A DNA stretch of 64,000 bases, from assembly GCA_034620365.1 (NCBI GenBank), contig JAQGEQ010000281.1, positions 434,001-498,000 of the forward strand, read 5' to 3'. This DNA comes from Pegea sp. RAD2-039 (Eukaryota > Chordata > Thaliacea > Salpida > Salpidae). The translations under genes and the position numbers were made by a program. The notes below the pieces were generated by a model that was not told the DNA's origin, made no database searches, and worked only from the letters and a program-made list of their open reading frames with translations. Positions 1 to 64,000 of this stretch are shown here, piece after piece; within the stretch, counting starts at the first letter, position 1, and the number at the start of each line of letters is the position of its first letter.

Positions 1-3000
1 TGTGTGTAACTTAGTGTTTATTTGAATATTATGTAATGTATGCAATCTGGTTTAATAAGAAAGCTGTTATTATTTTCTTATCCTTTTTATTTTCATTTAA
101 AACAGTTTTACTTGAAACCTTTTTATTATGTTTTTGCTCATAATAAGTTTTGTTTTTATTATAAAGGCAGTTGAGTTTATAGCTCGTTAAGGAAATAAGT
201 TACCATATTAACTTCAATCAAACAATGAAATCGAATGAAACAATCAAACCCTGACTAAACTATCAAGCTTTGTACCAAACCTTAGGAAGCTGTACCAAAA
301 CTAAGATTTCTTATCTATTTTACGCACAGAGATTATTAAAAAATTTAAGTTAACTTTCTCATAGAAAAGTTATTTATTTATTACAATAAATGCAAACGAG
401 GGTGCCTGAAGAGAGCACCTCTCGCTACCCCACATTCCCACAAATAACATATATTAAGTTAGAAATACATAAAGAAAAAGGTGTAACACATGGTATTTCA
501 GTAGTCCTTAAAGTTTATAACAGTGAACAACTACATAGAGTCACATAAAAGGCATTTAAAATAAAATCTTGAAATAACTCAACTTTGCTGTTCTCAATAA
601 AGAAACAAAATAAACAAATCTTCGTGATGTTTTTTTTTTGTTTCTTACCGTTTAACTCATGTAACAAAAGAAATTGATCGAGTTTTGTAAACAGTAAAAC
701 TTAAAATAATAAAAAGTTTGTTTTAACTTTTCAAGAAACGTTAAAAAAAGAGTTAGAATATCTCTTGAAGTCTTACCGGAAAAGCAGGCAGCAGTTTTAA
801 ACAAACTAAACAGATCGACAACGGAAATCAGAAGTTGACGGAATAAAAAAGGTTATCAGGGAAATTTCAGATAAATTCACTAATTAAAATTTTATTCTTT
901 TTGAAACCTAACTTCGGCCAACAAGAAAATAATTAGTGTTTGTGAAGAACTTTATCTAGGAACAACTAAAAGTTTAGACCACTGGTATACTTGAATATTA
1001 GTAATTTATATACACATGAAAATTGTTTTTAACATTCTCTCACTTAATTTCTCTCACCTATCAATTTATGAATCAGAGTGTTTCATAATTTTTATTGCTT
1101 ATTACATGTAAATGCATTTATAAATGATGTAATTTACTTATCAATATAGAATCATTTAGATTCTAATACTTTATTAAAATCAGAACAACAGCAACAACTA
1201 AAAAACTAAATAATTTTTGTTTTTTTAATAAACGTTTTTGTTAAATTGATTTTATTATCTCAGTGCTTATCTGAAACAAGTTTTTAACGTTGTTCTTATA
1301 CTGACAATAATTTTTTAACTAAAGTATATGTTTACTTTTAAAAGTTGAAGAATTTTGAGAGAATGCACTAATTAAGATTTTTAGGCTAAATTCATTGAAG
1401 TAACTGTTGTGTTTTTTAGTTTTTAGATTGTTTACATATTGGCTGATTATTTCGATACAAAGGTTTATATATAAAATTTTTAGTTTTGTTTCTAACTTTT
1501 GCTAAAATATTAATACTTATATAGTTTGAAAATAAAAATTGCTACATGTAAATAAATAAATAAAATTCATTAAGATTATTTGTATTCGTTTTTACAAAAT
1601 TAAAAATAAACGAGGGTAATGATATTATATAAATAATTTAGTTTTTGCCATTATAAAATTCAATTTTATATCAACTAAATATAGTGTAGTTAACGTATAT
1701 TTTAATTGTAATTTATATTATATAAAAATGTTTATATAGTTGTATAAATAAATTATGCAGATGTAATTACATGTTACTGACAAGTTGATATATAAGTTTA
1801 AATATATACTGTCTAAATTTTTAAATTAAGGTTAGTATATTTTAACAATTATTTTGTGATTTATATCAATATAGCTTCGTTTTTTGTAATTATTTAAATT
1901 ACTAATATATATAAACATTTACACAGCAATGAAAAAAGTCTTTTATTTTTTAGTGGAAATCTGACTGTTTTTAGAAAAAGTTTTTAATTTTTGTAATTTC
2001 ATCTTTTAAAATTATGAATGAGAATTTTTTTTATTGTTTCTTACAGCACTTTAATATATATACATCCTGTCATTTTAATAAAAAAACGCAGGAAGAAAAT
2101 TTATTATAAAGGAAAAAAAGTATAGTCTGATAATTGTTAATAGTCAGACATTTAAGAAGAAACTTATGACAAATTTGTTGGCTAAAATCTACCAATAAAT
2201 GGTTTTTAGTATGAGTGATAAACTGAAATGGAATTTTAAAATCCATAAATGAAAAGGCAGTTTAAATTATATAGGGGAAATTTTATTTAGAAATTTAACT
2301 GGTCCAAGATGAATACAGAAAATGTTTTTTAAAGTTCTAATTTTAGAGCTCTACAAGAAACTTTTAATTAAATTGGATAAAAACTTTTAAAATAGTTTTT
2401 TAAAATAAATATTTACAAATATTCGTTTAAGATGCTTTATATATTTTGTTATTATTTTAATTAAATTTACATAAATATTGTAGACTTTCATATTTTTTCA
2501 ATAATAAACTAATATCTTATATAACTTTAATAAATATTTGTAAAAGATTTAATATTTAATAGAAATTGGAGAAAAATAGAATTATTTTCTTTCATAAAGA
2601 ATTTAAATTGATGAATTTCATTCTTTTACAGATTTAATTTACTTCAACTAATTATTCTACGTTTCATAGAAATCTGTTCAACTAAATAGATTAGATAGTT
2701 ACACAGACCAATTTTTGTTTGTTTTATTTTTAATTTTTCTTTAGTTTGCACTGAAAAAGGTGTAAAAGTAAATCATTTTGATAAAATCTATATTTCATAT
2801 TAAGTATTTTTGTATTATATTAAGTGACCTAAATCAAATTATATAAAAATTTATAAACTATCAATAAATTCACTCTAGAAAAAATATAAAAAATTTATTC
2901 TTATTATACTACATTCAAACTACTTGTTGTTTCTAGATTATACTAAAAAATTGTTTATGCAGTTTAGCAAAACTCCATAAAATTAATTTTTTTTAGTTTG

Positions 3001-3001
3001 A
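1..3001. other. AT-rich flank upstream of the first coiled-coil gene
   Basis: There is no open reading frame of note. A LINE 3' end lies at about 371-550. The last 1.5-2 kb resembles, in inverted orientation, the DNA upstream of the genes at 21905 and 33067. For example, a stretch near 1150-1200 containing the reverse complement of a TTGTTGCTG block also occurs near 24300 and 35780. Apart from this shared ancestry I see nothing in it. Confidence 0.5.
371..550 (-). mobile_element. 5'-truncated LINE 3' end
   Basis: Read on the minus strand, this matches the 3' terminus of the LINE copies at 46390-48292 and 56336-57215. It contains the block around AGGTGCTCTCTTCAGGCACC and a tail of TAAA/TAAAT repeats. 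Only the last ~180 bp is present and there is no coding sequence. This is the usual product of incomplete target-primed reverse transcription. Confidence 0.7.
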
Positions 3002-3064
3002 TTTGCAGGATCACAAACTTGTTCAAGTGAATTTTATAATCTAAATATTATTTTAAAATCGAAA
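3002..3064 (+). promoter_or_regulatory. Conserved block just upstream of the coiled-coil start codon
   Basis: The ~60 bp before the ATG is nearly the same as at 23213-23274 and 34714-34775 (both minus). The shared parts include TCACAAACTTGTTC and a run ending TTTTAAAATCGAAA directly before ATGG. It is probably the 5' leader and core promoter. A TTTGCAG at its left edge could be a 3' splice site of a 5'-UTR intron; it reads TTTGCAA at the 34.7 kb copy. The pseudogene at 40653 does not carry this block. The role is inferred from position and conservation only. Confidence 0.45.
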
Positions 3065-3970
3065 ATGGAAATAAAAGATGGAAAAAGACAACCTCATTCA
3101 GCATGGATAGAATCTACAGTTGGTTATATGAAGTCCGAACTTGAAAAGAACGCAGAAATTTGGAATCTTTCTCAAGATGATAATGAAGAATTTGAGAAAT
3201 GGCAACAAGAGTTTAAAGATGGTATTGAGAAACAGTGTCAAATACTTAGTCAGAAAACTTCTGCATACAATACTTCTTTACAATCTTTCTCAGATGAAAA
3301 CCTTCTTTCAAATGTTACAAGAGGTATGGTCAATGAAACAAAAACTCTATGGCAGTTTTTCAATGGCAAAGAAGAAAATCTAGATTTGAGATTTGCCCAG
3401 TTCTTTTCTAGAAAGCCGGTTAAAGACATAAAGTTGTTCCATCAGTCTTTGTTGGAAAGGAAAGCAGATTTTGATAAAAAGGTGGCTAGCTATATACAAG
3501 CTATAAATTTTTATCGAAAAATTTGCTTCAAAAAAGAAAAACTGTTTCCTATCCCGCAGACTTCTATGGATCTTGATATGTATAAAAGAGAACTGAAAGA
3601 GTCAAGAATGTTGTATGAAACTTTCGAAGATTTATTTCTTAATGCATTTTGTCTGGTTGAATCTTTCAACATTATGAATGAATTTGCTTCCCAGCTGGAT
3701 TTAAACAGTTCTCAAGTAGAACTGATGAAAGCTAAAGCCTCAAAAGACGTTGATGGCTTATTTCTTGAGATTATAAACGGGAGCAAGATATACAAAGAGG
3801 AGACTTCTGAGTGGTTCTTAATAGAAGGTGTGTCATTAAATGAGTTTTTTGACAAACAGTGGATTCACTTCAATTCTTTTGTTGGAGAAGATAAATTGTT
3901 TCTCACTAATGATAATGAAGCAAGTGAATCTCATAGTTTTGGAGGTGGATTTAGGAAGACAGCTGCATGA
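3065..3970 (+). CDS. Coiled-coil family protein, short form (301 aa)
   Basis: Intact 301-residue frame in one exon. I do not recognise the family. It shares its N-terminus (HSAWIEST, then KNAEIWNL) and a central block (NFYRK-CFKKEK-FP) with the genes at 21905 and 33067. The composition is rich in Lys, Glu, Leu and Phe and looks helical. No signal peptide or membrane segment is seen, so a cytosolic protein is likely. Relative to the 435-residue paralogue, about 165 residues are missing after residue ~72; the frame is kept across the join. The C-terminus (residues ~278-301, Ser/Gly-rich, ending FRKTAA) differs from the long forms but matches the remnant at 31257. The start is chosen because the ATG follows the conserved leader block and has A at -3. 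Translation in vivo is an inference from the intact frame. Confidence 0.7.
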   Translation: MEIKDGKRQPHSAWIESTVGYMKSELEKNAEIWNLSQDDNEEFEKWQQEFKDGIEKQCQILSQKTSAYNTSLQSFSDENLLSNVTRGMVNETKTLWQFFNGKEENLDLRFAQFFSRKPVKDIKLFHQSLLERKADFDKKVASYIQAINFYRKICFKKEKLFPIPQTSMDLDMYKRELKESRMLYETFEDLFLNAFCLVESFNIMNEFASQLDLNSSQVELMKAKASKDVDGLFLEIINGSKIYKEETSEWFLIEGVSLNEFFDKQWIHFNSFVGEDKLFLTNDNEASESHSFGGGFRKTAA

Positions 3971-5268
3971 GCTTTCTCGTTAGAAGAAAGCTTTAACCAA
4001 GAAAAGCTTGTTTTTCTCTTGGTTAAACTGTAAATATATAAGATTCTATTAATTTTAAAGTAAATATTTCTTTTTCTTCTGATTTATTATGCTGTTATTT
4101 TGAACATAATTTGGATGAGTTGTTAAATTTGTTGCTTCAATAAGCTTGAAAAATAATCAAGTTTTTTGGCACTTATCATTTATCTGTAATTTTTAAGAAT
4201 TTGATAATTTTTGAAATTTGATATTTCTACTAATCTGGAAAATTTAAGTTTAATCTTTCTTACTTATTAACCTGTTAATTACATTTCATTTTTCGTATGA
4301 ATTATCTATTACAAATTGTAAACAGAACAATTTATCAGAAGCTTTTTTCTGAAATCTATAATTAGAATCAATATCGAATTTTCCAATTGTTGTCATGATG
4401 TTGCCCCATAGTAACCACTTGCTTGTGCCACACTTAAGTTCGTTATAATATTACTAAAGTTTTTTTCATAATATTCTTTTTCTATAACGTTTCTTCTTCT
4501 ACTTGAAAAATATTAAAGTCATAATAACTATAATAAGAAAAATCTAATTATTAAAGGTGTATTTTCTTCTAATAAAACTTATAGCTAACAGAAGTCTCTG
4601 AATAATTTGTGAAAAAGCCATAGTTTTCTAAATATTTTGTAACCCTGAAAGTTGACAGTTTTGTTATTGTTGTCCTGGTATAGTCAGTGATTAGTGATGG
4701 TTTCTTTAGCATGCTGATACACATCACGTGTTGTTATTCCTTTTTTTCTTTTTCAATTTTCAGTTTAGTGAAAAATTTGAACTTTTTACTCAGAGGTCTT
4801 ATTTTCAATTAATATCAAAGGAGAGATATTACAACGTCAACAATACCATTTGGTGGAAATATTTATTTGTAAGAAATATCAGCTTTACCTATAAATAACT
4901 GTTAGGTTATATTTAATTTTTACACAATCATAATCAAGACAAAATTTCCTTGATCAGCTCTATCCAAAAGTCTGCTATACGCTCTAGATTTATTTATTTT
5001 GAGCTAAAACGAGAAAATATAAATAAAAGTAATTTCCATCTTTTATCATTTTAGGGGAATTTTATTTTCGATCAAAACCATAACAATTATATAGCTTACC
5101 ACATAGGCTCTCTTTCAAAATGGCCCATACATTTTAACTTGATACAACCATAATACAAACTCTAATTTTTAAATAATTGAAAATACGTTTAATTAGTTCT
5201 TTCATTTTATTGCCCTTCTTCAGCCAAGAACGACTACCTTACACATTTGCATATAGGCTAGGGTAGAA
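3971..5268. repeat. 3' flank, inverted copy of about 29946-31250
   Basis: This AT-rich stretch matches the DNA beyond the truncated gene at 31257, in reverse. For example, the GTGCCACACTTAA area near 4430 pairs with the region near 30785, and TTTGGTGGAAATATT near 4850 with that near 30370. It holds no gene. It shows that the genes at 3065 and 31257 came from one duplicated segment that included at least 1.3 kb of 3' flank. Confidence 0.6.
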
Positions 5269-5470
5269 GTGAGAAAGTTCAGTTGTTGCCCATACAGCAG
5301 GATTCTACTGTTTAATGCCAACAAGGTTGTACAACGGAACAGACGGACTGATGCAGCTGCGCCCAGCTGGCGTCCAGGAGCTGCTAGAACGACACTGAGT
5401 ACGGTGACGAGCTGCCTACCGGACTCCGACTACAAATCTAACTTAGGAAATTTGCGTCTCCTATAATAGT
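5269..5470 (-). repeat. GC-rich dispersed repeat, copy 1
   Basis: This GC-richer block stands out in AT-rich DNA and recurs at 29770-29945, 8085-8265 and 13235-13400. Shared landmarks in minus-strand order are a CTCGTC-CTGTACTCAGT start, CATCAGTCCGTCT in the middle and a CTGTATGGGCAACAA end. The open frame seen through it on the plus strand is incidental: copies do not share a frame. It is probably the body of a SINE or another short non-autonomous element. Confidence 0.55.
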
Positions 5471-5547
5471 TGTTTTTAACCAGACTTATAACCCTTATAG
5501 CCCCGTAACCACGTTTTCTGGATTTTGTTTTATGTTTATCATATATG

Positions 5548-5622
5548 TTAGCCTAGGCTTGAACCCGGAACTTCTTGTTTGTTAGACGGGTGTGGTGACT
5601 GCTACACCATACAGATGGACTT
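5548..5622 (-). mobile_element. tRNA-like SINE head (or tRNA pseudogene)
   Basis: On the minus strand a box A-like TGGTGTAGCAGT is followed by a CTAACA segment in the anticodon position and a box B-like GGTTCAAGCCT. The layout resembles tRNA-Val(AAC), but the stems are imperfect. Downstream in the same orientation, about 80 bp away, lies the GC-rich repeat at 5269-5470, so the two could be the head and body of one SINE. The other copies of the GC-rich repeat show no clear tRNA head, so this link is uncertain. Confidence 0.45.
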
Positions 5623-5839
5623 TGTATTTCAAAAAACAACTAAACAACTCTTTAACTTAATATCTGTAACAAATGCTTTAAACTAAATCATTCTAATATT
5701 ATCAATTAAAAAAAAAGTTATAGTTATTTTTTTTAACGCAAGGGTTTCCAGCAAAAGCATAAGATAACCGAAAGCAAATTATAGACCTTCAGTTTAAGTT
5801 ACTAAGAGTTTGTATGTAACTTTGTTTTGATATTTTGAT

Positions 5840-6065
5840 ATTTATTGACAACATTGTTTTTTCTAAACTATGATGTTTTTCTCTTTTTATATTATTAACA
5901 TTCCATGTAATTGTTTACTGTTATATGCTTTTAGTGTTATCGAAATACCATGTGTTACATCTTTTACTTTCTATATTTTTGACTAAATAGATTTTATTTG
6001 TGAGAATGTGTGCTAGCAAGAAGTACTCTCTTCGGGTACCCTCCTTTGCATTTATTGTAATAAAT
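5840..6065 (+). mobile_element. 5'-truncated LINE 3' end
   Basis: About 225 bp matching the end of the LINE at 46390-48292: the ACAACATTG region, then TAACATTCCATGTAATTG, GAATGTGTG, a CTCTCTTCGGGTACCCTCC block and a TAATAAATAAG tail. It is noncoding. Confidence 0.75.
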
Positions 6066-7479
6066 AAGAAAATCAGTAACTAAAATGTTTCAGTAGTACA
6101 CTACAGATCGATTTAAAGCCATCTTAGTTTGTGAAAACAACTTCATAACAAATCTGTGCAAAGTTTACTTTATTTACTTAATTTTGGCATATATTTAGTT
6201 TGCATTCAGTTTTCGTCGGCTTGCAAAAATTTAGATTCAGTTTACAAAGTTTAAACTACCAATATTTCTGAAGATAAGTCAGAATTGATTGTAAATCTGA
6301 TATGACTGAGAAACTGCAGTTGCTTGCAGTTTTTAGACTTTTTTTTTGAAATTTCTTTTCAGTTAAATTTTCTAAACTTTAAAATAATTTAAATAACGAA
6401 AAGTAAAGTAATTTAATTCACGAAGAAGAGATATATTTCCTAACCTTTAAAGTATTCAAGACTACAAAATCAGCTTTATTATAAAAGAAATAAAAAAGTT
6501 ATAACATTTTTTAATGAAAAAAAGCAACAATAATAAATAAATCAATAAAACATTGAATACTTAGATTTAAAAAGAAAAATATTTTCCTTTCCAACAACTG
6601 TAAAGATGTTAGTAAAAGAGATTTAAAAGATTTAAAAGAACTGTTTTAATCTCACTAAGTAATCTTTTTCAAGAATTATTTGTTGAATAAATCCTGTAAG
6701 GATATAAATGACACCAGTGAACCATAGTCATCGACGATTAAAATTAGAGATTTTAACTAACTTCTATCAAAAACTGTAGATATTATTGAGATATATGAAA
6801 AGATTTAGTGCTAAAATCATAATTAAACAAAAGGAACCCATATAATCTTACTTGAAGGTTTTACATTTGATTTACTAAGCTGTATGGTTAGATTTATGTT
6901 TATTATATCTCTTGGTAGTTACTACACCAGATACACCACTTTCAAACTCCACTTACAAAAGAGATATCGACTACTGGAAGAAGTCAGTAAATTAGAAAAG
7001 CTTCATCTTTAAATCTGATTTACAAATAATGAACAAGCCATTAAAAAACCATAATTTTATACTCTTATGCATTATTACATCTAAATAATTTCGAAAATTA
7101 TGGCTGATAAATTGTTAACAGTTTTAGGATTTACCTTTATAATGCATCTCATTTAAGATTAATTGTTTGATTAACTGAATTTAACATTACTTGATAGGTA
7201 AGTCTCAAAAAACAGTGAAATTCCAATATTCTAGATAATTTATCTGACTGCTTCAATTCTTTCAGGGCTAGTTGTAATCATTATAGCTTTTGAAAATACA
7301 AAATATCATCTTTTTCTCGTTTTTAATACACACTTAACATTAAAGAATTATAAAACTATTATAGCTTCTTTATTATTAAACTATACAACCCTGGTTGTGG
7401 CAAGTCTTAAAAAGTAGTAATCTCAAAAAACAACAAAATACAAAATGCTTCTTCATTAATCCAAGAGTACAAAAATATT
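6066..7479. other. AT-rich stretch with no recognised gene
   Basis: Both strands are broken by stops in all frames. No RNA gene, clear repeat or coding segment was recognised. Short helical-looking frames (for example near 6960-7000) are too short to support. Confidence 0.5.
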
Positions 7480-7810
7480 TCAACATTTATTATTTAAATT
7501 TCCTTTGTCTATTATAACTTTTAACAATGTTGTTTTAATTTTTTATATTCATCTAACAAAATATTAATTGGCATAAGTTTGATTATCTGCTGATATAATT
7601 CAAAGATATTTATTTTTCTAACTTAGGCATCAATTTATTTGTATAAAATTTGTTTTCTTAAACGTTAGTATTTAATAATGAAAACTAACCAACTTTCTAC
7701 ATCCAATCAGCTTTCTGTTTACAAGTAGAAGTGATGTTAAAAGAATAACTTTTAAAACATTTGTCCAGAGGGTTTTTGACAGATGAAATTTTCAATAAAT
7801 AACAATCATT

Positions 7811-8000
7811 TTTATTCATTCATTTATTTATTGCAATAAATGCAAAGGAGAGTGCCCGGAGAGAACACCTCCTGCTAGCATGCATATCTATATTATCACA
7901 AACAACATCTGCCAAGTTAGAATTATAGAAAGAAAAAGATGTAAAACATTGCATTTTAGTACTCCTCAAAATTTATAACAGTGAAAAATTACAAAACCAA
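7811..8000 (-). mobile_element. LINE 3' end inside duplication unit 1
   Basis: Minus-strand LINE terminus with the TAAA-type tail at its left end and the GGTGTTCTCTCCGGGCAC block. The matching place in unit 2 (12646-12703) keeps both ends of this insert but has lost the middle, so the insertion came before the duplication. Confidence 0.7.
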
Positions 8001-8027
8001 AAACTTTAACAAATTTTTTTCTTGCAG

Positions 8028-8122
8028 AGAACTGGAGAGACAAAGAAAAAGAGAAGATTTGTGGAAGAAATTAGACGATATTGATTGTACCTCGTCGCTG
8101 CACTCAGTTTCGTTTAGGTAGA
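8028..8122 (+). other. Exon-like charged helical segment
   Basis: A TTTTTTTCTTGCAG acceptor-like signal is followed by a frame reading ELERQRKREDLWKKLDDID and staying open to about 8121. It is strongly charged and helical. The matching place in unit 2 (from about 12734) keeps the acceptor and ELERQ but meets a stop after 11 codons. It may be a stray exon of a lost gene; no partner exons were found. Confidence 0.25.
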
Positions 8123-8265
8123 TAAGGCGACACCAAGCGGGCGTAGCTGCATCAGTCCGTCTACTCTGCTACATAACCTGGTTACCATGGAGAACGGAAT
8201 CTTGCCGTAAGAGAACTAACTGGATTTCTATAACTTCTGCTGCGGCATTTATATAAATGTATTCT
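8085..8265 (+). repeat. GC-rich dispersed repeat, copy 2
   Basis: Same family as 5269-5470, here on the plus strand: CTCGTCGCTGCACTCAG, then GCATCAGTCCGTCT, CTGCTACATAACCTGGTT and GGAATCTTGCCGTA. It overlaps the end of the exon-like segment before it. Confidence 0.6.
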
Positions 8266-8454
8266 CTCGGCCCATGGTAGGCTAAAAATCAAAATGCCAT
8301 GGTTATGATACCAGCAAGAATCACAGTTTTAAACTAAAATAGTGGAAAAATTAAAACGGTTCGATTTCAACTTGGATAGTACATTAGAGTATGACATGAT
8401 AAGTCACATGATAGCTGATTCAAAGTGTTAATTGTGCTGTAATAGAAGATTTTT

Positions 8455-8690
8455 TCGAGCCTTTTGGTTTAAATAAAACGGAAGTCTATGATTTCAAAAC
8501 TTTTTTTAAATTCTAAGTAGTCATCATTATCCAAACTTTGATTAAAAAAAAAAGTGATGATGTCACTTGATATGATCACATGACAAAAATTGTCGACAGT
8601 TCATGAGCAACATAGTGATGCCTCTTAGTACTTCTTAAAAACTACAACTTCCAATTAAAGGGGTAGTAAGAGCAATCCTTATCTATATAA
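8455..8690. repeat. Recurring block with GATCACATGACAAAAATT, copy 1
   Basis: A ~230-bp noncoding block that begins TTTGGTTTAAATAAAAC, passes through TTCTAAGTAGTCATCAT and GATATGATCACATGAC, and ends in a GGGGTAGTAAGAG-like stretch. Further copies lie at about 13600-13830, 26165-26370 and 37440-37665. It marks the same module in four places and lies on the far side of the coiled-coil gene flanks. No function is visible. Confidence 0.6.
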
Positions 8691-9186
8691 TGTCAAAACA
8701 AGTAAATATCTTCAAACAATAAACCGAAAGTTAAATAAACCAAATAACGTTTGATTTATCTCACCTGTTGACACCAAGTCTTGTTAGTTAGATATCAGCA
8801 AGTGAACTGACAATAAAAGAGTCCTTCTTCACTGATTAGAATCAACAAATTCGTTTATGCTCTACTTTAATCAGTTTTTAATTTTAAATAATTAGCAAGT
8901 CTTTATAGTAGTTATAAGAGAGAACCAATGTGGAATATTCCTAAATCAGTTCAATGAATATAAAATTTTGAAGTTGACTTAACTACTTGTCGTTGTAGAA
9001 AGTGAAAGATTAGAGATAGTTATGGTATTCAAAAGTATTTTACGAGATGGTTTACAGAACTGAAGATTTAAAAGATAAACAAACCAACGTGATTACTGGC
9101 TCGCAATATTTGTAAATTGTAATATTTTAAAGGTACCTTTCTACAGAAAAGAAAATTTTGCAAAATAAATAAATAAAATAAAGTGA

Positions 9187-9240
9187 AAATATTTCGTTGC
9201 ACTTCTCTTTGGACTTGTAGTAAAATCTGGAGTCCTTTGT
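9187..9240 (+). repeat. Degraded right half of a hairpin unit
   Basis: The segment TTGCACTTCTCTTTGGACT then TGTAGTAAAATCTGGAGTCC resembles the right half of the units at 48896-50930. The small stem is here GGACT with AGTCC instead of GACTTG with CAAGTC. The long left hairpin is absent. A near-identical copy lies at about 14337-14390 in duplication unit 2. Confidence 0.4.
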
Positions 9241-12194
9241 TTCACTTTGTTTGATTTCTTTAATGCTTCCTTTGATCAAACTTTCAAGATTCCTCATTCA
9301 TAAAACTTTCTTCATCAATATAAGAGCAACATCGTTAACTTTTTGGTTAAACTCCTATCTTATGGAACTCACCTCTTTATGATTATTATTTAAAGTCCAT
9401 CTCCAGTTATCTTGAAGAAGATTGGAACTATGCATCATTTTGTTTTAATCCAACGGCTGAATTTTTATTTTGTCTTCTATCAGACATGAATCTCCTGTAA
9501 AGTAATCAAAATAAGTTTAAAAAACGAATCCCTTAGAAAAGATTCTTTCTTATTGAAAATAACTTTCTTGGAATAAAAGTCATTTTTTATATCTTAGAGA
9601 TTAGCGTCATCTTTTTGGAAGTCTCTAATTATAACTGAAAACTTTAGGATTTCGACATTTATAGAGTTTTACTTTTATGAAAAAATGACTTATTTTTCCA
9701 ATCTATTTACAAATTTTTATCAGTTTAAACTTTTGAATATCTTTATGATTCTCATAATAAAGGCAATCCTTTTTCAGCCTTATACTTTATTGTTTTTTTT
9801 TTATCTAAAAAGAATCGTCACCATTAAAAGGTAAAACATCTATGTTCTATCTAAAATTTGTTCACTTTTTTGCTCTGCCATATAATTACAAACATTTTAA
9901 AATATTTTTGCTTACTTGTTATCTTAACAACATATCTTTGGAAACATTAAAATTTCAAACCATTACTTGTAGCAAGTCAGAAAATAGACAAAATTCAATA
10001 GGTTTCTATTAGCTTGATGTTTAGTCATAAATTGTTTTATTTCATACAAAATCATTTGTGACAAAGATTATTTGGTTTAATCTAATGGCAGATTATAATC
10101 AGTTGGATAATAAAAGTTGATTATTGAAAAAAATCTAATAAAATATAAAATTGATTTAAAATTGATTTTTAAACTTTATTTTAATTCCATATCAGTTCTT
10201 TCTCAAGTTATAACATAAAGGCAACTGCAAGTTTTGGTTCCATATTTAAATACATTTATCATATTTCTAATTAAGAAATTCTTTTCTTTAAACATAAAAT
10301 TGATAGCAAGTCAGAATATAAGCCAAAACTTATTTCAAAATAAAACAATTTTAGAATTCCCACAAAAAGTATTTGTAGAAATTGTCATTTTCCTTTTTAA
10401 ATTTAGTTTAAAATATAAAACCAAGAAGAAAAAATTACCAACCTTTATATGCTTATTGTTTCAAACAGACAGTATGGATGTGACTTCATAAAACTGATGC
10501 CAAATAAAAAAAAGCCACATTGATGATTCTAGTTGTCTAACCAATAAGTTGAAATTATGATTTTTAATCATCTTCTCACATAAGAGCTACAATTAAATTG
10601 GATCTTTACTGAAGCCTGTGGAGAATACAAAGAATAGATTAGAAAACATAAAAACCAACTAAACCAATCTAAAAGTAAACTGTGTTTAAATATTTTTATG
10701 ATTCATAAGACCATAGATTCTTGACTGCAAACATTCAACTAACGTTTAATTAATTAAGTTATTGGAAAATTGTAACAAACATCAATCTGTGTTAAAGGTG
10801 GAAGATGAAGCAATCTTCTGTTGATTCTATTAATTATAAATTAAGAAGTATAAAAATTATTATCATCCAGTTCTTTAATGGTTAACATATTAATTATATA
10901 TTATTAGCAGAACCTCTCATGGAATGTTGTTGTTACAACACAATTAACCTGAAAACAAATTTATTATGGATAGATGATAACTTTCTATAATAAATACCAA
11001 AATTTGAGTTTTACTACAACATCTTACTTTTAGAAAATAAATAAAGTTTGATTAAAACATTAATTTTATAATATCTAAATTTTTTGTAACCTAGTTTCTG
11101 TAAAAAGCAAAATTTTTAAATATATAAAACTTTAAATTTATACTTTTTATTGTATTAAGTTACAACTTAAATATTTTCATTTTAAATCAATTGCTTTCAA
11201 CACTTGTTTAAAATGAATAAAATTACTAAAATAAATATTTTAAATATAAATTTAAATTAAAAAACTTCAAATTAAAAAGCAAAAATTATTAAAGTAAACA
11301 AAAATATAGTTCACAAAATATAGGCTGTCTTTGTAAACGTAAAATTTGTTGATTAAATTGAACAACTTTAGATAAATAATTACAAATAAAAAGAAACTTC
11401 TAAGTTTTGAAATTTGTTATTGAAATAAGCCATTATAGTTACTTTACGGTAATAGTATAAATGATAAAAATAATATAATGTTACAGTTTTTGTAAACCTA
11501 TAGGTTAAATTATAAACTTTATTTTGTATAAAAAATATTATATATTTATTTAAAGCTGAAAGTGGAAATTTATTATAAGACACAGAAATGTTAATTAATA
11601 CTACTAGTTCTAAAAGAATTTCTTCTAAACCTAAACACAAAAATTGGCAAACCTGTCCGTAATTTTTATGGTAACAAATTTAATAGAGTGTTAGTCGTAG
11701 AATTTGTTTCATTTTTTGATAATTGAAAATGTTAAGGTAAAAGTCAACATTAATTCTAGGGACACGCTGAACTAAAATCAAACCAATGAATACTTAAATG
11801 TTTTTCTAGGACTTAAGACCCTTATAATCCTATACATTGTTAAGCAAAATAAAATATCATGTTTACGAAGGACTAAAAACCAAATTGAAGGTAATTTTAC
11901 ACTGTAGAAAAGATTCGACAAATTCTTTTGGGTGTTTATTCAAATATGGTTGAATCGTATAAAGATCAAATTGATATTTAAAGCAAAAAAACAAATTTCT
12001 AAATTGTTTCAAAATAACTTATAATCCATTGTATCTATATCTGTATTCTAAAGAGCTTCTGTCATTGTGAAACGACTTCAATTACTATTATAAAACAACA
12101 ATAACAACTTTAAATACAAGTAGGAATATGTAAATAGCATTTACAATAATCAAGTAAATGAAATAAATTTAAAATCATGACTAAACGTGCAGAA

Positions 12195-12266
12195 ACCCAG
12201 TAAGCCAAGACGTTAGAGCGTTGGATTTTAATCCAATGGTCGCGGGTTAAAGTCCCACATTTTATA
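12195..12266 (+). pseudogene. tRNA-Lys(UUU) pseudogene
   Basis: It matches the three intact tRNA-Lys genes across the anticodon arm (GTTGGATTTTAATCCAA) and the GGTCGCGGGTT part. The acceptor stem is lost (5' ACCCAGT against 3' ATTTTAT), one D-loop base is missing, and the T-loop reads TTAAAGT instead of TTCAAGT. The DNA upstream (AATACAAGTAGGAATATG) resembles that upstream of the intact genes at 19676 and 38520, so it is a decayed member of the same module. Confidence 0.85.
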
Positions 12267-12645
12267 CAGCTTGCTTTTTTGTTCATCTAACAGTGCAAAA
12301 ATATTTCAGCCCTAACTATTGAAATATGTTTTGGTTACTTTAATTTTTCAAAATGTTAGTTTAATTTTTTATTTTGTTTTAACCAAATTGAAGGTAGATG
12401 AAGTTTGATTATTTACTGATATAATTCAAAGAAATTTAACTTCCTAAACTAAGCATCCATTTATTTGTATAAAATTTGTTTTTTATACATTAGTATTTAA
12501 TATTGAAAACTAAACAACTTTCTACGTCCAATTAGCTTTCTGTTTATCAGTAACAAGTGGTGTTAAAAGAATAAGTTTTAAAACATTTTTCGAGAGGTTC
12601 TTGACAAAATTATTTTTCAATAAATTACAATCATTTTGATCATTC

Positions 12646-12703
12646 ATTTATTTATTTTGATAAATGCAAAATATTGAATAACAGTGAACAACTGCAAAAT
12701 CAA
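12646..12703 (-). mobile_element. Internally deleted LINE 3' end
   Basis: A TTTATTTATTTTGATAAATG tail is joined directly to the GAATAACAGTGAACAACTG end. It keeps both ends of the insert at 7811-8000 and lacks about 130 bp between. Confidence 0.6.
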
Positions 12704-13234
12704 AAACTTTCATCAAACTTGTTTCTTGCAGGAGCTTGAGAGACAAGGAGAAAGAGAAGATTTGTAGAATATATTAGACGGTTTGAGTTTGAAGTTTGCT
12801 TTTGATGACCTGGATGAAAATGGCAACTGATTTCCATAAATCAACTCTTAAAGTGAACAACTTTAGAATACGAACTTTTTATGTAACCATCTGTTTAGTT
12901 TTAACCGATTTTTGATTGGATATTTTTCAAAGAAAAAGTGAACTGTAAAAATGAAATTGAGTTCATATAACTTGAGGAAAAGTCTCATGTAAAAAATTCA
13001 TCAAAATTAAGCTCAACTAATTTATAGATAATTCTAAATTATCCTTGATTTTTAAAGTAAAAATTAAGTCGTTTCAAATCTACAGTTCTCTCATAAAGTG
13101 TTATTAAAATTAAGTTAGGCAATCTTTACCTAAAAATTTGTTTACAGATTTTTAAGGAAATTAAAACTAAAGTATTTCTTATTATTTATCTTTCAGTGCT
13201 TTTAACCAACAACCCAATTAATGTTTCATGATTG

Positions 13235-13400
13235 TAGCTCGTCGCTGTACTCAGTTTCGTTTAGGTAGCTCAGGCGACGCCAGGCGGGAGTAGCTGCATC
13301 AGTCCGTCTACTCTGCTACATGGCCTGGTTAGCGTGGAGAACGGAATCTTGCCGTATGGGCAACAACTTGATCTCTATAACTTCTATTCCGGCATTTATA
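13235..13400 (+). repeat. GC-rich dispersed repeat, copy 3
   Basis: Duplicate of the copy at 8085-8265, with CTCGTCGCTGTACTCAG, AGGCGACGCCAGGCGGG, CATCAGTCCGTCT and GTATGGGCAACAAC. This copy keeps the GGGCAACAA end that is changed in the 8.1 kb copy, so it is closer to the 5.3 kb and 29.8 kb copies at that end. Confidence 0.65.
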
Positions 13401-16400
13401 TACATCGTTCCACTCGGCCCCTGGTAGGCTAAAAATAAATATGCAATGGTTGTGTTACCATCAAGAAACACAGTTTTAAACTAAAAATAGTGGCAGTATT
13501 AAAACAGTTCGATTTCAACTTAAATAGTACAATAGAGTATGACATGATAAGCCACATAACAGCCGATTCAAATTATTAATCATGATGTAATAGAAGATTT
13601 TTTTCGAGCATTTTGGTTTTAATAAAACCAAATTTTAAGATTTGAAAGCTTTTTTTTATAATTTAAACAGACATCATCCCAACTTTGATTAAAAAAATAA
13701 GTGATGATGTCACATGATATGATGACATGACAAAAATTGTCAACAATTTATGAGCAACATAGTGATGCCTCTTAGTACCATTTAAAAACTAAAATTTCTA
13801 ATAAAGGGGGTAGTAAGAGCAATCCTTATCTAAATAATGTCAAAACAAGTAAATATCTTCAAACAATAAATCAAAAATAAGATAAAACAAATAATGTTTG
13901 ATTTATCTCACCTGTTGACACCAAGTCTGGTTAGTTAGATATCAGCAACTGAACTGACAATGTAAAAGTCCTTCTTCACTGATTAGAATCAAAAAATTCG
14001 TTTATGCTCTTCTTTAATCAGTTTTTAATTTTAAATAATTAGCAAGTCTTTATAGTAGTTTTAAGAGAGAACTATTGTAGAATACTCATAAATCAGTTCA
14101 GTAAATATCAAGATTTGAAGTTGACTGAACTACTTATCGTTGTAGAAAGTGAAAGATTAGAGATAGTTAAGGTATTCAAAAGTATTTTACGAGATGGTTT
14201 ACAGAACTGAAGATTTAAATGATAAATAATCCAACGTGATTACTGGCTCGCAATAATTGTCAATTGTAATATTTTAAAGGTACCTTTCTACAGAAAAGAA
14301 AATTTTGCAAAATAAATAAATAAAATAAAGTGAAAATATTTCGATGCACTTCTCATTGGACTTGTAGTAAAATCTGGAGTCCTTTGTTTCATTGTTTGAT
14401 TTCTTTAATGCTTCCTTTGATCAAACTTTCAAGTTTCCTCATTCATAAAATTTTCTTCATCAATATAAGAGCAACATCGTTAACTTTTTGGGTAAACTCA
14501 TATCTAATGGAACTCACCTCTTTATGATTATTATTTAAAGTCCATTTCAAGTTATCTTGAAGAAGATTGGAATTATGCATCATTTTGTTTTAATCCAATG
14601 GCTGAATCTTCATTTCGTCTTCTCTCAGACATGAATCTGCTGTAAAGTAATCAAAATAAGTTTAAAAAATGAATCCTCTAGAAAAAATTTTTCTTATTGA
14701 AAATAACTTTCTTGGAATAAAAGCCATTTTTTATATCTTAGAGATTAGCGCCATCTTTTTGGAAGTCTCCACTTATAACTGAAAATATTAGGTTTTTGAC
14801 ATATATAGATTTCTACTTTTATGAAACAATGACTTATTTTTTTAATCAATTTACAAATTTTTTTCAGTTCAAACTTTTGAATATCTCTATGATTCTCATA
14901 ATAAAGTCAATCCTCTTATCAGCCTTATACTTTATTGTTTTTAGTTATCTAAAAAGAATCTTCACTAATAAAAGGTAAAAAATCTATGTTTTATCTATAA
15001 TTTGTTCACGTTTTTTACTATGCCATATAATTACACACTTCTTTCTTAGTTTTGCTTACTTGTAATCTCAACAACAAAACTTTGAAAACGTTGAATTTTG
15101 AAATTATTAGTTGTAGCAAGTTAGAAACTAGACAAAATTCAATATGTTTCACACTTTCTATTAGCTTGATGTTTAGTCATAAATTGTTTTATTTCATACA
15201 AAATCATTTGTGGCAAAGATTATTTGGTTTAATCTAATGGCAGATTATAATCAGTTGGATAATAAAAGTTGATTATTGAAAAAAATCTAATAAAATATAA
15301 AATTGATTTAAAATTGGGTTTTAAACTTTATTTTAATTCCATATCAGTTCTTTCTCAAGTTATAACACAAAAGCAACTGCAAGTTTTGGTTCCATATTTA
15401 AATACATTTATCATATTTCTAATTAAGAAATTCTTTTCTTTAAACATAAAATTGACAGCAAGTCAAAATATAAGCCAAAACTTATTTCAAAATAAACCAA
15501 TTTTAGAATTCCCACAAAAAGTATTTGTAGAAATTGTCATTTTTCTTTTTAAATTTAGTTTATAATATAAAACCAAGAAGAAAAAATTACCAACCTTTAT
15601 ATGCTTATTGTTTCAATCACACAGTATGGATGTGACTTCATAAAACCAATGCCAAATAAATAAAAAAAGCCACAATGATGATTCCAGTTGTCTAACCAAT
15701 AAGTTGAAATTATGATTTTTAATCATCTTCTCACATAAGAGCTACAATTAAATTGGATCTTTACTGAAGCCTGTGGAGAATACAAAATATAGATTAGAAA
15801 ACATAATAACCAACTAAACCAATCTAAAAGTAAAATTTGTTTAAATATTTTTTTGATTCATAAGACCATAGATTCTTGACTGCAAACATTCAACTAAGGT
15901 TTAGTTTATTAAGTTATTGGAAAATTGTAACAAACATCAATCTATGTTAAAGGTGGAAGATGAAGCAATCTTTTGTTGATTCTATTAATTATACATTAAG
16001 AAATATAAAAATTATTATCATACAGTTCTTTAATGGTTAACATATTAATAATATATTTTTAGCAGAACCTCTCATGGAATGTTTTTGTTACAACACAATT
16101 AACCTGAAAACAAATTTATTATGGATAGATGATAACTTTCCTTAATAAATACCAAAATTTGAGTTTTACTACAACATCTTACTTTTAGAAAATAACTAAA
16201 GTTTGATTAAAACATTAATTTTATAATATCTAAATTATTTGTAACCTAGTTTCTGTAAAAAGCAAAATTTGTAAAAATATAAAACTTTAAATTTATGCTT
16301 TTTATTGTATTAAGTTACAACTTAAATATTTTCATTTTAAATCAATTGCTTTCAACACTTATTTAAAATGAATAAAATTACTAAAATAAATATTTTAAAT

Positions 16401-17316
16401 ATAAATTTAAATTAAAAAACTTTAAATTAAAAAGCAAAAATTATTAAAGTAAACAAAAATATAGTTCACAAAATATAGGCTGTCTTTGTAAACGTAAAAT
16501 TTGTTGATTAAATTGAACAACTTTAGATGAATAATTACAAATAAAAAGAAACTTCTAAGTTTTGAAATTTGTTATTGAAATAAGCCATTATAGTTACTTT
16601 ACGGTAATAGTATAAATGATAAAAATAATATAATGTTACAGTTTTTGTAAAACTAAAAGTTAAATTATAAACTTTATTTTGTATAAAAAATATTATATAT
16701 TTATTTAAAGCTGAAAGTGGAAATTTATTATAAGACACAGAAATGTTAATTAATATTACTAGTTCTAAAAGAATTTCTTCTAAACCTAAACACAAAAATT
16801 GGCAAACCTGTCCGTAATTTTTATGGTAACAAATTTAATAGAGTGTTAGTCGTAGAATTTGTTTCATTTTTTGATAATTGAAAATGTTAAGGTAAAAGTC
16901 AACATTAATTCTAGGGACACGCTGAACTAAAATCAAACCAATGAATACTTAAATGTTTTTCTAGGACTTAAGACCCTTATAATCCTATAAATTGTTAAGC
17001 AAAATAAAATATCATGTTTACGAAGGACTAAAAACCAAATTGAAGGTAATTTTACACTGTAGAAAAGATTCGACAAATTCTTTTGGGTGTTTATTCAAAT
17101 ATGGTTGAATCGTATAAAGATCAAATTGATATTTAAAGCAAAAAATAAATTTCTAAATTGTTTCAAAAAAACTTATAGCTCTTTGTATCTATATCTGTAC
17201 TCTTAAGAGCTTCTGTCATTATGAGACGACTTCAATTACTATTATAAAACAACAATAATAACTTTGAATACAAGTAGGAATATGTAAATAGCATTTACCG
17301 TTTTTATAAGAAAAAA

Positions 17317-17328
17317 GATATTTCTTCT
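17317..17328 (+). repeat. Target-site duplication, left
   Basis: GATATTTCTTCT occurs here and again at 18918-18929, directly flanking the LINE. A 12-bp direct repeat at the edges is expected of target-primed reverse transcription. Confidence 0.7.
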
Positions 17329-17640
17329 AAATTTTTTATTTATTTATTTATTTATTTCAATAAATGCGAAGGGGGTACCTGAAAAGAGCACCTCTCGCTG
17401 ATACACATTCTCACAAACAACACCTATTTAGCGAAAAATAAGGAAGGTAAAAGATGTAACAAATGGTATTTCGATATCACTCAAAACATATAACAGTGAA
17501 CAATTACATGGAATGTCAATAATATAAGAAGGAAAAAAAATCACAGTTTAGAAATGACAATGTTGGCAATATTATAACGGTTCAACTTCTGCTTGAACAA
17601 TGCGAATGACTTCGACATGGCAATGTCTGATGGCAGCTGA

Positions 17641-17850
17641 TTAAATGTATTATTTATTTATATTTATATTTATCTATATATATAAATGCGAAGGAGGGTG
17701 CCTAAGGAGAGCACATCTCACTAACACACATTCTCACGAGTTTTTTATGGTTTTTCTCAGGAGTTTTATATGTCTCCACCTGGGGTCGAAACCGGTATTT
17801 CCTAGCTAGAAGGTAGGTGTAGTAACCGCTTCGCCACTAAGCAGGACAAA
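17641..17850 (-). mobile_element. SINE with tRNA-like head and LINE-type tail, nested in the LINE
   Basis: On the minus strand it begins CTGCTTAGTGGCGAAGCGG (box A region), continues to GGTTTCGACCCC (box B) and GGTGGAGACATATAAAACTC, and ends in the LINE-type terminus with a TATA/TAAA tail. It interrupts LINE sequence: at 56610-56650 the same LINE stretch is continuous. A short repeat (GTATTA) lies on both sides of the insert. The order of events is LINE first, SINE later. Confidence 0.8.
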
Positions 17851-18211
17851 TTAGTATTAATTGTACGGTATGAGAAACAATTTGCTCAGACCAATGTATT
17901 AGGTGATATAGGTTTATTAAGGTGTAATGGGTGTCGTCTGAGATGATATAACTTGAAGGAAGGACTAATAGAAAATAAATCATCAAACTGAATGTCAATT
18001 AAAATGTGGATAATTTTAGAAATAAGAATTAAGTCATGGTTAGTCCGTCGGATTTCCAAAGTATCTAAATTGAAGAGACTGAGACGATGTTTATAACTAT
18101 CATATTTAACATTAAGTTTTCTACATACTAATCTCGTAAATAAAGCCTGAACAGATACGATTTGTTTTTATATCACCAACTTGATATGGCATCCATTCAC
18201 TGACATTGTAT

Positions 18212-18655
18212 TCAAAAAGTATGTAAAATGTGAAATGATTGATACAAAAGCATGGGTTCTTGGTTAAATGTCTTTATATTAAGGAAGACAAAGTTGATTG
18301 ATTTTCCAAAGATTTTCGAAACATAATTGCGCCATTTAAAGTCAGATGATAGAGTAATACCAAGGTCTAAGACCGAAGATACTCGTTGAATAATAAATCT
18401 ATTGATGGAGTACTGGTTCAAGGAAATTACAGCTGGTTTACAAGAAAAAGTTATAAGTACAGACCTTGTGGGTTGGATTCTGAGCTGCCAATTCGCAGAC
18501 CAGTCTTCTACCGTGTCCAGTACAGTTTGAAGTTTGGAAGGATCACAAGATAATAGCTTGATATCATTTACATACACAAACACACTGACCTCATCTACTG
18601 CTACTAGTCTTCTGATGAGGTCTTCGATGAAAATTAAAAAGAGAAGGGGACCCAA
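18212..18655 (-). pseudogene. Reverse transcriptase fragment of the LINE
   Basis: 147-codon open stretch of a LINE reverse transcriptase. It opens with MGPLLFLIF, the end of the motif that in the 47.1 kb copy reads GVPQGSVLGPLLF. The catalytic YADD appears as YVND, so the first catalytic Asp is lost. The thumb region (SSVLDLGITLSSDFKWRNYV) follows, then the frame shifts near 18260. Homology continues upstream to about 18900 in other frames. It is non-functional. Confidence 0.8.
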
Positions 18656-18917
18656 AACAGAACCCTCTAGTGATTTGACTAGAAGTAGATAAAGATCTTT
18701 CTACACGAGTTTGTTGGGTTCTACCTGATAAATAATGTTCAATCCACTGTAAGATAAAGCTGTTGATTTTTAAGTTTTTAATACAGTAACGAGCTTAGTG
18801 TGTGGGACAGAATCAAACGCTTTAGCAAAATCGAGATATATGATGTCACAGGGAGTAATACATTCAACAAATTTTGATTTTCTTAAGGAAAGATTGAAAT
18901 TATTCATCCTTGATAAT

Positions 18918-18929
18918 GATATTTCTTCT
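18918..18929 (+). repeat. Target-site duplication, right
   Basis: GATATTTCTTCT, an exact copy of 17317-17328. Confidence 0.7.
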
Positions 18930-19675
18930 TCATAATTTTTATTCTTTTCTTTATATTATTTGAGACTAGAACGTCCTGTAAGTATAATCAAAACAAGTTT
19001 AAATACTTATATTTTTTCACTTTAAGAGGTATTTCTTAACTATACATACAAGTTTTAGCTTTTTAAATGTTCAAAACACAAACAAAAGCTTGTCAGCTCT
19101 ATTTGAAGCTGCAACTTTCTTGATTGCAAAGGAAGTTGATTCCTGGTTTTGAAAAACTTTTATAAAGGTAAGATTATCTCATTTTTGTATCATTTTTTTT
19201 AAATTATCGAAACCAATGCTTCCTTTGATCAAAATTAGAATAAGATTTTTCAGGTTTCGTCTTCTTTAAAACTTGTTGTCCACAAACCAGGATCACAACC
19301 CAATCAATTTGGAAAAGAAAATAATTTCGAGCTTACTCCATCAGCATTTTGTATAATCTAATTAACCCGTTGTATCTATATCTGTACATTACTTTTACTC
19401 TGCAGAGCTTTTTGTCCTTATGAGACTAGACGACTATAATTAGTTTTATAAAGCAACTTCGTGTACAAGTAGGGATGTGAAAATAACATTTACAATTTTT
19501 TTAAGAAAGAGGATTTTTATACGTTAGTAAAAAGTCATTAACAATCACTAAGTTAAGTAAGAAAATAAAAAATTAAGAAAAATTTATTTTATGCTACGTT
19601 TAAGTTAACGAAACAATTCTTAAAGTTGATAGTTAAAGAAAATTAAAATATTTTAAACCGTAAAAATATTTATAA
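18930..19675. other. tRNA-Lys upstream module
   Basis: AT-rich DNA upstream of tRNA-Lys. Its right part (TATCTATATCTGTAC, then CTTCGTGTACAAGTAGGG) recurs at about 38230-38330, and more weakly near 12030 and 17190. The tRNA genes were therefore copied with several hundred bp of flank. No gene is seen. Confidence 0.5.
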
Positions 19676-19748
19676 GCCCGGTTAGCTCAGTCGGTAGAGC
19701 GTTGGACTTTTAATCCAACGGTCGCGGGTTCAAGTCCCTCATCGGGCG
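19676..19748 (+). tRNA. tRNA-Lys(UUU), copy 1
   Basis: 73-nt cloverleaf without intron. The acceptor stem GCCCGGT pairs with ATCGGGC (one G-U). The D-arm is GCTCAGTCGGTAGAGC. The anticodon arm is TTGGA-CTTTTAA-TCCAA with anticodon TTT, and the T-loop is TTCAAGT. Box A and box B positions are intact. The T-stem GCGGG/CCCTC contains one C-U mismatch, shared by all three copies. A run of eight T follows two bases after the gene. It should decode AAA/AAG Lys codons. Confidence 0.95.
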
Positions 19749-19750
19749 GC

Positions 19751-19758
19751 TTTTTTTT
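19751..19758 (+). terminator. RNA polymerase III terminator of tRNA-Lys copy 1
   Basis: Run of eight T starting two bases after the discriminator base. Confidence 0.8.
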
Positions 19759-20840
19759 ATTTTATCGGTTTTTGTTTATCATAAAAGCACTTTCAATGAT
19801 AAAAACATGTTAAGAAAATTGTCTTTTAGTAGAAATGTTTACAAATCGTCAATTTGGAAAAAGTGTGAAGTAAAAATTGTTTGAAAGTACTGGAGTTTTG
19901 TTTCAAAAAAATTTTTTGAAAAAATTAAATTGATGACACTACATCTTTTAGAAATAAGAAAATAACAAAGTTTCGAAACTATTTTAAAGCAACAAGAAGC
20001 TTTTTATTTTTGACGGTTTTAAGAATAATTTATATTAATATTTCCTAAATTACATCTAGTTAATTCAAAATTAAAACTTTTTAATTTTTTTATTATCAAA
20101 TGTTCTTTTAGTAATTTCGCTTAGCTTTTTTTACTAAATTTAAAATAAGCTTTTATTATTTTAAAACAATTTAAATTTTTTTAATTGTATTTCTTATCAA
20201 ATTTAATTTATTAATATTTTGTCAATCTAATTTTAAAAAGCTTATGTCAAAACTCTATGTTGTTTAATTGTCACAAATTTCATAAATTGCTTAAATATCT
20301 AACAATTTATCTGTAAATAAGAACCATTTTAACAACTAATATATATGAGTTAGTTATTTAGCTGGTAAAAACAATTATTATCAAAACTTTTATTCTAAAG
20401 ACTTTTATTATTTTTACTTGAGTTTGTTTTGTCTCCTTTAATTTTAAAAAATGTTGTTTTAACTAATCAGTTCAGCTAGCATACTATCAACTAAATTAGG
20501 TTTCATTAGGTGCTGATATAACTCAGTATATCAATATACTTGTATATAATTCTTTCTTTTAAAAATCATAGTACTTCAAAGAGTAATTACAATTAGTTTT
20601 GTATATTACAGAAAATTTAAGTAGCTATAAAACAAACTTTCTACATTAACATAATTTTTACTCTATTGATTCTGTTAACTAAACCAATTATTTGATAGTA
20701 AAACTACACGCAGCAATATTATGTGGTAGTGATATCTTTACTCTTTTATACAATAATCAGTTGACACTTGATTAGAGCCTAGACAACTTAAATTCTAATT
20801 TTAGTGTTGTAGGCTGATTTATGCTGAAAAGTTGTTTAAG
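19759..20840. other. AT-rich stretch with no recognised gene
   Basis: Very AT-rich. No open frame, RNA gene or recognised repeat is supported. Confidence 0.5.
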
Positions 20841-21904
20841 ATGAATGCTTTTGAGTCTAACCTTAGATTTCTCCTATTAGTCTCTTGGCGAATATACAAC
20901 TCTCTTGTATAGCTGTATCCGGAGACAGATGGGTAATTACAGAAGAATGGTTTGCAAAAGGGTCTGATTTCAGCCACTTGTAGATCAAATTTTATAGATT
21001 GTAAATAATTAGAGCGAGACAGGAGGTATTGTACACCGTATCTATGGAAGACAGTTACTAATCACTGTATTTCAATTGCCACAAAAAAAGCTAAAAAATG
21101 CTAGCAACAAGAGATGTAGTTGAACTAAACAAACAAAAATAGCTAATTGTCAATGTCAAATTTATAGGACTTGGTTCAATTACAAGATACTCTAAGACCT
21201 TTGGGTGGTTTTTATTTTGATGAATAAAACTTTATTAAGAATCAAACTTCTTTTATTAACGCTCATTCTTTTAATTGTATTCAAATTATGTGAAAACGAA
21301 CATTTCAAAAGAAAAGATTGTGAAATAACAAACATTTGTTAACATGAAAATACAAGCAGAGTTATAAAGAGTTATATCTAAGCATTATTTTTATTTTAAT
21401 TGAAAAATTTTTGTTAATTTTATTTATGAAGTGCAAAAAGGAAACAAAACTATCTTTTCATAATTCATTTATATTGTTCAAAAGTTTAAACAGTTGATTT
21501 TAGAAAACCTTAAAAATTCAAAGACTTTTAATATGAAAAAAAGGACTGGAAATGATGAAATCTGCTTTCTGCATCTCTCTTATAGAAATGTAAACTTTTA
21601 ATATCAGATGTTTTGGGGTGTTTAAAAATTAACTAATTAGTTCCGGAAGAACTCAATGTCTACAAAGGGTTTTACAGGAAAAAAACTAATAGTTATTTGA
21701 CAATTAAATTCATAAATATAATATAAGGCATCAAGAAATTTAAAAGAAAATGTCCCATCAGTAAGTATCACATTCCATATGTAAAATTGAATAATCAAGA
21801 AGTTCAGGAGCTTTTAAATTTAGCGTTGAATAAGAAGATCGGAAAGTTCCTCCAAATAAGGAGCTTGTATAACTCTCCTAAATGTTCTGAAATCCACAAA
21901 CTAA
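20840..21904. repeat. 3' flank shared with 32040-33066
   Basis: Direct repeat of the flank at 32040-33066, with high identity by eye at both ends and more divergence in the middle (about 21360-21700). It forms a single duplicated segment with the gene at 21905 and its upstream DNA, reaching about 24440. Confidence 0.7.
20867..21226 (+). pseudogene. Decayed coding relic opposite the coiled-coil gene, copy 1
   Basis: Three coding-like segments occur in this order and match those at 32059-32417. Segment 1 follows a CTAACCTTAG acceptor-like signal and reads through SGDRWVITEEWFAKGSDF to a stop at 20981. Segment 2, from 21013, reads SETGGIVHRIYGRQ and onward. Segment 3 starts ATG-CTA-GCA and reads MLATRDVVELNKQK before a stop; the rest is shifted. 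Base composition is less AT-rich than the surroundings. I do not recognise the protein. Confidence 0.4.
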
Positions 21905-23212
21905 TTATGCTGTATAACCTGAACTACTCTTCATCAATTCTACTACCGGAGGTTTGAAATAAGTCCATTGTTTGTTATAAAACTCTTGGAATGGCACATC
22001 TCCGATTGAAAAACATTCAGAAGAATCCTCTTCATATAACTTGCTCATTTCTACAATTTCATTGTATGAGTCAGTTATAGTCTGAACTTCTTTCTCTATC
22101 TTCATTTCTATTTGACGATCATCAGTTTCTTGCTCGGTAATTTCCTTCAAACCTTTGAAAGATGCAATCATTGAGGATGTCTTAAGGAACAATTTTTTAT
22201 GATTATCAAAAAACATTCTTAACTCATTCAGTTCTTTTTTATACTTATCAAGATCCAAATAGCTTTTAGTTAAAGGAAATTGTTTTTCCTTTTTAAAGCA
22301 AACTTTTCGAAAAAAGTTGATAGTATTTTTACAGATGGCTATTTGCTCCTCAAAAGTTGCCTTTTTTCCCTCTAACAATTCATGGAAGAGCTTTATTTCT
22401 TCAACAGGTTTTTTCGAATATACTTGGACAAATTTTGGTTCAGAACCATCTTCATCGGCAAAAAAATACCATAATGGCTTTATTTCATTGATCATATCTG
22501 TTTTAACTTCTGATAAAAGTTTTTCCATCTTTTCGTACTCAGATGGTAAGATCTGAGCAAGATCTTCTTTCAAAATTTCTTGATTGGACTCAAGTACTTT
22601 CTTGATAATTGAATCATCATTTAAGTTGAGTTTTAATTCATCAACAATGGCAGAAAACTTAGGTTTAAATTTTTCCACTACCTTTAATCGAGATGCTTTC
22701 AGAGACTCTACATCTTCTACAACCTTACTGACTTTCAGAATGTTCTCTTTAGTTGCTTGATTTTCTATGTTTTGTTCACTTGGGGTGCATCCAGGTTCTT
22801 CACATAGCGCCTTATCTTCACTTTTCAACTTTTTTAATTCTTCTCTTTTCTTGCTTTTAATTTTCAAGTCATTGATACAATATTGAATATCATCAATTCG
22901 TTCAAAAAGTGTTTTACTTGTTAGTACTGGAAGGTTCTCATCCAAATCAAAAGCAAGCTGTTTGAGTTCATTTTGTTTAAATTCAAGAGTTGTAATTAAA
23001 GAAATATTGTATACAGAAGTTTTCTGACTAAGTATTTGACACTGTTTCTCAATACCATCTTTAAACTCTTGTTGCCATTTCTCAAATTCTTCAGTATCAT
23101 CTTGGCAAAGATTCCAAAGTTCTGCGTTCTTTTCAAGTTGGGACTTCATATAACCAACTGTAGATTCTATCCATGCTGAATGAGGTTGTCTTTTTCCATC
23201 TTTTGTTTCCAT
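21905..23212 (-). CDS. Coiled-coil family protein, standard form (435 aa)
   Basis: Intact 435-residue frame in one exon, the fullest single-repeat member of the family. The family is not recognised. Landmarks: HSAWIEST (11-18), an N-terminal helical region to ~120, a repeat-like unit at ~127-236 (KALCEE-GCTPS, then ESLKASRLKVVEKFKPKF, then DDSIIKKVLES and ILPSEYEKM), NFFRKVCFKKEKQFP (299-313) and a C-terminal FSIGDVPFQEFYNKQW (401-416). It is Lys/Glu/Leu-rich with heptad-like spacing, which suggests coiled coils. No signal peptide or membrane segment is seen. The start follows the conserved leader at 23213-23274. The long intact frame in AT-rich DNA, with decayed copies nearby, suggests that selection keeps it. 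Confidence 0.8.
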   Translation of the reverse strand: METKDGKRQPHSAWIESTVGYMKSQLEKNAELWNLCQDDTEEFEKWQQEFKDGIEKQCQILSQKTSVYNISLITTLEFKQNELKQLAFDLDENLPVLTSKTLFERIDDIQYCINDLKIKSKKREELKKLKSEDKALCEEPGCTPSEQNIENQATKENILKVSKVVEDVESLKASRLKVVEKFKPKFSAIVDELKLNLNDDSIIKKVLESNQEILKEDLAQILPSEYEKMEKLLSEVKTDMINEIKPLWYFFADEDGSEPKFVQVYSKKPVEEIKLFHELLEGKKATFEEQIAICKNTINFFRKVCFKKEKQFPLTKSYLDLDKYKKELNELRMFFDNHKKLFLKTSSMIASFKGLKEITEQETDDRQIEMKIEKEVQTITDSYNEIVEMSKLYEEDSSECFSIGDVPFQEFYNKQWTYFKPPVVELMKSSSGYTA

Positions 23213-23274
23213 TTTCGATTTTAAAATAATATTTATATTATAAAAGTCACTAGAACAAGTTTGTGAATCTGCAA
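23213..23274 (-). promoter_or_regulatory. Conserved block just upstream of the coiled-coil start codon
   Basis: Copy of the leader at 3002-3064 and 34714-34775: TTTGCAGATTCACAAACTTG, then an AT-rich stretch ending TTTTAAAATCGAAA directly before ATGG. It is probably the 5' leader and core promoter. Confidence 0.45.
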
Positions 23275-25480
23275 ATCAAACTAAAAAAAATTCACAAATT
23301 AATTTTATTGAGTTTTCTAAAACTGCAGAAACCTTTTTGTAGTATGATTTTAAAATATTAAGATTTTGATTAAATATATAATAATAAATACAAATGGTAG
23401 CTAGATTATTTCCAGAGTAAATTTATTTATAGTTTCTAAATATTGATGTGATTTGAGCCAAGTCACTTATTATAATAATGATTTTTTTCAATATCATTTC
23501 TATAGATTAAATATTTTTAATTTTTTTCAGTAATGTTAAAGTAAAAATATATAAAAATAGAATAGACTATTCACGGACGAATTTTATAAGCCTTTGAATG
23601 TTTAGTTGAAGTAAAATGAATCTATTTTAATAATTAGAATAATTCCTAAGAACGAAGCTACATTGATATAAATCACAAAATAAGTGATAAGATCTTCAAA
23701 TTTTAAACTAAAAATTTAAACAGTATTAAAACTCATTTATCAACTTGTCAGTAACATGTATAAACATCTGCATAATTGATTTATACAAGTATGTAATGAT
23801 TTTCATAAAATATATACTTTGCTTAATAGAAAATTATCTTTATAGTGGCAAAAAATTAAGTTATCTACATAATATTACTATCCTTGCCTTTTAACATTTT
23901 AAAAACGAATGCAAATAAACTTAATGAATTTTGCACATAGTTATCTTTCTTTGCAGACTATTTAAATATTAATATTTTAGCAAAAGTTACAATCATATAT
24001 ACAAACTATAAATTATAGAGGTCACTTACATACCTCTGTATCAAATTAGTCACTCAATATACAAATACTATTTCTAAAAATAAAAAACAAAAGAGCTACT
24101 ATTAAGGCTTTAGCTAAGCAAATCCTAACTACTTTTCTTAAAATTCTTTGACTTTTAACAGTTATTATATATTTTAGATGACAATGATTATCAGCATAAG
24201 AAGAACGTGAAAAAAATTTCTTTCAGATAAGAACTGAGATAACAAAATCAATTTAACAAAAACTTCTAGTAAATTAAACAGAAATTATTTTGTTTCTTAG
24301 TTGTTGCTGTTGTTCTGATTTGAATAAAGTAACAAAATCTAGATGATTTATATTTATAAAAGCAAATTACCTTATATATAAATCCATTTACATAAAATAA
24401 GTAATAACAATTATGAAATACTAAAGGTTAAGTGTTTCATTATTTTTTTCTTGTAAGTACAACTTCTTACACTTTGATGTTTGATTTTCAAACTTCTGCG
24501 TTAGGTTCAATTGAGAGCATTATAATTTCAATTTCCTTGTATATATTGATTGATTTAGCTCTGGTACACCAGTGGTCTAAACTTTTAATTGTTTCTAGAC
24601 TAACTTCTTCACAAACACTAATTATTTTCTTATTAACTTAGGTTAGGTTAATAATAAGATTAATATTTTTTCTAGTGGGTAAATCTTAATTTCATATTTA
24701 TATATTTTTCCTATTCTCTCAAGCTGTGATTTTTATTGAGTTTTTTTATTATTCCTTCAATTTCTGACATTTGGTGTCGATCTTAGATTTCTTTAAAAAA
24801 GCTGCATAAGACTGCTGTTCGGGTAAAACTTCAATAAATTACTTACTATGTTTTTCGTGTAACTTAATACATTTATCGAACTGCTGACACAAATTGTTTT
24901 AAGGGGTACTGTTCACAAAGCTTGACCAATTTTTCTTTAGTTACTGGAATTAGTTGGGATGAATTAAAACAACTTCAAAATAGAATAATTGTGTTTTTTT
25001 CTCTGTCGCGTAGACTGAAGAAAAGTACTTCTTCGTTTTAAATTTGATTTTAAAACTTCTTTTATTTTCTAAGTAATAGGTAAGCTTTCAACTATAAATA
25101 AACCTTTTGCTTAAATTACTTTTAGAATCAGATACTAAAATTACTCATCGTTTTGGTACAAAAATTGATAGTTTAGTCAGAACATATTATTTCATTTACT
25201 GATTGAAGTTGATAAATTTATTTATTTCTTTTAACTTGTGACTGCAAATAGTAAATATAACAACTCTTATAACATGTACAAAGCTTCATTATTATGACAA
25301 AACACATAAAGAAAAGTTCTCAATTATAACTGTTTAAAATGAATATAGAAAGAATAAGAACAATGTGAGCTAAATTATGAAATAAAAATTTATTGTTGAT
25401 GATGACAATCAAGGTACAAAAATCAAGGAAACTGGTAATTTTATTTATTATGTGTAGATGAAATTACATACAGTGCCTTA
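23275..25480. repeat. Upstream flank shared with 34776-35960, then AT-rich DNA
   Basis: The first ~1.2 kb repeats at 34776-35960 in the same orientation; AAAACAAAAGAGCTACTATT and the following 150 bp are almost the same in both. Beyond about 24440 I see no gene or clear repeat up to 25480. Confidence 0.6.
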
Positions 25481-25559
25481 TCTTAAACGACTACTTGCAT
25501 TTTGATGTAGTGAAGGAATCAAAAAGTGAAGTCCAAACCTTGGTTTTATATTAATAAAG

Positions 25560-25980
25560 CTGTTACCAAAGTGGTAAAGTTTTTGAAGGTTTAACGGGAA
25601 TTCCAAGATTTTCAGGACAGATTAGTAAGTTTATGGCTTTCTGTAAAACTAAGTCAACTTTACAATTCATTTCAAATAATAGTAGAAGGTCGGAAAAAGC
25701 ATCGTAAATGCATTTACTATTGACTTTACAGAGACGGTGCTTGTAGTAAGAAAAGGGGATACTTTCCTTCATGTAAGGAAAGCTTTCCGGGTCAATGATT
25801 GCTGAACAGACTCAGCTATATTTTTTTCTAGGAGAAAAACTCAAACAGAAGTATTAAAATTTAATATGAGACAGATGTCTAAATGGAAAAGCTTTATGGT
25901 GTCCAGAAACTTGTTTATTTACAGTATCTAAGAATTTGGTATAAAGTTGATGATCTGATACTGAAAAAATAATAACGTGG
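25560..25980 (-). pseudogene. Orphan gene fragment with exon-like segments
   Basis: Two coding-like minus-strand segments. The first (about 25965-25850) follows TTTATTACAG and contains IFSVSDHQLYTKFLDTVNK. The second (about 25785-25563) contains IDPESFPYMKESIPFSYY and KCIYDAFSDLLLLFEMNC, and ends KTLPLW then a stop. The codon use and amino-acid mix look like real protein, unlike the AT-rich chance frames. The link between the segments needs a shift or an intron whose ends I cannot fix. No family is recognised. It could be a living small gene or the remnant of one. Confidence 0.35.
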
Positions 25981-26164
25981 CGATTCTGTAATAAATCATG
26001 ACTCAATTTTCAATTTAAAATTGATTTTATACAAAACTAATTGTAGACACTACCATGTAGATGGACTAAAGACAAGATACTTGTAGATTGTTTAACAGTA
26101 TTATCTTTCAGTTGAAGTTTTTTTCATATTTCGATAAATAGATTTTGTATTTTCAACAACTTCA

Positions 26165-26370
26165 AGCTTTGGTTTAAATAAAACAAGAATGTATGACTTT
26201 AATGTTTTTTTTATTCTAAGTAGTCACCATCATTCTATATTTGACTAAAATATTAAGCAGTAAGGTCAAGTGATATGATCACATGACAAAAATTACAACA
26301 TTTGAAGAACTAACAGGGTGATGCATAATAGCATAACTTGAAAAATTCAAATTTTAATTAAGGGGGTTGT
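26165..26370. repeat. Recurring block with GATCACATGACAAAAATT, copy 3
   Basis: Diverged copy of 8455-8690: TTTGGTTTAAATAAAACAAG, TTCTAAGTAGTCACCATC, GATATGATCACATGAC and GGGGGTTGTAAGAACC in the same order. Confidence 0.6.
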
Positions 26371-26449
26371 AAGAACCATCAAAGTTTATAAAATATTAAC
26401 AATATCAAAACTAAACAGTAGATTTATTCAAATTGCACTGAAAATAAAT

Positions 26450-29000
26450 AGATCTTAATTATTAACTCTTTAGATGTATATTTAAAGACCTGCTTCGATG
26501 ATTTGAGTTATATAAATCACCAAACATTTAAAGTAAACATTTCATCAAACTTTAAAATTGACATTTGTGTAACTTTAAACAAGGCTTGTATGCTTGATTA
26601 TTATTGATAGTGGTGTACTTGTTTCATTAACCCAATAACCAACTTTTATATTTGTATAGATGCTTTTGAAAATTATGTTACTTGCTATAACAGTAGAAAA
26701 AGAACATAGTTGGCGAGTTAATTTTCCCAATTTTTACATTAGTTTTTTTGTCCAATCTTTAAGTTGGTTCAGAGGTTAGTTAATTTTCAACTAACGAATC
26801 AACTTACTTTTTATTTGCACTCCTCTGCAAACTTGTAGTAGATCTGTAAGTCTTGCGCTTCGTTCAAATTTTTCTTATTTGTTTGCTGATTTGTTTGAAC
26901 CCAATCGAAATACAAGTTGAAGATATCTTTTTCTGTAAATCCTGTGTATGAAAAACTAGTTTACAATCCAGGCGAGTTGAGAAATTAGAGCTTACTATGT
27001 AAATTACGATTAAAATTACATCTTTCGAGCTAAAATTGAATTTGTAACATGCTATTTTTTAGTCTGAAATATATAATTTTAATCAACTTGCTTCTTTATT
27101 ATTTTTTTCAAAGTTAGTTTCCAAGGTATTACTTGAAAAAAGATTGAAACTATACATCCTGGATATTTATATCTTTTTCTTCAGTTTCCAATTTAAGTTT
27201 TATTGTTTGCTTCTTCTTCTTTGAGACTAGAAAAATATTATATTTTAAAAATGCAAACTGAAGCTTATAAAATCTTTTATATTTAAACAGCTATTGTGAT
27301 TACAAAAAGAAAATATTTTTGTCTGTTTTCAAATATTTCAATATTTTGTTTGGGTTTAGGTAGTTTTTTCTTTTCTTGCCACGTTAATTCTAATAAATTA
27401 ACTTATATTTCTGAAAATATTAGTAAATTTTAATAATCTATGAAATGTTATTACACAATATGCTAGCTTAATATTTTGTTTTATTTTTTATTTATCTGTT
27501 GTATATTCCACCTTTATTCCCCATTTTATTATTCTGAGTAAGTTATTGCTCATTTCAAATTTTGCTATATATATTATTGCAGAGTTCCAAATGTGTTTTA
27601 TTTTGTTCTTATGACAAATTCTAATATATATATTGATTCCACTTAGTAAAGCATGGTATAATAATACTGGATGCGTTGTTATACCCTGGTATTATCAAGT
27701 ATGTCTTAATAGACTGTAAATTCAATTAATTGGTAATAAAAATACAAATAAAAATGTGTAAAATGTTTGTAAAAACGGATTCAGTATTATCTTGCCTATA
27801 TCAACAATTTTATATACTAATAAATTGTGATCATAATTTTGTTTTTTAATGTCTTATTTTAGAAAAAGAAAGTATAAGTCAAATGATAATAAATTGGTTA
27901 TATACAATCAGAATTTTCTTATTCTTTGGATTTTGTTTAAAATTGACTTATTATCAATAAAACATCTTGTTAAGTTTATACATATATGGGTAACTTTAGA
28001 AAGCTAGAGCAACCATTTACATTTTATAAAGAACAGATTCAAACTTGAGAGTTGAAATTACTTTAAAACTTAGTTGTTCTAAGTAATAATCACAAGGGGT
28101 AAGTTAAAATAAGAATTAGAAAAAGTATCTAACCGTGTTGAATATTGAAGAATGAATTTCTTTTCTTTCCAAGTTAATGAATTTGAAATATTGGTATAAG
28201 GGACTTCATCAGATGATTTCTAATGAGTGTTATCTGCTTCAATACCTTTAGTTCTTATTACATTACTTTCTGAAAAATAACTTCTTTATATTAGTAAAAG
28301 TTAATCATTTGAGTTTAAAATAAATATAAGATAAATATTAATTATAAATACTCTAATATTTCTATAAAAGGATAAGTATTGACTAGTGACATCATTTAAA
28401 GTTGATATGAAAAAACTTGTTTTAATTATCTTTTAGCTTCATAGATTGTAATAAAGATCCATAGTAAAGGATATAAAAAAGTTCTTTTAAGAAAATGCCA
28501 ACAAATCTTATTTAATATAAATGTTTAATGATTTTTATACTATTAAATATTCAATTTTGAGCTAAAATAAAATTTTATAATATAAAACAAAATAATATTG
28601 AATTTAATAGAAATACAAGAAAAATAATTAGAAATTCAGATTTAAGAAACAGATAAATTAAAAAAACTAAATATGTAGGAATACTACAAAAACAAAATAA
28701 ATAAAAATTTTCAAAAATATTTAAAACTATAAAATTAAAAGCAGACAATTTTTACAAATAAACACATTAGTTAATTCACAATGAAAATTTATATAAAAAA
28801 GCAAGTTACCATTATTTACTTAAAAACAATTAAAAATACTTTTTTTTTTGTATTTTATTCATTGCTACAGATAAACTATACTTTTTGAAAAAGTTAAAAA
28901 TTTTTAGTTATACATTTTTTCAGTCTATTATCAAAAAAAACTTATATGTAAGATTGAAAATATAAACAGAATATAAATATATAAAATGTTCTTAAATTAA
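26450..29000 (+). repeat. Direct duplication with about 50540-52500
   Basis: Shared landmarks in order: ACTCTTTAGATGTAT, a GATTTGAGTTATATAAATCACC segment (positions ~26500-26522), a hairpin unit, and GACTTCATCAGA with TGAGTGTTATC near 28205 (51650 in the other copy). Between these the match is weak and the DNA is very AT-rich. No gene is supported. Confidence 0.55.
26761..26860 (+). repeat. Hairpin unit, solitary copy
   Basis: AAGTTGGTTC...GTTAGTT pairs with AACTAACGAATCAACTT around a short AT loop (stem about 17 bp with a 3-4 nt bulge). It is followed by TTTGCACTCCTCTGC, ACTTGTAGTAGATCTGTAAG and TCTTGCGCTT, as in the array at 48896-50930. Confidence 0.65.
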
Positions 29001-29769
29001 CAAATACTTTTTTGGGGTAAATAAAGAAAATAAATAAATAATAATTGAAAATATAATTAAAACACAAAATATGTTTATTAATTTTGATTTTTATAGATTC
29101 ACTTTTTAAATTTAAAAATATTAAAAAATTAATATAAAAGTTATAAGAAATAAAATTTGAAATTCAATTAACACTATATGATACAAAATAAAAACTAATC
29201 CAAAACTGATCAAAATGTACACAATGGCCCCAAATTTATTTATTTATTAATTTATTACAATAAACTATTATAAATTTTTACTATAAATTATTACTTGAAA
29301 AATATTTAATGGAGTTTTATTGCAAAATATATGAATACTTTTATTAAATTGAAACTTTAGAAATATTAAGATAACAAATTAGATAAACACACTAAGACAA
29401 AGTGAAATTTTTAAGTGTTCTAAGAATTTCTTCAATTTACTTTCTTAGTTTTATTAGCGTCAAATTTTTCTCTTTAATAGAAGACTCATAAAAGCTTTTC
29501 TGATGATCTAATCAAAACTTGTTCGTGATGTAAAAGTTTAACTAGTCCCACACTTTTGTAAAAAGGATAGATGTCATGTGGTTAATTATTTTAAGCACCT
29601 TGAATTTGACAACAAAGAGTTAATGGCTGATAGATTCACGTTAAAAGTAATATAATTTCCCTTTAATAGTTAGTCAAACTATCAAAAGTAAAGAAATTTG
29701 GATGTCAATTTTTAGAAAAACAAACAATTCTTTATTTTACAGGTTATCAAACTTTAAAAGCTGGAGTTG
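29001..29769. other. AT-rich stretch with no recognised gene
   Basis: Only a possible tail-only LINE trace (TTTATTTATTTATT, then TTATTACAATAAA, at about 29233-29265). Nothing else is supported. Confidence 0.45.
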
Positions 29770-29945
29770 GAGTCTGGTTGGCAGTTCGTCACTGTACTCA
29801 GTGTCGTTCTAGTAGCTCCCTGACGCCTGCATTAGTCCATCTGTTCCGATGCATAACCTTGTTGGCAATATAAAGAAGAATCCTGCTGTATGGGCAACAA
29901 TTGAATTTTCTCAGTTCTACCCTAGCCTATATGCAAGTGTATAAT
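29770..29945 (+). repeat. GC-rich dispersed repeat, copy 4
   Basis: Plus-strand copy that matches 5269-5470 in inverted orientation, ending CTGCTGTATGGGCAACAATT and CTACCCTAGCCTATATGCAA. It lies at the end of the inverted flank of the truncated gene at 31257. Confidence 0.65.
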
Positions 29946-31250
29946 AGTCGACACTGAACAAAAAAGTGAAAAAGCAATTTGGTTGTATTTTGAAATCTAT
30001 AAAATAATAGTATTTTTTTCCTGTTGTACCAAATAAAAAACATGGGCCATTTATTTTTAAATATTTAAAGTAATAGTGTTTTTAATATGGTTAAAATTGG
30101 TACCAAGTTAAAATTTATGGGCCATTTTGAGAGAAAGACAAATGTGGTAGTTGTTATGGTTTTGATCAAAAATAAAAATCCCCCAAAATGATAAGGCCTT
30201 TCACTTTTTTTTCTTTTTAGTTTAAATAAATTAAATCTACAACTTTAAGCTTTCAACTTTTGGATAAAGCTGATCAGAAAAATTTAGTATGTTTGATTTT
30301 AAATCATCAAAACTTAAATATAACCTAACAGTTATGTATAGGTAAAACTGATATTTCTTACAAATAAATATTACCACCAAATGGTATTGATTACGTTGTA
30401 AAATCTCTCCTTTGATAACAATTTAAAATTAAACCTCTGAGTAAAAAGTTCAAATTTTACAATAAACTGAAAAATGAAAAAGAAAAAACGAATAACAACA
30501 TGTGATGTGTATCAGCATGCTAAAGAAACCATCACTAATCACTGACTATACCAGGACAACAATAACAAAGCTGCCAACCTTCAGAATTAAAAAAATGTTT
30601 AGAAAACTCTGCTACTCCTATTACTTCCTTTTACGAAGTATTCAGAGACCTCTGCAAGCTATAAGTTTATTCATAAGACATAATTTCTTTGTAATCCTTC
30701 ACAACATTAATAATTTTCAAATAAAAAATAATAGTTTTAGAAAAATAATATTATGAAAAAGAAGTTTGGTATTATAGTAAAGATTAAGTGTGGCACAAGC
30801 AAGCATAGGTAAGTACTATTTGGCAACATGAAGATAATAATTGGAAAATTCGATATTGATTCTAATTAAAAATTTCAGAAAAAAGCTTCTAGTAAATTGT
30901 TATGTTTCCAATTTGTAATAGATAATTCATACGATGATTGAAAAGTAATTAACAGGTGAAAAAATAATAAGTAAAAAGGATTCAAGTTAAATTTCCATGT
31001 TAGTAGAAATATAAATTTTCAAAAATTATAAAGTTTTTAAAAATTGCGAATAACTAGTGAGTGCCAAAAACTTCATTACTTTTCAAGCTTGTTACAGCAA
31101 AGAATTTAATTACTCTTCCAAATTCTATTCAATATAACAATATTTTCAACCAGAAGAAAAAGAGATATTTACTTTAAAAATAATGGAGTCTTATAAATCT
31201 ACAGTTGGAACAAACTGGTTAATGGTTTCTTCTAAAAAGAAAGCTCATGC
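29946..31250. repeat. 3' flank, inverted copy of about 3971-5268
   Basis: Reverse-orientation match to the DNA after the gene at 3065. No coding sequence is supported in it. Confidence 0.6.
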
Positions 31251-31256
31251 AGCTGT

Positions 31257-32038
31257 CTTCCTAAAATCCACCTCCAAAACTATGAGATTCACTTGCTTCA
31301 TTATCATTAGTGAGAAACGATTTCCATTCTTAAATTTAAAAAGGACCACCAATGATCGCGAAAAAACTCATCGAATGGCACACCTTCGATTAAAAAAAAT
31401 TCAGATGTCTTATCTCTATATGCCTTGCTACATATCATAATCTCCAAATACAAGCGGCGTACATAATCCGATGCTTTTGCTTTCATGAGCTCTATTTCAG
31501 AACAATTCTTATTCTTCTTAGCAAATTCATTCACATTGTTGAAGGATTCTATTAGTAAAAATGTATTAAGAAACAATTCTTGATGTTCTTCATACAACAC
31601 TCTTGACTCTTTCAGTTCTCTTTTATACATATCAAGATCCATAGAAGTCTGCGGGATAGGAAACAGTTTTTCTTTTTTGAAGCAAATTTTTCGATAAAAA
31701 TTTATAGCTTGTATATAGCTAGCCACTTCTCTATCAAAATCTGATTTTCTTTCTGCTAAAGATTGATGGAACAACTTGATGTCTTTAATGGGCCTTTTAT
31801 AAAAGAATTCAACAAAACTCGAATCTGGACGGTCTTCCTCGCTATTAAAAAATTGAAATAGAGTTTTTATTTCATTGACCATACCTGTTTTAATATCTGA
31901 CAAAACTATTTTCATCTTTTTGTACTCAGATGGTAAGATCTGAACAAGATCTTCTTTCAAAATTTCTTGATTGGACTCAAGTACTTTCTTGATAATTGAC
32001 TGATCACTTAAATTGACTTTTAATTCATCGACAATGGC
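31257..32038 (-). pseudogene. Coiled-coil family gene, 5'-truncated
   Basis: The minus-strand frame is open from the breakpoint near 32038 down to 31307. It begins inside the family repeat unit (IVDELK, then SIIKKVLESNQEILKEDLV) and runs through NFYRKICFKKEKLFPIP and the C-terminal FLIEGVPFDEFF. It lacks the N-terminal ~190 residues, the leader and the promoter block. At the 3' end the frame has shifted relative to the gene at 3065, and an extra T (A-run at 31263-31266 on the plus strand) puts a stop where that gene reads FRKTAA. An internal Met at 31960 could start a 217-residue protein, but with no promoter I consider it a pseudogene. Its closest relative in the window is the gene at 3065. 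Confidence 0.75.
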
Positions 32039-32039
32039 T

Positions 32040-33066
32040 TTTCAGTCTAACCTTAGTTTTCACCTATTAGTCTCTTGGCGAATATACAACTCTCTTTTAT
32101 AGCTGTATCCGGAGACAGATGGGTAATTACAGAAGAATGGTTTGCAAGAGGGTCTGATTTCAGCCGCTTGTAGATCAAATTTTATAGATTATAAATAATT
32201 AGAGCGAGACAGGAGGTATTGTACACCGTATCTATGGAAGACAGTTACTAATCACTGTATTTCAATTGGCACAAAAAAAAGCTAAAAAATGCTAGTAACA
32301 AAAGATGTGGTTGAACTCAATAAACAAATTAGCCAATTGTCAATGACAAATTTATGGGACTTGGTTCAATTACAAGATTTTCTAAGACCTTTGGGTGGTT
32401 TTTATTTTGATGAATAAAAATCTATTAAGAATCAAACTTCTTTTATTAACGCTCATTCTTTTAATTGTATTCAAATTATGTGAAAACAAACGTTTCAACA
32501 GCAAAGATTGTGAAATAACAAACGTTTGTTAACATGATAAAACAAGCAAAATTTGATTTAAGAATTATTTTAAATATTAATTGAAGATTAATTATTAACT
32601 TTTTATTTATGAGGAAAACAAAACTAGTTTTTCATAATTCATTTAATTTATTCAAAAGTTCAAACAGTTGATTCTAAAAACCTGTAAAATTCATAAACAA
32701 GTGGTAACAGAAATTCATCTAATAATGATTAAATCTGCTTTCTACTTGAAATATAAATTTGGGGTTTTTCGAAAATACAAGAAACAAATTAGTTTGAGAA
32801 GAAATCAATTTCTCAAGTAAATGTCTACATGTTTTACAAGAAAAAAAACTAAAAATTATTCGACAATTTAATATGAATTATGATTTAAGACATCAAGAAA
32901 TTAAAGAGAAAATGGCCCATCAGTAAGTATCACATTCCATATGTAAAATTGAATAATCAAGAAGTTCAGGAGCTTTTAAATCTAACGTTGAATAAGAAGA
33001 TCAGAAATTTCCTCCAAATAAGGAGCTTGTATAACTCTTGTAAATGTTCTGAAATCCACAAACTAA
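32040..33066. repeat. 3' flank shared with 20840-21904
   Basis: Direct repeat of 20840-21904. With the gene at 33067 and its upstream DNA it forms a duplicated segment of about 3.9 kb. Its left edge, near 32039, is the breakpoint with the truncated gene. Confidence 0.7.
32059..32417 (+). pseudogene. Decayed coding relic opposite the coiled-coil gene, copy 2
   Basis: Better-kept copy of 20867-21226. Segment 1 (32059-32173) follows CTAACCTTAG and includes SGDRWVITEEWFARGSDF. Segment 2 (32203-32295) includes SETGGIVHRIYGRQLLITVF then QLAQKKAKK. Segment 3 (32289-32417) is a 42-codon frame starting MLVTKDVVELNKQISQ and ending LGGFYFDE. Segments 2 and 3 overlap in different frames at a run of A, as if one base had been lost. 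An AATAAA lies at the stop codon of segment 3. The protein is not recognised. Confidence 0.45.
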
Positions 33067-34713
33067 TTATGCTGTATGACCTGAACTACTCTTCATCAAT
33101 TCTACTACCAGAGGTTTGAAATAAGTCCATTGTTTGTTATAAAACTCTTGGAATGGCACATCTCCGATTGACAAACATTCAGAAGAATCCTCTTCATATA
33201 ACTTGCTCATTTCTACAATTTCATTGTATGAGTCAGTTATAGCCTGTACTTCTTTTTCTATCTTCATTTCTATTTGACGATCATCAGTTTCTTGCTCGGT
33301 AATTTCCTTCAAACCTTTGAAAGATGCAATCATTGAGGAAATCTTAAGGAACATTTCTTCATGATTTTCATACAACATTCTTAATTCATTCAGTTCTTTT
33401 TCATACTTTTCAAGATCCGCAGAGCTTCTAGATAAAGGAAATTGTTTTTCCTTTTTAAACGACATTTTTCTATAGAAATTTATAGCATTTTGAAAGCTGG
33501 TCGTTTGTATATCGCATTTTGCTTTTCTTCCAACTAGGACTTGAGAAAATAGCTTTATATCTACAACTGGCTCGTTGAAAAAGATTCGAAAAAACTTCGA
33601 TTCAGAACATTCATCATCGCTATTAAGAAATCGCCACAACGATATTATTTTTTTGATCATACCTGTTTTAATATCTGACAAAACTATTTCCATCTTTTCG
33701 TACTCAGATGGTAAGATCTGAACCAGATCCAATTTCATCATTTCTTGATTGGACTCAAGTACTTTTTTGATTATTGAATCATCACTTAAATTGAGTTTTA
33801 ATTCATCGACAATGGCAGAAAACATAGGTTTAAACTTTTCCACTACCTTTAATCGAGATGCTTTCAAAGACTCTAAACCTTCTACAACCTTACTGACTTT
33901 CAGAATATTTTCTTTAGTTGCTTGATTTTCAATGTTTTCTTCACTTGGGGTGCATCCAAGTTCTTCACATAGCGCTTTTTCTGAACTTTTCAACTTTTTA
34001 AACTCTTCTTCTCTTGATAAAAGTATCTTCATATTCTTGTACTCAATTGGCAAAATCTTAACAAGCCCCACCTTCAACATTCGTGGATCTGACTCAAGTA
34101 CTTTCTTAATAATTGAATCATCACTTAAGTTGAGTTTTAATTCGTTGACAATTTCTGCAAACTTAGGTTTAAACTTTTCCACTACCCTTAATCGAGATGC
34201 TTTCAGAGACTCTAACTCTATTAGAAATCTACTAATTTTTAGAATGTCATTTATAGTAGGACAGTTTTTATTTTTTTCTCTACTTGGGGTGCATCCAAGT
34301 TCATCACATAGCGCTCTTTCAGAACTTTTTAACTCTTGAAACTCTTCTATTCTTTTTTGGCGTTTGATTTTCATCTCATTGATTGAACATTGAGTTTCGT
34401 TTATTCGTTCAAAAATGTTTTTCCTTTCTAAAACTGGTATGTTCTCATCCAAATCAGAAGCAAGCTGTTTAAGTTCCGTTTGTTTAATTTCAAACGTTTC
34501 TATTAAAGAAGCACTGTATACAGAAGTTTTCTGGCAAAGATCTTCGCACTGTTTGTCAATAACATCAGTAAACTCTTTTTGCCATTTTTCAAATATTTCA
34601 GTTTCATCTTGGCAAACACTCCAAATTTCTGCATTCTTAGTCAGTTGAGCTTTGATATAATTAACTGTAGATTCTATCCAGCCTGAGTAAGATTGTCCAT
34701 CTTTTGTTTCCAT
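33067..34713 (-). CDS. Coiled-coil family protein with duplicated unit (548 aa)
   Basis: Intact 548-residue frame, the longest family member. The N-terminus reads SGWIEST (10-16) and KNAEIWSVCQDE (26-37). A unit of ~113 residues occurs twice in tandem: residues 124-236 and 237-349. Each unit runs from ELKSS-ALC or KLKSS-ALC through ELGCTPS, ESLKASRL-VVEKFKP and DDSIIKKVLES to EYKNM or EYEKM. NFYRKMSFKKEKQFP (412-426) and the C-terminal SIGDVPFQEFYNKQW (515-529) follow. From residue ~455 on it is almost the same as the gene at 21905. The first unit is more diverged than the second, which is closer to the single unit of the 435-residue form. It is Lys/Glu-rich and probably coiled-coil, with no signal peptide or membrane segment. 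The start follows the conserved leader. Confidence 0.8.
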   Translation of the reverse strand: METKDGQSYSGWIESTVNYIKAQLTKNAEIWSVCQDETEIFEKWQKEFTDVIDKQCEDLCQKTSVYSASLIETFEIKQTELKQLASDLDENIPVLERKNIFERINETQCSINEMKIKRQKRIEEFQELKSSERALCDELGCTPSREKNKNCPTINDILKISRFLIELESLKASRLRVVEKFKPKFAEIVNELKLNLSDDSIIKKVLESDPRMLKVGLVKILPIEYKNMKILLSREEEFKKLKSSEKALCEELGCTPSEENIENQATKENILKVSKVVEGLESLKASRLKVVEKFKPMFSAIVDELKLNLSDDSIIKKVLESNQEMMKLDLVQILPSEYEKMEIVLSDIKTGMIKKIISLWRFLNSDDECSESKFFRIFFNEPVVDIKLFSQVLVGRKAKCDIQTTSFQNAINFYRKMSFKKEKQFPLSRSSADLEKYEKELNELRMLYENHEEMFLKISSMIASFKGLKEITEQETDDRQIEMKIEKEVQAITDSYNEIVEMSKLYEEDSSECLSIGDVPFQEFYNKQWTYFKPLVVELMKSSSGHTA

Positions 34714-34775
34714 TTTCGATTTTAAAATATTATTTAAATTATAAATGCCACTAGAACAAGTTTGTGATATTGCAA
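34714..34775 (-). promoter_or_regulatory. Conserved block just upstream of the coiled-coil start codon
   Basis: Third copy of the leader (see 3002-3064), again ending TTTTAAAATCGAAA before ATGG. The possible acceptor TTTGCAG reads TTTGCAA here. Confidence 0.45.
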
Positions 34776-36545
34776 ATAAAACTAAAACGATTTGGAATTT
34801 TGTAAAAATACAAAAACATTGTTTTCATGATTTAAAAAGAATAAGCAGTTTACTGAATGTAGAATATTAAGTAAAATATACTTAGATTATTTCCAGAGTA
34901 AATTTACTTATAGTTTCTAAATACTTATGTGATTTGATTTAAAACATTAATATAGATTAAATATTTTTAGCTTTTTTCAACACATGTTAAAGAAAAAATA
35001 AATAAAAGTAGATTAGTATAATTAGTATGAAGTATCGAATAGTCTATTCTAGACTATTTATACTTTCTATAAACCTTAGAATATTTAGTTGAAATTAATT
35101 GAATCTATATTAGTAATTAAAATAATTCCTAAAAACGAAGGTATATTGATAAAAATCACAAAATAAATGATAAGATCTACAAACCTTAAACTAAAACTTA
35201 AACAGTATTAAAACGCATATCAGCTTGTCAGTAACATGTAATTACAACTGCACAACTTATTTCTATAACTATATAAGCAGCTTTATGAAATGTATAGTTT
35301 GGCTGATTGAAAATGTTCTTTTCAATGGCAAAAATTAAGTTATCTACATAATATTACTAACTTTGCTTTTTAAAATTTTAAAAACGAATGCTAGAGAATC
35401 TTAATGATTTTTTCGCACAGTAATTTTTCCTTGCAAACTATTTAAATATTAAAATTTCAGCAAAAGTTACAATCATAGTTATAAAATATAAACTATATAA
35501 CTTATTTACATAATTTTGTATCAAATTAGTCATACAATATACAACAATTATTTCTAGAAACGAAAAACAAAAGAGCTACTATTAAGGCTTTAGCTAAACA
35601 AATCCTAACTACTTTTCTTAAAATTCTTTAACTTTTAACAGTTATTATATAATTTAGATGACAATGATTATCAGCATAAGAAGAACGTGAAAAAAACTTC
35701 TTTCAGAAAAGCACTGAAATAATAAAAACAATTTAACAAAAACTTCTAGTAAATTAAACAGAAATTATTTGGTTTCTTAGTTGTTGCTGTTATTCTGATT
35801 TGAATAAAGTAACAAAATCTAGATGATTTATGTTTATAAAAGTAAATTACATCATATATAAATCCATTTACATGAAATAAGTAATAAAAATTATGAAATA
35901 TAGAAAATTAATAGTTTCATTTTATTTTCTTGTATGTACAACTTCTTACACATTAATATTTAATTTTCAATAGTTTTAGATCATTCACAGTAGATATATA
36001 TGTCTTTAACATTCCTGAAGCTTATGTACTTTAGAGAATATCTTCAAACTGTTTGCAACTTGAAACAGAATAAAATTTTAACTAGTGAAAACATCAGAAA
36101 TTTTCCTAATAAACTTCTATTGAAAATAGAAAATTTCATTTTTCTAATGAACATTTTATTTCATTTTTTGATTGACGTTAAAGTATTTATTTATTTCTTA
36201 AACTTGCCATAAACTCAGCAGTTTTTATAGTAAATACAAAATAATTATCATAAGTAAACAAATAATAAATAGGTTTCAAGTTTGACTATTTAAAATTAAT
36301 ATAAAAAGGATAAGAACAATAATAATAGCTCTTATATTAAAACAGGTTTCATGCATTACATAATATTAAAATAAATACTAAGTTACAGACAATAATATTG
36401 ATTTATTGTAAACATTGAAGAAAACTATGTTATCAATCACAAAAGGATATTTTATTTTCACATTTATTGTAATAAATAAATTAATAAATAAATAAAATTT
36501 TGTTTAATAATGAATGATTTTCAGTTTTAAATCAAATCATTTTAA
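34776..36545. repeat. Upstream flank shared with 23275-24440
   Basis: Direct repeat of the flank upstream of the gene at 21905, up to about 35960. The remaining DNA to 36545 is AT-rich; a possible LINE tail trace (TTTATTGTAATAAATAAAT) is at about 36464-36500. No gene is supported. Confidence 0.6.
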
Positions 36546-36893
36546 TAAGCCCATGTCATCTAGTACGTTAATCAGAGCAAACTTTTTCTGATAGCACAAT
36601 TAGTACTTAGAATCAACTGCAGCAGATAGTGTTATCCTAGAATTAATTGTGCTGTTAAATCAGAAGCTTAACCGTTTTAAGATTGCCAACATTGTAATTT
36701 CAAAAAGTCATTCTTTTTCTCAGATATTATTAAGGTTATTGGTGGTTCTTCACAATTTTATGTTATGAGGACTACTGAAATGCTTTGTGTTAAATGATAT
36801 TAGTTCTATATTTCTAAAGTAAAACATTTTTTGTGAGAATGTTAGCAAGAGAGACTCTCATTAGGCACCCTACTTTGCATTTATTGTAAATTT
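36546..36893 (+). mobile_element. 5'-truncated LINE 3' end
   Basis: About 350 bp of the LINE 3' region: AATCAGAGCAAACTTTTTC, GCACAATTAGTAC, GAGGACTACTGAAATG, GAATGTTAGCAAGAGAG and TAGGCACCCTACTTTGC, ending at a short TTTATTGTAAAT. No coding part remains. Confidence 0.75.
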
Positions 36894-38519
36894 TTAATTT
36901 ATTCTGTATTTATTTACTTTAAGACATGAATAACAACTAAATAATTGTCACTTAATTGTCTTTTTTAATTGAATGTAATTTTTTTCAATTGAATTTATTT
37001 AACCTTTAAAAAATCAAAATCTGATAGACAAAATCACAGAACTTTTAAAGAAAAATTTTTTATTTGTATCAAAAAAAGTACTGGTGATTGAAAAAAGCTT
37101 TGATTAAAAAAGTCAAAAAGAAATTATGTAAACGAAGATTACAATGAAAAAAGGAAATATTTAAGAGAGGTACAATTTTACTTCATAAAATTTTGTTTGT
37201 ATCTAAAGACAACTTATCTACAATGCTCCAAATGTGAAATACATATTATAGATAATCTTATAGTTAAACTATCAAGAAACGTGTTTATGTTAAGTTACAT
37301 ACTTTTCAATTTTAACTTCATCTTCGACAAAACTAATTGTAGATGGTATTTTGCAAATGGAGTAAAGACAATTAGGTTGTAGATTGCATTATTTTTACTC
37401 AGTTTAAGTTTTTTTTTTATTTCGTTTTTTGAAGAACTTCAAGCATTTTAGTTTAAATAAAAACTGACACGATAAATATTTCGATAAATGTATTTTGTAT
37501 TTTCGAGCTTAAATAAAACTGAACTCTGTGACTTTGATGTTTTTTTTTTTAAATTCTAAGTAGTCATCATTATCCTACGTTTGAATAAAATAGTAAGCGG
37601 TAAGGTCATGATATGATCACATGACAAAAATTACCAACAATTCATGAGCATCAGAGTGATTAATTAATTAATTTAATTAATTTATCTCACTAGTTGAAAT
37701 GTAGAAGTTTTGAAATTTCTTCAAGACTCAAATAAATTACTGAATACTACTAGCTGTAAGGAAAAACTTCTTGTAAACATAAAAGAAGATAAATTGGTAA
37801 AAATGTCCGTAGATTTTATGGTAATACATTTAATAGTGCGTGAATTGTAAAATTTGTTTTATTTTTCGATAACTGAAATTTGTTAGGGTAAAAGTCAACC
37901 AACGCTCTGATAAAAAAGCTAAAATTAAACTATTTAGTATATAGATGTTGAGGGCCATGAATGTAAATATTTCTGTTGGATTTTAATAGTAACTTAAGAA
38001 TTGTACTAATACCCTAATTTAAGAATAATATCCTAAGAATACTTTTTTATGCGAATACTAAATTATGGTGTTTTAATCTGAACAAAAAACAAATTTAAGG
38101 CAATTTTATAAAAAATTCAGAAAAGATTCAACAAAGTCTTTTTAGTGATTTGTCAAAAACGGTGGAGTTCGATCAAATTGATATATAAAGGAAAAGAACA
38201 ATTTCTAAATATATCAAAAATTTGATTATCCGTTGTATCTCTATCTGTACTCTGCAGGGCTTTTTGTCCTTATGAGACGACTACAATTAGTTTTATAAAG
38301 CAACTTCGTGTACAAGTAGGGATGTGAAAATAACATTTAAAATTTTTTTAAGAGTAAAGATTTTTATACGTTAATAAAAAGTCATTAACAATCACTAAGT
38401 TAAGTAAGAAAATAAAAAAGTAAGAAAAAAATATTTTATGCTACGTTTACGTTAACGAAACAATTCTTAGTTGATAGTTAAAGTAAATTAAAAACTTTTA
38501 AACCCCAAAAATATTATAA
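36894..38519. other. AT-rich stretch with collapsed modules
   Basis: No gene. It holds copy 4 of the GATCACATGACAAAAATT block at about 37440-37665. A remnant of the end of the large duplication follows (ATGTCCGTAGATTTTATGGT near 37802, like 11655 and 16810), then the tRNA upstream module (CTTCGTGTACAAGTAGGG near 38305). Several kb present in the other modules are missing between these marks. Confidence 0.55.
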
Positions 38520-38592
38520 GCCCGGTTAGCTCAGTCGGTAGAGCGTTGGACTTTTAATCCAACGGTCGCGGGTTCAAGTCCCTCATCGGGCG
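38520..38592 (+). tRNA. tRNA-Lys(UUU), copy 2
   Basis: Same 73-nt sequence as 19676-19748, including anticodon TTT and the C-U mismatch in the T-stem. The upstream DNA is also alike, so this is a segmental duplicate rather than a retroposed copy. Confidence 0.95.
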
Positions 38593-38594
38593 GC

Positions 38595-38603
38595 TTTTTT
38601 TTT
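38595..38603 (+). terminator. RNA polymerase III terminator of tRNA-Lys copy 2
   Basis: Run of nine T starting two bases after the gene. Confidence 0.8.
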
Positions 38604-39141
38604 AATTCATCGGATTTAGTTTATAATGAAAGCAATTTTTTATTTATTTAAAAAAAAGGAAATTTTTCTAACAAAACTTTTTTCAAAAAATTAATTTTTA
38701 TTTATCATAGTCATCTACCGTTTTGTCCTTTACTAAGTTTTTTTTAGTCTTTTATTGTTTTTATTACAAGAAGTCTATGGCTTTCAATCTGCAAAAGTTA
38801 TTTAACCGATTATACATCAATTCATACTTTAATAAAAAATCATTAACAATCACCAAGTTAAAAAAACCTTTTAATTTCTCAAAACACTTATGGAGAACCA
38901 GAAAAATACATTATATTAGTTTATTGATTTTATGAAAAGTTACTCATTAAAATTAGATACAGGCTTTGTTTAAAAATAACAGGATGCAATCATCCTTTTA
39001 TCTAAAAAAATTTAATTATTATAAAACAGAAGCTTTTACAGAAAAAGTTATTTTCAACTAAGTTTAAGTTAATGAAACAATTATTAAAATTGATAATTAA
39101 AGTAAATTAATAAAATTTAAATTGCGACAAATTAAACAGAA
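38604..39141. other. Spacer between two tRNA-Lys genes
   Basis: AT-rich with no gene. It partly repeats the upstream module (AAAAATCATTAACAATCACC near 38828, as at 19531 and 38380), which suggests that the third tRNA arose by tandem duplication. Confidence 0.45.
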
Positions 39142-39214
39142 GCCCGGTTAGCTCAGTCGGTAGAGCGTTGGACTTTTAATCCAACGGTCGCGGGTTCAAG
39201 TCCCTCATCGGGCG
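39142..39214 (+). tRNA. tRNA-Lys(UUU), copy 3
   Basis: Same 73-nt sequence as copies 1 and 2. It lies 549 bp downstream of copy 2 in the same orientation. Confidence 0.95.
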
Positions 39215-39216
39215 GC

Positions 39217-39223
39217 TTTTTTT
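39217..39223 (+). terminator. RNA polymerase III terminator of tRNA-Lys copy 3
   Basis: Run of seven T starting two bases after the gene. Confidence 0.8.
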
Positions 39224-39712
39224 ATTTTTTGTATCAGATTTTTTACTTATAATAAAATCACTTTCACCGATAAAAACATGTTAAGAAATTGTCTTTTAGC
39301 AAAAATGTTTACAAAATAGTCATTCTATAACTTTAATAAGAATTTAAATGAATACATATTGGAAAAAATTTGTTAAAAATATCATGATGTAAAAATCAAA
39401 ACTTCCGGTGATTTGTACCTTTTCATGAAATTAGAATAAAGCCTAATATAAGTTTAATAATTTAACTAACAATTACAACCATTTTAACCACTGATTAATA
39501 TAAAATACTTATTTTGCCTCTGAAAAAAGACTATTATTGAAGTTCATATTCTAAAGAAAATCTTTCTTAACTTTTTAAACGAAGTTGTAATTATAAAATA
39601 CAAGAATGATTGATATACAAACATTTCACATTAGTTTTTTTTTCCTCTAAATAAATAATGTTTAGTTTACAATCAAATTTCATGAAGATGTCCTCACTGA
39701 AAGGTTTTTATT
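39224..39712. other. AT-rich stretch with no recognised gene
   Basis: The first ~90 bp resembles the DNA just after the tRNA at 19676 (AAAAACATGTTAAGAAA). Nothing else is recognised. Confidence 0.45.
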
Positions 39713-39907
39713 CCTTCTTAGTGGCGAAGCGGTTACTACACCTACCTTCTAGTTAGGAAGTACCGGGTTCGACCCCAGGTGGAGACATATAAAACTCCTG
39801 AGAAAAACCATAAAAACCATAAAAAACTCGTGAGAATGTGTGTTAGAGAGATGTGCTCTCTTTAGGCACCCTCCTTCGCATTTATATAAATAAATAAAAT
39901 AAATAAA
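39713..39907 (+). mobile_element. SINE with tRNA-like head and LINE-type tail
   Basis: Box A-like TGGCGAAGCGG at 39722-39732 and box B-like GGTTCGACCCC at 39766-39776 give an internal pol III promoter. A short body follows (GTGGAGACATATAAAACTCC, then a short CCATAAAAA repeat). The last ~60 bp (GAATGTGTGTTAG, then GCTCTCTTTAGGCACCCTCC) matches the LINE 3' end and is followed by a TAAA/AATAA tail. It matches the nested copy at 17641-17850. No clear target-site repeat is seen. The minus-strand open frame that crosses it is incidental. Confidence 0.85.
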
Positions 39908-40652
39908 ATTATTAAAACTAAACGTTTTCAATTTATAATCAATAAGCAGTAAGTTTGATTGTTGCATCATGTACGTTTCATTCATGAATACTTTTACGAA
40001 GTTTAACTGAGAAACAAGAAGCACATATGTGCTAGAGAAAATTAGTGCTGTGAATACTTTTGCCACTATATTTTATTTCTTAGTCATTACAGTTGTGCTT
40101 ATGGCAATAGTTTATTTTGTTTGTTTCAATATTTTGTATAATTAGAGCACTATTAAAAATAAAGTTTATTTTTATTTAAATTTTTCTTCAGAAGTTTCTG
40201 AGTTAATTTTTTATTTGCTGCTGTTGAGCTTAGTGAGAATTTTAGCGGCAGGTAACATAAATTGCAGTTTTGATTAAAATAACTAACCAACTGTTAACAC
40301 TGGTGTTTTTTTCTAAAATTTTCTTAAATTAATAATTTATTTGCTATGAAAGTGACTTGAAAATGTTTATTATTTTCATATGAAACAGATAAGGATCGAT
40401 TTTCAAATAAGTAATTTGTCTTGAAATAATTGACTTCTGAAAAATTATTTATAAAGTTGAATAAATATTAAAATTTATATTTAAGATCTTTGTTTGAGTA
40501 TATAATAATTAAAATCTAATTTTATTTGAAAAATTAATCTTAGTTTCAAAATTCTTTTAAACTTTCATTGAGAAATATTTATACCGTTTTTGCAGAGTAA
40601 AGCTTCTAATATATTAATCTTTTAGAATCAAGACTCTGATTAAAGCAAGAAA
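39908..40652. other. AT-rich stretch with no recognised gene
   Basis: No coding sequence. It does not carry the leader block seen before the other coiled-coil genes, so the pseudogene that follows has a different 5' flank. Confidence 0.5.
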
Positions 40653-42076
40653 ATGGAAAAACAAGAAAAAGAAACACAATCTCACTCAGCATGGATAGAA
40701 TCTACAGTTGAAAATATCAAGTATCACCTTACTAAGAATGCAGAAATTTGGAATCTTTGCCAAATTGATCCTGAAATTTCGAAAAAATGGCAAGAGGAGT
40801 TTTTAAAAGGTATCGAGGAGCAGTGTCTACAACGTTTTCTGAAAAGCAATTTTTACAATATTTCATTAAATGCAACACTTGAGAAAAAACAAAAAGATGT
40901 ACGGAAAGATCCTTTTTATTTTAAAGAAGGTTCTACAGCTTTAAAATGTAGAAAGTTTGATGAAAGAAAAGATGATGCCCAACATTGTATCAAGAAGATG
41001 AAGCCTACACGAAGACTAAGTAAGGAAACGGCTGAAGAAGTTAAAAGTGCGCAAAGAACTATTTGTAAAAAGAAAAGTGAAAATGTTGAAGAAGGTAGAA
41101 CTGAAAATTGAATGCCAAAAAGGAATGGAAGAGTTTAAAAAGTTGAAACTTTTCGAAATAGCGCTATGTGAAGAACTCGGATGCATCCCAACTAAGCAAA
41201 ATACTGAAAATTACGCAACTAAAGAGAACATTCTGAAAGTCAGTAAGGCTGTAGAAGATATATAGTCTTTGAAAGCATCGATTAAGGGTAGTGGAAAAGT
41301 TTAAACCTAAGTTGGCGGAAATAGTGGATGAATTAAAACTCAACTTAAGTGATGATTCAATTATTAAGAAAGTACTTGAGTCAGATCAACAAATGTTGAA
41401 ACTGGATCTGGTTCAGATCTTACCATCTGAGTACGTAAGATGAAAATAGTTTTGTCAGATATTAAAACAGGTATGGTCAATGAAATAAAAACTCTATTTC
41501 AATTTTTTAATAGCGAGGAAGACAGTTTATATAGGAGAAGGTTCAAGGAAAATAAAGCCCTATGGCGACATAAGAATAACGAAAGAAAATGTAATTTTCA
41601 ATTGTTTGGACGTTTAGCTAAAATCCCTATTGAAAATATAAAAATATACCATCAATATTTGTTAAGAAAAAAAAAACAATTTTAATATAGAAATAGCCTG
41701 CTGTAAACATGCTATAAACTTTTATCGAAAGTCGTGCTTTAAAAAAGAAAAACAATTTCCTTCTGCAAAAAACTATAAAGATCTGGATAAGTATAAAAAA
41801 GAACTGAAAGAGTCAATAAAGCTGTTTACATCTCACAAGGAAATGTTTTGTAAGACTTCCTCGATGATTGCATCTTTCAAAAATTTGAAGGAAATTACCA
41901 AGCATAAAAATGATTGTTTTCAAATAGAAATAAAGAAAACTATAACAAATATAACTGGCTTATATGATAAAATTGTAAAACTGAGCAAGATATATGAAAA
42001 AAAGTTTTCTGAAAGCTTTTCCATCGAAGGTGTTCCATTCAATGAGTTTTATAACGAACAATGGTCTTATTTTTAA
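40653..42076 (+). pseudogene. Coiled-coil family pseudogene
   Basis: Recognisable from HSAWIEST and NAEIWNLC at the N-terminus to SIEGVPFNEFYNEQW before the final stop at 42074. It is broken several times. The first frame ends at 41111. Family sequence resumes in another frame (EELGC, then NILKVSKAVEDI) and meets a stop at 41263. A small deletion near 41281 shifts the frame through SIIKKVLES-type sequence. A further frame holds LSDIKTGMVNEIKTLFQFF from 41440, and a run of A near 41670 shifts it again. It is more diverged than the other copies, with insertions near residues 85-125 and around 41530. It is probably the oldest duplicate in the window. Confidence 0.85.
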
Positions 42077-43140
42077 ACATCCTGATATAGAATTGTCATC
42101 AGTTCTTCCAAATGATAAAATAAATACAGTTTTAAAAAAAATTAAGATGGAGAAATAAGTCAGCTCCTTAATTGGAGAAACCCTTTCATGAAGAAACGAG
42201 TTTACAATTAAAAATTATTGAATTTTTGGAGTAAAATACTTATTTTCAGGACACTATAATTACTAAAGGAAAATACTTTCCTATTAATTTTGACGTTGTG
42301 CTAATACTTTAAGTTACAACTTTTAATAATTGTAAGTTTTTCTGCTGTTCACAGCTTGTAGATATTACCTCTTATAAGACTATTTAAAGTTTTAAACTCT
42401 TTAAAGTCAAAATACTTAAACAAATTTCCTTTTAGTTGTTAATTACTTCATCACCTATTGCTTTTAAAATTTCAATAAAAACAATTCTGCCAATTTCAAA
42501 ACAAAATACATCTTGAAAAGATGGTTCTGTTTCTTTCTCCAATTTAAAAAAAGCAATAATTCCTTTTTAATTGTTTTTATACTAAGGCTTCTACCAACTT
42601 TATATTGTTACTCAATGTTTGTTACTTCAAAATATTTTCTGAAAGAATTTTTGGTTTTTTTGATTAAAATACAATAAAATATTAACTCTAAAATGAATAT
42701 TTTGTGATTTCTAAGGCAAATTTGATTCATCAACACAAATAATGGCAGCAAAAAGTTCTAGAAGAGTTTTAAAAGAATTAAGAAAATTCTGTCATAAAAT
42801 GTTGGCCGCCCAGACGCTGGCCATTTTCTCAGCACTGATTAGTACCTAAAACAGTAATAAATGATGTTCTGTAAAGATCATTTAGTTGATTTGTGTACTT
42901 TTTATTGTAGAGTGCCCCTGATAAACTGTTGTAGGTTAAAAAAGAAGCTGGGACCCATTAACTAGGATATCTATTTTGTTTGAAGATCTTTAAGGTTAAG
43001 ACCTTAGACATCTTTGTTTTCTAGTATCTTTTATAAGCGTCTTATATTTGCTATAGACTCTAGGTTTTCAACAATAAGATTTTCGTTTTCATGTTAATAT
43101 ACTTTCAAATTGAGTAGATATAATAATTAATTTTTTTTGT
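42077..43140. other. AT-rich stretch with no recognised gene
   Basis: No supported coding sequence. A short GC-richer patch (GGCCGCCCAGACGCTGGCC, 42804-42822) contains a small inverted repeat, GGCC...GGCC. It is otherwise plain. Confidence 0.45.
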
Positions 43141-43720
43141 CTATAATACTAATCGCGCCACCACAAAAAACAACGAAGATCTTGTTTTTTCTAGGCCGGA
43201 TGTTTTAATGAGTTTATTTACATAAGATAATGACAACAGGATGGTTTAATGTAAACATCAAAAATTCCTTTAAAAGGTTAATGTCAACGAGATAGCAGTC
43301 ACTTCAAAACTCCCCTTAGCCAACTATGAAACCAAACCTTGACCCATTATCGACCAATGTAGAGTTGGTTGTGGTCCTGTTTGGGAAGACAAGTTGAAAG
43401 AAGGACAGTATCGAGTACCGAGCGGGCCAACTTACAGCCGTTAAAGGTTTATCAGAAGGAGTTCGGACGGAGAAAATCGAATTCTTCAAAATCAATTACG
43501 AGATTTTCTCGTGGTGCTGGTAGGTACTCCTCAAATTTTCACTTTTTAAATACCACGCCAATTTTCAGGGCTTCAATTTAGCGCGTTCGCAGCGGGTGAA
43601 CATGACATCATTTTCTTCATCAATGTTTATATGCAAGTGACGTCATCACTCGTGTCACAATGTCGCCGTAACGCGATTAGAGGCTCGCGGTCAGTTACTA
43701 TGAAATAAATTTAGTATTTT
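43141..43720. other. GC/CpG-richer island with a CRE-like palindrome
   Basis: This is one of the clearest departures from the AT-rich background, with several CpG (for example GTCGCCGTAACGCGATTAG near 43662 and TTAGCGCGTTCGCAGCGGG near 43579). TGACGTCA at 43638-43645 is a perfect CRE/ATF-type palindrome. A 70-codon plus-strand frame (43369-43581) passes through it; it is basic and Ser-rich and may be chance. It could be a promoter, an exon remnant or an unrecognised repeat. I see no gene attached on either side. Confidence 0.35.
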
Positions 43721-46389
43721 ATTATGTTTTACAGCTGTAAGTTTTTGCTAAAGTCTTTAAAATCTTTTAGCATTTTTCAACCTTCTCTTTAGAGTTTTAT
43801 AAAACTTTTTTGGTATTTTAGTCTTTCAAAGTATATAAAAAATCTCAGATATTTTTTTGACTTTACCGGCGACTGATCAGACCCAGCCAAAATTTTATTT
43901 AACCACTTGTCACCATTAATTTTGGTATAAATTCTTCCTAACTTTAAAGTCGTGACTCTTCTTAAGACTTATTAAATTATTGATGTTAACAATCTTCATG
44001 TCGCTTATTGTAGGGTTATTTTATGAGTTAAACTGAATGAGAACGTTAAGCTACACTACTAAGTGATAATTTTGATTTGCTTCTTTATTTCTATAAACTT
44101 TCACTTTATCAATTTTTATATAAATTAATTTTTAATAATTTATAATTATATTAAAATTGCATCTTAAAAATAGAAATTAGAGCAGACTTACACATTGAGC
44201 TACATGAATATATAAATCACATTTATTTTGTATTTTTATAATGTTTGTTTCGTTAAAGAAATTAATAGTTTAAAAGTTGACAATATATCGGCAATTCTGA
44301 AATAAAATTAATAAGCTCTTTTATTTCATTCATTAAGATATTCTGGGTGTTTAAAATATTTCAAATACTGAAATAACACTATACTTTTATATATACATAG
44401 GTATATTTCTAATGTTAAATTTTATTTTGTTGGTGTAATCAAAACCTGAAATGTCATCACAAAATCAGCCATACTAATCATAAAATGAAACTGCACTGAA
44501 AAGGTTAATTTCCTGAATTTAACTAAACTAGCTGCCATAAATAATATAGTCATTAATAAGCCTATGATGCTTACATTGATACAAATCATAACAAATTTAC
44601 TTTCAAAAATAAAACTTTTCTTATTAAAGTCAATACTATTAATTGCCTTCTAAAATGAAAACACCGTTTCGTAAGAGTATTTTTGGGTAAAAGAAATAAT
44701 GGCAAAATCATTTAAATAGTTTAAATATCTTCGATGAATCTAAACTAAAGACAAAAACTTACACTCAATAATCAGCAAAAAGAATTCGATTTACTTGTTT
44801 AGTTAAATTTGTTAGCAAAGAAGAAATACAAAGTATTTTTTAGCGCAAATGCAGCTCAACAAATTACTAAAAGCAGTAAAAATAAGGATAATTTCAAATA
44901 TCTTCTATTAAAAACTACATTAAAGGTACCAAGTTATTGTATTTTACTAATTTTCAATAACTCACAAAACTACAAAAATAAAAAATATCTAAATCTTCAT
45001 GTCATTTTTAAAGAAATCTGCTAATTCAAAAAACCTAAGTTTTGCATTTTTGTAAGTTGAAGCATGTTATACTTTGTTGTTAATTCTTTTCATGCTGAAT
45101 AAGAATGTATTTCTTCCTTATAGTCTCAATTTTCCAGTTTAATTTAAAGGATTGCTACTAAAAAGCTATAAATATAAACAACTTTATAATTTGTGCATGC
45201 ACTAAAATGATTTAGCAATGTTTAGATTATATTGTAGAACGGAGTAAAACAAAAATAAACATGTTTCATCACCTATCGTAATATTTAAGAAGGTGAAAGT
45301 ATATATGAACTAACCCCTAAAAAATTTTTAACATATTCATTAACACTTCTTTTTTGAGTATTTCTTTAAAAAAATTAGTTTTTGATAGGTTCTGTAAATA
45401 TTATAGTTATAGAATATAACTCAGTTTATTGTAAAATCTTATTACTCATTATCACAATAAGTTCCCAAAAACTCAACTGTGTTTTTACTTTTCAGCTTAA
45501 AATTTAAATTAGTTTTTAATTAGTAGAAGGCCTCAACTGTTTGAAACACTTTAAATTTTCTTATTCGACTCATTTGAAAATCAATAAATTTAGATGACTA
45601 TGAATTTAAAAAGTTTTTACAATTTCCAAAATGTTAACAAAACCTTTTGTTGTAAACATATAACGGTGTTCTTTAAATTACACCAAATTCTCAATTAATT
45701 CAATCAAAGTTGGAGAAATGTCAATTTCTAATTATTGATAAATATTTTAATCAAAAGATGATTAAAAAGTGGAACACATCCAGTGTACTATTATTTTGTC
45801 ATCTTTTTAAAGTTTTCTAAAAAGTTTTTGTTGATCTAATTGACGTTTTGTTTAAACTATTAACTTTGTAAATTTTAATACTTAAGGCATTTAATCGAAA
45901 CTTGTAAAAGTTAGTGTCGTGTTGATAATAGTTAAAACTAAATTGGTTAAAATAACAAAATAAAAGATTACTAAATTTATAAATATTGAGAAAGATTTCA
46001 TCATTACATAAAAAAGAAATAAAACATAAAACTATTTCTAAAGTTCCAGTAGATTATATATTGTAAATTCTTTGTTTCTAATAAAATTGTAGTTTTAAAG
46101 AGCATTAACTAAAACATCTTTATGAATACTTTGTCGAAAACTGTGCTAGTAAAAAATCCTAGAAAGCTTATAAACGAAATTTTATAAATGATAATAAAAT
46201 GAAGATAATTTTTCACTAATTATTTTATTTTTTTATGTTAATGAGTTCCAAAGATTAACTGTTTCAATAAACAAGTGCTTTACACAAATATTGAACAGGA
46301 TGAAGCTAAATTGATCAATTATCTTCATCAAGAAAAAAACTAAGATTTAGCTTCATAAATTACAAGCTTAAGGCGAGATTTCAAAAACC
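43721..46389. other. AT-rich stretch with no recognised gene
   Basis: Checked on both strands. Only short AT-driven frames are present (for example 44809-45024). No RNA gene or repeat was recognised. Confidence 0.5.
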
Positions 46390-48292
46390 TTTCTTACTTG
46401 ATAACAGCGACCAGCTTGTGATGGAACCAAAAAATAAATCTGAGTTGCTAAACAATTAATTTAATACCGTTTTTATAACCGACAATGGCAATACTCCTTC
46501 TCTTTCCTACACCGACATTGTTACAAATATCTCTGAGATAGTAGATCTTGACATAACGATCGACACGGTATCTAAGGCTATTTCTTCTTGAAAATCATCA
46601 GTTTCCAACACCCCAGATAAGTTCTCTGCTCTGTTTTTAAGAAAAACTACTTCCTTTTTATCACTTTTCTTTAACATCACTCTAAAGCGACGAAGAGTGT
46701 AACAAAATTTGGGAAGAAAGCTATTATTACTCCAATTAATAAAATGGGTCCAAGAAACACTGCACTTAACTACAGATCATTTTCGTTGACTTTGTTTTTT
46801 TGCAGAAATAAAGAACATAACATTCACAATCATATGACCAGTCAATTGATGGAGCACCATCTAATACCTGATGTCCAGCATGGCCTTGTGAAACAGAGAT
46901 CTTCCCTGACTCAACATCTCACTTTTCTTAATGAGCTTGCAGCCCATTATGAAAGTAATACTCCTTGTGACATCATATAATTCAATATTGCTAAAGCATT
47001 TGATTCTATCCCACACAACAGGCTCATTACTGTGTTAGAAAGATTTAAAATCAACAGCTTTATCTTACATTGGATTGAAAACTACTTATAAGGTAGAACC
47101 CAACAAACTCGTGATGAAAGATCTTAATATACTCCTAGTCAAATCACCAATGGTGTTCCTCAGGGTTCTGTTTTGGGTCCCCTTCTCTTTTAAATCTTCT
47201 TTGAAGACCCCATCAGAAGAGTAGTAGCAGTAGATGATGTCAGAGTGTTTACCTCTGCAGATGATTGCAAGCTATTATATCAGATATTCTCTTATAATCC
47301 ATCAAAACTTCAAACTGCACTACACACTGTAGAAATCTGGTCTACGAATTGGTAGCTCAGAATCCAGCCCAGAAAGTCTGAACTTATAACTTCCTCCCAT
47401 AAACAAGCTGCAAATTTCTGCTACCAATACTCCATCAATGGATTTATTATTAAGCAAACATCTTCGGTCCTAGTCATTACTCTATCATCTGACTTTAAAT
47501 GAGAAAGTTATGTTTTCAAAATCTTTGGAAAGTAAATCAAACTTGTCTTCCTTATCATAAAGACCTTTAATTCTACGGATCCATGCTTTTCTCTCAATGT
47601 TTTCAAATTGTACGTACGTCCAATTCGTGAATATAATGTTAGTGCATAGATGTCATACCAAATTAGTGATATCAAAAAAAAGTCGCACTTAATTAGGCCA
47701 TATTTACGGGATTGGTAAGTAGTAGACTTAGAATTAATTACGATAATTATGAGCATCGTCGTAGTTTCTTAGATTTAGATATATTTTTAGATACTCCGAT
47801 TCATTAAACACAACTTAGTTTTTGTTTTTAAAATGATTCACAATTTATTTTTTCTTTCAGCTTTTTCTTTCCATTAGTCTTTCCATCAAGTTATATCAAC
47901 TCAGGCAACACACATTACATCTTAATAAGCCTGTACATTAAGTATCAGTATATAAGTAAGCAGTATCACCTGTACATCTTTCTTATACAGCACAGTTAGT
48001 ACTCGGGACCAGCTGCCATCATACATTGCCATGTCATAATCACTCGTGTTGTTCAAGCAGAAGTTGAACCGTTATAATATTGCCAATATTGTCATTTCTA
48101 AATTCAGATTATTTCCTTTCTTGTTTTAACTATCTCGGTAAATGTTCACTGTTCTATGCTTTGGAGACTATTAAAATGTCATGTTACATATTTTCTCTCT
48201 ATTTCTAACTTGTCAGGTATTATCTGTGAGAATGTGTGTTAGCGGGAGGTGCTTTCTTCAGGTATCCTCCTTTGTATTTATTGAAATAATTA
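46390..48292 (+). mobile_element. LINE (CR1/L2-like), longest copy, 5'-truncated
   Basis: Plus-strand element of about 1.9 kb. It begins inside the region before the RT fingers, runs through the RT domain and ends in the shared 3' region (GCTCGTGTT-like, GAGAATGTGTGTTAGCGGGA, GGTATCCTCC) with a short TTTATTGAAATAATTAA tail. It gives the sense orientation of the family: all other LINE pieces in the window match parts of it. The 5' end, including any ORF1 and endonuclease, is absent. Confidence 0.85.
46440..47960 (+). pseudogene. LINE reverse transcriptase, decayed
   Basis: RT motifs appear in the expected order across several frames: NYRSFSLT (from ~46768), a QHGLVKQRSS stretch (~46880), AKAFDSIPH (~46990), GVPQGSVLGPLLF (from 47152) and the catalytic ADD at 47257-47265. 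The PQG and ADD motifs share a frame but a TAA lies between them at 47194. Other stops (for example at 46978 and 47090) and shifts follow, so the enzyme is dead. The thumb and C-terminal parts match the open frames at 18212 and 56620. The RT is of the CR1/L2/Jockey type, judged from the motif pattern. Confidence 0.8.
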
Positions 48293-48895
48293 AGCTTTTT
48301 TATAGTATTACAAATACTACCAGAGGTATATAACCAATAAGTTTATTTTGTTTAATATTTTTTTTTAATATTCATTCGGCAAACTTTATCGATAAAATGC
48401 TCAAATTCAGAAATTATTAATAGAAAACGAATTTGCCAAAGTTAGTAACATAAAAGAAAACTTTCATGATCTATTACAGTTTTATTATAAATTTGAAACA
48501 ATTGGGGAAACAGACAAGTTGGTGTGATAAAACGTCGAATTGAAAAAGTTTCAATTCAATTGTAGATCCGTGCAAGAATCCAGTGAATTATTAGACTCTT
48601 TTCGATTTCTTTACATTCAGACTTTAAAAGATTGAGAAAATTGAACTTGAAGATTCCTTTAAGTTGTTTTAGTAGTGATAAGAACACATATGTAATTGGC
48701 GACCTGCAATAAATGTATTACAAAATCAGATAATGAAAAACAATTAAACCAGCCAAAATAAATGAGAGATCACTTAAACCTAAATAAAAAAGGGATCTTC
48801 TTATCTCAATCTGAACGAAGATTTTAGATGATATCGTTTCTTTTAAAATCTTCAATTACTTGGCAGAATCAGGCCAGCCCCTTTGACAAGCCTGG
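48293..48895. other. AT-rich stretch before the hairpin array
   Basis: No gene. From about 48690 it contains spacer sequence related to the array (GGCGACCTGCAATAAATG, like GGCGACCTACACGG near 49257). Confidence 0.4.
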
Positions 48896-48944
48896 AAGCA
48901 GATTAATAAGTAAGTTAATTTTTAACTTACTTACGAATCCACTT
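48896..48944 (+). repeat. Hairpin 1 of the array
   Basis: Arms AAGCAGATTAATAAGTAAG and CTTACTTACGAATCCACTT, with the loop in a TTAATTTTTAA stretch. The outer part has mismatches and the inner ~10 bp is perfect. Confidence 0.6.
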
Positions 48945-49081
48945 ACACTTCAGTTGCACTACTCTTTAGAAAACCCGGATTCTTGCGCCTAGTTTCCGAA
49001 ACTGATTTTTCTGCTTGTATTTTTTACTAACCTTCAATCATTCAGAAAAGATCGAATTAGTCAAAACATTGAAGCATCTGA

Positions 49082-49131
49082 AAGTTGGTTCGGAAGTAAG
49101 TTAAATAAAGACTTACTTACGAATCAACTTA
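49082..49131 (+). repeat. Hairpin 2 of the array
   Basis: Arms AAGTTGGTTCGGAAGTAAGT and ACTTACTTACGAATCAACTT, 18 of 20 positions paired, with a ~10-nt loop. Confidence 0.75.
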
Positions 49132-49430
49132 CATTTTATTTGAACTCCTCTTTAGACTTGTAGTAGATCTGCAAGTCTTGCGCTTATTTCCAAATTTTTC
49201 TTGTTCATTGTTTCAATAACCAAGTGACCAATTTTTATAAAATCGATTGATGTGTGGCGACCTACACGGTAAGTGAAATTTAGAAAAGTAAAACAGAAAG
49301 TAAATGAAAGATAACTTGAAGTCGTTTTTACATCAATTTTTTGTATTTATTGATTGAAGTGTCAATGAAACCATCTTCTTAACAAACCTCCAATCATTCA
49401 GAAGATATCTAATCAGACTTTGTCGAATCT

Positions 49431-49483
49431 GTAAGTAGATTCAGAAGTAGGTTAATTTTTAACTTACTTACGAATCAACTTAC
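49431..49483 (+). repeat. Hairpin 3 of the array
   Basis: Arms begin GTAAGTAGATTCAGAAG and end CGAATCAACTTAC, so the stem extends to about 25 positions with a few mismatches. Confidence 0.7.
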
Positions 49484-49624
49484 TCTCTATTTGCACTACT
49501 CTTCGAACTTGTAATAAGACAGCAAGGTTTTCGCTTAGTTCCAAATTTTTTATGTCTGTATGTTTTTGACAAACCTTCTATCACTGAGACGAGATCGAGC
49601 TAGAGTAAAATTGGGCGAAGCTGA

Positions 49625-49674
49625 AAGTTAATTTACAAATAAGTTAATTTAAAACTTACTTGCAAACTAACTTA
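49625..49674 (+). repeat. Hairpin 4 of the array
   Basis: Arms AAGTTAATTTACAAATAAGT and ACTTACTTGCAAACTAACTT. Several positions differ from hairpin 2 on both arms while staying paired. Confidence 0.7.
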
Positions 49675-50079
49675 CTCTCTATTTGAACTACTCTTTGGAC
49701 TTGTAGTAAAACAGCAAGGTTTTTGCTTAGTTTCAGTTTTTGTTTATTTCTTGTTTGTTCAAAAATGGAAGATCACAACTTCAACTACAAACATTTTCAG
49801 AAACCTTCTCCATCAAGTGGCTGAAAATAAATATTACTTAGTTCTCAGTGATTTGTTCAAACACTTTCGAAATACATGTTTCATGACTTCTTCTGCAGCA
49901 AAATCTCCTGTAAAAAAACAAGTTCACGACCACTGCAAGTTGGGAAATAAATTCTTACTATGTAACCATTTACCTCTGTGTGATAGCTGAAATTGATTTT
50001 GCAGCGACATCTTCTGTTTTTGACAAACCTTCTATCACTGAGAAGATATCCAATTAGACTAAACTGTGGTAAAGCTGAA

Positions 50080-50129
50080 AGTTGGTTCAAAGGTAAGTTA
50101 TTTTTCAACTTACTTACGAATCAACTTAC
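50080..50129 (+). repeat. Hairpin 5 of the array
   Basis: Arms AAGTTGGTTCAAAGGTAAGT and ACTTACTTACGAATCAACTT around a TATTTTTCA loop region. Confidence 0.7.
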
Positions 50130-50310
50130 ATTTAATTTGAACTCCTCCATCTAGCTCACAACCACTGCAAGTTGGCTTATCAAAACTTACCATGTAAATA
50201 TTTACTGCTGTTTGTTAGTTGAAATTGAATTTGCAGCGACATATTCTGTTTTTGACAAACCTTCAATCATTCAGAAGAGATCGAATTAGAGTAAAATTGG
50301 GCGAGGCTGA

Positions 50311-50360
50311 AAGTTAATTTACAAATAAGTTAATTTTAAACTTACTTGCAAACTAACTTA
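50311..50360 (+). repeat. Hairpin 6 of the array
   Basis: Almost the same as hairpin 4, including its flanks, so units 4 and 6 are recent duplicates. Confidence 0.7.
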
Positions 50361-50820
50361 CTCTCTATTTGCACTACTCTTTAGACTTGTAGTAAAACAG
50401 CAAGGGTTTTGCTTAGTTTCAGTTTGTGTTTATTACTTCTTTCTTCGAAAATGGAAGATCACAACTTCAACTCCAAACATCTTCAGAAACCTTCTCCATC
50501 AAGTGGCTGAAAATAAAAAGATCTTAGTTCTCAACTCTTTAGATGTATTTTTAAAGATCTGCTTTGGTAATTTGTATTTTAAATCATTAAAGAGTTAAAG
50601 TTTCAAGAGCTTCGGTGATTTGAGTTATATAAATCACCAAACAGTTAAAGTAAACATATCGAACCTGGAAATCGACATTTGTGTAAATCTAATGTAAACA
50701 CATCTTCTTTTCACGTCTACTCATCATCATTGAATGATATTCGTCAAAAAATAGTTTTTTATAAAACCTTTAATCACCCGGAGGAGACTTTGTAGTATCT
50801 CTGGACTTTGTTGAATCTGT

Positions 50821-50870
50821 AAGTTGGATCAGAGGCTAGTTAATTTTCTACTAGCCTACGAATCAACTTA
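50821..50870 (+). repeat. Hairpin 7 of the array
   Basis: Arms AAGTTGGATCAGAGGCTAGT and ACTAGCCTACGAATCAACTT. The inner stem GGCTAGT/ACTAGCC replaces AGTAAGT/ACTTACT of the other units on both arms. Confidence 0.75.
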
Positions 50871-50930
50871 CTTTTTATTTGCACTCCTCTGCAGACTTAT
50901 AGGAGATCTGCAAGTCTTGCGCTTAGTTCC

Positions 50931-53466
50931 TGTTATTATCCCTAAAACAAATCTATAAAAACCAAATCTTCCTAAATGTTTTTGTCAACATAAACAACTT
51001 TATATAAATTGTAAATCAACATATATATATATATTGTAAATATATAAATTATAATTAGGCTATTATTTCAAAATATTTATAAAAAGGAAAATATGGTGAT
51101 CAATTTTGAAAGTTATCAATCTTTTTATAATTCAAAATCCAATTTTTTCAAATGAAAGTCGATTAATTTTAATTTACTTGTAAATAATCTAAATAAAATT
51201 TCATATTTATTTAATAACCTAGCATCAGAAGAAAATACTCCTATACTTCTATAGAGGTGTTTTCATATTTTTCTTTGTCATATTAATCATAATTATTTAA
51301 AATATAACTTTTGAAATTATTTTAAATTTTCAATTATCCAAAAAGTTGAATATTTTCTTTTTATTTATATCTATCTCTAAAATGTATCTACTATATATCC
51401 CCAATTATTTTTTATTTTAATTAACTAATGTCCATTACTATTTCTTTTTAATTGAAACCAAAGCTTTTCGAATTATTATATTATTAAAAACAAATTTATT
51501 AAAACCAAATCTTTCTAAATATATAAATGTATAGTTAGTTTTAGAAGGCTAATTATCTAAAAGAAAATTATCAAAACCATCTACCTGTGTTGGAAAGTGA
51601 AAGTGATCTTCTTTTGCCTGAATAATGACCTTGAAATATTGGTGTACAGGACTTCATCAGAGATTTGCTACTGAGTGTTATCCGATTCAAGATCTTTAGT
51701 TTTTCCTGCATTACTTCCTGAAAAATAATTCTTTGATTAGAAAAGATTGGTTATTTGAGTCCAAACTAAATAATTAATTAGATATAAATTCTTTAATAAT
51801 AGCTAATTATTTCCTTAAAACAATTTTTTATTGTAATTTTTGAACTATTGATAAAAAAAATTGATATGACATTAAGAAATTAGTTTTAATAATCTTTTAG
51901 CTGCATAGATAAGTTCTATACATAAAATGTCATAAAATTTTAACTAATATTTATATTTAATGATATTTTAAATATTTAACTATTTTTATAATAGTAAGCT
52001 ATTATTAAACTAAAAATCAGTTTGAATAGTTTATTATTTATTATTTGAATCCCATAGATTATATTGGATATAATAGATATATCAAAATTAACAAAATAAA
52101 TTCAGATTAATGAAACCAGCAATTTCAAAAACTGGTTTTAAATATAAAAAATAGTTTAAAAAATTATATAAATAAAAAATACTTAAAACTGCAAGAATAT
52201 AGAAAAAGAATTTGTGATTAACTAAGTATGGTTACACACATAAAAAAATCTGATGACTACTTTTTCCACTATTTTTATTATATAAACTAAAAAAAGTCAT
52301 TTTTGTTTATTTAACCTATTGGTGTAAATTATCCCATAACTTGTCATACTTTATGCATAAGTTAAATACTTTTAGTTATAAATTTTTAATCTAATTGAAA
52401 GAAAAAATAATTGTAAAATTCAAAATGAAACCAAACTAGAATACATTTTTCTTAACAAATACTTTATAGGTTACACTGAGAAAATAAATAGTTAATAGCT
52501 ATAAATAGATTTAATTGAAAACTTAATCACTTTCATTTTTTTGATTTAATAAATTCATGATAAACAAGTAGTTTGCAGGACAAACAAGTTTTTGGAGAAC
52601 AGTTAATAGTGTGAAACAAAATATAAAAACAATTTACCCGAAAATATGTTTCTTAAATCCAACAGTAACTACCTGTACAAGGACAAACTAGAAAAAGAAA
52701 GAAAGTGCCAAGTTCTTGTTATATATCGACCTAAACACGTCATCAGGGACATCCCCTGTTCAATTACGATTTGTCATCACTGCTGTTGTTGACCAAGTAG
52801 ACCAGTTTTAATTATTAAATACTGTATAATACAACAAACATTATATAAATTAAATATAATAATAAATTAAAATCTCTCCTTGAGGTTACCCTATTCTTGT
52901 AAATGCTCAAATTAATAGGGTTTAACTTTTAAAAGTTCAAGGTTGGCTCACTATCATTATGGATTAAAAGCATTTTAGTCAGCTAAAAAAAAATAAAATG
53001 TTAACTTAGTAACATATTAAAATATAATAAATAATAAGATAACAATTTACATTTATTTATTTTTCAACCTTGAAACCTTTATCAAGAACCTAGAAGTCAT
53101 TATGAACAATTGTTTCATCAAAGTACTTTTGGATGTTAAACTATTTACAAAAAATACTTTTTGAAATTAAAAAATCTAAACACTGATATTAACTATCTAA
53201 CATTTAGAAAATTATTAATAAATGGTTTATTTAAAATTAAAACATTTAAGTAGCTAAATTTTAAAAACGTTTTAATTATTAAATACCGGTGTTAGAAAAG
53301 ACAAACTATTGGTAAAAGTTTAAATGTCTACTTTTATAATCTGTAAAATATTGTTTAAACTAAATGAATGATCTAAACACTTATTGCATATTTTATCACT
53401 TTTTCATGCTGTTTTCTTTAAGTACTAAAATAAAAGATAAATTTTTGATTTTAGATTATTGTATTT
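50931..53466. other. AT-rich stretch, partly duplicate of 27400-29000
   Basis: No gene. It contains a TA-rich microsatellite at about 51021-51035 and the GACTTCATCAGAGATT landmark near 51650 shared with 28205. The part after about 52500 shows nothing recognisable. Confidence 0.5.
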
Positions 53467-53545
53467 TTATTACAATAAATGCGAAGGAGGGTACCTGAAG
53501 AGAGTACCTCTCACTAACATACATTCTCACAAATAACATCTATTA
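53467..53545 (-). mobile_element. Short LINE 3' end
   Basis: About 80 bp of the minus-strand LINE terminus with GGTACTCTCTTCAGGTACC and a TTATTGTAATAAAAATAC tail. Confidence 0.6.
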
Positions 53546-56335
53546 TACTATTAACTTACTTTAAAAACCTATTATTATTTCATTAGATAATTTAGTTGTA
53601 GATTTATATTATTTCACTGATTTCCACGTTACCCTCTTTATGTTTGTTTTACGTCTATTGCTGTTTCTAGTTCTGTTTCTAATTAACTATTTACGTTTCG
53701 ATTTGTAATCAAATTTACAAAATTTATTTTTTCTTTACGTTTGCAAGATCATGTAAGAATAAGAATTCATTCTAAATGTTTTAAAAACGGTTTTCATTTT
53801 TAAAAACAATTTATTTGTTATTATTACAACGTTTGTATTAATATTTATCTCAAAATTACAACGTAGAAAACTATCAATTTATTAAGCTTCGACAACTACT
53901 GAAAACTTTTGAAAAAATAAAAACTGAAGCTGTAACCTTTTTCAGCAAACACAAAATTGTGTGCTTTCAATTGTAACAAAATCTTAAAATAAATTATTTA
54001 TATATAAATGAAAAAATCAATTCATGAAAATTAATAAATAATCTCTAAACCAACTAATAGAAAGTTCTTTTGTTGGTAGCATATCCACTATCTTCCTTCA
54101 ATTCTTTGACAAAGTCTGTAGAGATGTTATGTGAGTATATTATAAACCTTTAGAAAAAAAATCTCAATGCTTACAACAGTGGCTTTTTGATACAGATTTT
54201 TTTAATTTGGTTGATTTAAGGAAAACAGAAAACAAATTTAGCTTTGACTGACTAAATGCTGTTTTTAAATTATGAATACAAATTTAACTTTATAACGTAG
54301 TTGAGAATATAGTTAGTAAATATGAGAATATAGGGAGTAATAAAAATTAATATTTGTAGAAACCATAAACGTGAAATAGTCTTGTTGAAATTCAATCAGC
54401 ATTTATTATACGAACTGTAGATCTTATTGTGATTTAGTAATGGAAAAGTTAAATTACATTAAGGGCTTTATTAGAAATAGTTTTTTTTTGTAACAAGAAA
54501 ATAATCTTCCACTTATAAAATAACTTTATTACAATAATTATAAATTATTTTAGAAATTTACTTTTATTGAATAATTGTTATGGTATACAAGACAACATTT
54601 ACAAACAATTTCTACATGTGTATTTAAGATAGACTTAGATGTGCATTTTTCCAGATTTATTAACTTAATATCAACACCAGAAATTAGGAAGATATCAGAT
54701 CGCTCTTAGTGGCGCTTTCTATTCTTTTCTTCTTCATTTTGTCTTTCTGCTGTTACTGCTTAAAATTACTTTACCTTAAAATCATTGTTGTTTCCTACAA
54801 GTGCAAAAACAATTAAAAATGCAAATTCACTTAAAACGTCTGAGCTTTTTAGTTTTTTTCCGTTACAATCAATCACTTAATCAGTCTGAAATTAAAGAAA
54901 ATGATTCTCTTGAAATACAATCTAAAAAAAAGGAATTCCTGACAGTAGCTTACAGTCTCAAGAAGTTGCAGAGTTTTGCACACAAAGCTTTACTTTACAA
55001 TAAGTTTTGAAAAGGTTTTTGTTTAATTTTAACAACGACAATCAATTAATAATAATCTCTAAACATGAAAATTAAACTCTTTTTTTAGCAGAAAATAATT
55101 ATCCTTTATCAGTTGTTTAAAACCAGTTGCACTGGCCTCAATTACTTTTATATTTTAAGAAAGTATCATTTTCACTAAATGGACGATCATAGCCAATTAT
55201 TTAATGGAGAAAATGGTTAATATAATAATTTTTTTTGAGAAAATTATTTCAGATAATTATTCAGAAAATCATTTTCGAAATTCATTGATGAAATGCTGAG
55301 ATTGATAAAAAAACATAAATGATTTTAAGATGAAAGATAAACTCTTTAATATTGAACGTTTTATTATGAATTTGCTTTCATCGAATTTGAAAATAAATTT
55401 ACATCTGATAAAAGAAATCGAAAAGTTGGAATGATGAAGATTTAATTTGATTCTTTTGATTTGAAACGGTGACAAAATTAAAATATTAGAAAATCAAAGA
55501 TACAAAAACATAAAATGAATCAAGAAAACGATTACCAGAAGAGAGAAGAAAATTTGTTTCTTCTGCAATCTGAACTTCGTTGATTTGATACTTAAGAGGT
55601 TTTCAGCTTCAATCATTTATCTTAGGATTCTAAGCTTGAAATTCTGCAGACTTTTCAAAATCACATGAGCTTTTTTTGGGATTATTAAGATTAAAGAATA
55701 TGAAACGCTGTGATTTTAAGAGCTTGAAAAATTTAAAGTAGTACGATACTTAAAACAAACAAATTTTACAAAAATAGAAAAGATGTGACGTGGTTAATCA
55801 CATGATAAGAAGCAGCTAGAAGTTGAGAATAGATAATGTAGTATATATATCTCTAAAATATAAGAAATTTAGATTTCTGTGTCTGAAGTAAAAGCTATTA
55901 CAAGATGACTAATTAAAGATACATTAAGAATCACTCACATAACTCACATAAGGTCACTCTCATCGAAAAAACTTTAATAATCGTTTTGACCTTAATGTAT
56001 GTTCTTGATAATTCTTTTATCAATTAGAAGTTTGATACAAGTGATCAATGATCGACCTTGCACTTGTATTAACTCCAAACATGTCCAGAAACAACTATTT
56101 TTACCCTGATGAAGATGAAATTCATTGACTTTTTGTTGTCCCTTATGAAAAGCTGCATCAGAGATTTGGCTTTAAGATTTAAGATTTACCTGGGATAAGA
56201 TATGTATTTAGATCATTCTTTTAGTTCAAATAGTATTTTGCAGATTATAAAATTATATTTGAAAACTTTTACCGATAGCTTGTCTTCTCTAACACTGGTG
56301 TTTATTAATTACACTTTTTTTTACATTATTTATTT
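53546..56335. other. AT-rich stretch with no recognised gene
   Basis: Open frames of 60-85 codons (for example 54801-55010 and 55269-55475) are Lys/Asn/Phe-rich with no recognisable motif and no sister copy, so I do not call them. No RNA genes were seen. Confidence 0.45.
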
Positions 56336-57215
56336 GTTTATTTATTTCAGAGAGCACCTCTTGCTAACACACATTCTTAAGAATAACATCTATTTAGTCA
56401 AAAATATAGAGAGTAAAAGATGTAACACATTGCATTTCAGTAGTCCTCAAAGCATATAACAGTGAACAATTACATAGAATGTTAATGATATAAAAAAAAG
56501 GAAACAAAAATCACAGTTTAGAAATGACAATGTTGACAATATTATTACGGTTCAACTTCTGCTTGAACAACACGAGCGACTTCGACATGGCAATGTCTGA
56601 TGGCAGCTGGTTCCATGTACTAATTGTGCGATCGGGGAAAAATTTGCTCTGGCCAATGTACCAGGCTTATTATAATAGGCTTATTAAGATGTAAAATGTG
56701 TCGTCTGAGTTGATATAACTTGAGGAAAGGACTAATGGAAAGGAAATCATCAATTAAATTATGATTAATTTTGAAAATAAGAATTAAGTCGTATTTAATC
56801 CGTCGAATTTCCAAAGTATCTAGATTGAAGAAAATGAGACGTTGTTTATAACTATCATATTTAATATTAAGTTTCCTGCATATCAATCTCGTAAATGTGG
56901 CCTGAACGGATTTGATTGTTTTGATATCACTAACTTGATATGGCATCCATGCACTGACATTGTATTCAAGAATTGGACGTACGTACAATTTGAAAAGATT
57001 GATAAAAAAGCATGGGTTCTTAGAATTAAAGGTCTTTATATTAAGGAAGACAAAGTTAATTGGTTTTCCAAAGATTTTTGAAACATAATTGCGCCATTTA
57101 AAGTCAGATGATAAAGTAATGCCAAGGTCTAGGACCGAAGATACTCGTTGAATAATAAATCTATAGATGGAGTATTGGTTCAAAGAATTTACAACTGGTT
57201 TACGAGAAAAAGTTA
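56336..57215 (-). mobile_element. LINE copy, 5'-truncated
   Basis: Minus-strand LINE 3' portion of ~0.9 kb. Its tail (AAATAAATAAAC on the minus strand) is joined to GGTGCTCTCTGAAATAAAT; about 25 bp of the usual terminus (the AGGCACCCTCC part) is missing. The RT C-terminus lies at 56620-57183. The 5' truncation point abuts a TA repeat. Confidence 0.8.
56620..57183 (-). pseudogene. LINE reverse transcriptase C-terminal fragment
   Basis: 187-codon open stretch, the best-kept piece of the RT C-terminal region. Landmarks: SSVLDLGITLSSDFKWRNYV, the YVRPILEYNVSAWMPY motif, FTRLICRKLN, and YKQRLIFFNLDTLEIRRIKY. This is the pattern of CR1/L2-type LINE enzymes after the catalytic palm. The catalytic residues themselves are absent because the copy is 5'-truncated. 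Its stop leads into the LINE 3' UTR. Confidence 0.8.
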
Positions 57216-58375
57216 TAAGTTTATATATAAATATATATATATATAAGGTGATAGTTAGCTTATAGGTTAATAATACTTAACAAACAATATTAGCACTGCA
57301 TGTTTTATAAAAGCTTGAATGTTAAAAACAGTTTTATAAACTTCAATTTAGGTATAAGTAGATAACATTTTCGTTTTACTAAATTCAATATAAAGTTTCA
57401 ATAAAACTGTAATTTCTAATATGCAATTTTGGAAAGTGTCGTAGATCGAAAAATTATAGTAATCTTAGTTGTTATCGTTTGTTTTTATTTGCAGCAACAA
57501 CAAACGTTGATGAGATTACAATATTTATAATAAACTGTTATTTTTCATTGTATTCTGTGGTTGTGTTTGAACTCCACAGTAGAAAGTGTTGAGCAATGTA
57601 CAATAAACCGAACTCAGATATATAACAGATTTGAACTAGCTTCAAGTGCAATAATTTCTTAATCAATTATAAAATGAAACTGATACTACTTAAAAATTAT
57701 CTCAAAATGATCTGTTGACCTGGCAGTTGCTATTTAAGCTATGTTGTTTGTATAAAAAGCAAAAAACAAGATTTTAAACAAAGATTTATTTTGGATTTTG
57801 ATGAAAACTTGAATTTACGTTTACTTTAAAAATTTCATTTTAATTATAAACAAATAATGTATTATTTTAGTTTTTAAGGCTGTATTTGTACCAACTATGA
57901 AAAACTTGACAGTTATAAAATTTTAATAACTTTTTTAAAAGTAGCATGCGAAGAAAAACTCATAATAATTTTTTTAATAAGTTTTTTTATTAAATCGTGA
58001 ACTAAAATCAATTGCGATAGTATTTTTCTCATCCCATAGATAAGCATGCTATAAATATATAAATGAATATAAATATTCCCTACCTATTGTTTTTTAAAGC
58101 ATCTGGAATGTATTTCTTCTGGAAATCTAACAGCTTTTTGTAGCAAAGAGACAAGTACACTTAAAACAGAAGAAACTGTTGCAGTATAAAAGATAATGTA
58201 TGGCAGATGAGTATTCCCCGCTTTGAATAGTAGCTTATACAAGTCACAAAAAGCTATAAAATAACCTTCTTTTGATGTCTGATTAAATCTTTACTTTCTA
58301 AGACAATCTCAACAAAGCGCTGATTAGTGCATGCTACTTTCCGTTATCCACAGAAGGTAATTATTGATAAATAAC
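57216..58375. other. AT-rich stretch with a TA microsatellite
   Basis: A short TA repeat at about 57222-57244; otherwise AT-rich with no supported gene. Confidence 0.5.
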
Positions 58376-59260
58376 ATGTGAGTAATCTATACTATCATCA
58401 TGGTTACCAGCATCCACGTCAAGAAATTTACCGTTGCAGCAACTTCCTTTACTAAAGATTTTCTGTAATAAAGATAAAATAAAAACTTTTATTGTTATAA
58501 ACCTCTAAAGTATAAAGAAGTATTTAAATCAAGAATCAAATATTAAAACTGATAATTTTAAACAATAAATTATAATAAATTCATAGATACTCAAATTTCA
58601 TGTCATGTTTATTGCAAATATCAGTTCCTGTATTTGAAGCTCGTACAATCTTTTAGCTCCTTTCAAGTAGGTTAGAATCATATGACTCATCAAAACTTTC
58701 GTCGTCAGATGAAACACCTGAAACATGAAAAGGATTTAATAATTTAAAGCTAAACTTTGTTTGTTTATTTAAAATTTTTCAAAACTTTCTGTTTCCAAGT
58801 AGTCGTACACTACCAGCTGAATAAATATTATACAGGTGGCTTCTCTGTAGCTTCAATAGTTGGCTGCTTTTCAGTTTTAGCCTTATCTTTTCTAAGAACA
58901 TTACTACTAATTTGCTTCAGCTGGCTATCTTGTGCTGCGTCAGTTTCTTTTTTCTTTTTAACTTTTCCGCTGAAGCAGCCGTCCGTAACCATTTTTAGTG
59001 GCAACATCTGCTTGAAAACGAACACTACAATTTTTTCTTTATTGATAACAGGTGCAATAACATAAAATTTATTTAAATCAGCTTTATCATCCAAGAATTT
59101 AAACATTTTTATTATTAGTCAAAACGTTTGCGGCTTCTTCTGTTACTTTAAAAAACTCATTTGGTAAAGTTAAAAATAACCTTAAAAGCTGTAAGAACCT
59201 TTTCGACTAAAGTTAATTTAATGTTTAGCTGCTGGTAAGTTCCTGAAACTTAATTGGTTG
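58376..59260 (-). pseudogene. Acidic/Lys-rich small gene, tandem copy A (decayed)
   Basis: It matches copies B and C exon by exon. A 92-codon frame (58828-59106) covers the central exons and includes KFLDDKADLNKFY and DSQLKQISSN. The next exon (about 58590-58721) starts VSSDDESFDESYD after a TTTCAG acceptor but then shifts frame. The last exon reads KIFSKGSCCNGKF and ends in an acidic tail. The donor after the central exon reads AACAG-AAAG, so GT is lost; copy C has the same loss. It is therefore probably not functional. The family is not recognised. The acidic tail with a nearby Cys pair suggests a small soluble protein. Confidence 0.55.
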
Positions 59261-60286
59261 TTTCAAAGAAAGTTCAATCATGCAGTAATTTATTGATTCT
59301 TAACTAAAAAGTAGAGATTAATTATGCTTCTTATTTTATCTTATACAGATGTCTCAGACAAGTCCATGAGTAACGTGTTTACGTTTAGGCTTTATTTAAT
59401 GTATAAGTAGATTTAATTTCATTTCATCTGTAGCTTTTTCCAAAAACCACCAATGAATGGAATAAGATGATTTTCTAGATTTACTATTTCAATTATTAGG
59501 TTAAACTATGATAAGTTTATCTTTAAACATGTTTTCGTAAAATTTGTAGATTTTCAAACTAATCTATATAAGTTAGTTACATAAAGTATTTGTACATGAT
59601 GTCACGTTGAAAAGAAATTAAAAAATGAGTAGTTCTCAACTGTTTACTTGTTTTTTACTTGCAATCATTTTTTTTATTAACTCCTTTACTATCTCAAGAA
59701 TGTTTTTCTAAGCTTACGTAATGTCACCACCGCCATGCTACAATTAAATGATGTCATTATTCAAAAACAAATTAAAAATTCTACCAACAAAAATTCAACC
59801 AAATATCTACCACAGCTAATTTATAAGTTTAACTGAACAAATTATTTGATTTTAGGGAAAAGCATTAGATATGAGTTAGAAATAAAATTGTCTTAACTAC
59901 TCAACGAAAATGGTCTCACACTTTTTTACAATTACTGAATTTTTATACTAAACTCTCTAATCAAATAAAATATTCAGTAAACTACGAAACCTCTCAAATA
60001 TTTGTAAGAAATTCTCAATTAAACTTTCTTCTATTTACATTTGTTCTAAGAAAGTAAAGTTTTATTTAAGTTGTCGTACAAATGAACCAGACAATTTTTT
60101 TGTTGATTTTATTCAACAAAAACTTAATTTTTTGATTAAATTCAAACAGTACAAAAAATGTATTTCAAATTTTTTGATATTTATAAACGATATTTGTGAC
60201 TGTTCATAGAACAAGAAATATTTAATTTACAAAATGTAACTTAAAATTAAGTTATATAATTCATTTTTTTTCAATTTTTTATAAAA
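59261..60286. other. AT-rich spacer between tandem copies A and B
   Basis: No coding sequence, RNA gene or recognised repeat. Confidence 0.45.
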
Positions 60287-61160
60287 TCAGTGTTTAATAG
60301 CTTCAAGGTGAATTTCTTCTTCATCACTATCATCTTCGTATTCATCATCATGGTCATTATCAGGATATCCACCGCAGCAACACCTTCGTTTTCCAAAACA
60401 TTTCTGTAACCGGCTATAAAGACTATTCTTGCGATTGTCCTCTAAGTTAAAAAAAGTATTTAAATCAAAAATCAAACATTAAAATTGGTAATTTCATAAA
60501 ATAAAATATTTCGTACGTTGTTCTTTGCAAGTATCGGCATGTGTATCTTCTGTTTGAGGCTCGTAAAATCCTCTGGCTCTTTTCAAGTAGTTAAACATGA
60601 AATCATATGAACCATCCGAGCTTTCGTCGTCAGATGAAACATCTAAAATGTCAAAAGGGTTAATTTAAAACTGAACTTTATTATTTCAAGTTTTTGAAAA
60701 CTTACAGTTTCCAACTATTCGTACATCACCAGCTGAATAAACATTACACTGGTTGCTTCCTTGTCTGTTTTCAATGTTTAGTTGTTTGTTAGTTTCAGGC
60801 TTATCTTTTTAATATCACTTATTTGCTTCAACTGGTTATCTTCTGGGGTGTCAGCTTTTTCTTCCAGCTTAATTGTAGCGCTGTCGTCTTTATTATTTTC
60901 ATCACCATCATCTACTTGAAAATATATTTAGAAATCAACTGCAGTGTTTTCCAAAATGAAACAGCTATACTACCATAAATTTTAGTTGAATCAGCTTCAA
61001 TTTCCTAGACTTAAACTTCATGATCATCAGTCATAACGTGATGGGTTTCTTCTGTAATAATTAATAATTCAAGAATTTAGAATAAAACGAATGTTTAGAA
61101 TCAATGACTAACCGTTTTTGACTGACATTGATTCCATTTTTAGCTTCCGATAAGCTCGTT
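60287..61160 (-). pseudogene. Acidic/Lys-rich small gene, tandem copy B (best kept)
   Basis: The clearest splice structure in the window. Exons on the minus strand: ~61160-61113, 61051-?, ?-60911 to 60706, 60642-60517 and 60441-60287. Introns of 61 nt (61052-61112), 63 nt (60643-60705) and 75 nt (60442-60516) have GT and AG ends; a fourth of about 62 nt ends at 60912. Exon d reads VSSDDESSDGSYDF and KRARGFYEPQTED. The last exon has KCFGKRRCCCGGYPDND and an Asp/Glu-rich tail ending EAIKH. Exon b carries an in-frame TAA and TAG after TDDHEV, and the central exon is shifted near IKKDK. The copy is probably dead or alternatively spliced. The family is not recognised. Confidence 0.6.
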
Positions 61161-61261
61161 ATAAAAGAAAAACAAAAAATAACCTTCTTTTTTTGAGTAT
61201 TTCTAGAACTATGTCAATCCAGCGCCGAGCTTTTTATACACAGGATAATTATTGATAACCT

Positions 61262-62110
61262 AGTATTTAATATCATCCTCATCGTTCATGACAAGAGATC
61301 TACTGCAGGAACAACTTTTTTTTCCAAAGTAACGGGCCATAAAAACCTTTCTTGTGATGGATATCTAAATTTAACAGAAGTATTTAAATAAACGAATATA
61401 AGAAATTAATAATCTTAGCAAAATAATCGAACTTAAAACAGTATAAAAAAAATATTGTTAAGTTGAACTTCATACCATATTTTTTGCAAATATCAATTTG
61501 TGCATTTGAGGCTCGTACAATCCTTTAGCTCCTTTCAAGTAGATTAGAATCATATGACTCATCAGAAGTTTCGTCGTCAGATGAAACACCTGAAACATAA
61601 AAAGGATTTAATAATTTAATCCTAAACTTTGTTTGTTTCTTTAAATTTTTTTTAACTTTCTGTTTCCAAGTAGTCGTACACTACCAGCTGGAAAGTATTA
61701 TAAAGGTGACTTCCCTGCCTGTTTTTACTATTTGGCTAATTTTCAGTCTTAACATTATTTGTTTAAGAGCATTACTACTAATTTGCTTCAGCTGGCTATC
61801 TTGTTAGTTTCTTGCTTCTTCTTAATGTTATCACTGAAGCAGTAGCCGGTATCATTTTCATCAACAACAACTGCTTGAAATCGTCTTTTACATTTTTGTT
61901 TAGATAAAAACGATCAACTACCAACAGGTCTAGTTAAATCATCTGTAAAACCCCGTAATTCATCTTCTTAATTATAAGTCATAACTCTATAGATTTCTCC
62001 TGTTACTATTTCTAATCTAAAGTAATTAAACCAAAAAAGCTTTAAGAGCTGTAACAAACCGTTTTGTATGAAGATGCTTTCATTTTCAGCTGCTTGTAAG
62101 TTCCTGAAAC
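61262..62110 (-). pseudogene. Acidic/Lys-rich small gene, tandem copy C (decayed)
   Basis: Order of exons as in copies A and B. The first exon reads TYKQLKMKASSYKT. The central exon keeps the TCAAGCAG acceptor and a DSQLKQIS-like part out of frame. The exon starting VSSDDETSDESYD has the same frame-shifting gap as copy A. The last exon reads YGPLLWKKSCSCSRS with a short acidic end and a stop near 61271. It lacks the GT donor at the same place as copy A. A and C therefore share a broken ancestor, and B split off earlier. Confidence 0.55.
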
Positions 62111-62772
62111 AAACTTAATTATTTATTTTAAAGATAGTTGAATCATGCCAATTTTACGATTTTGATGGATAGTGAAGCTTGTATGAGTTTCTTCTTTAAT
62201 CTTAAAGTTATTTCTCTTGTATGGCTTTCTCCCATCTGTCTAACGTAAATTAATTTGATGTATTTAGCCTTAAGCATTCCTTGTGTATATTTAGATCGAA
62301 TTGTATCTTATTTGAAATTGAAGGGATTTATAATTGTTCTAAGGATTTGAATTATTTTTTTATTAATGTTCTTATGAAATGTTGCTTTTTCCCTATGATG
62401 TTCATAGTGGGATTTGAATCATTTCAAATCGCCAAAAGTATGTCAAACTGCGCAATATGAAAGAAAATATTTTGAAAGAATTGTAAAATAATATCCAGTC
62501 TAAAACTATCTTTTATCTTTATTATAAGAGAGAATTGCTTGTACCGTATATATGCTATAATCTATCAATTAATCAGAGAAATTGGAAACATTTTAAAAAT
62601 ATTATGACAATTAGTAGATGATACTTTTATATTGCTGTCTAAGCATTTTATAGGTACAATAAAAATATACTAAAATAAAGATTTATATTTTGTTGTGATT
62701 ACCTTATGATCATCAAACAAAAATTAATTCAAAGATAGAGTTATAATGAATTAAACAGCATTTCTTACTAAC
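62111..62772. other. AT-rich stretch with no recognised gene
   Basis: No supported coding sequence. It could be an intron or 3' region of the exon-like segments that follow. Confidence 0.4.
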
Positions 62773-62980
62773 CATCAACAACAATTCACTGCGATGAGCT
62801 TCTAACTTCATATCATCCACCATATCAAGCCATTTAGTACCAAAAGCCTTGCAACTCACAAATTCAAAATTAGGGCAATCACTTGTAGTTACGTGTACTA
62901 GGAAAGTTACTCTTTTAAGTTGTTAGTTTGTTCCGTAATATAACCAAATCTGATGGCCGCTGAGGTTTTATATAAAGCAA
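62773..62980 (-). CDS. Two exon-like segments, possibly sulfotransferase-like (partial)
   Basis: Minus-strand segment 62980-62945 (36 nt) follows GCTAG and reads ALYKTSAAIRF. A 47-nt GT-AG intron follows (62944-62898). The next segment, 62897-62773 (125 nt), is open and joins in phase; it reads TSDCPNFEFVSCKAFGTKW, then LDMVDDMKLEAHRSELLLM, and ends at a GTTAGTAAG donor. The mix of residues is protein-like. The FGTKWLDMV and ELLLM spacing faintly recalls the G-WFDHV ... LFL-YED part of cytosolic sulfotransferases, but no catalytic or PAPS-binding motif is visible. No further exons were found on either side. The family call is a guess; the exon call is firmer. Confidence 0.35.
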
Positions 62981-64000
62981 CTAGCAAGAAGCTCAATTTT
63001 GCAGTAATTAATTGACTTAATCACTTATTTCTTTTGTTTCTTACTAAACTATTGCTTCACCAAACTCGCTTTTACTAGAATCAAAAATTTCAAGTATCAC
63101 ACTTTATTATAAAGATTTATTTCATTTGAAAAAAAGTGTTTGTTAGTGAGACGCTAAACTAAGTTTATCTAAAAAAGTAATCAGATCTCATATAAAATTT
63201 CATTTTCGATTTTATAATAATTCAAAGTGTTGAAAATGTTTAACAAAAAAAGAACTTAAATTTATAATATTATAAATACATATTAAAAGATACTCTACTC
63301 TATAAAATATCTTTTTTTGTTAAAATAATAATTCATTTTTGATGCGAGGACTATAGTGTAAGCGAAAATTAATCCAATACTATTTTAACTTTGCATAATG
63401 AACCAACTTGATAAAATTTATATTATTAATTATTAATTAATTTGTATTTTTATTTGAAAGAAATTGTATAATGAAGAATTTATATAAAAGAACTTTGGAT
63501 GAAAGGTTTACAAACTTAAAAACTATTAAGCAAGTTTTTTGCTGAATTTTCTGGGAATTGTTGAACTTCTTAATATTAAATTATATAATTTGTTTTACTT
63601 TATTGTTTTTTATAAATCCAGTGGTCATTTAAAATCTTTTAGTAAGACTATAAGTTACTGCTACATCATTTAAATGATTAAATTTTTTACAAAACTCGAA
63701 CAATTAATTGAAATTGCTACAGCTTCAACTTATGCATAGGCTTAAATGCAGTAAAGACAAATATGAACCGGACTACTCAAATATTTAGTTAAACTGTTTA
63801 GTAATATGGTGAAACAATTGATGACCTTGATACCAAGAACGACCGATCTTATATTATTTAAGATTAGTTTTTACACTTTGTCAGAATGATATATCTTACA
63901 GTTGATAGATTGTTGTAAACATAGCACTTTAACACGAAACCTTTTATATGAGTTTTTATTTGAGCCCCTGCGCCTAAAGAACAAATTCCAATTAAGTTGG
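62981..64000. other. AT-rich right edge with no recognised gene
   Basis: No open frame or RNA gene is supported. Upstream exons of the preceding gene may lie outside the window. Confidence 0.45.

Follow-up and report, generated by a model that had tools for sequence, protein, structure and literature searches.

A probable young satellite-like tandem repeat with quasi-palindromic cores at one locus of the salp Pegea sp. RAD2-039

Results

Features of the locus

The window, that is the whole stretch of 64,000 nucleotides analysed here, is part of a contig of 644,471 bases (C50) of Pegea sp. RAD2-039, and its GC content, taken in 2-kb steps, ranges between 22 and 32%. It holds eight hairpin-bearing units, seven of which form an array at 48881-50965 while one lies alone at 26746-26883, together with a cluster of related open frames that have no introns within them:

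3002-3970, plus strand: open frame of the cluster
21905-23275, minus strand: open frame of the cluster
26746-26883, plus strand: single unit S with its hairpin at 26760-26807, the 3' arm being shortened by a 4-nt deletion; 5' box not recognisable
31307-32041, minus strand: open frame of the cluster
33067-34824, minus strand: open frame of the cluster
40644-42076, plus strand: open frame of the cluster
48881-49011, plus strand: unit W1, A-like, without second stem; hairpin 48893-48947
49026-49225, plus strand: unit W2, B-like, second stem whole; hairpin 49079-49133, 186 bp after W1, the monomers abutting
49377-49576, plus strand: unit W3; hairpin 49430-49483
49569-49769, plus strand: unit W4, C type; hairpin 49622-49675, 192 bp after W3, its stem continuous over 21 bp only on the minus strand
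49921-50022 and again 50153-50254, no strand assigned: spacer segment common to the window array and the 1.54-kb higher-order repeat
50023-50152, plus strand: unit W5, a hybrid with the core truncated past the 3' box; hairpin 50076-50130
50255-50455, plus strand: unit W6, C type; hairpin 50308-50361
50765-50965, plus strand: unit W7, B-like; hairpin 50818-50871, inner stem GGCTAGT/ACTAGCC

Each hairpin comprises 55 nt, with two 24-nt arms around a loop of about 7-9 nt, and forms an imperfect palindrome within a monomer that runs in the order 5' box, hairpin, 3' box and tail. The start-to-start spacings of the hairpins in the window array are irregular (186, 351, 192, 454, 232 and 510 bp); since W1-W2 and W3-W4 abut at 186 and 192 bp, the monomer measures about 190 bp. 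A unit of about 150-165 bp, with a second small stem and constant boxes on either side, had been proposed originally. The conserved block indeed extends over about 155-190 bp, but the second stem is whole or carries at most one mismatch in only 5 of 18 aligned units. Unit 2 and two of the B units have it intact, in unit 7 and the single unit it carries one mismatch, and in two more B units two. The remaining 11 (units 1, 3, 4, 5, 6 and the A and C types) either have it deleted or show breaks at two or more of its pairs.

The surroundings are rich in duplications, namely an inverted duplication of 11.76 kb, an array with an 8-bp and another with a 90-bp period. The inverted duplication pairs window positions 20305-32038 with contig positions 411087-422812 at 96.4% identity and carries the single hairpin unit, whose second copy lies at contig positions 416221-416352, as well as gene copies. 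Among the open frames of the cluster, one of 585 aa matches Pfam MAP65_ASE1 (E 4.6e-12) and the others resemble that frame or one another at the DNA level; several members are shortened or split. The nearly perfect array of about 3 kb with an apparent 8-bp period occupies contig positions 425949-428916, and the 90-bp array encodes most of a 1,706-aa open frame (L016:4346-9466, minus strand) made up largely of 30-aa repeats with a hydrophobic C-terminal end, which adjoins the hairpin higher-order array. Furthermore, the window contains three tRNA-Lys(TTT) genes with equal Rfam scores (19676-19748, 38520-38592 and 39142-39214) and a reverse transcriptase fragment of non-LTR appearance at 18212-18700 on the minus strand (PF00078, E 2.5e-10). 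A second fragment at 56620-57276, also on the minus strand, gave no Pfam hit at 0.01 and shares a stretch with the first one as judged by eye.

Genomic reach and copy structure

Probing the genome (105.7 Mb, 387 contigs) with one unit returned at least 31 matches, all 31 on the window's contig between 416 and 531 kb, and a longer probe at least 45, again all on this contig; both counts are lower bounds as the search skips very common words. Of the 42 and 25 places that two pattern searches found with a tolerance of 3 mismatches, two each lay off the locus, all at 3 mismatches, while the reversed-pattern controls found 3 and 4. A covariance model covering the hairpin and the 3' box was built from 18 units; run over 20 sequences (186,249 bases, 158 kb of them from the hairpin locus), it recovered 39 full sense units with E of 8.6e-14 or below, including the 18 used in model building, and one remnant of 25.6 bits. 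In an alignment of 41 candidate rows, 30 full units and two remnants belong to an array on the minus strand at 515.3-531.2 kb of the contig, and the remaining full units are the seven of the window array, the one at window position 26.75 kb and its inverted copy at 416.2 kb. The hairpin family is hence confined, in the searches made, to about 115 kb of one contig. A dispersed mobile element such as a MITE was rejected, as the whole-genome probe and pattern searches found no unlinked copies.

The minus-strand array is built of a 1,541-bp repeat that holds three unit types, A, B and C. Seven copies of this repeat were compared and are 93.5-96.7% identical to each other, more alike than the types A, B and C inside them, which reach 0.66-0.94 in the core. 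Identity between types, taken in 40-column steps, is 0.66-0.95 over the core and 0.41-0.72 beyond it. The locus therefore combines head-to-tail copies of a common monomer, as in a local tandem repeat, with the copy pattern of a higher-order repeat. The large arrays or numerous loci typical of classical satellites were not found; with about 40 units on one contig it is better termed a local tandem repeat than a major satellite. A satellite-like spread was one of several outcomes named beforehand as speaking against a structural role, and the units are spread in this way, as a local tandem satellite.

Folding and strand

Compared with shuffled sequences, 11 of the 39 units (the eight of the window and three of the second array) had folding z-scores between -3.0 and -8.0 on the plus strand and between -4.5 and -8.6 on the minus strand; all eight inverted repeats of the original prediction, seven in the array and one near 26761, were thus located and fold far better than shuffles. 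Folding energies were tabulated for the 39 units, which are not independent of each other, leaving out two remnants (rows 529510 and 531084 of the 41) from this table and from the list of arms. All 39 hairpins reach -14.3 kcal/mol or better on the minus strand, where the mean is -21.7 kcal/mol versus -17.7 on the plus strand, and where a strand is preferred by more than 0.5 kcal/mol it is the minus strand in 20 units and the plus strand in 9. This advantage exists because the C type forms its continuous 21-bp hairpin on the minus strand only; of the eight window hairpins, four (those of units 2, 3 and 5 and of the single unit) are more stable on plus and four on minus. For the 18 aligned units, RNAalifold gave a weak consensus of 15 hairpin pairs at -7.5 kcal/mol with a covariation term of -0.36.

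Mismatches give different answers depending on how they are counted. By pair position, G-U type mismatches occur at 6 pairs and A-C type at 7 in the 18 units, and neither strand looks protected as RNA; by cells, 28 A-C on plus, equivalent to G-U on minus, face 17 G-U on plus, and the minus strand has more wobble pairs by virtue of the C type, which drives the excess.

The good folding of all hairpins on the minus strand, the continuous C-type stem found there and the excess of wobble cells would suit a tandem hairpin-RNA locus, in which a minus-strand transcript folds into 20-21-bp hairpins cut by Dicer or Drosha, either like hp-CG4068 or as a lineage-specific microRNA cluster, a reading that we consider possible but doubtful. 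Ribonuclease III and Piwi domains, with 4 and 10 matched pieces in the genome, make small-RNA processing possible in principle. However, the even distribution of wobble kinds over pair positions and the four window hairpins that favour the plus strand argue against it. Primary microRNA precursors possess a lower stem beneath the arms, whereas folds of the 41 unit sequences, inspected by eye, displayed no consistent one, type B having a short one across an internal loop. As for known precursors, no Rfam family passed its cut-off at the array, and the best sub-threshold match scored 26.5 bits against a required 99.

Nor did searches for near-perfect matches, covering the genome with one 22-nt pattern and 158 kb with 37 distinct arms, reveal a target gene complementary to the arms. 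Against the rest of the 158 kb, the mean best match of the arms was 17.5 of 24, compared with 17.3 for shuffled arms. Against the neighbouring gene copies (six stretches with MAP65/ASE1-like frames) both values were 15.4, and silencing of these genes was rejected accordingly. The 22-nt pattern of the 3' arm occurs at 122 places genome-wide versus 11 for the control, mostly within the locus among the matches listed. Off the locus, those listed with at most 2 mismatches fall into low-complexity arrays on C156 (14) and C284 (2) and at one site on C262, and those listed at 3 mismatches are scattered. The low-complexity arrays, at C156:3900-4700 and C284:388950-389750, are made of words like ACTTACTTAGCAACC and AGTTGGTTAGTAAGTT, similar to the hairpin arms.

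The even wobble kinds by pair position, together with the opposite orientations of the arrays on one contig, agree instead with a palindrome acting as DNA. Its arms would be extruded as hairpins or cruciforms while the DNA replicates and would function in chromosome structure or recombination, a role suggested for palindromic satellites close to centromeres; palindromic satellite monomers have been described, e.g., in Tribolium and Trichogramma (PMC13081366). Yet about 40 units at one locus are far below a centromere-sized satellite and no link to a centromere was seen at the locus, so that we regard such a role as improbable.

Promoters and other gene types

Several units have T-runs past the core, and a conserved box sits 40-50 bp upstream of the hairpin. 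Both would also suit snRNA-type genes, each unit being preceded by a proximal sequence element and ended by a T-run acting as terminator. This is very improbable. When scored with a matrix of the genome's own snRNA element, the upstream regions of all 41 units gave values from -16.6 to -3.7, whereas real elements (n=20 distinct) have a median of 33.7 and a lowest score of 6.6, and shuffled sequences a mean of -8.7; the best site anywhere in the window array reached 5.7. The upstream box is therefore not the snRNA element of this genome, and the lack of an Rfam match over cut-off at the array points the same way. The U1, U2 and U6 genes of the genome have in common an upstream element like CCCACAAACACTAAACTT and a TATA-like box, and one U1 variant begins AAACTTACTTGG.

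Two further candidates were dismissed. A spliced-leader RNA was searched for with an 18-nt stretch of a rotifer leader as the only query, which had no exact match in the genome. Duplication of an intron or exon, prompted by GTAAGT and CTTTAG in the core, was discarded since both GTAAGT occurrences are gone from the C type and unit 3 is without the AG.

Paired changes between unit types

The paired differences on which a structural role had been proposed are real: in the 18-unit alignment, the inner stem is AGTAAGT/ACTTACT in unit 2 versus GGCTAGT/ACTAGCC in unit 7, and between units 2 and 4 pair 9 changes from G-C to A-T and pair 13 from C-G to T-A. Altogether 8 of 34 pairs are changed on both sides, 6 of 24 in the hairpin and 2 of 10 in the second stem, amounting to 27 cells. 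In 500 column shuffles the means were 4.6 pairs and 11.2 cells, the observed values being reached by 1 and 0 shuffles, respectively, and sliding the partner by one column yielded no more than 5 pairs and 13 cells. Further pair types were not in excess (19 versus 19.3 in shuffles).

Since the rows are related, independent change was simulated along trees for 11 representatives selected from the 39, starting from a perfect palindrome and with the tree scaled to the divergence of the arms. Three trees, two transition biases and two root states were used; support for the trees is weak, and unit 5, being mixed, points to possible recombination. Under these settings, 7 Watson-Crick double-change pairs were observed against 1.6-2.7 expected (p 0.0005-0.011), and counting G-U as well, 6 pairs at matched divergence (p 0.005-0.022). 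The overall Watson-Crick share, however, was 0.788 compared with an expected 0.734-0.768, not above that of a neutrally decaying palindrome (p 0.07-0.28). With unscaled trees, in which the arms change at the flank rate and simulated arms diverge more than real ones, the outcome was reversed: pairing exceeded expectation (p 0.000 for the flank tree, 0.004 for the hairpin tree), whereas double changes did not (p 0.62 and 0.09). How constrained the centre appears thus varies with its assumed rate. This central stretch of about 100 bp, which comprises arms, loop and 3' box, differs between types by 0.18-0.25 and the flanks by 0.32-0.36, and within the centre the loop is as alike between types as the stems. 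Taken together, double changes are in genuine though modest excess, which counts in favour of the hairpin-RNA locus discussed above.

Stem constraint in recent copies

For recent change we used 12 copies of the higher-order repeat, some of them partial. Variable sites are as frequent in the stems (21 of 144) as in the spacer (149 of 956; Fisher p 0.81), that is, no stem constraint is detectable. Changed cells number 32 of 1473 in stems, by raw count somewhat below the 303 of 10329 in spacers. Among 29 changed stem cells, 23 end unpaired, 3 of these having been unpaired beforehand and 6 representing one polymorphism at pair 16 of type B, and not one of the 29 is a compensated double change to a new pair. 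The unconstrained stems of recent copies count against both the hairpin-RNA and the DNA-element readings. As for the suggestion that paired changes reflect selection on structure, it is still backed by the older unit types, whose covariation exceeds a phylogenetic null, but neither the recent copies nor overall pairing, which is not above neutral decay, bear it out.

Discussion

We favour, with a probability of roughly 0.6, the view that the locus is a young local satellite-like tandem repeat in which template switching or gene conversion homogenises the arms of a quasi-palindrome. The ancestral monomer, about 190 bp long and with a 55-bp imperfect palindrome (24-bp arms, 7-9-nt loop), would have been duplicated in tandem, and its copies would then have diverged into types A, B and C. 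Subsequently, an A-B-C trimer plus spacer may have been amplified as the 1.54-kb higher-order repeat, about 30 kb away and in the opposite orientation, with the arrays probably growing and shrinking by unequal exchange. Meanwhile, template switching during replication or gene conversion between the palindrome arms would rewrite one arm to match the other. We infer this order of steps, as well as unequal exchange and arm rewriting, from the copies as they stand today. No host function is needed, and the hairpins themselves may promote local instability.

Template switching between arms would account both for the matched arms and for the unconstrained recent copies. Published work describes it as giving rise to multibase compensatory changes and to homogenised arms (PMC8794818, PMC8604942), and hairpins maintained in this way, or by quasi-palindrome correction, resemble the present ones in the multibase paired changes of their inverted repeats, as those reports describe them. 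Such correction is, however, a mutation process and not a family, and here it is deduced from arrays in which no single-event tract can be dated; moreover, an inverted loop as the mark of a template switch was not clearly visible in any of the loops inspected by eye. An excess of double changes would also be expected under selection on structure. Exchange between the arms, an alternative raised in the original prediction itself, accounts for the paired changes with no need of selection.

One close parallel is provided by satellites with long palindromes inside their monomers. For instance, TmSat2 of Tribolium and the 385-bp satellite of Trichogramma brassicae, as described in PMC13081366, likewise consist of tandem monomers with higher-order repeats, an inverted repeat within the monomer and arrays in opposite orientation. 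The present locus differs from them in having only about 40 units at one locus, 24-bp arms, irregular spacing in the window array and no centromere link seen.

A second comparison concerns hp-CG4068 of Drosophila, which according to PMC10317233 is transcribed, acts as a Dicer-2-dependent siRNA source and has 9 to 20 tandem copies in four related species, showing that tandem hairpin loci of quickly changing copy number exist; for a hairpin-RNA cluster it is the closest working model. Both systems are local tandem series of short hairpins with variable copy number, but hp-CG4068 is an siRNA source whereas the array described here would be a putative one and has no near-perfect target among those searched. 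A more elaborate version, to which we give slightly less credit than to a hairpin-RNA locus in general, is a lineage-specific cluster of about 39 short-hairpin RNA genes on the strand opposite to that originally considered, whose stems would have been kept by compensatory change during the A/B/C split and then relaxed or homogenised after the recent 1.54-kb amplification, and which could silence a repeat or gene family. If small RNAs do arise from it, the array would be comparable to hp-CG4068 as a tandem hairpin-RNA locus, though in a genome of a very different kind.

The locus is a natural case in which strong-looking covariation exists alongside no detectable constraint in the youngest copies, and it serves as a warning for covariation tests on tandem inverted repeats. 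Likewise, it is a site at which template-switch repair might be told apart from selection.

Follow-up and report, generated by a model that had tools for sequence, protein, structure and literature searches.

A single-locus tandem hairpin array in a likely tunicate, with arm covariation that need not mean function

Compensatory changes in the two arms of a hairpin are frequently regarded as the strongest evidence that an RNA structure is functional. The stretch of 64,000 nucleotides analysed here (the window; contig C50, positions 434001 to 498000, within a 105.7-Mb assembly) contains a cluster of hairpin-forming units in which both arms change together, and the question raised by this locus is whether the pairing has been kept by selection or by some other process. 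An earlier note, made from the window alone, suggested selection on RNA or DNA structure and cautioned that copying between the arms could have the same effect. With approximately 40 tandem hairpins in known order, the locus described below is well suited to telling selection and template switching apart.

Eight hairpin units were identified in the window (GC content of 22-32% in 2-kb steps), seven at 48888-50931 and one at 26753-26870, and all of those placed by the earlier note at 48896-50930 (seven) and 26761 (one) are present. Each consists of a hairpin of approximately 54-58 nt (about 23-25 pairs at best, with a loop of 3-9 nt) and a linker, and seven of the eight also carry a 3' box able to form a small stem. 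The inner stem quoted for unit 2, AGTAAGT/ACTTACT, and the different one quoted for unit 7 (Table 1) were found to be exact, and units 2 and 4 differ by a G-C to A-T and a C-G to T-A pair replacement.

These units represent only a small part of the family, and the earlier observation was understated in that a much larger array, invisible from the window alone, lies outside it. Tandem Repeats Finder (TRF) gave a period of 1539 bp, 9.0 copies and 94% matches for this array. Its complete repeats carry three hairpin variants (X, A and B) plus spacers, the monomer being a hairpin block of approximately 165 bp and a spacer, in several diverged variants. The A, B and X consensuses are 74.5-77.3% identical to one another, whereas identity within a variant is 0.958 for A, 0.953 for B and 0.947 for X. 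Both properties of a higher-order tandem repeat were thus found, namely head-to-tail copies of a multi-monomer unit and array copies that are more alike than the variants inside the unit. The longest stop-to-stop frame in the consensus repeat, in a scan of the unspliced sequence, was 89 codons. In total the family comprises 41 units, 39 with both arms and two partial, which span no more than 115 kb of contig C50: eight in the window, one at 416 kb, and 30 full (11 A, 11 B and 8 X) plus two partial units in or beside the large array. The 416-kb copy is identical to U8 and lies in an inverted duplication. The seven-unit array of the window is related to the 1539-bp repeat but scrambled, and two of its blocks are collinear with that repeat. 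The second small stem described in the earlier note holds for part of the family: 9-10 of 10 pairs were formed in nine of 38 units and 7-8 in 19, and the remaining ten (unit 1, unit 5 and the eight X variants) formed only 0-3.

When unit 2 was compared with the genome, 33 matches were obtained, all at 416-531 kb of C50 (28 of 28 candidates scored). Words from the unit were also searched throughout the assembly, allowing at most 3 mismatches, with reversed words as controls. All matches to two arm words (35/35 and 21/21; reversed controls 1 and 1), to a 3'-box word (24/24; control 0) and to a spacer word (10/10; control 0) were located at 425-531 kb of C50. For the B-variant arm word, 13 of 20 matches were on C50 and seven elsewhere, against two for the reversed control; by eye, some of these seven resemble ACTT-type repeats. 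At the depths searched, no hairpin unit was found outside this locus in the 105.7-Mb assembly, and to this depth such confinement argues against an element with scattered copies. A spread like that of a simple satellite or a MITE, which the earlier note had named as evidence against its own reading, was therefore found in part: the units are in tandem at a single locus, as in a satellite, and are not scattered as MITEs are.

Table 1. Positions of the hairpin units, related blocks and neighbouring features (window coordinates unless a contig or another stretch is named)
Feature	Position	Strand	Remarks
Unit U1	48888..48998	+	X-like; without small stem
Unit U2	49074..49192	+	A-like; most stable 58-nt fold of the window plus strand
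Unit U3	49425..49543	+	X-like in 5' half
Unit U4	49617..49735	+	B variant; stem weak
Unit U5	50071..50149	+	truncated after linker; 3' box gone
Unit U6	50303..50421	+	B variant; stem weak
Unit U7	50813..50931	+	inner stem GGCTAGT/ACTAGCC
Unit U8	26753..26870	+	hairpin (3' arm 4 nt short) and 3' box
3' box without hairpin	9151..9248	+	
3' box without hairpin	14298..14395	+	copy of the 9151-9248 box, inside the 93% direct duplication
Block collinear with 1539-bp repeat (spacer, U6, spacer)	50153..50608	+	92.6% identity, 457 columns
Block collinear with 1539-bp repeat (U4, spacer)	49561..49847	+	94.4%, 288 columns
Repeat-family spacer block upstream of U8	26438..26534	+	82.5% against repeat consensus
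Large tandem array	C50:515735-529643		
Gene-burst members	3002-3970, 21905-23275, 31307-32041, 33067-34824, 40644-42076; also L043, L048		
Inverted duplication	C50:414.1-422.8 kb and 454.3-463.0 kb (window 20305-29000)		
Direct duplication	8082-12000 and 13229-17154		
tRNA-Lys(TTT) genes	19676, 38520, 39142; L043 9238; L044 5812 and 9519		
1706-codon open frame	C50:532349-537466 (L042, L047)	-	
Non-LTR reverse transcriptase-like fragment	18212-18700		matches Pfam RVT_1 (E 2.5e-10)
Non-LTR reverse transcriptase-like fragment	56620-57276		scanned, no Pfam match
Non-LTR reverse transcriptase-like fragments	46675-46980; L047 540529-541359		named by resemblance alone
GAATAAAT-type simple repeat	L044 about 1927-4945		three kilobases; open in three frames

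Several other features were observed in the same region. Long single-frame genes that are alike form a burst of approximately eight copies or fragments within 70 kb, as judged by eye. Two members were scanned, one of which matched Pfam PF03999 MAP65/ASE1 (E 4.6e-12) while the other had no match; for the former, a search of 5.8 billion proteins at E 1e-3 gave one homolog (50% identity) among the scored candidates. One gene of this burst and U8 lie in a duplication in inverted orientation that extends over at least 8.7 kb at 96.3% identity, and the lone 3' boxes lie in one in direct orientation that covers at least 3.9 kb at 93.4%. Six tRNA-Lys(TTT) genes are present within approximately 50 kb; five have the same sequence, and the sixth shows one difference from them. 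The 1706-codon open frame, which consists mostly of 30-residue repeats (90-bp units), shares its strand with the large array and immediately precedes it. Fragments resembling non-LTR reverse transcriptases and a long simple repeat were also noted (Table 1). Elsewhere in the assembly, a mitochondrial Hsp70 (mortalin) frame on contig C6 points to a tunicate: among the best 120 of 7997 matches, its closest named relatives are tunicates (Clavelina 87%, Phallusia 86%, Ciona 83 and 87%), apart from the highest-scoring row, which carries the name of a bird (78%); an ENA protein without a name reaches 98%. In a tree of 21 rows the frame groups with unnamed proteins next to the ascidians. COX1 was not found in the assembly.

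The hairpins exceed chance expectation. Among 15,986 58-nt stretches of the plus strand of the 64-kb window, units 2, 7 and 3 were the top three in fold stability. Comparison of 11 hairpins with 200 shuffles each revealed that ten were never equalled, and that B1 was equalled by 8 of 200; the z-scores ranged from -8.7 to -2.0, and one A-variant hairpin reached -26.3 kcal/mol with z = -8.1. Folding of 38 units gave -16.2 to -26.1 kcal/mol for the non-B units and -6.2 to -11.4 kcal/mol for the B variant, to which 13 of 39 units belong, units 4 and 6 included. The A and X hairpins of the large array all still fold at -19 to -26 kcal/mol.

Covariation of the arms was investigated in an alignment of 38 units, from which the 416-kb copy and the two partial units of the large array had been left out. 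The gap in U8 was re-placed by hand for the pairing, tree-null, stem-change, arm-swap and G-T/A-C analyses, while the column-shuffle test and the folds and pairing counts of the 38 units were based on the unedited alignment. The tree null, a custom test, comprised 2000 simulations in which the tree was fixed and each column underwent as many changes as in the data; it and the change counts used 22 pairs, with columns 31-39 and pair 20/50 excluded. Mutual information between paired columns was 2.65 against 1.11 under the tree null (p = 0.003), and changes on both sides were seen in six pairs where 2.7 would be expected (p = 0.02). Extra pair types numbered 14 against 11.1 (p = 0.14). The percentage of pairing, 89% against 76% (p = 0.0005), is biased upward because the structure was derived from these very sequences. 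With shuffled columns the covariation score was reached in 0 of 500 cases, the six both-side pairs in 73 of 500 and the further pair types in 424 of 500. Own arms paired at 86.9%, against 82.0% for swapped arms (nine variants; permutation p = 0.0003, not corrected for the tree). Paired changes beyond phylogeny, which the earlier note had proposed, were thus recovered by the first two measures, with some others disagreeing, and the covariation of the arms is real but modest.

Selection on RNA or DNA structure, which the earlier note had read into these changes, did not find the same backing. Four tests show no sign that the structure is under selection as RNA, and this reading is not supported. 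In the young array, 21 of 164 sites were variable in the hairpins and 194 of 1541 over the whole repeat (eight complete repeats); by simple arithmetic, a constraint that halves the rate would predict approximately 10 variable hairpin sites. Nor were the stems clearly slower than other parts of the unit, with 23 young changes per 44 stem columns against 44 per 69 columns elsewhere, and 40 per 44 against 59 per 69 for deep changes. Of the young changes that started from a paired state, 12 of 17 broke it, as did 14 of 26 of the deep ones (difference p = 0.35), so that the young changes are mostly pair-breaking. A strand acting as RNA would be expected to leave more G-U than A-C intermediates. Watson-Crick pairs changed to G-T in 8 events and to A-C in 5 (p = 0.58; 35 cells against 35, pair 20/50 excluded); the excess of G-U is not significant and, since the two kinds of intermediate are equally common, no RNA strand is apparent. 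In addition, amplification in the large array brought the B variant, despite its weak stem, to 11 copies, the same number as the strong A variant. On this evidence, the covariation signal need not mean function, and the array represents a case of statistically supported compensatory changes without the other testable signs of constraint.

The explanation that we favour, with a probability of about one half, is that the locus is a single-locus higher-order tandem repeat whose arms were matched by template switching during replication and not by selection for a structured RNA. Growth would have occurred in nested steps, from monomer to three-monomer repeat to array, by unequal exchange and conversion between units, as is suggested by the nested order and by patches of A-type sequence seen by eye inside X units 3 and 4. 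Replication may sometimes have copied one arm from the other, and matched arm changes without constraint are the pattern expected from template switching in quasipalindromes. Template switching is a published cause of paired changes in inverted repeats (PMC8794818, PMC8604942). It can homogenise the arms of such repeats (PMC8604942) and follows patterns by which hairpin stems can be newly formed or repaired, although its part in the upkeep of short stems is described as less clear (PMC8794818). The earlier caution about copying between arms is accordingly the better-supported half of that interpretation. It counts against template switching that, among the per-branch double changes, none was seen that formed a clear jump of several pairs on a branch of short length; the branch to the B variant carries three double changes, but it is long.

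Several further observations were counted against this explanation. Columns 20/50 are unpaired in 37 of 38 rows (36 mismatched and one gapped); wide copying between arms would have erased this mismatch, while selection on a bulge would keep it. Across nine variants, conservation within the unit is highest in the 3' arm (0.911, compared with 0.834-0.857 for all other parts, among them the 5' arm at 0.841 and the linker at 0.834), as in a microRNA precursor, and the layout with three variants resembles microRNA arrays. The A and X folds have remained stable. Finally, the decay of the spacers is uneven. In near copies, whole blocks including spacers are 92.6-94.4% alike, in line with the favoured explanation, and around U8 the spacer pieces (73-86%) and the hairpin unit (78.5%) are about equally alike; beside U1 and U7, however, the spacer is partly unalignable while the unit still aligns, and elsewhere a spacer or 3' box persists without the hairpin.

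The main alternative, though a rather doubtful one, is a small-RNA cluster like the fish miR-430 array or a Drosophila hpRNA (hairpin siRNA) cluster, in which small RNAs would be processed from the stems of one long transcript containing the hairpins in tandem. A single-locus tandem repeat with three hairpin variants in each copy, as in the zebrafish miR-430 triplets (PMC10417697), is consistent with it, as are the covariation beyond the tree null, the stability of the A-variant hairpin and the conservation of the 3' arm above all other segments; tandem hpRNA copies with shifting copy number arising from one transcript are known from hp-CG4068 (PMC10317233). However, the stem has only approximately 23-25 bp with unpaired flanks and no lower stem, compared with approximately 35 bp in microRNA primaries (PMC8865264). 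Rfam searches at gathering scores, covering the window and six flanking stretches, returned only tRNAs above their cut-offs. With relaxed thresholds, nothing near its cut-off was detected in parts of both arrays (2.5 kb and 1.8 kb), the top score being 26.5 bits against 99 and none much above half. The two arm words had no off-locus match with up to 3 mismatches, so that these arms have no near-perfect unspliced target. The presumed seed region is variable, U7 and U8 being different, the stem is weak in 13 of 39 units, and the young array shows no constraint. It would be a bolder step, and appears unlikely, to regard the locus as a putative tunicate array of miR-430 design, with approximately ten 1.5-kb repeats, most with three variants, from which many short duplexes would be set free in the germ line or the early embryo. 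Such an array would have arisen separately from that of fishes, and it would lie next to a recent burst of PRC1/MAP65-like genes. Should small RNAs be made here, the sister group of vertebrates would have invented the array design of miR-430 on its own.

It is improbable that the array encodes a long noncoding RNA with repeated protein-binding hairpins, selected for structure and especially for the internal mismatch. Such an RNA would account for the covariation over the tree null and for columns 20/50, where even the single row that is not mismatched is unpaired by a gap. Its stems are, however, not clearly slower than other columns, the excess of G-U is not significant, and the weak B variant, amplified equally, makes up 11 of the 30 full units of the large array. 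Still less probable is an element acting at the level of DNA, a palindrome which extrudes a cruciform or binds a dimeric protein and thereby promotes local recombination and duplication. Duplications do abound at the locus (the inverted and direct ones described above, plus the two arrays), but weak-stem units amplify as well as strong ones. A mobile element of the MITE or SINE type clustered here by accident is hardly credible, in spite of the short unit, the inverted repeat and the lack of a long reading frame, given that no copies were found on other contigs at the depths searched, that there is no significant similarity to the local tRNA-Lys and that the palindrome sits inside a longer repeat. 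An origin of the unit from tRNA-Lys was rejected, with scores within those of shuffles (X, A and B reached by 267, 124 and 52 of 500, respectively).

The hairpin array represents a known kind of sequence at a new locus. Among the literature matches listed, no comparable tunicate hairpin array was found, which is no proof of absence. With fish miR-430 arrays (PMC10417697) it has in common a tandem repeat at one locus with several hairpin variants per unit, but it differs in the shorter stem, the absence of a lower stem, of an Rfam match and of a constant seed, and in young hairpins that are unconstrained. The Drosophila hpRNA clusters hp-CG4068 and hp-tHMG are likewise tandem hairpins at one locus with a young duplicated gene family nearby; the arms described there share sequence with the target genes (PMC10317233), whereas the arms here are approximately 23 bp long and two arm words have no near-perfect match off the locus. 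Like satellite-type higher-order repeats, the locus has diverged monomers within a longer homogenised tandem unit (1539 bp x 9, 94%); unlike abundant genome-wide satellites, it is restricted to a single gene-containing locus, where it occupies only approximately 14-16 kb and a relic of 2 kb. Like the quasipalindromes subject to template switching (PMC8794818, PMC8604942), its units are imperfect inverted repeats with arms that can change together without the need of selection; it differs in that the events diagnostic of such switching change several bases in a single step, and no clean case among the short branches was seen in this array.
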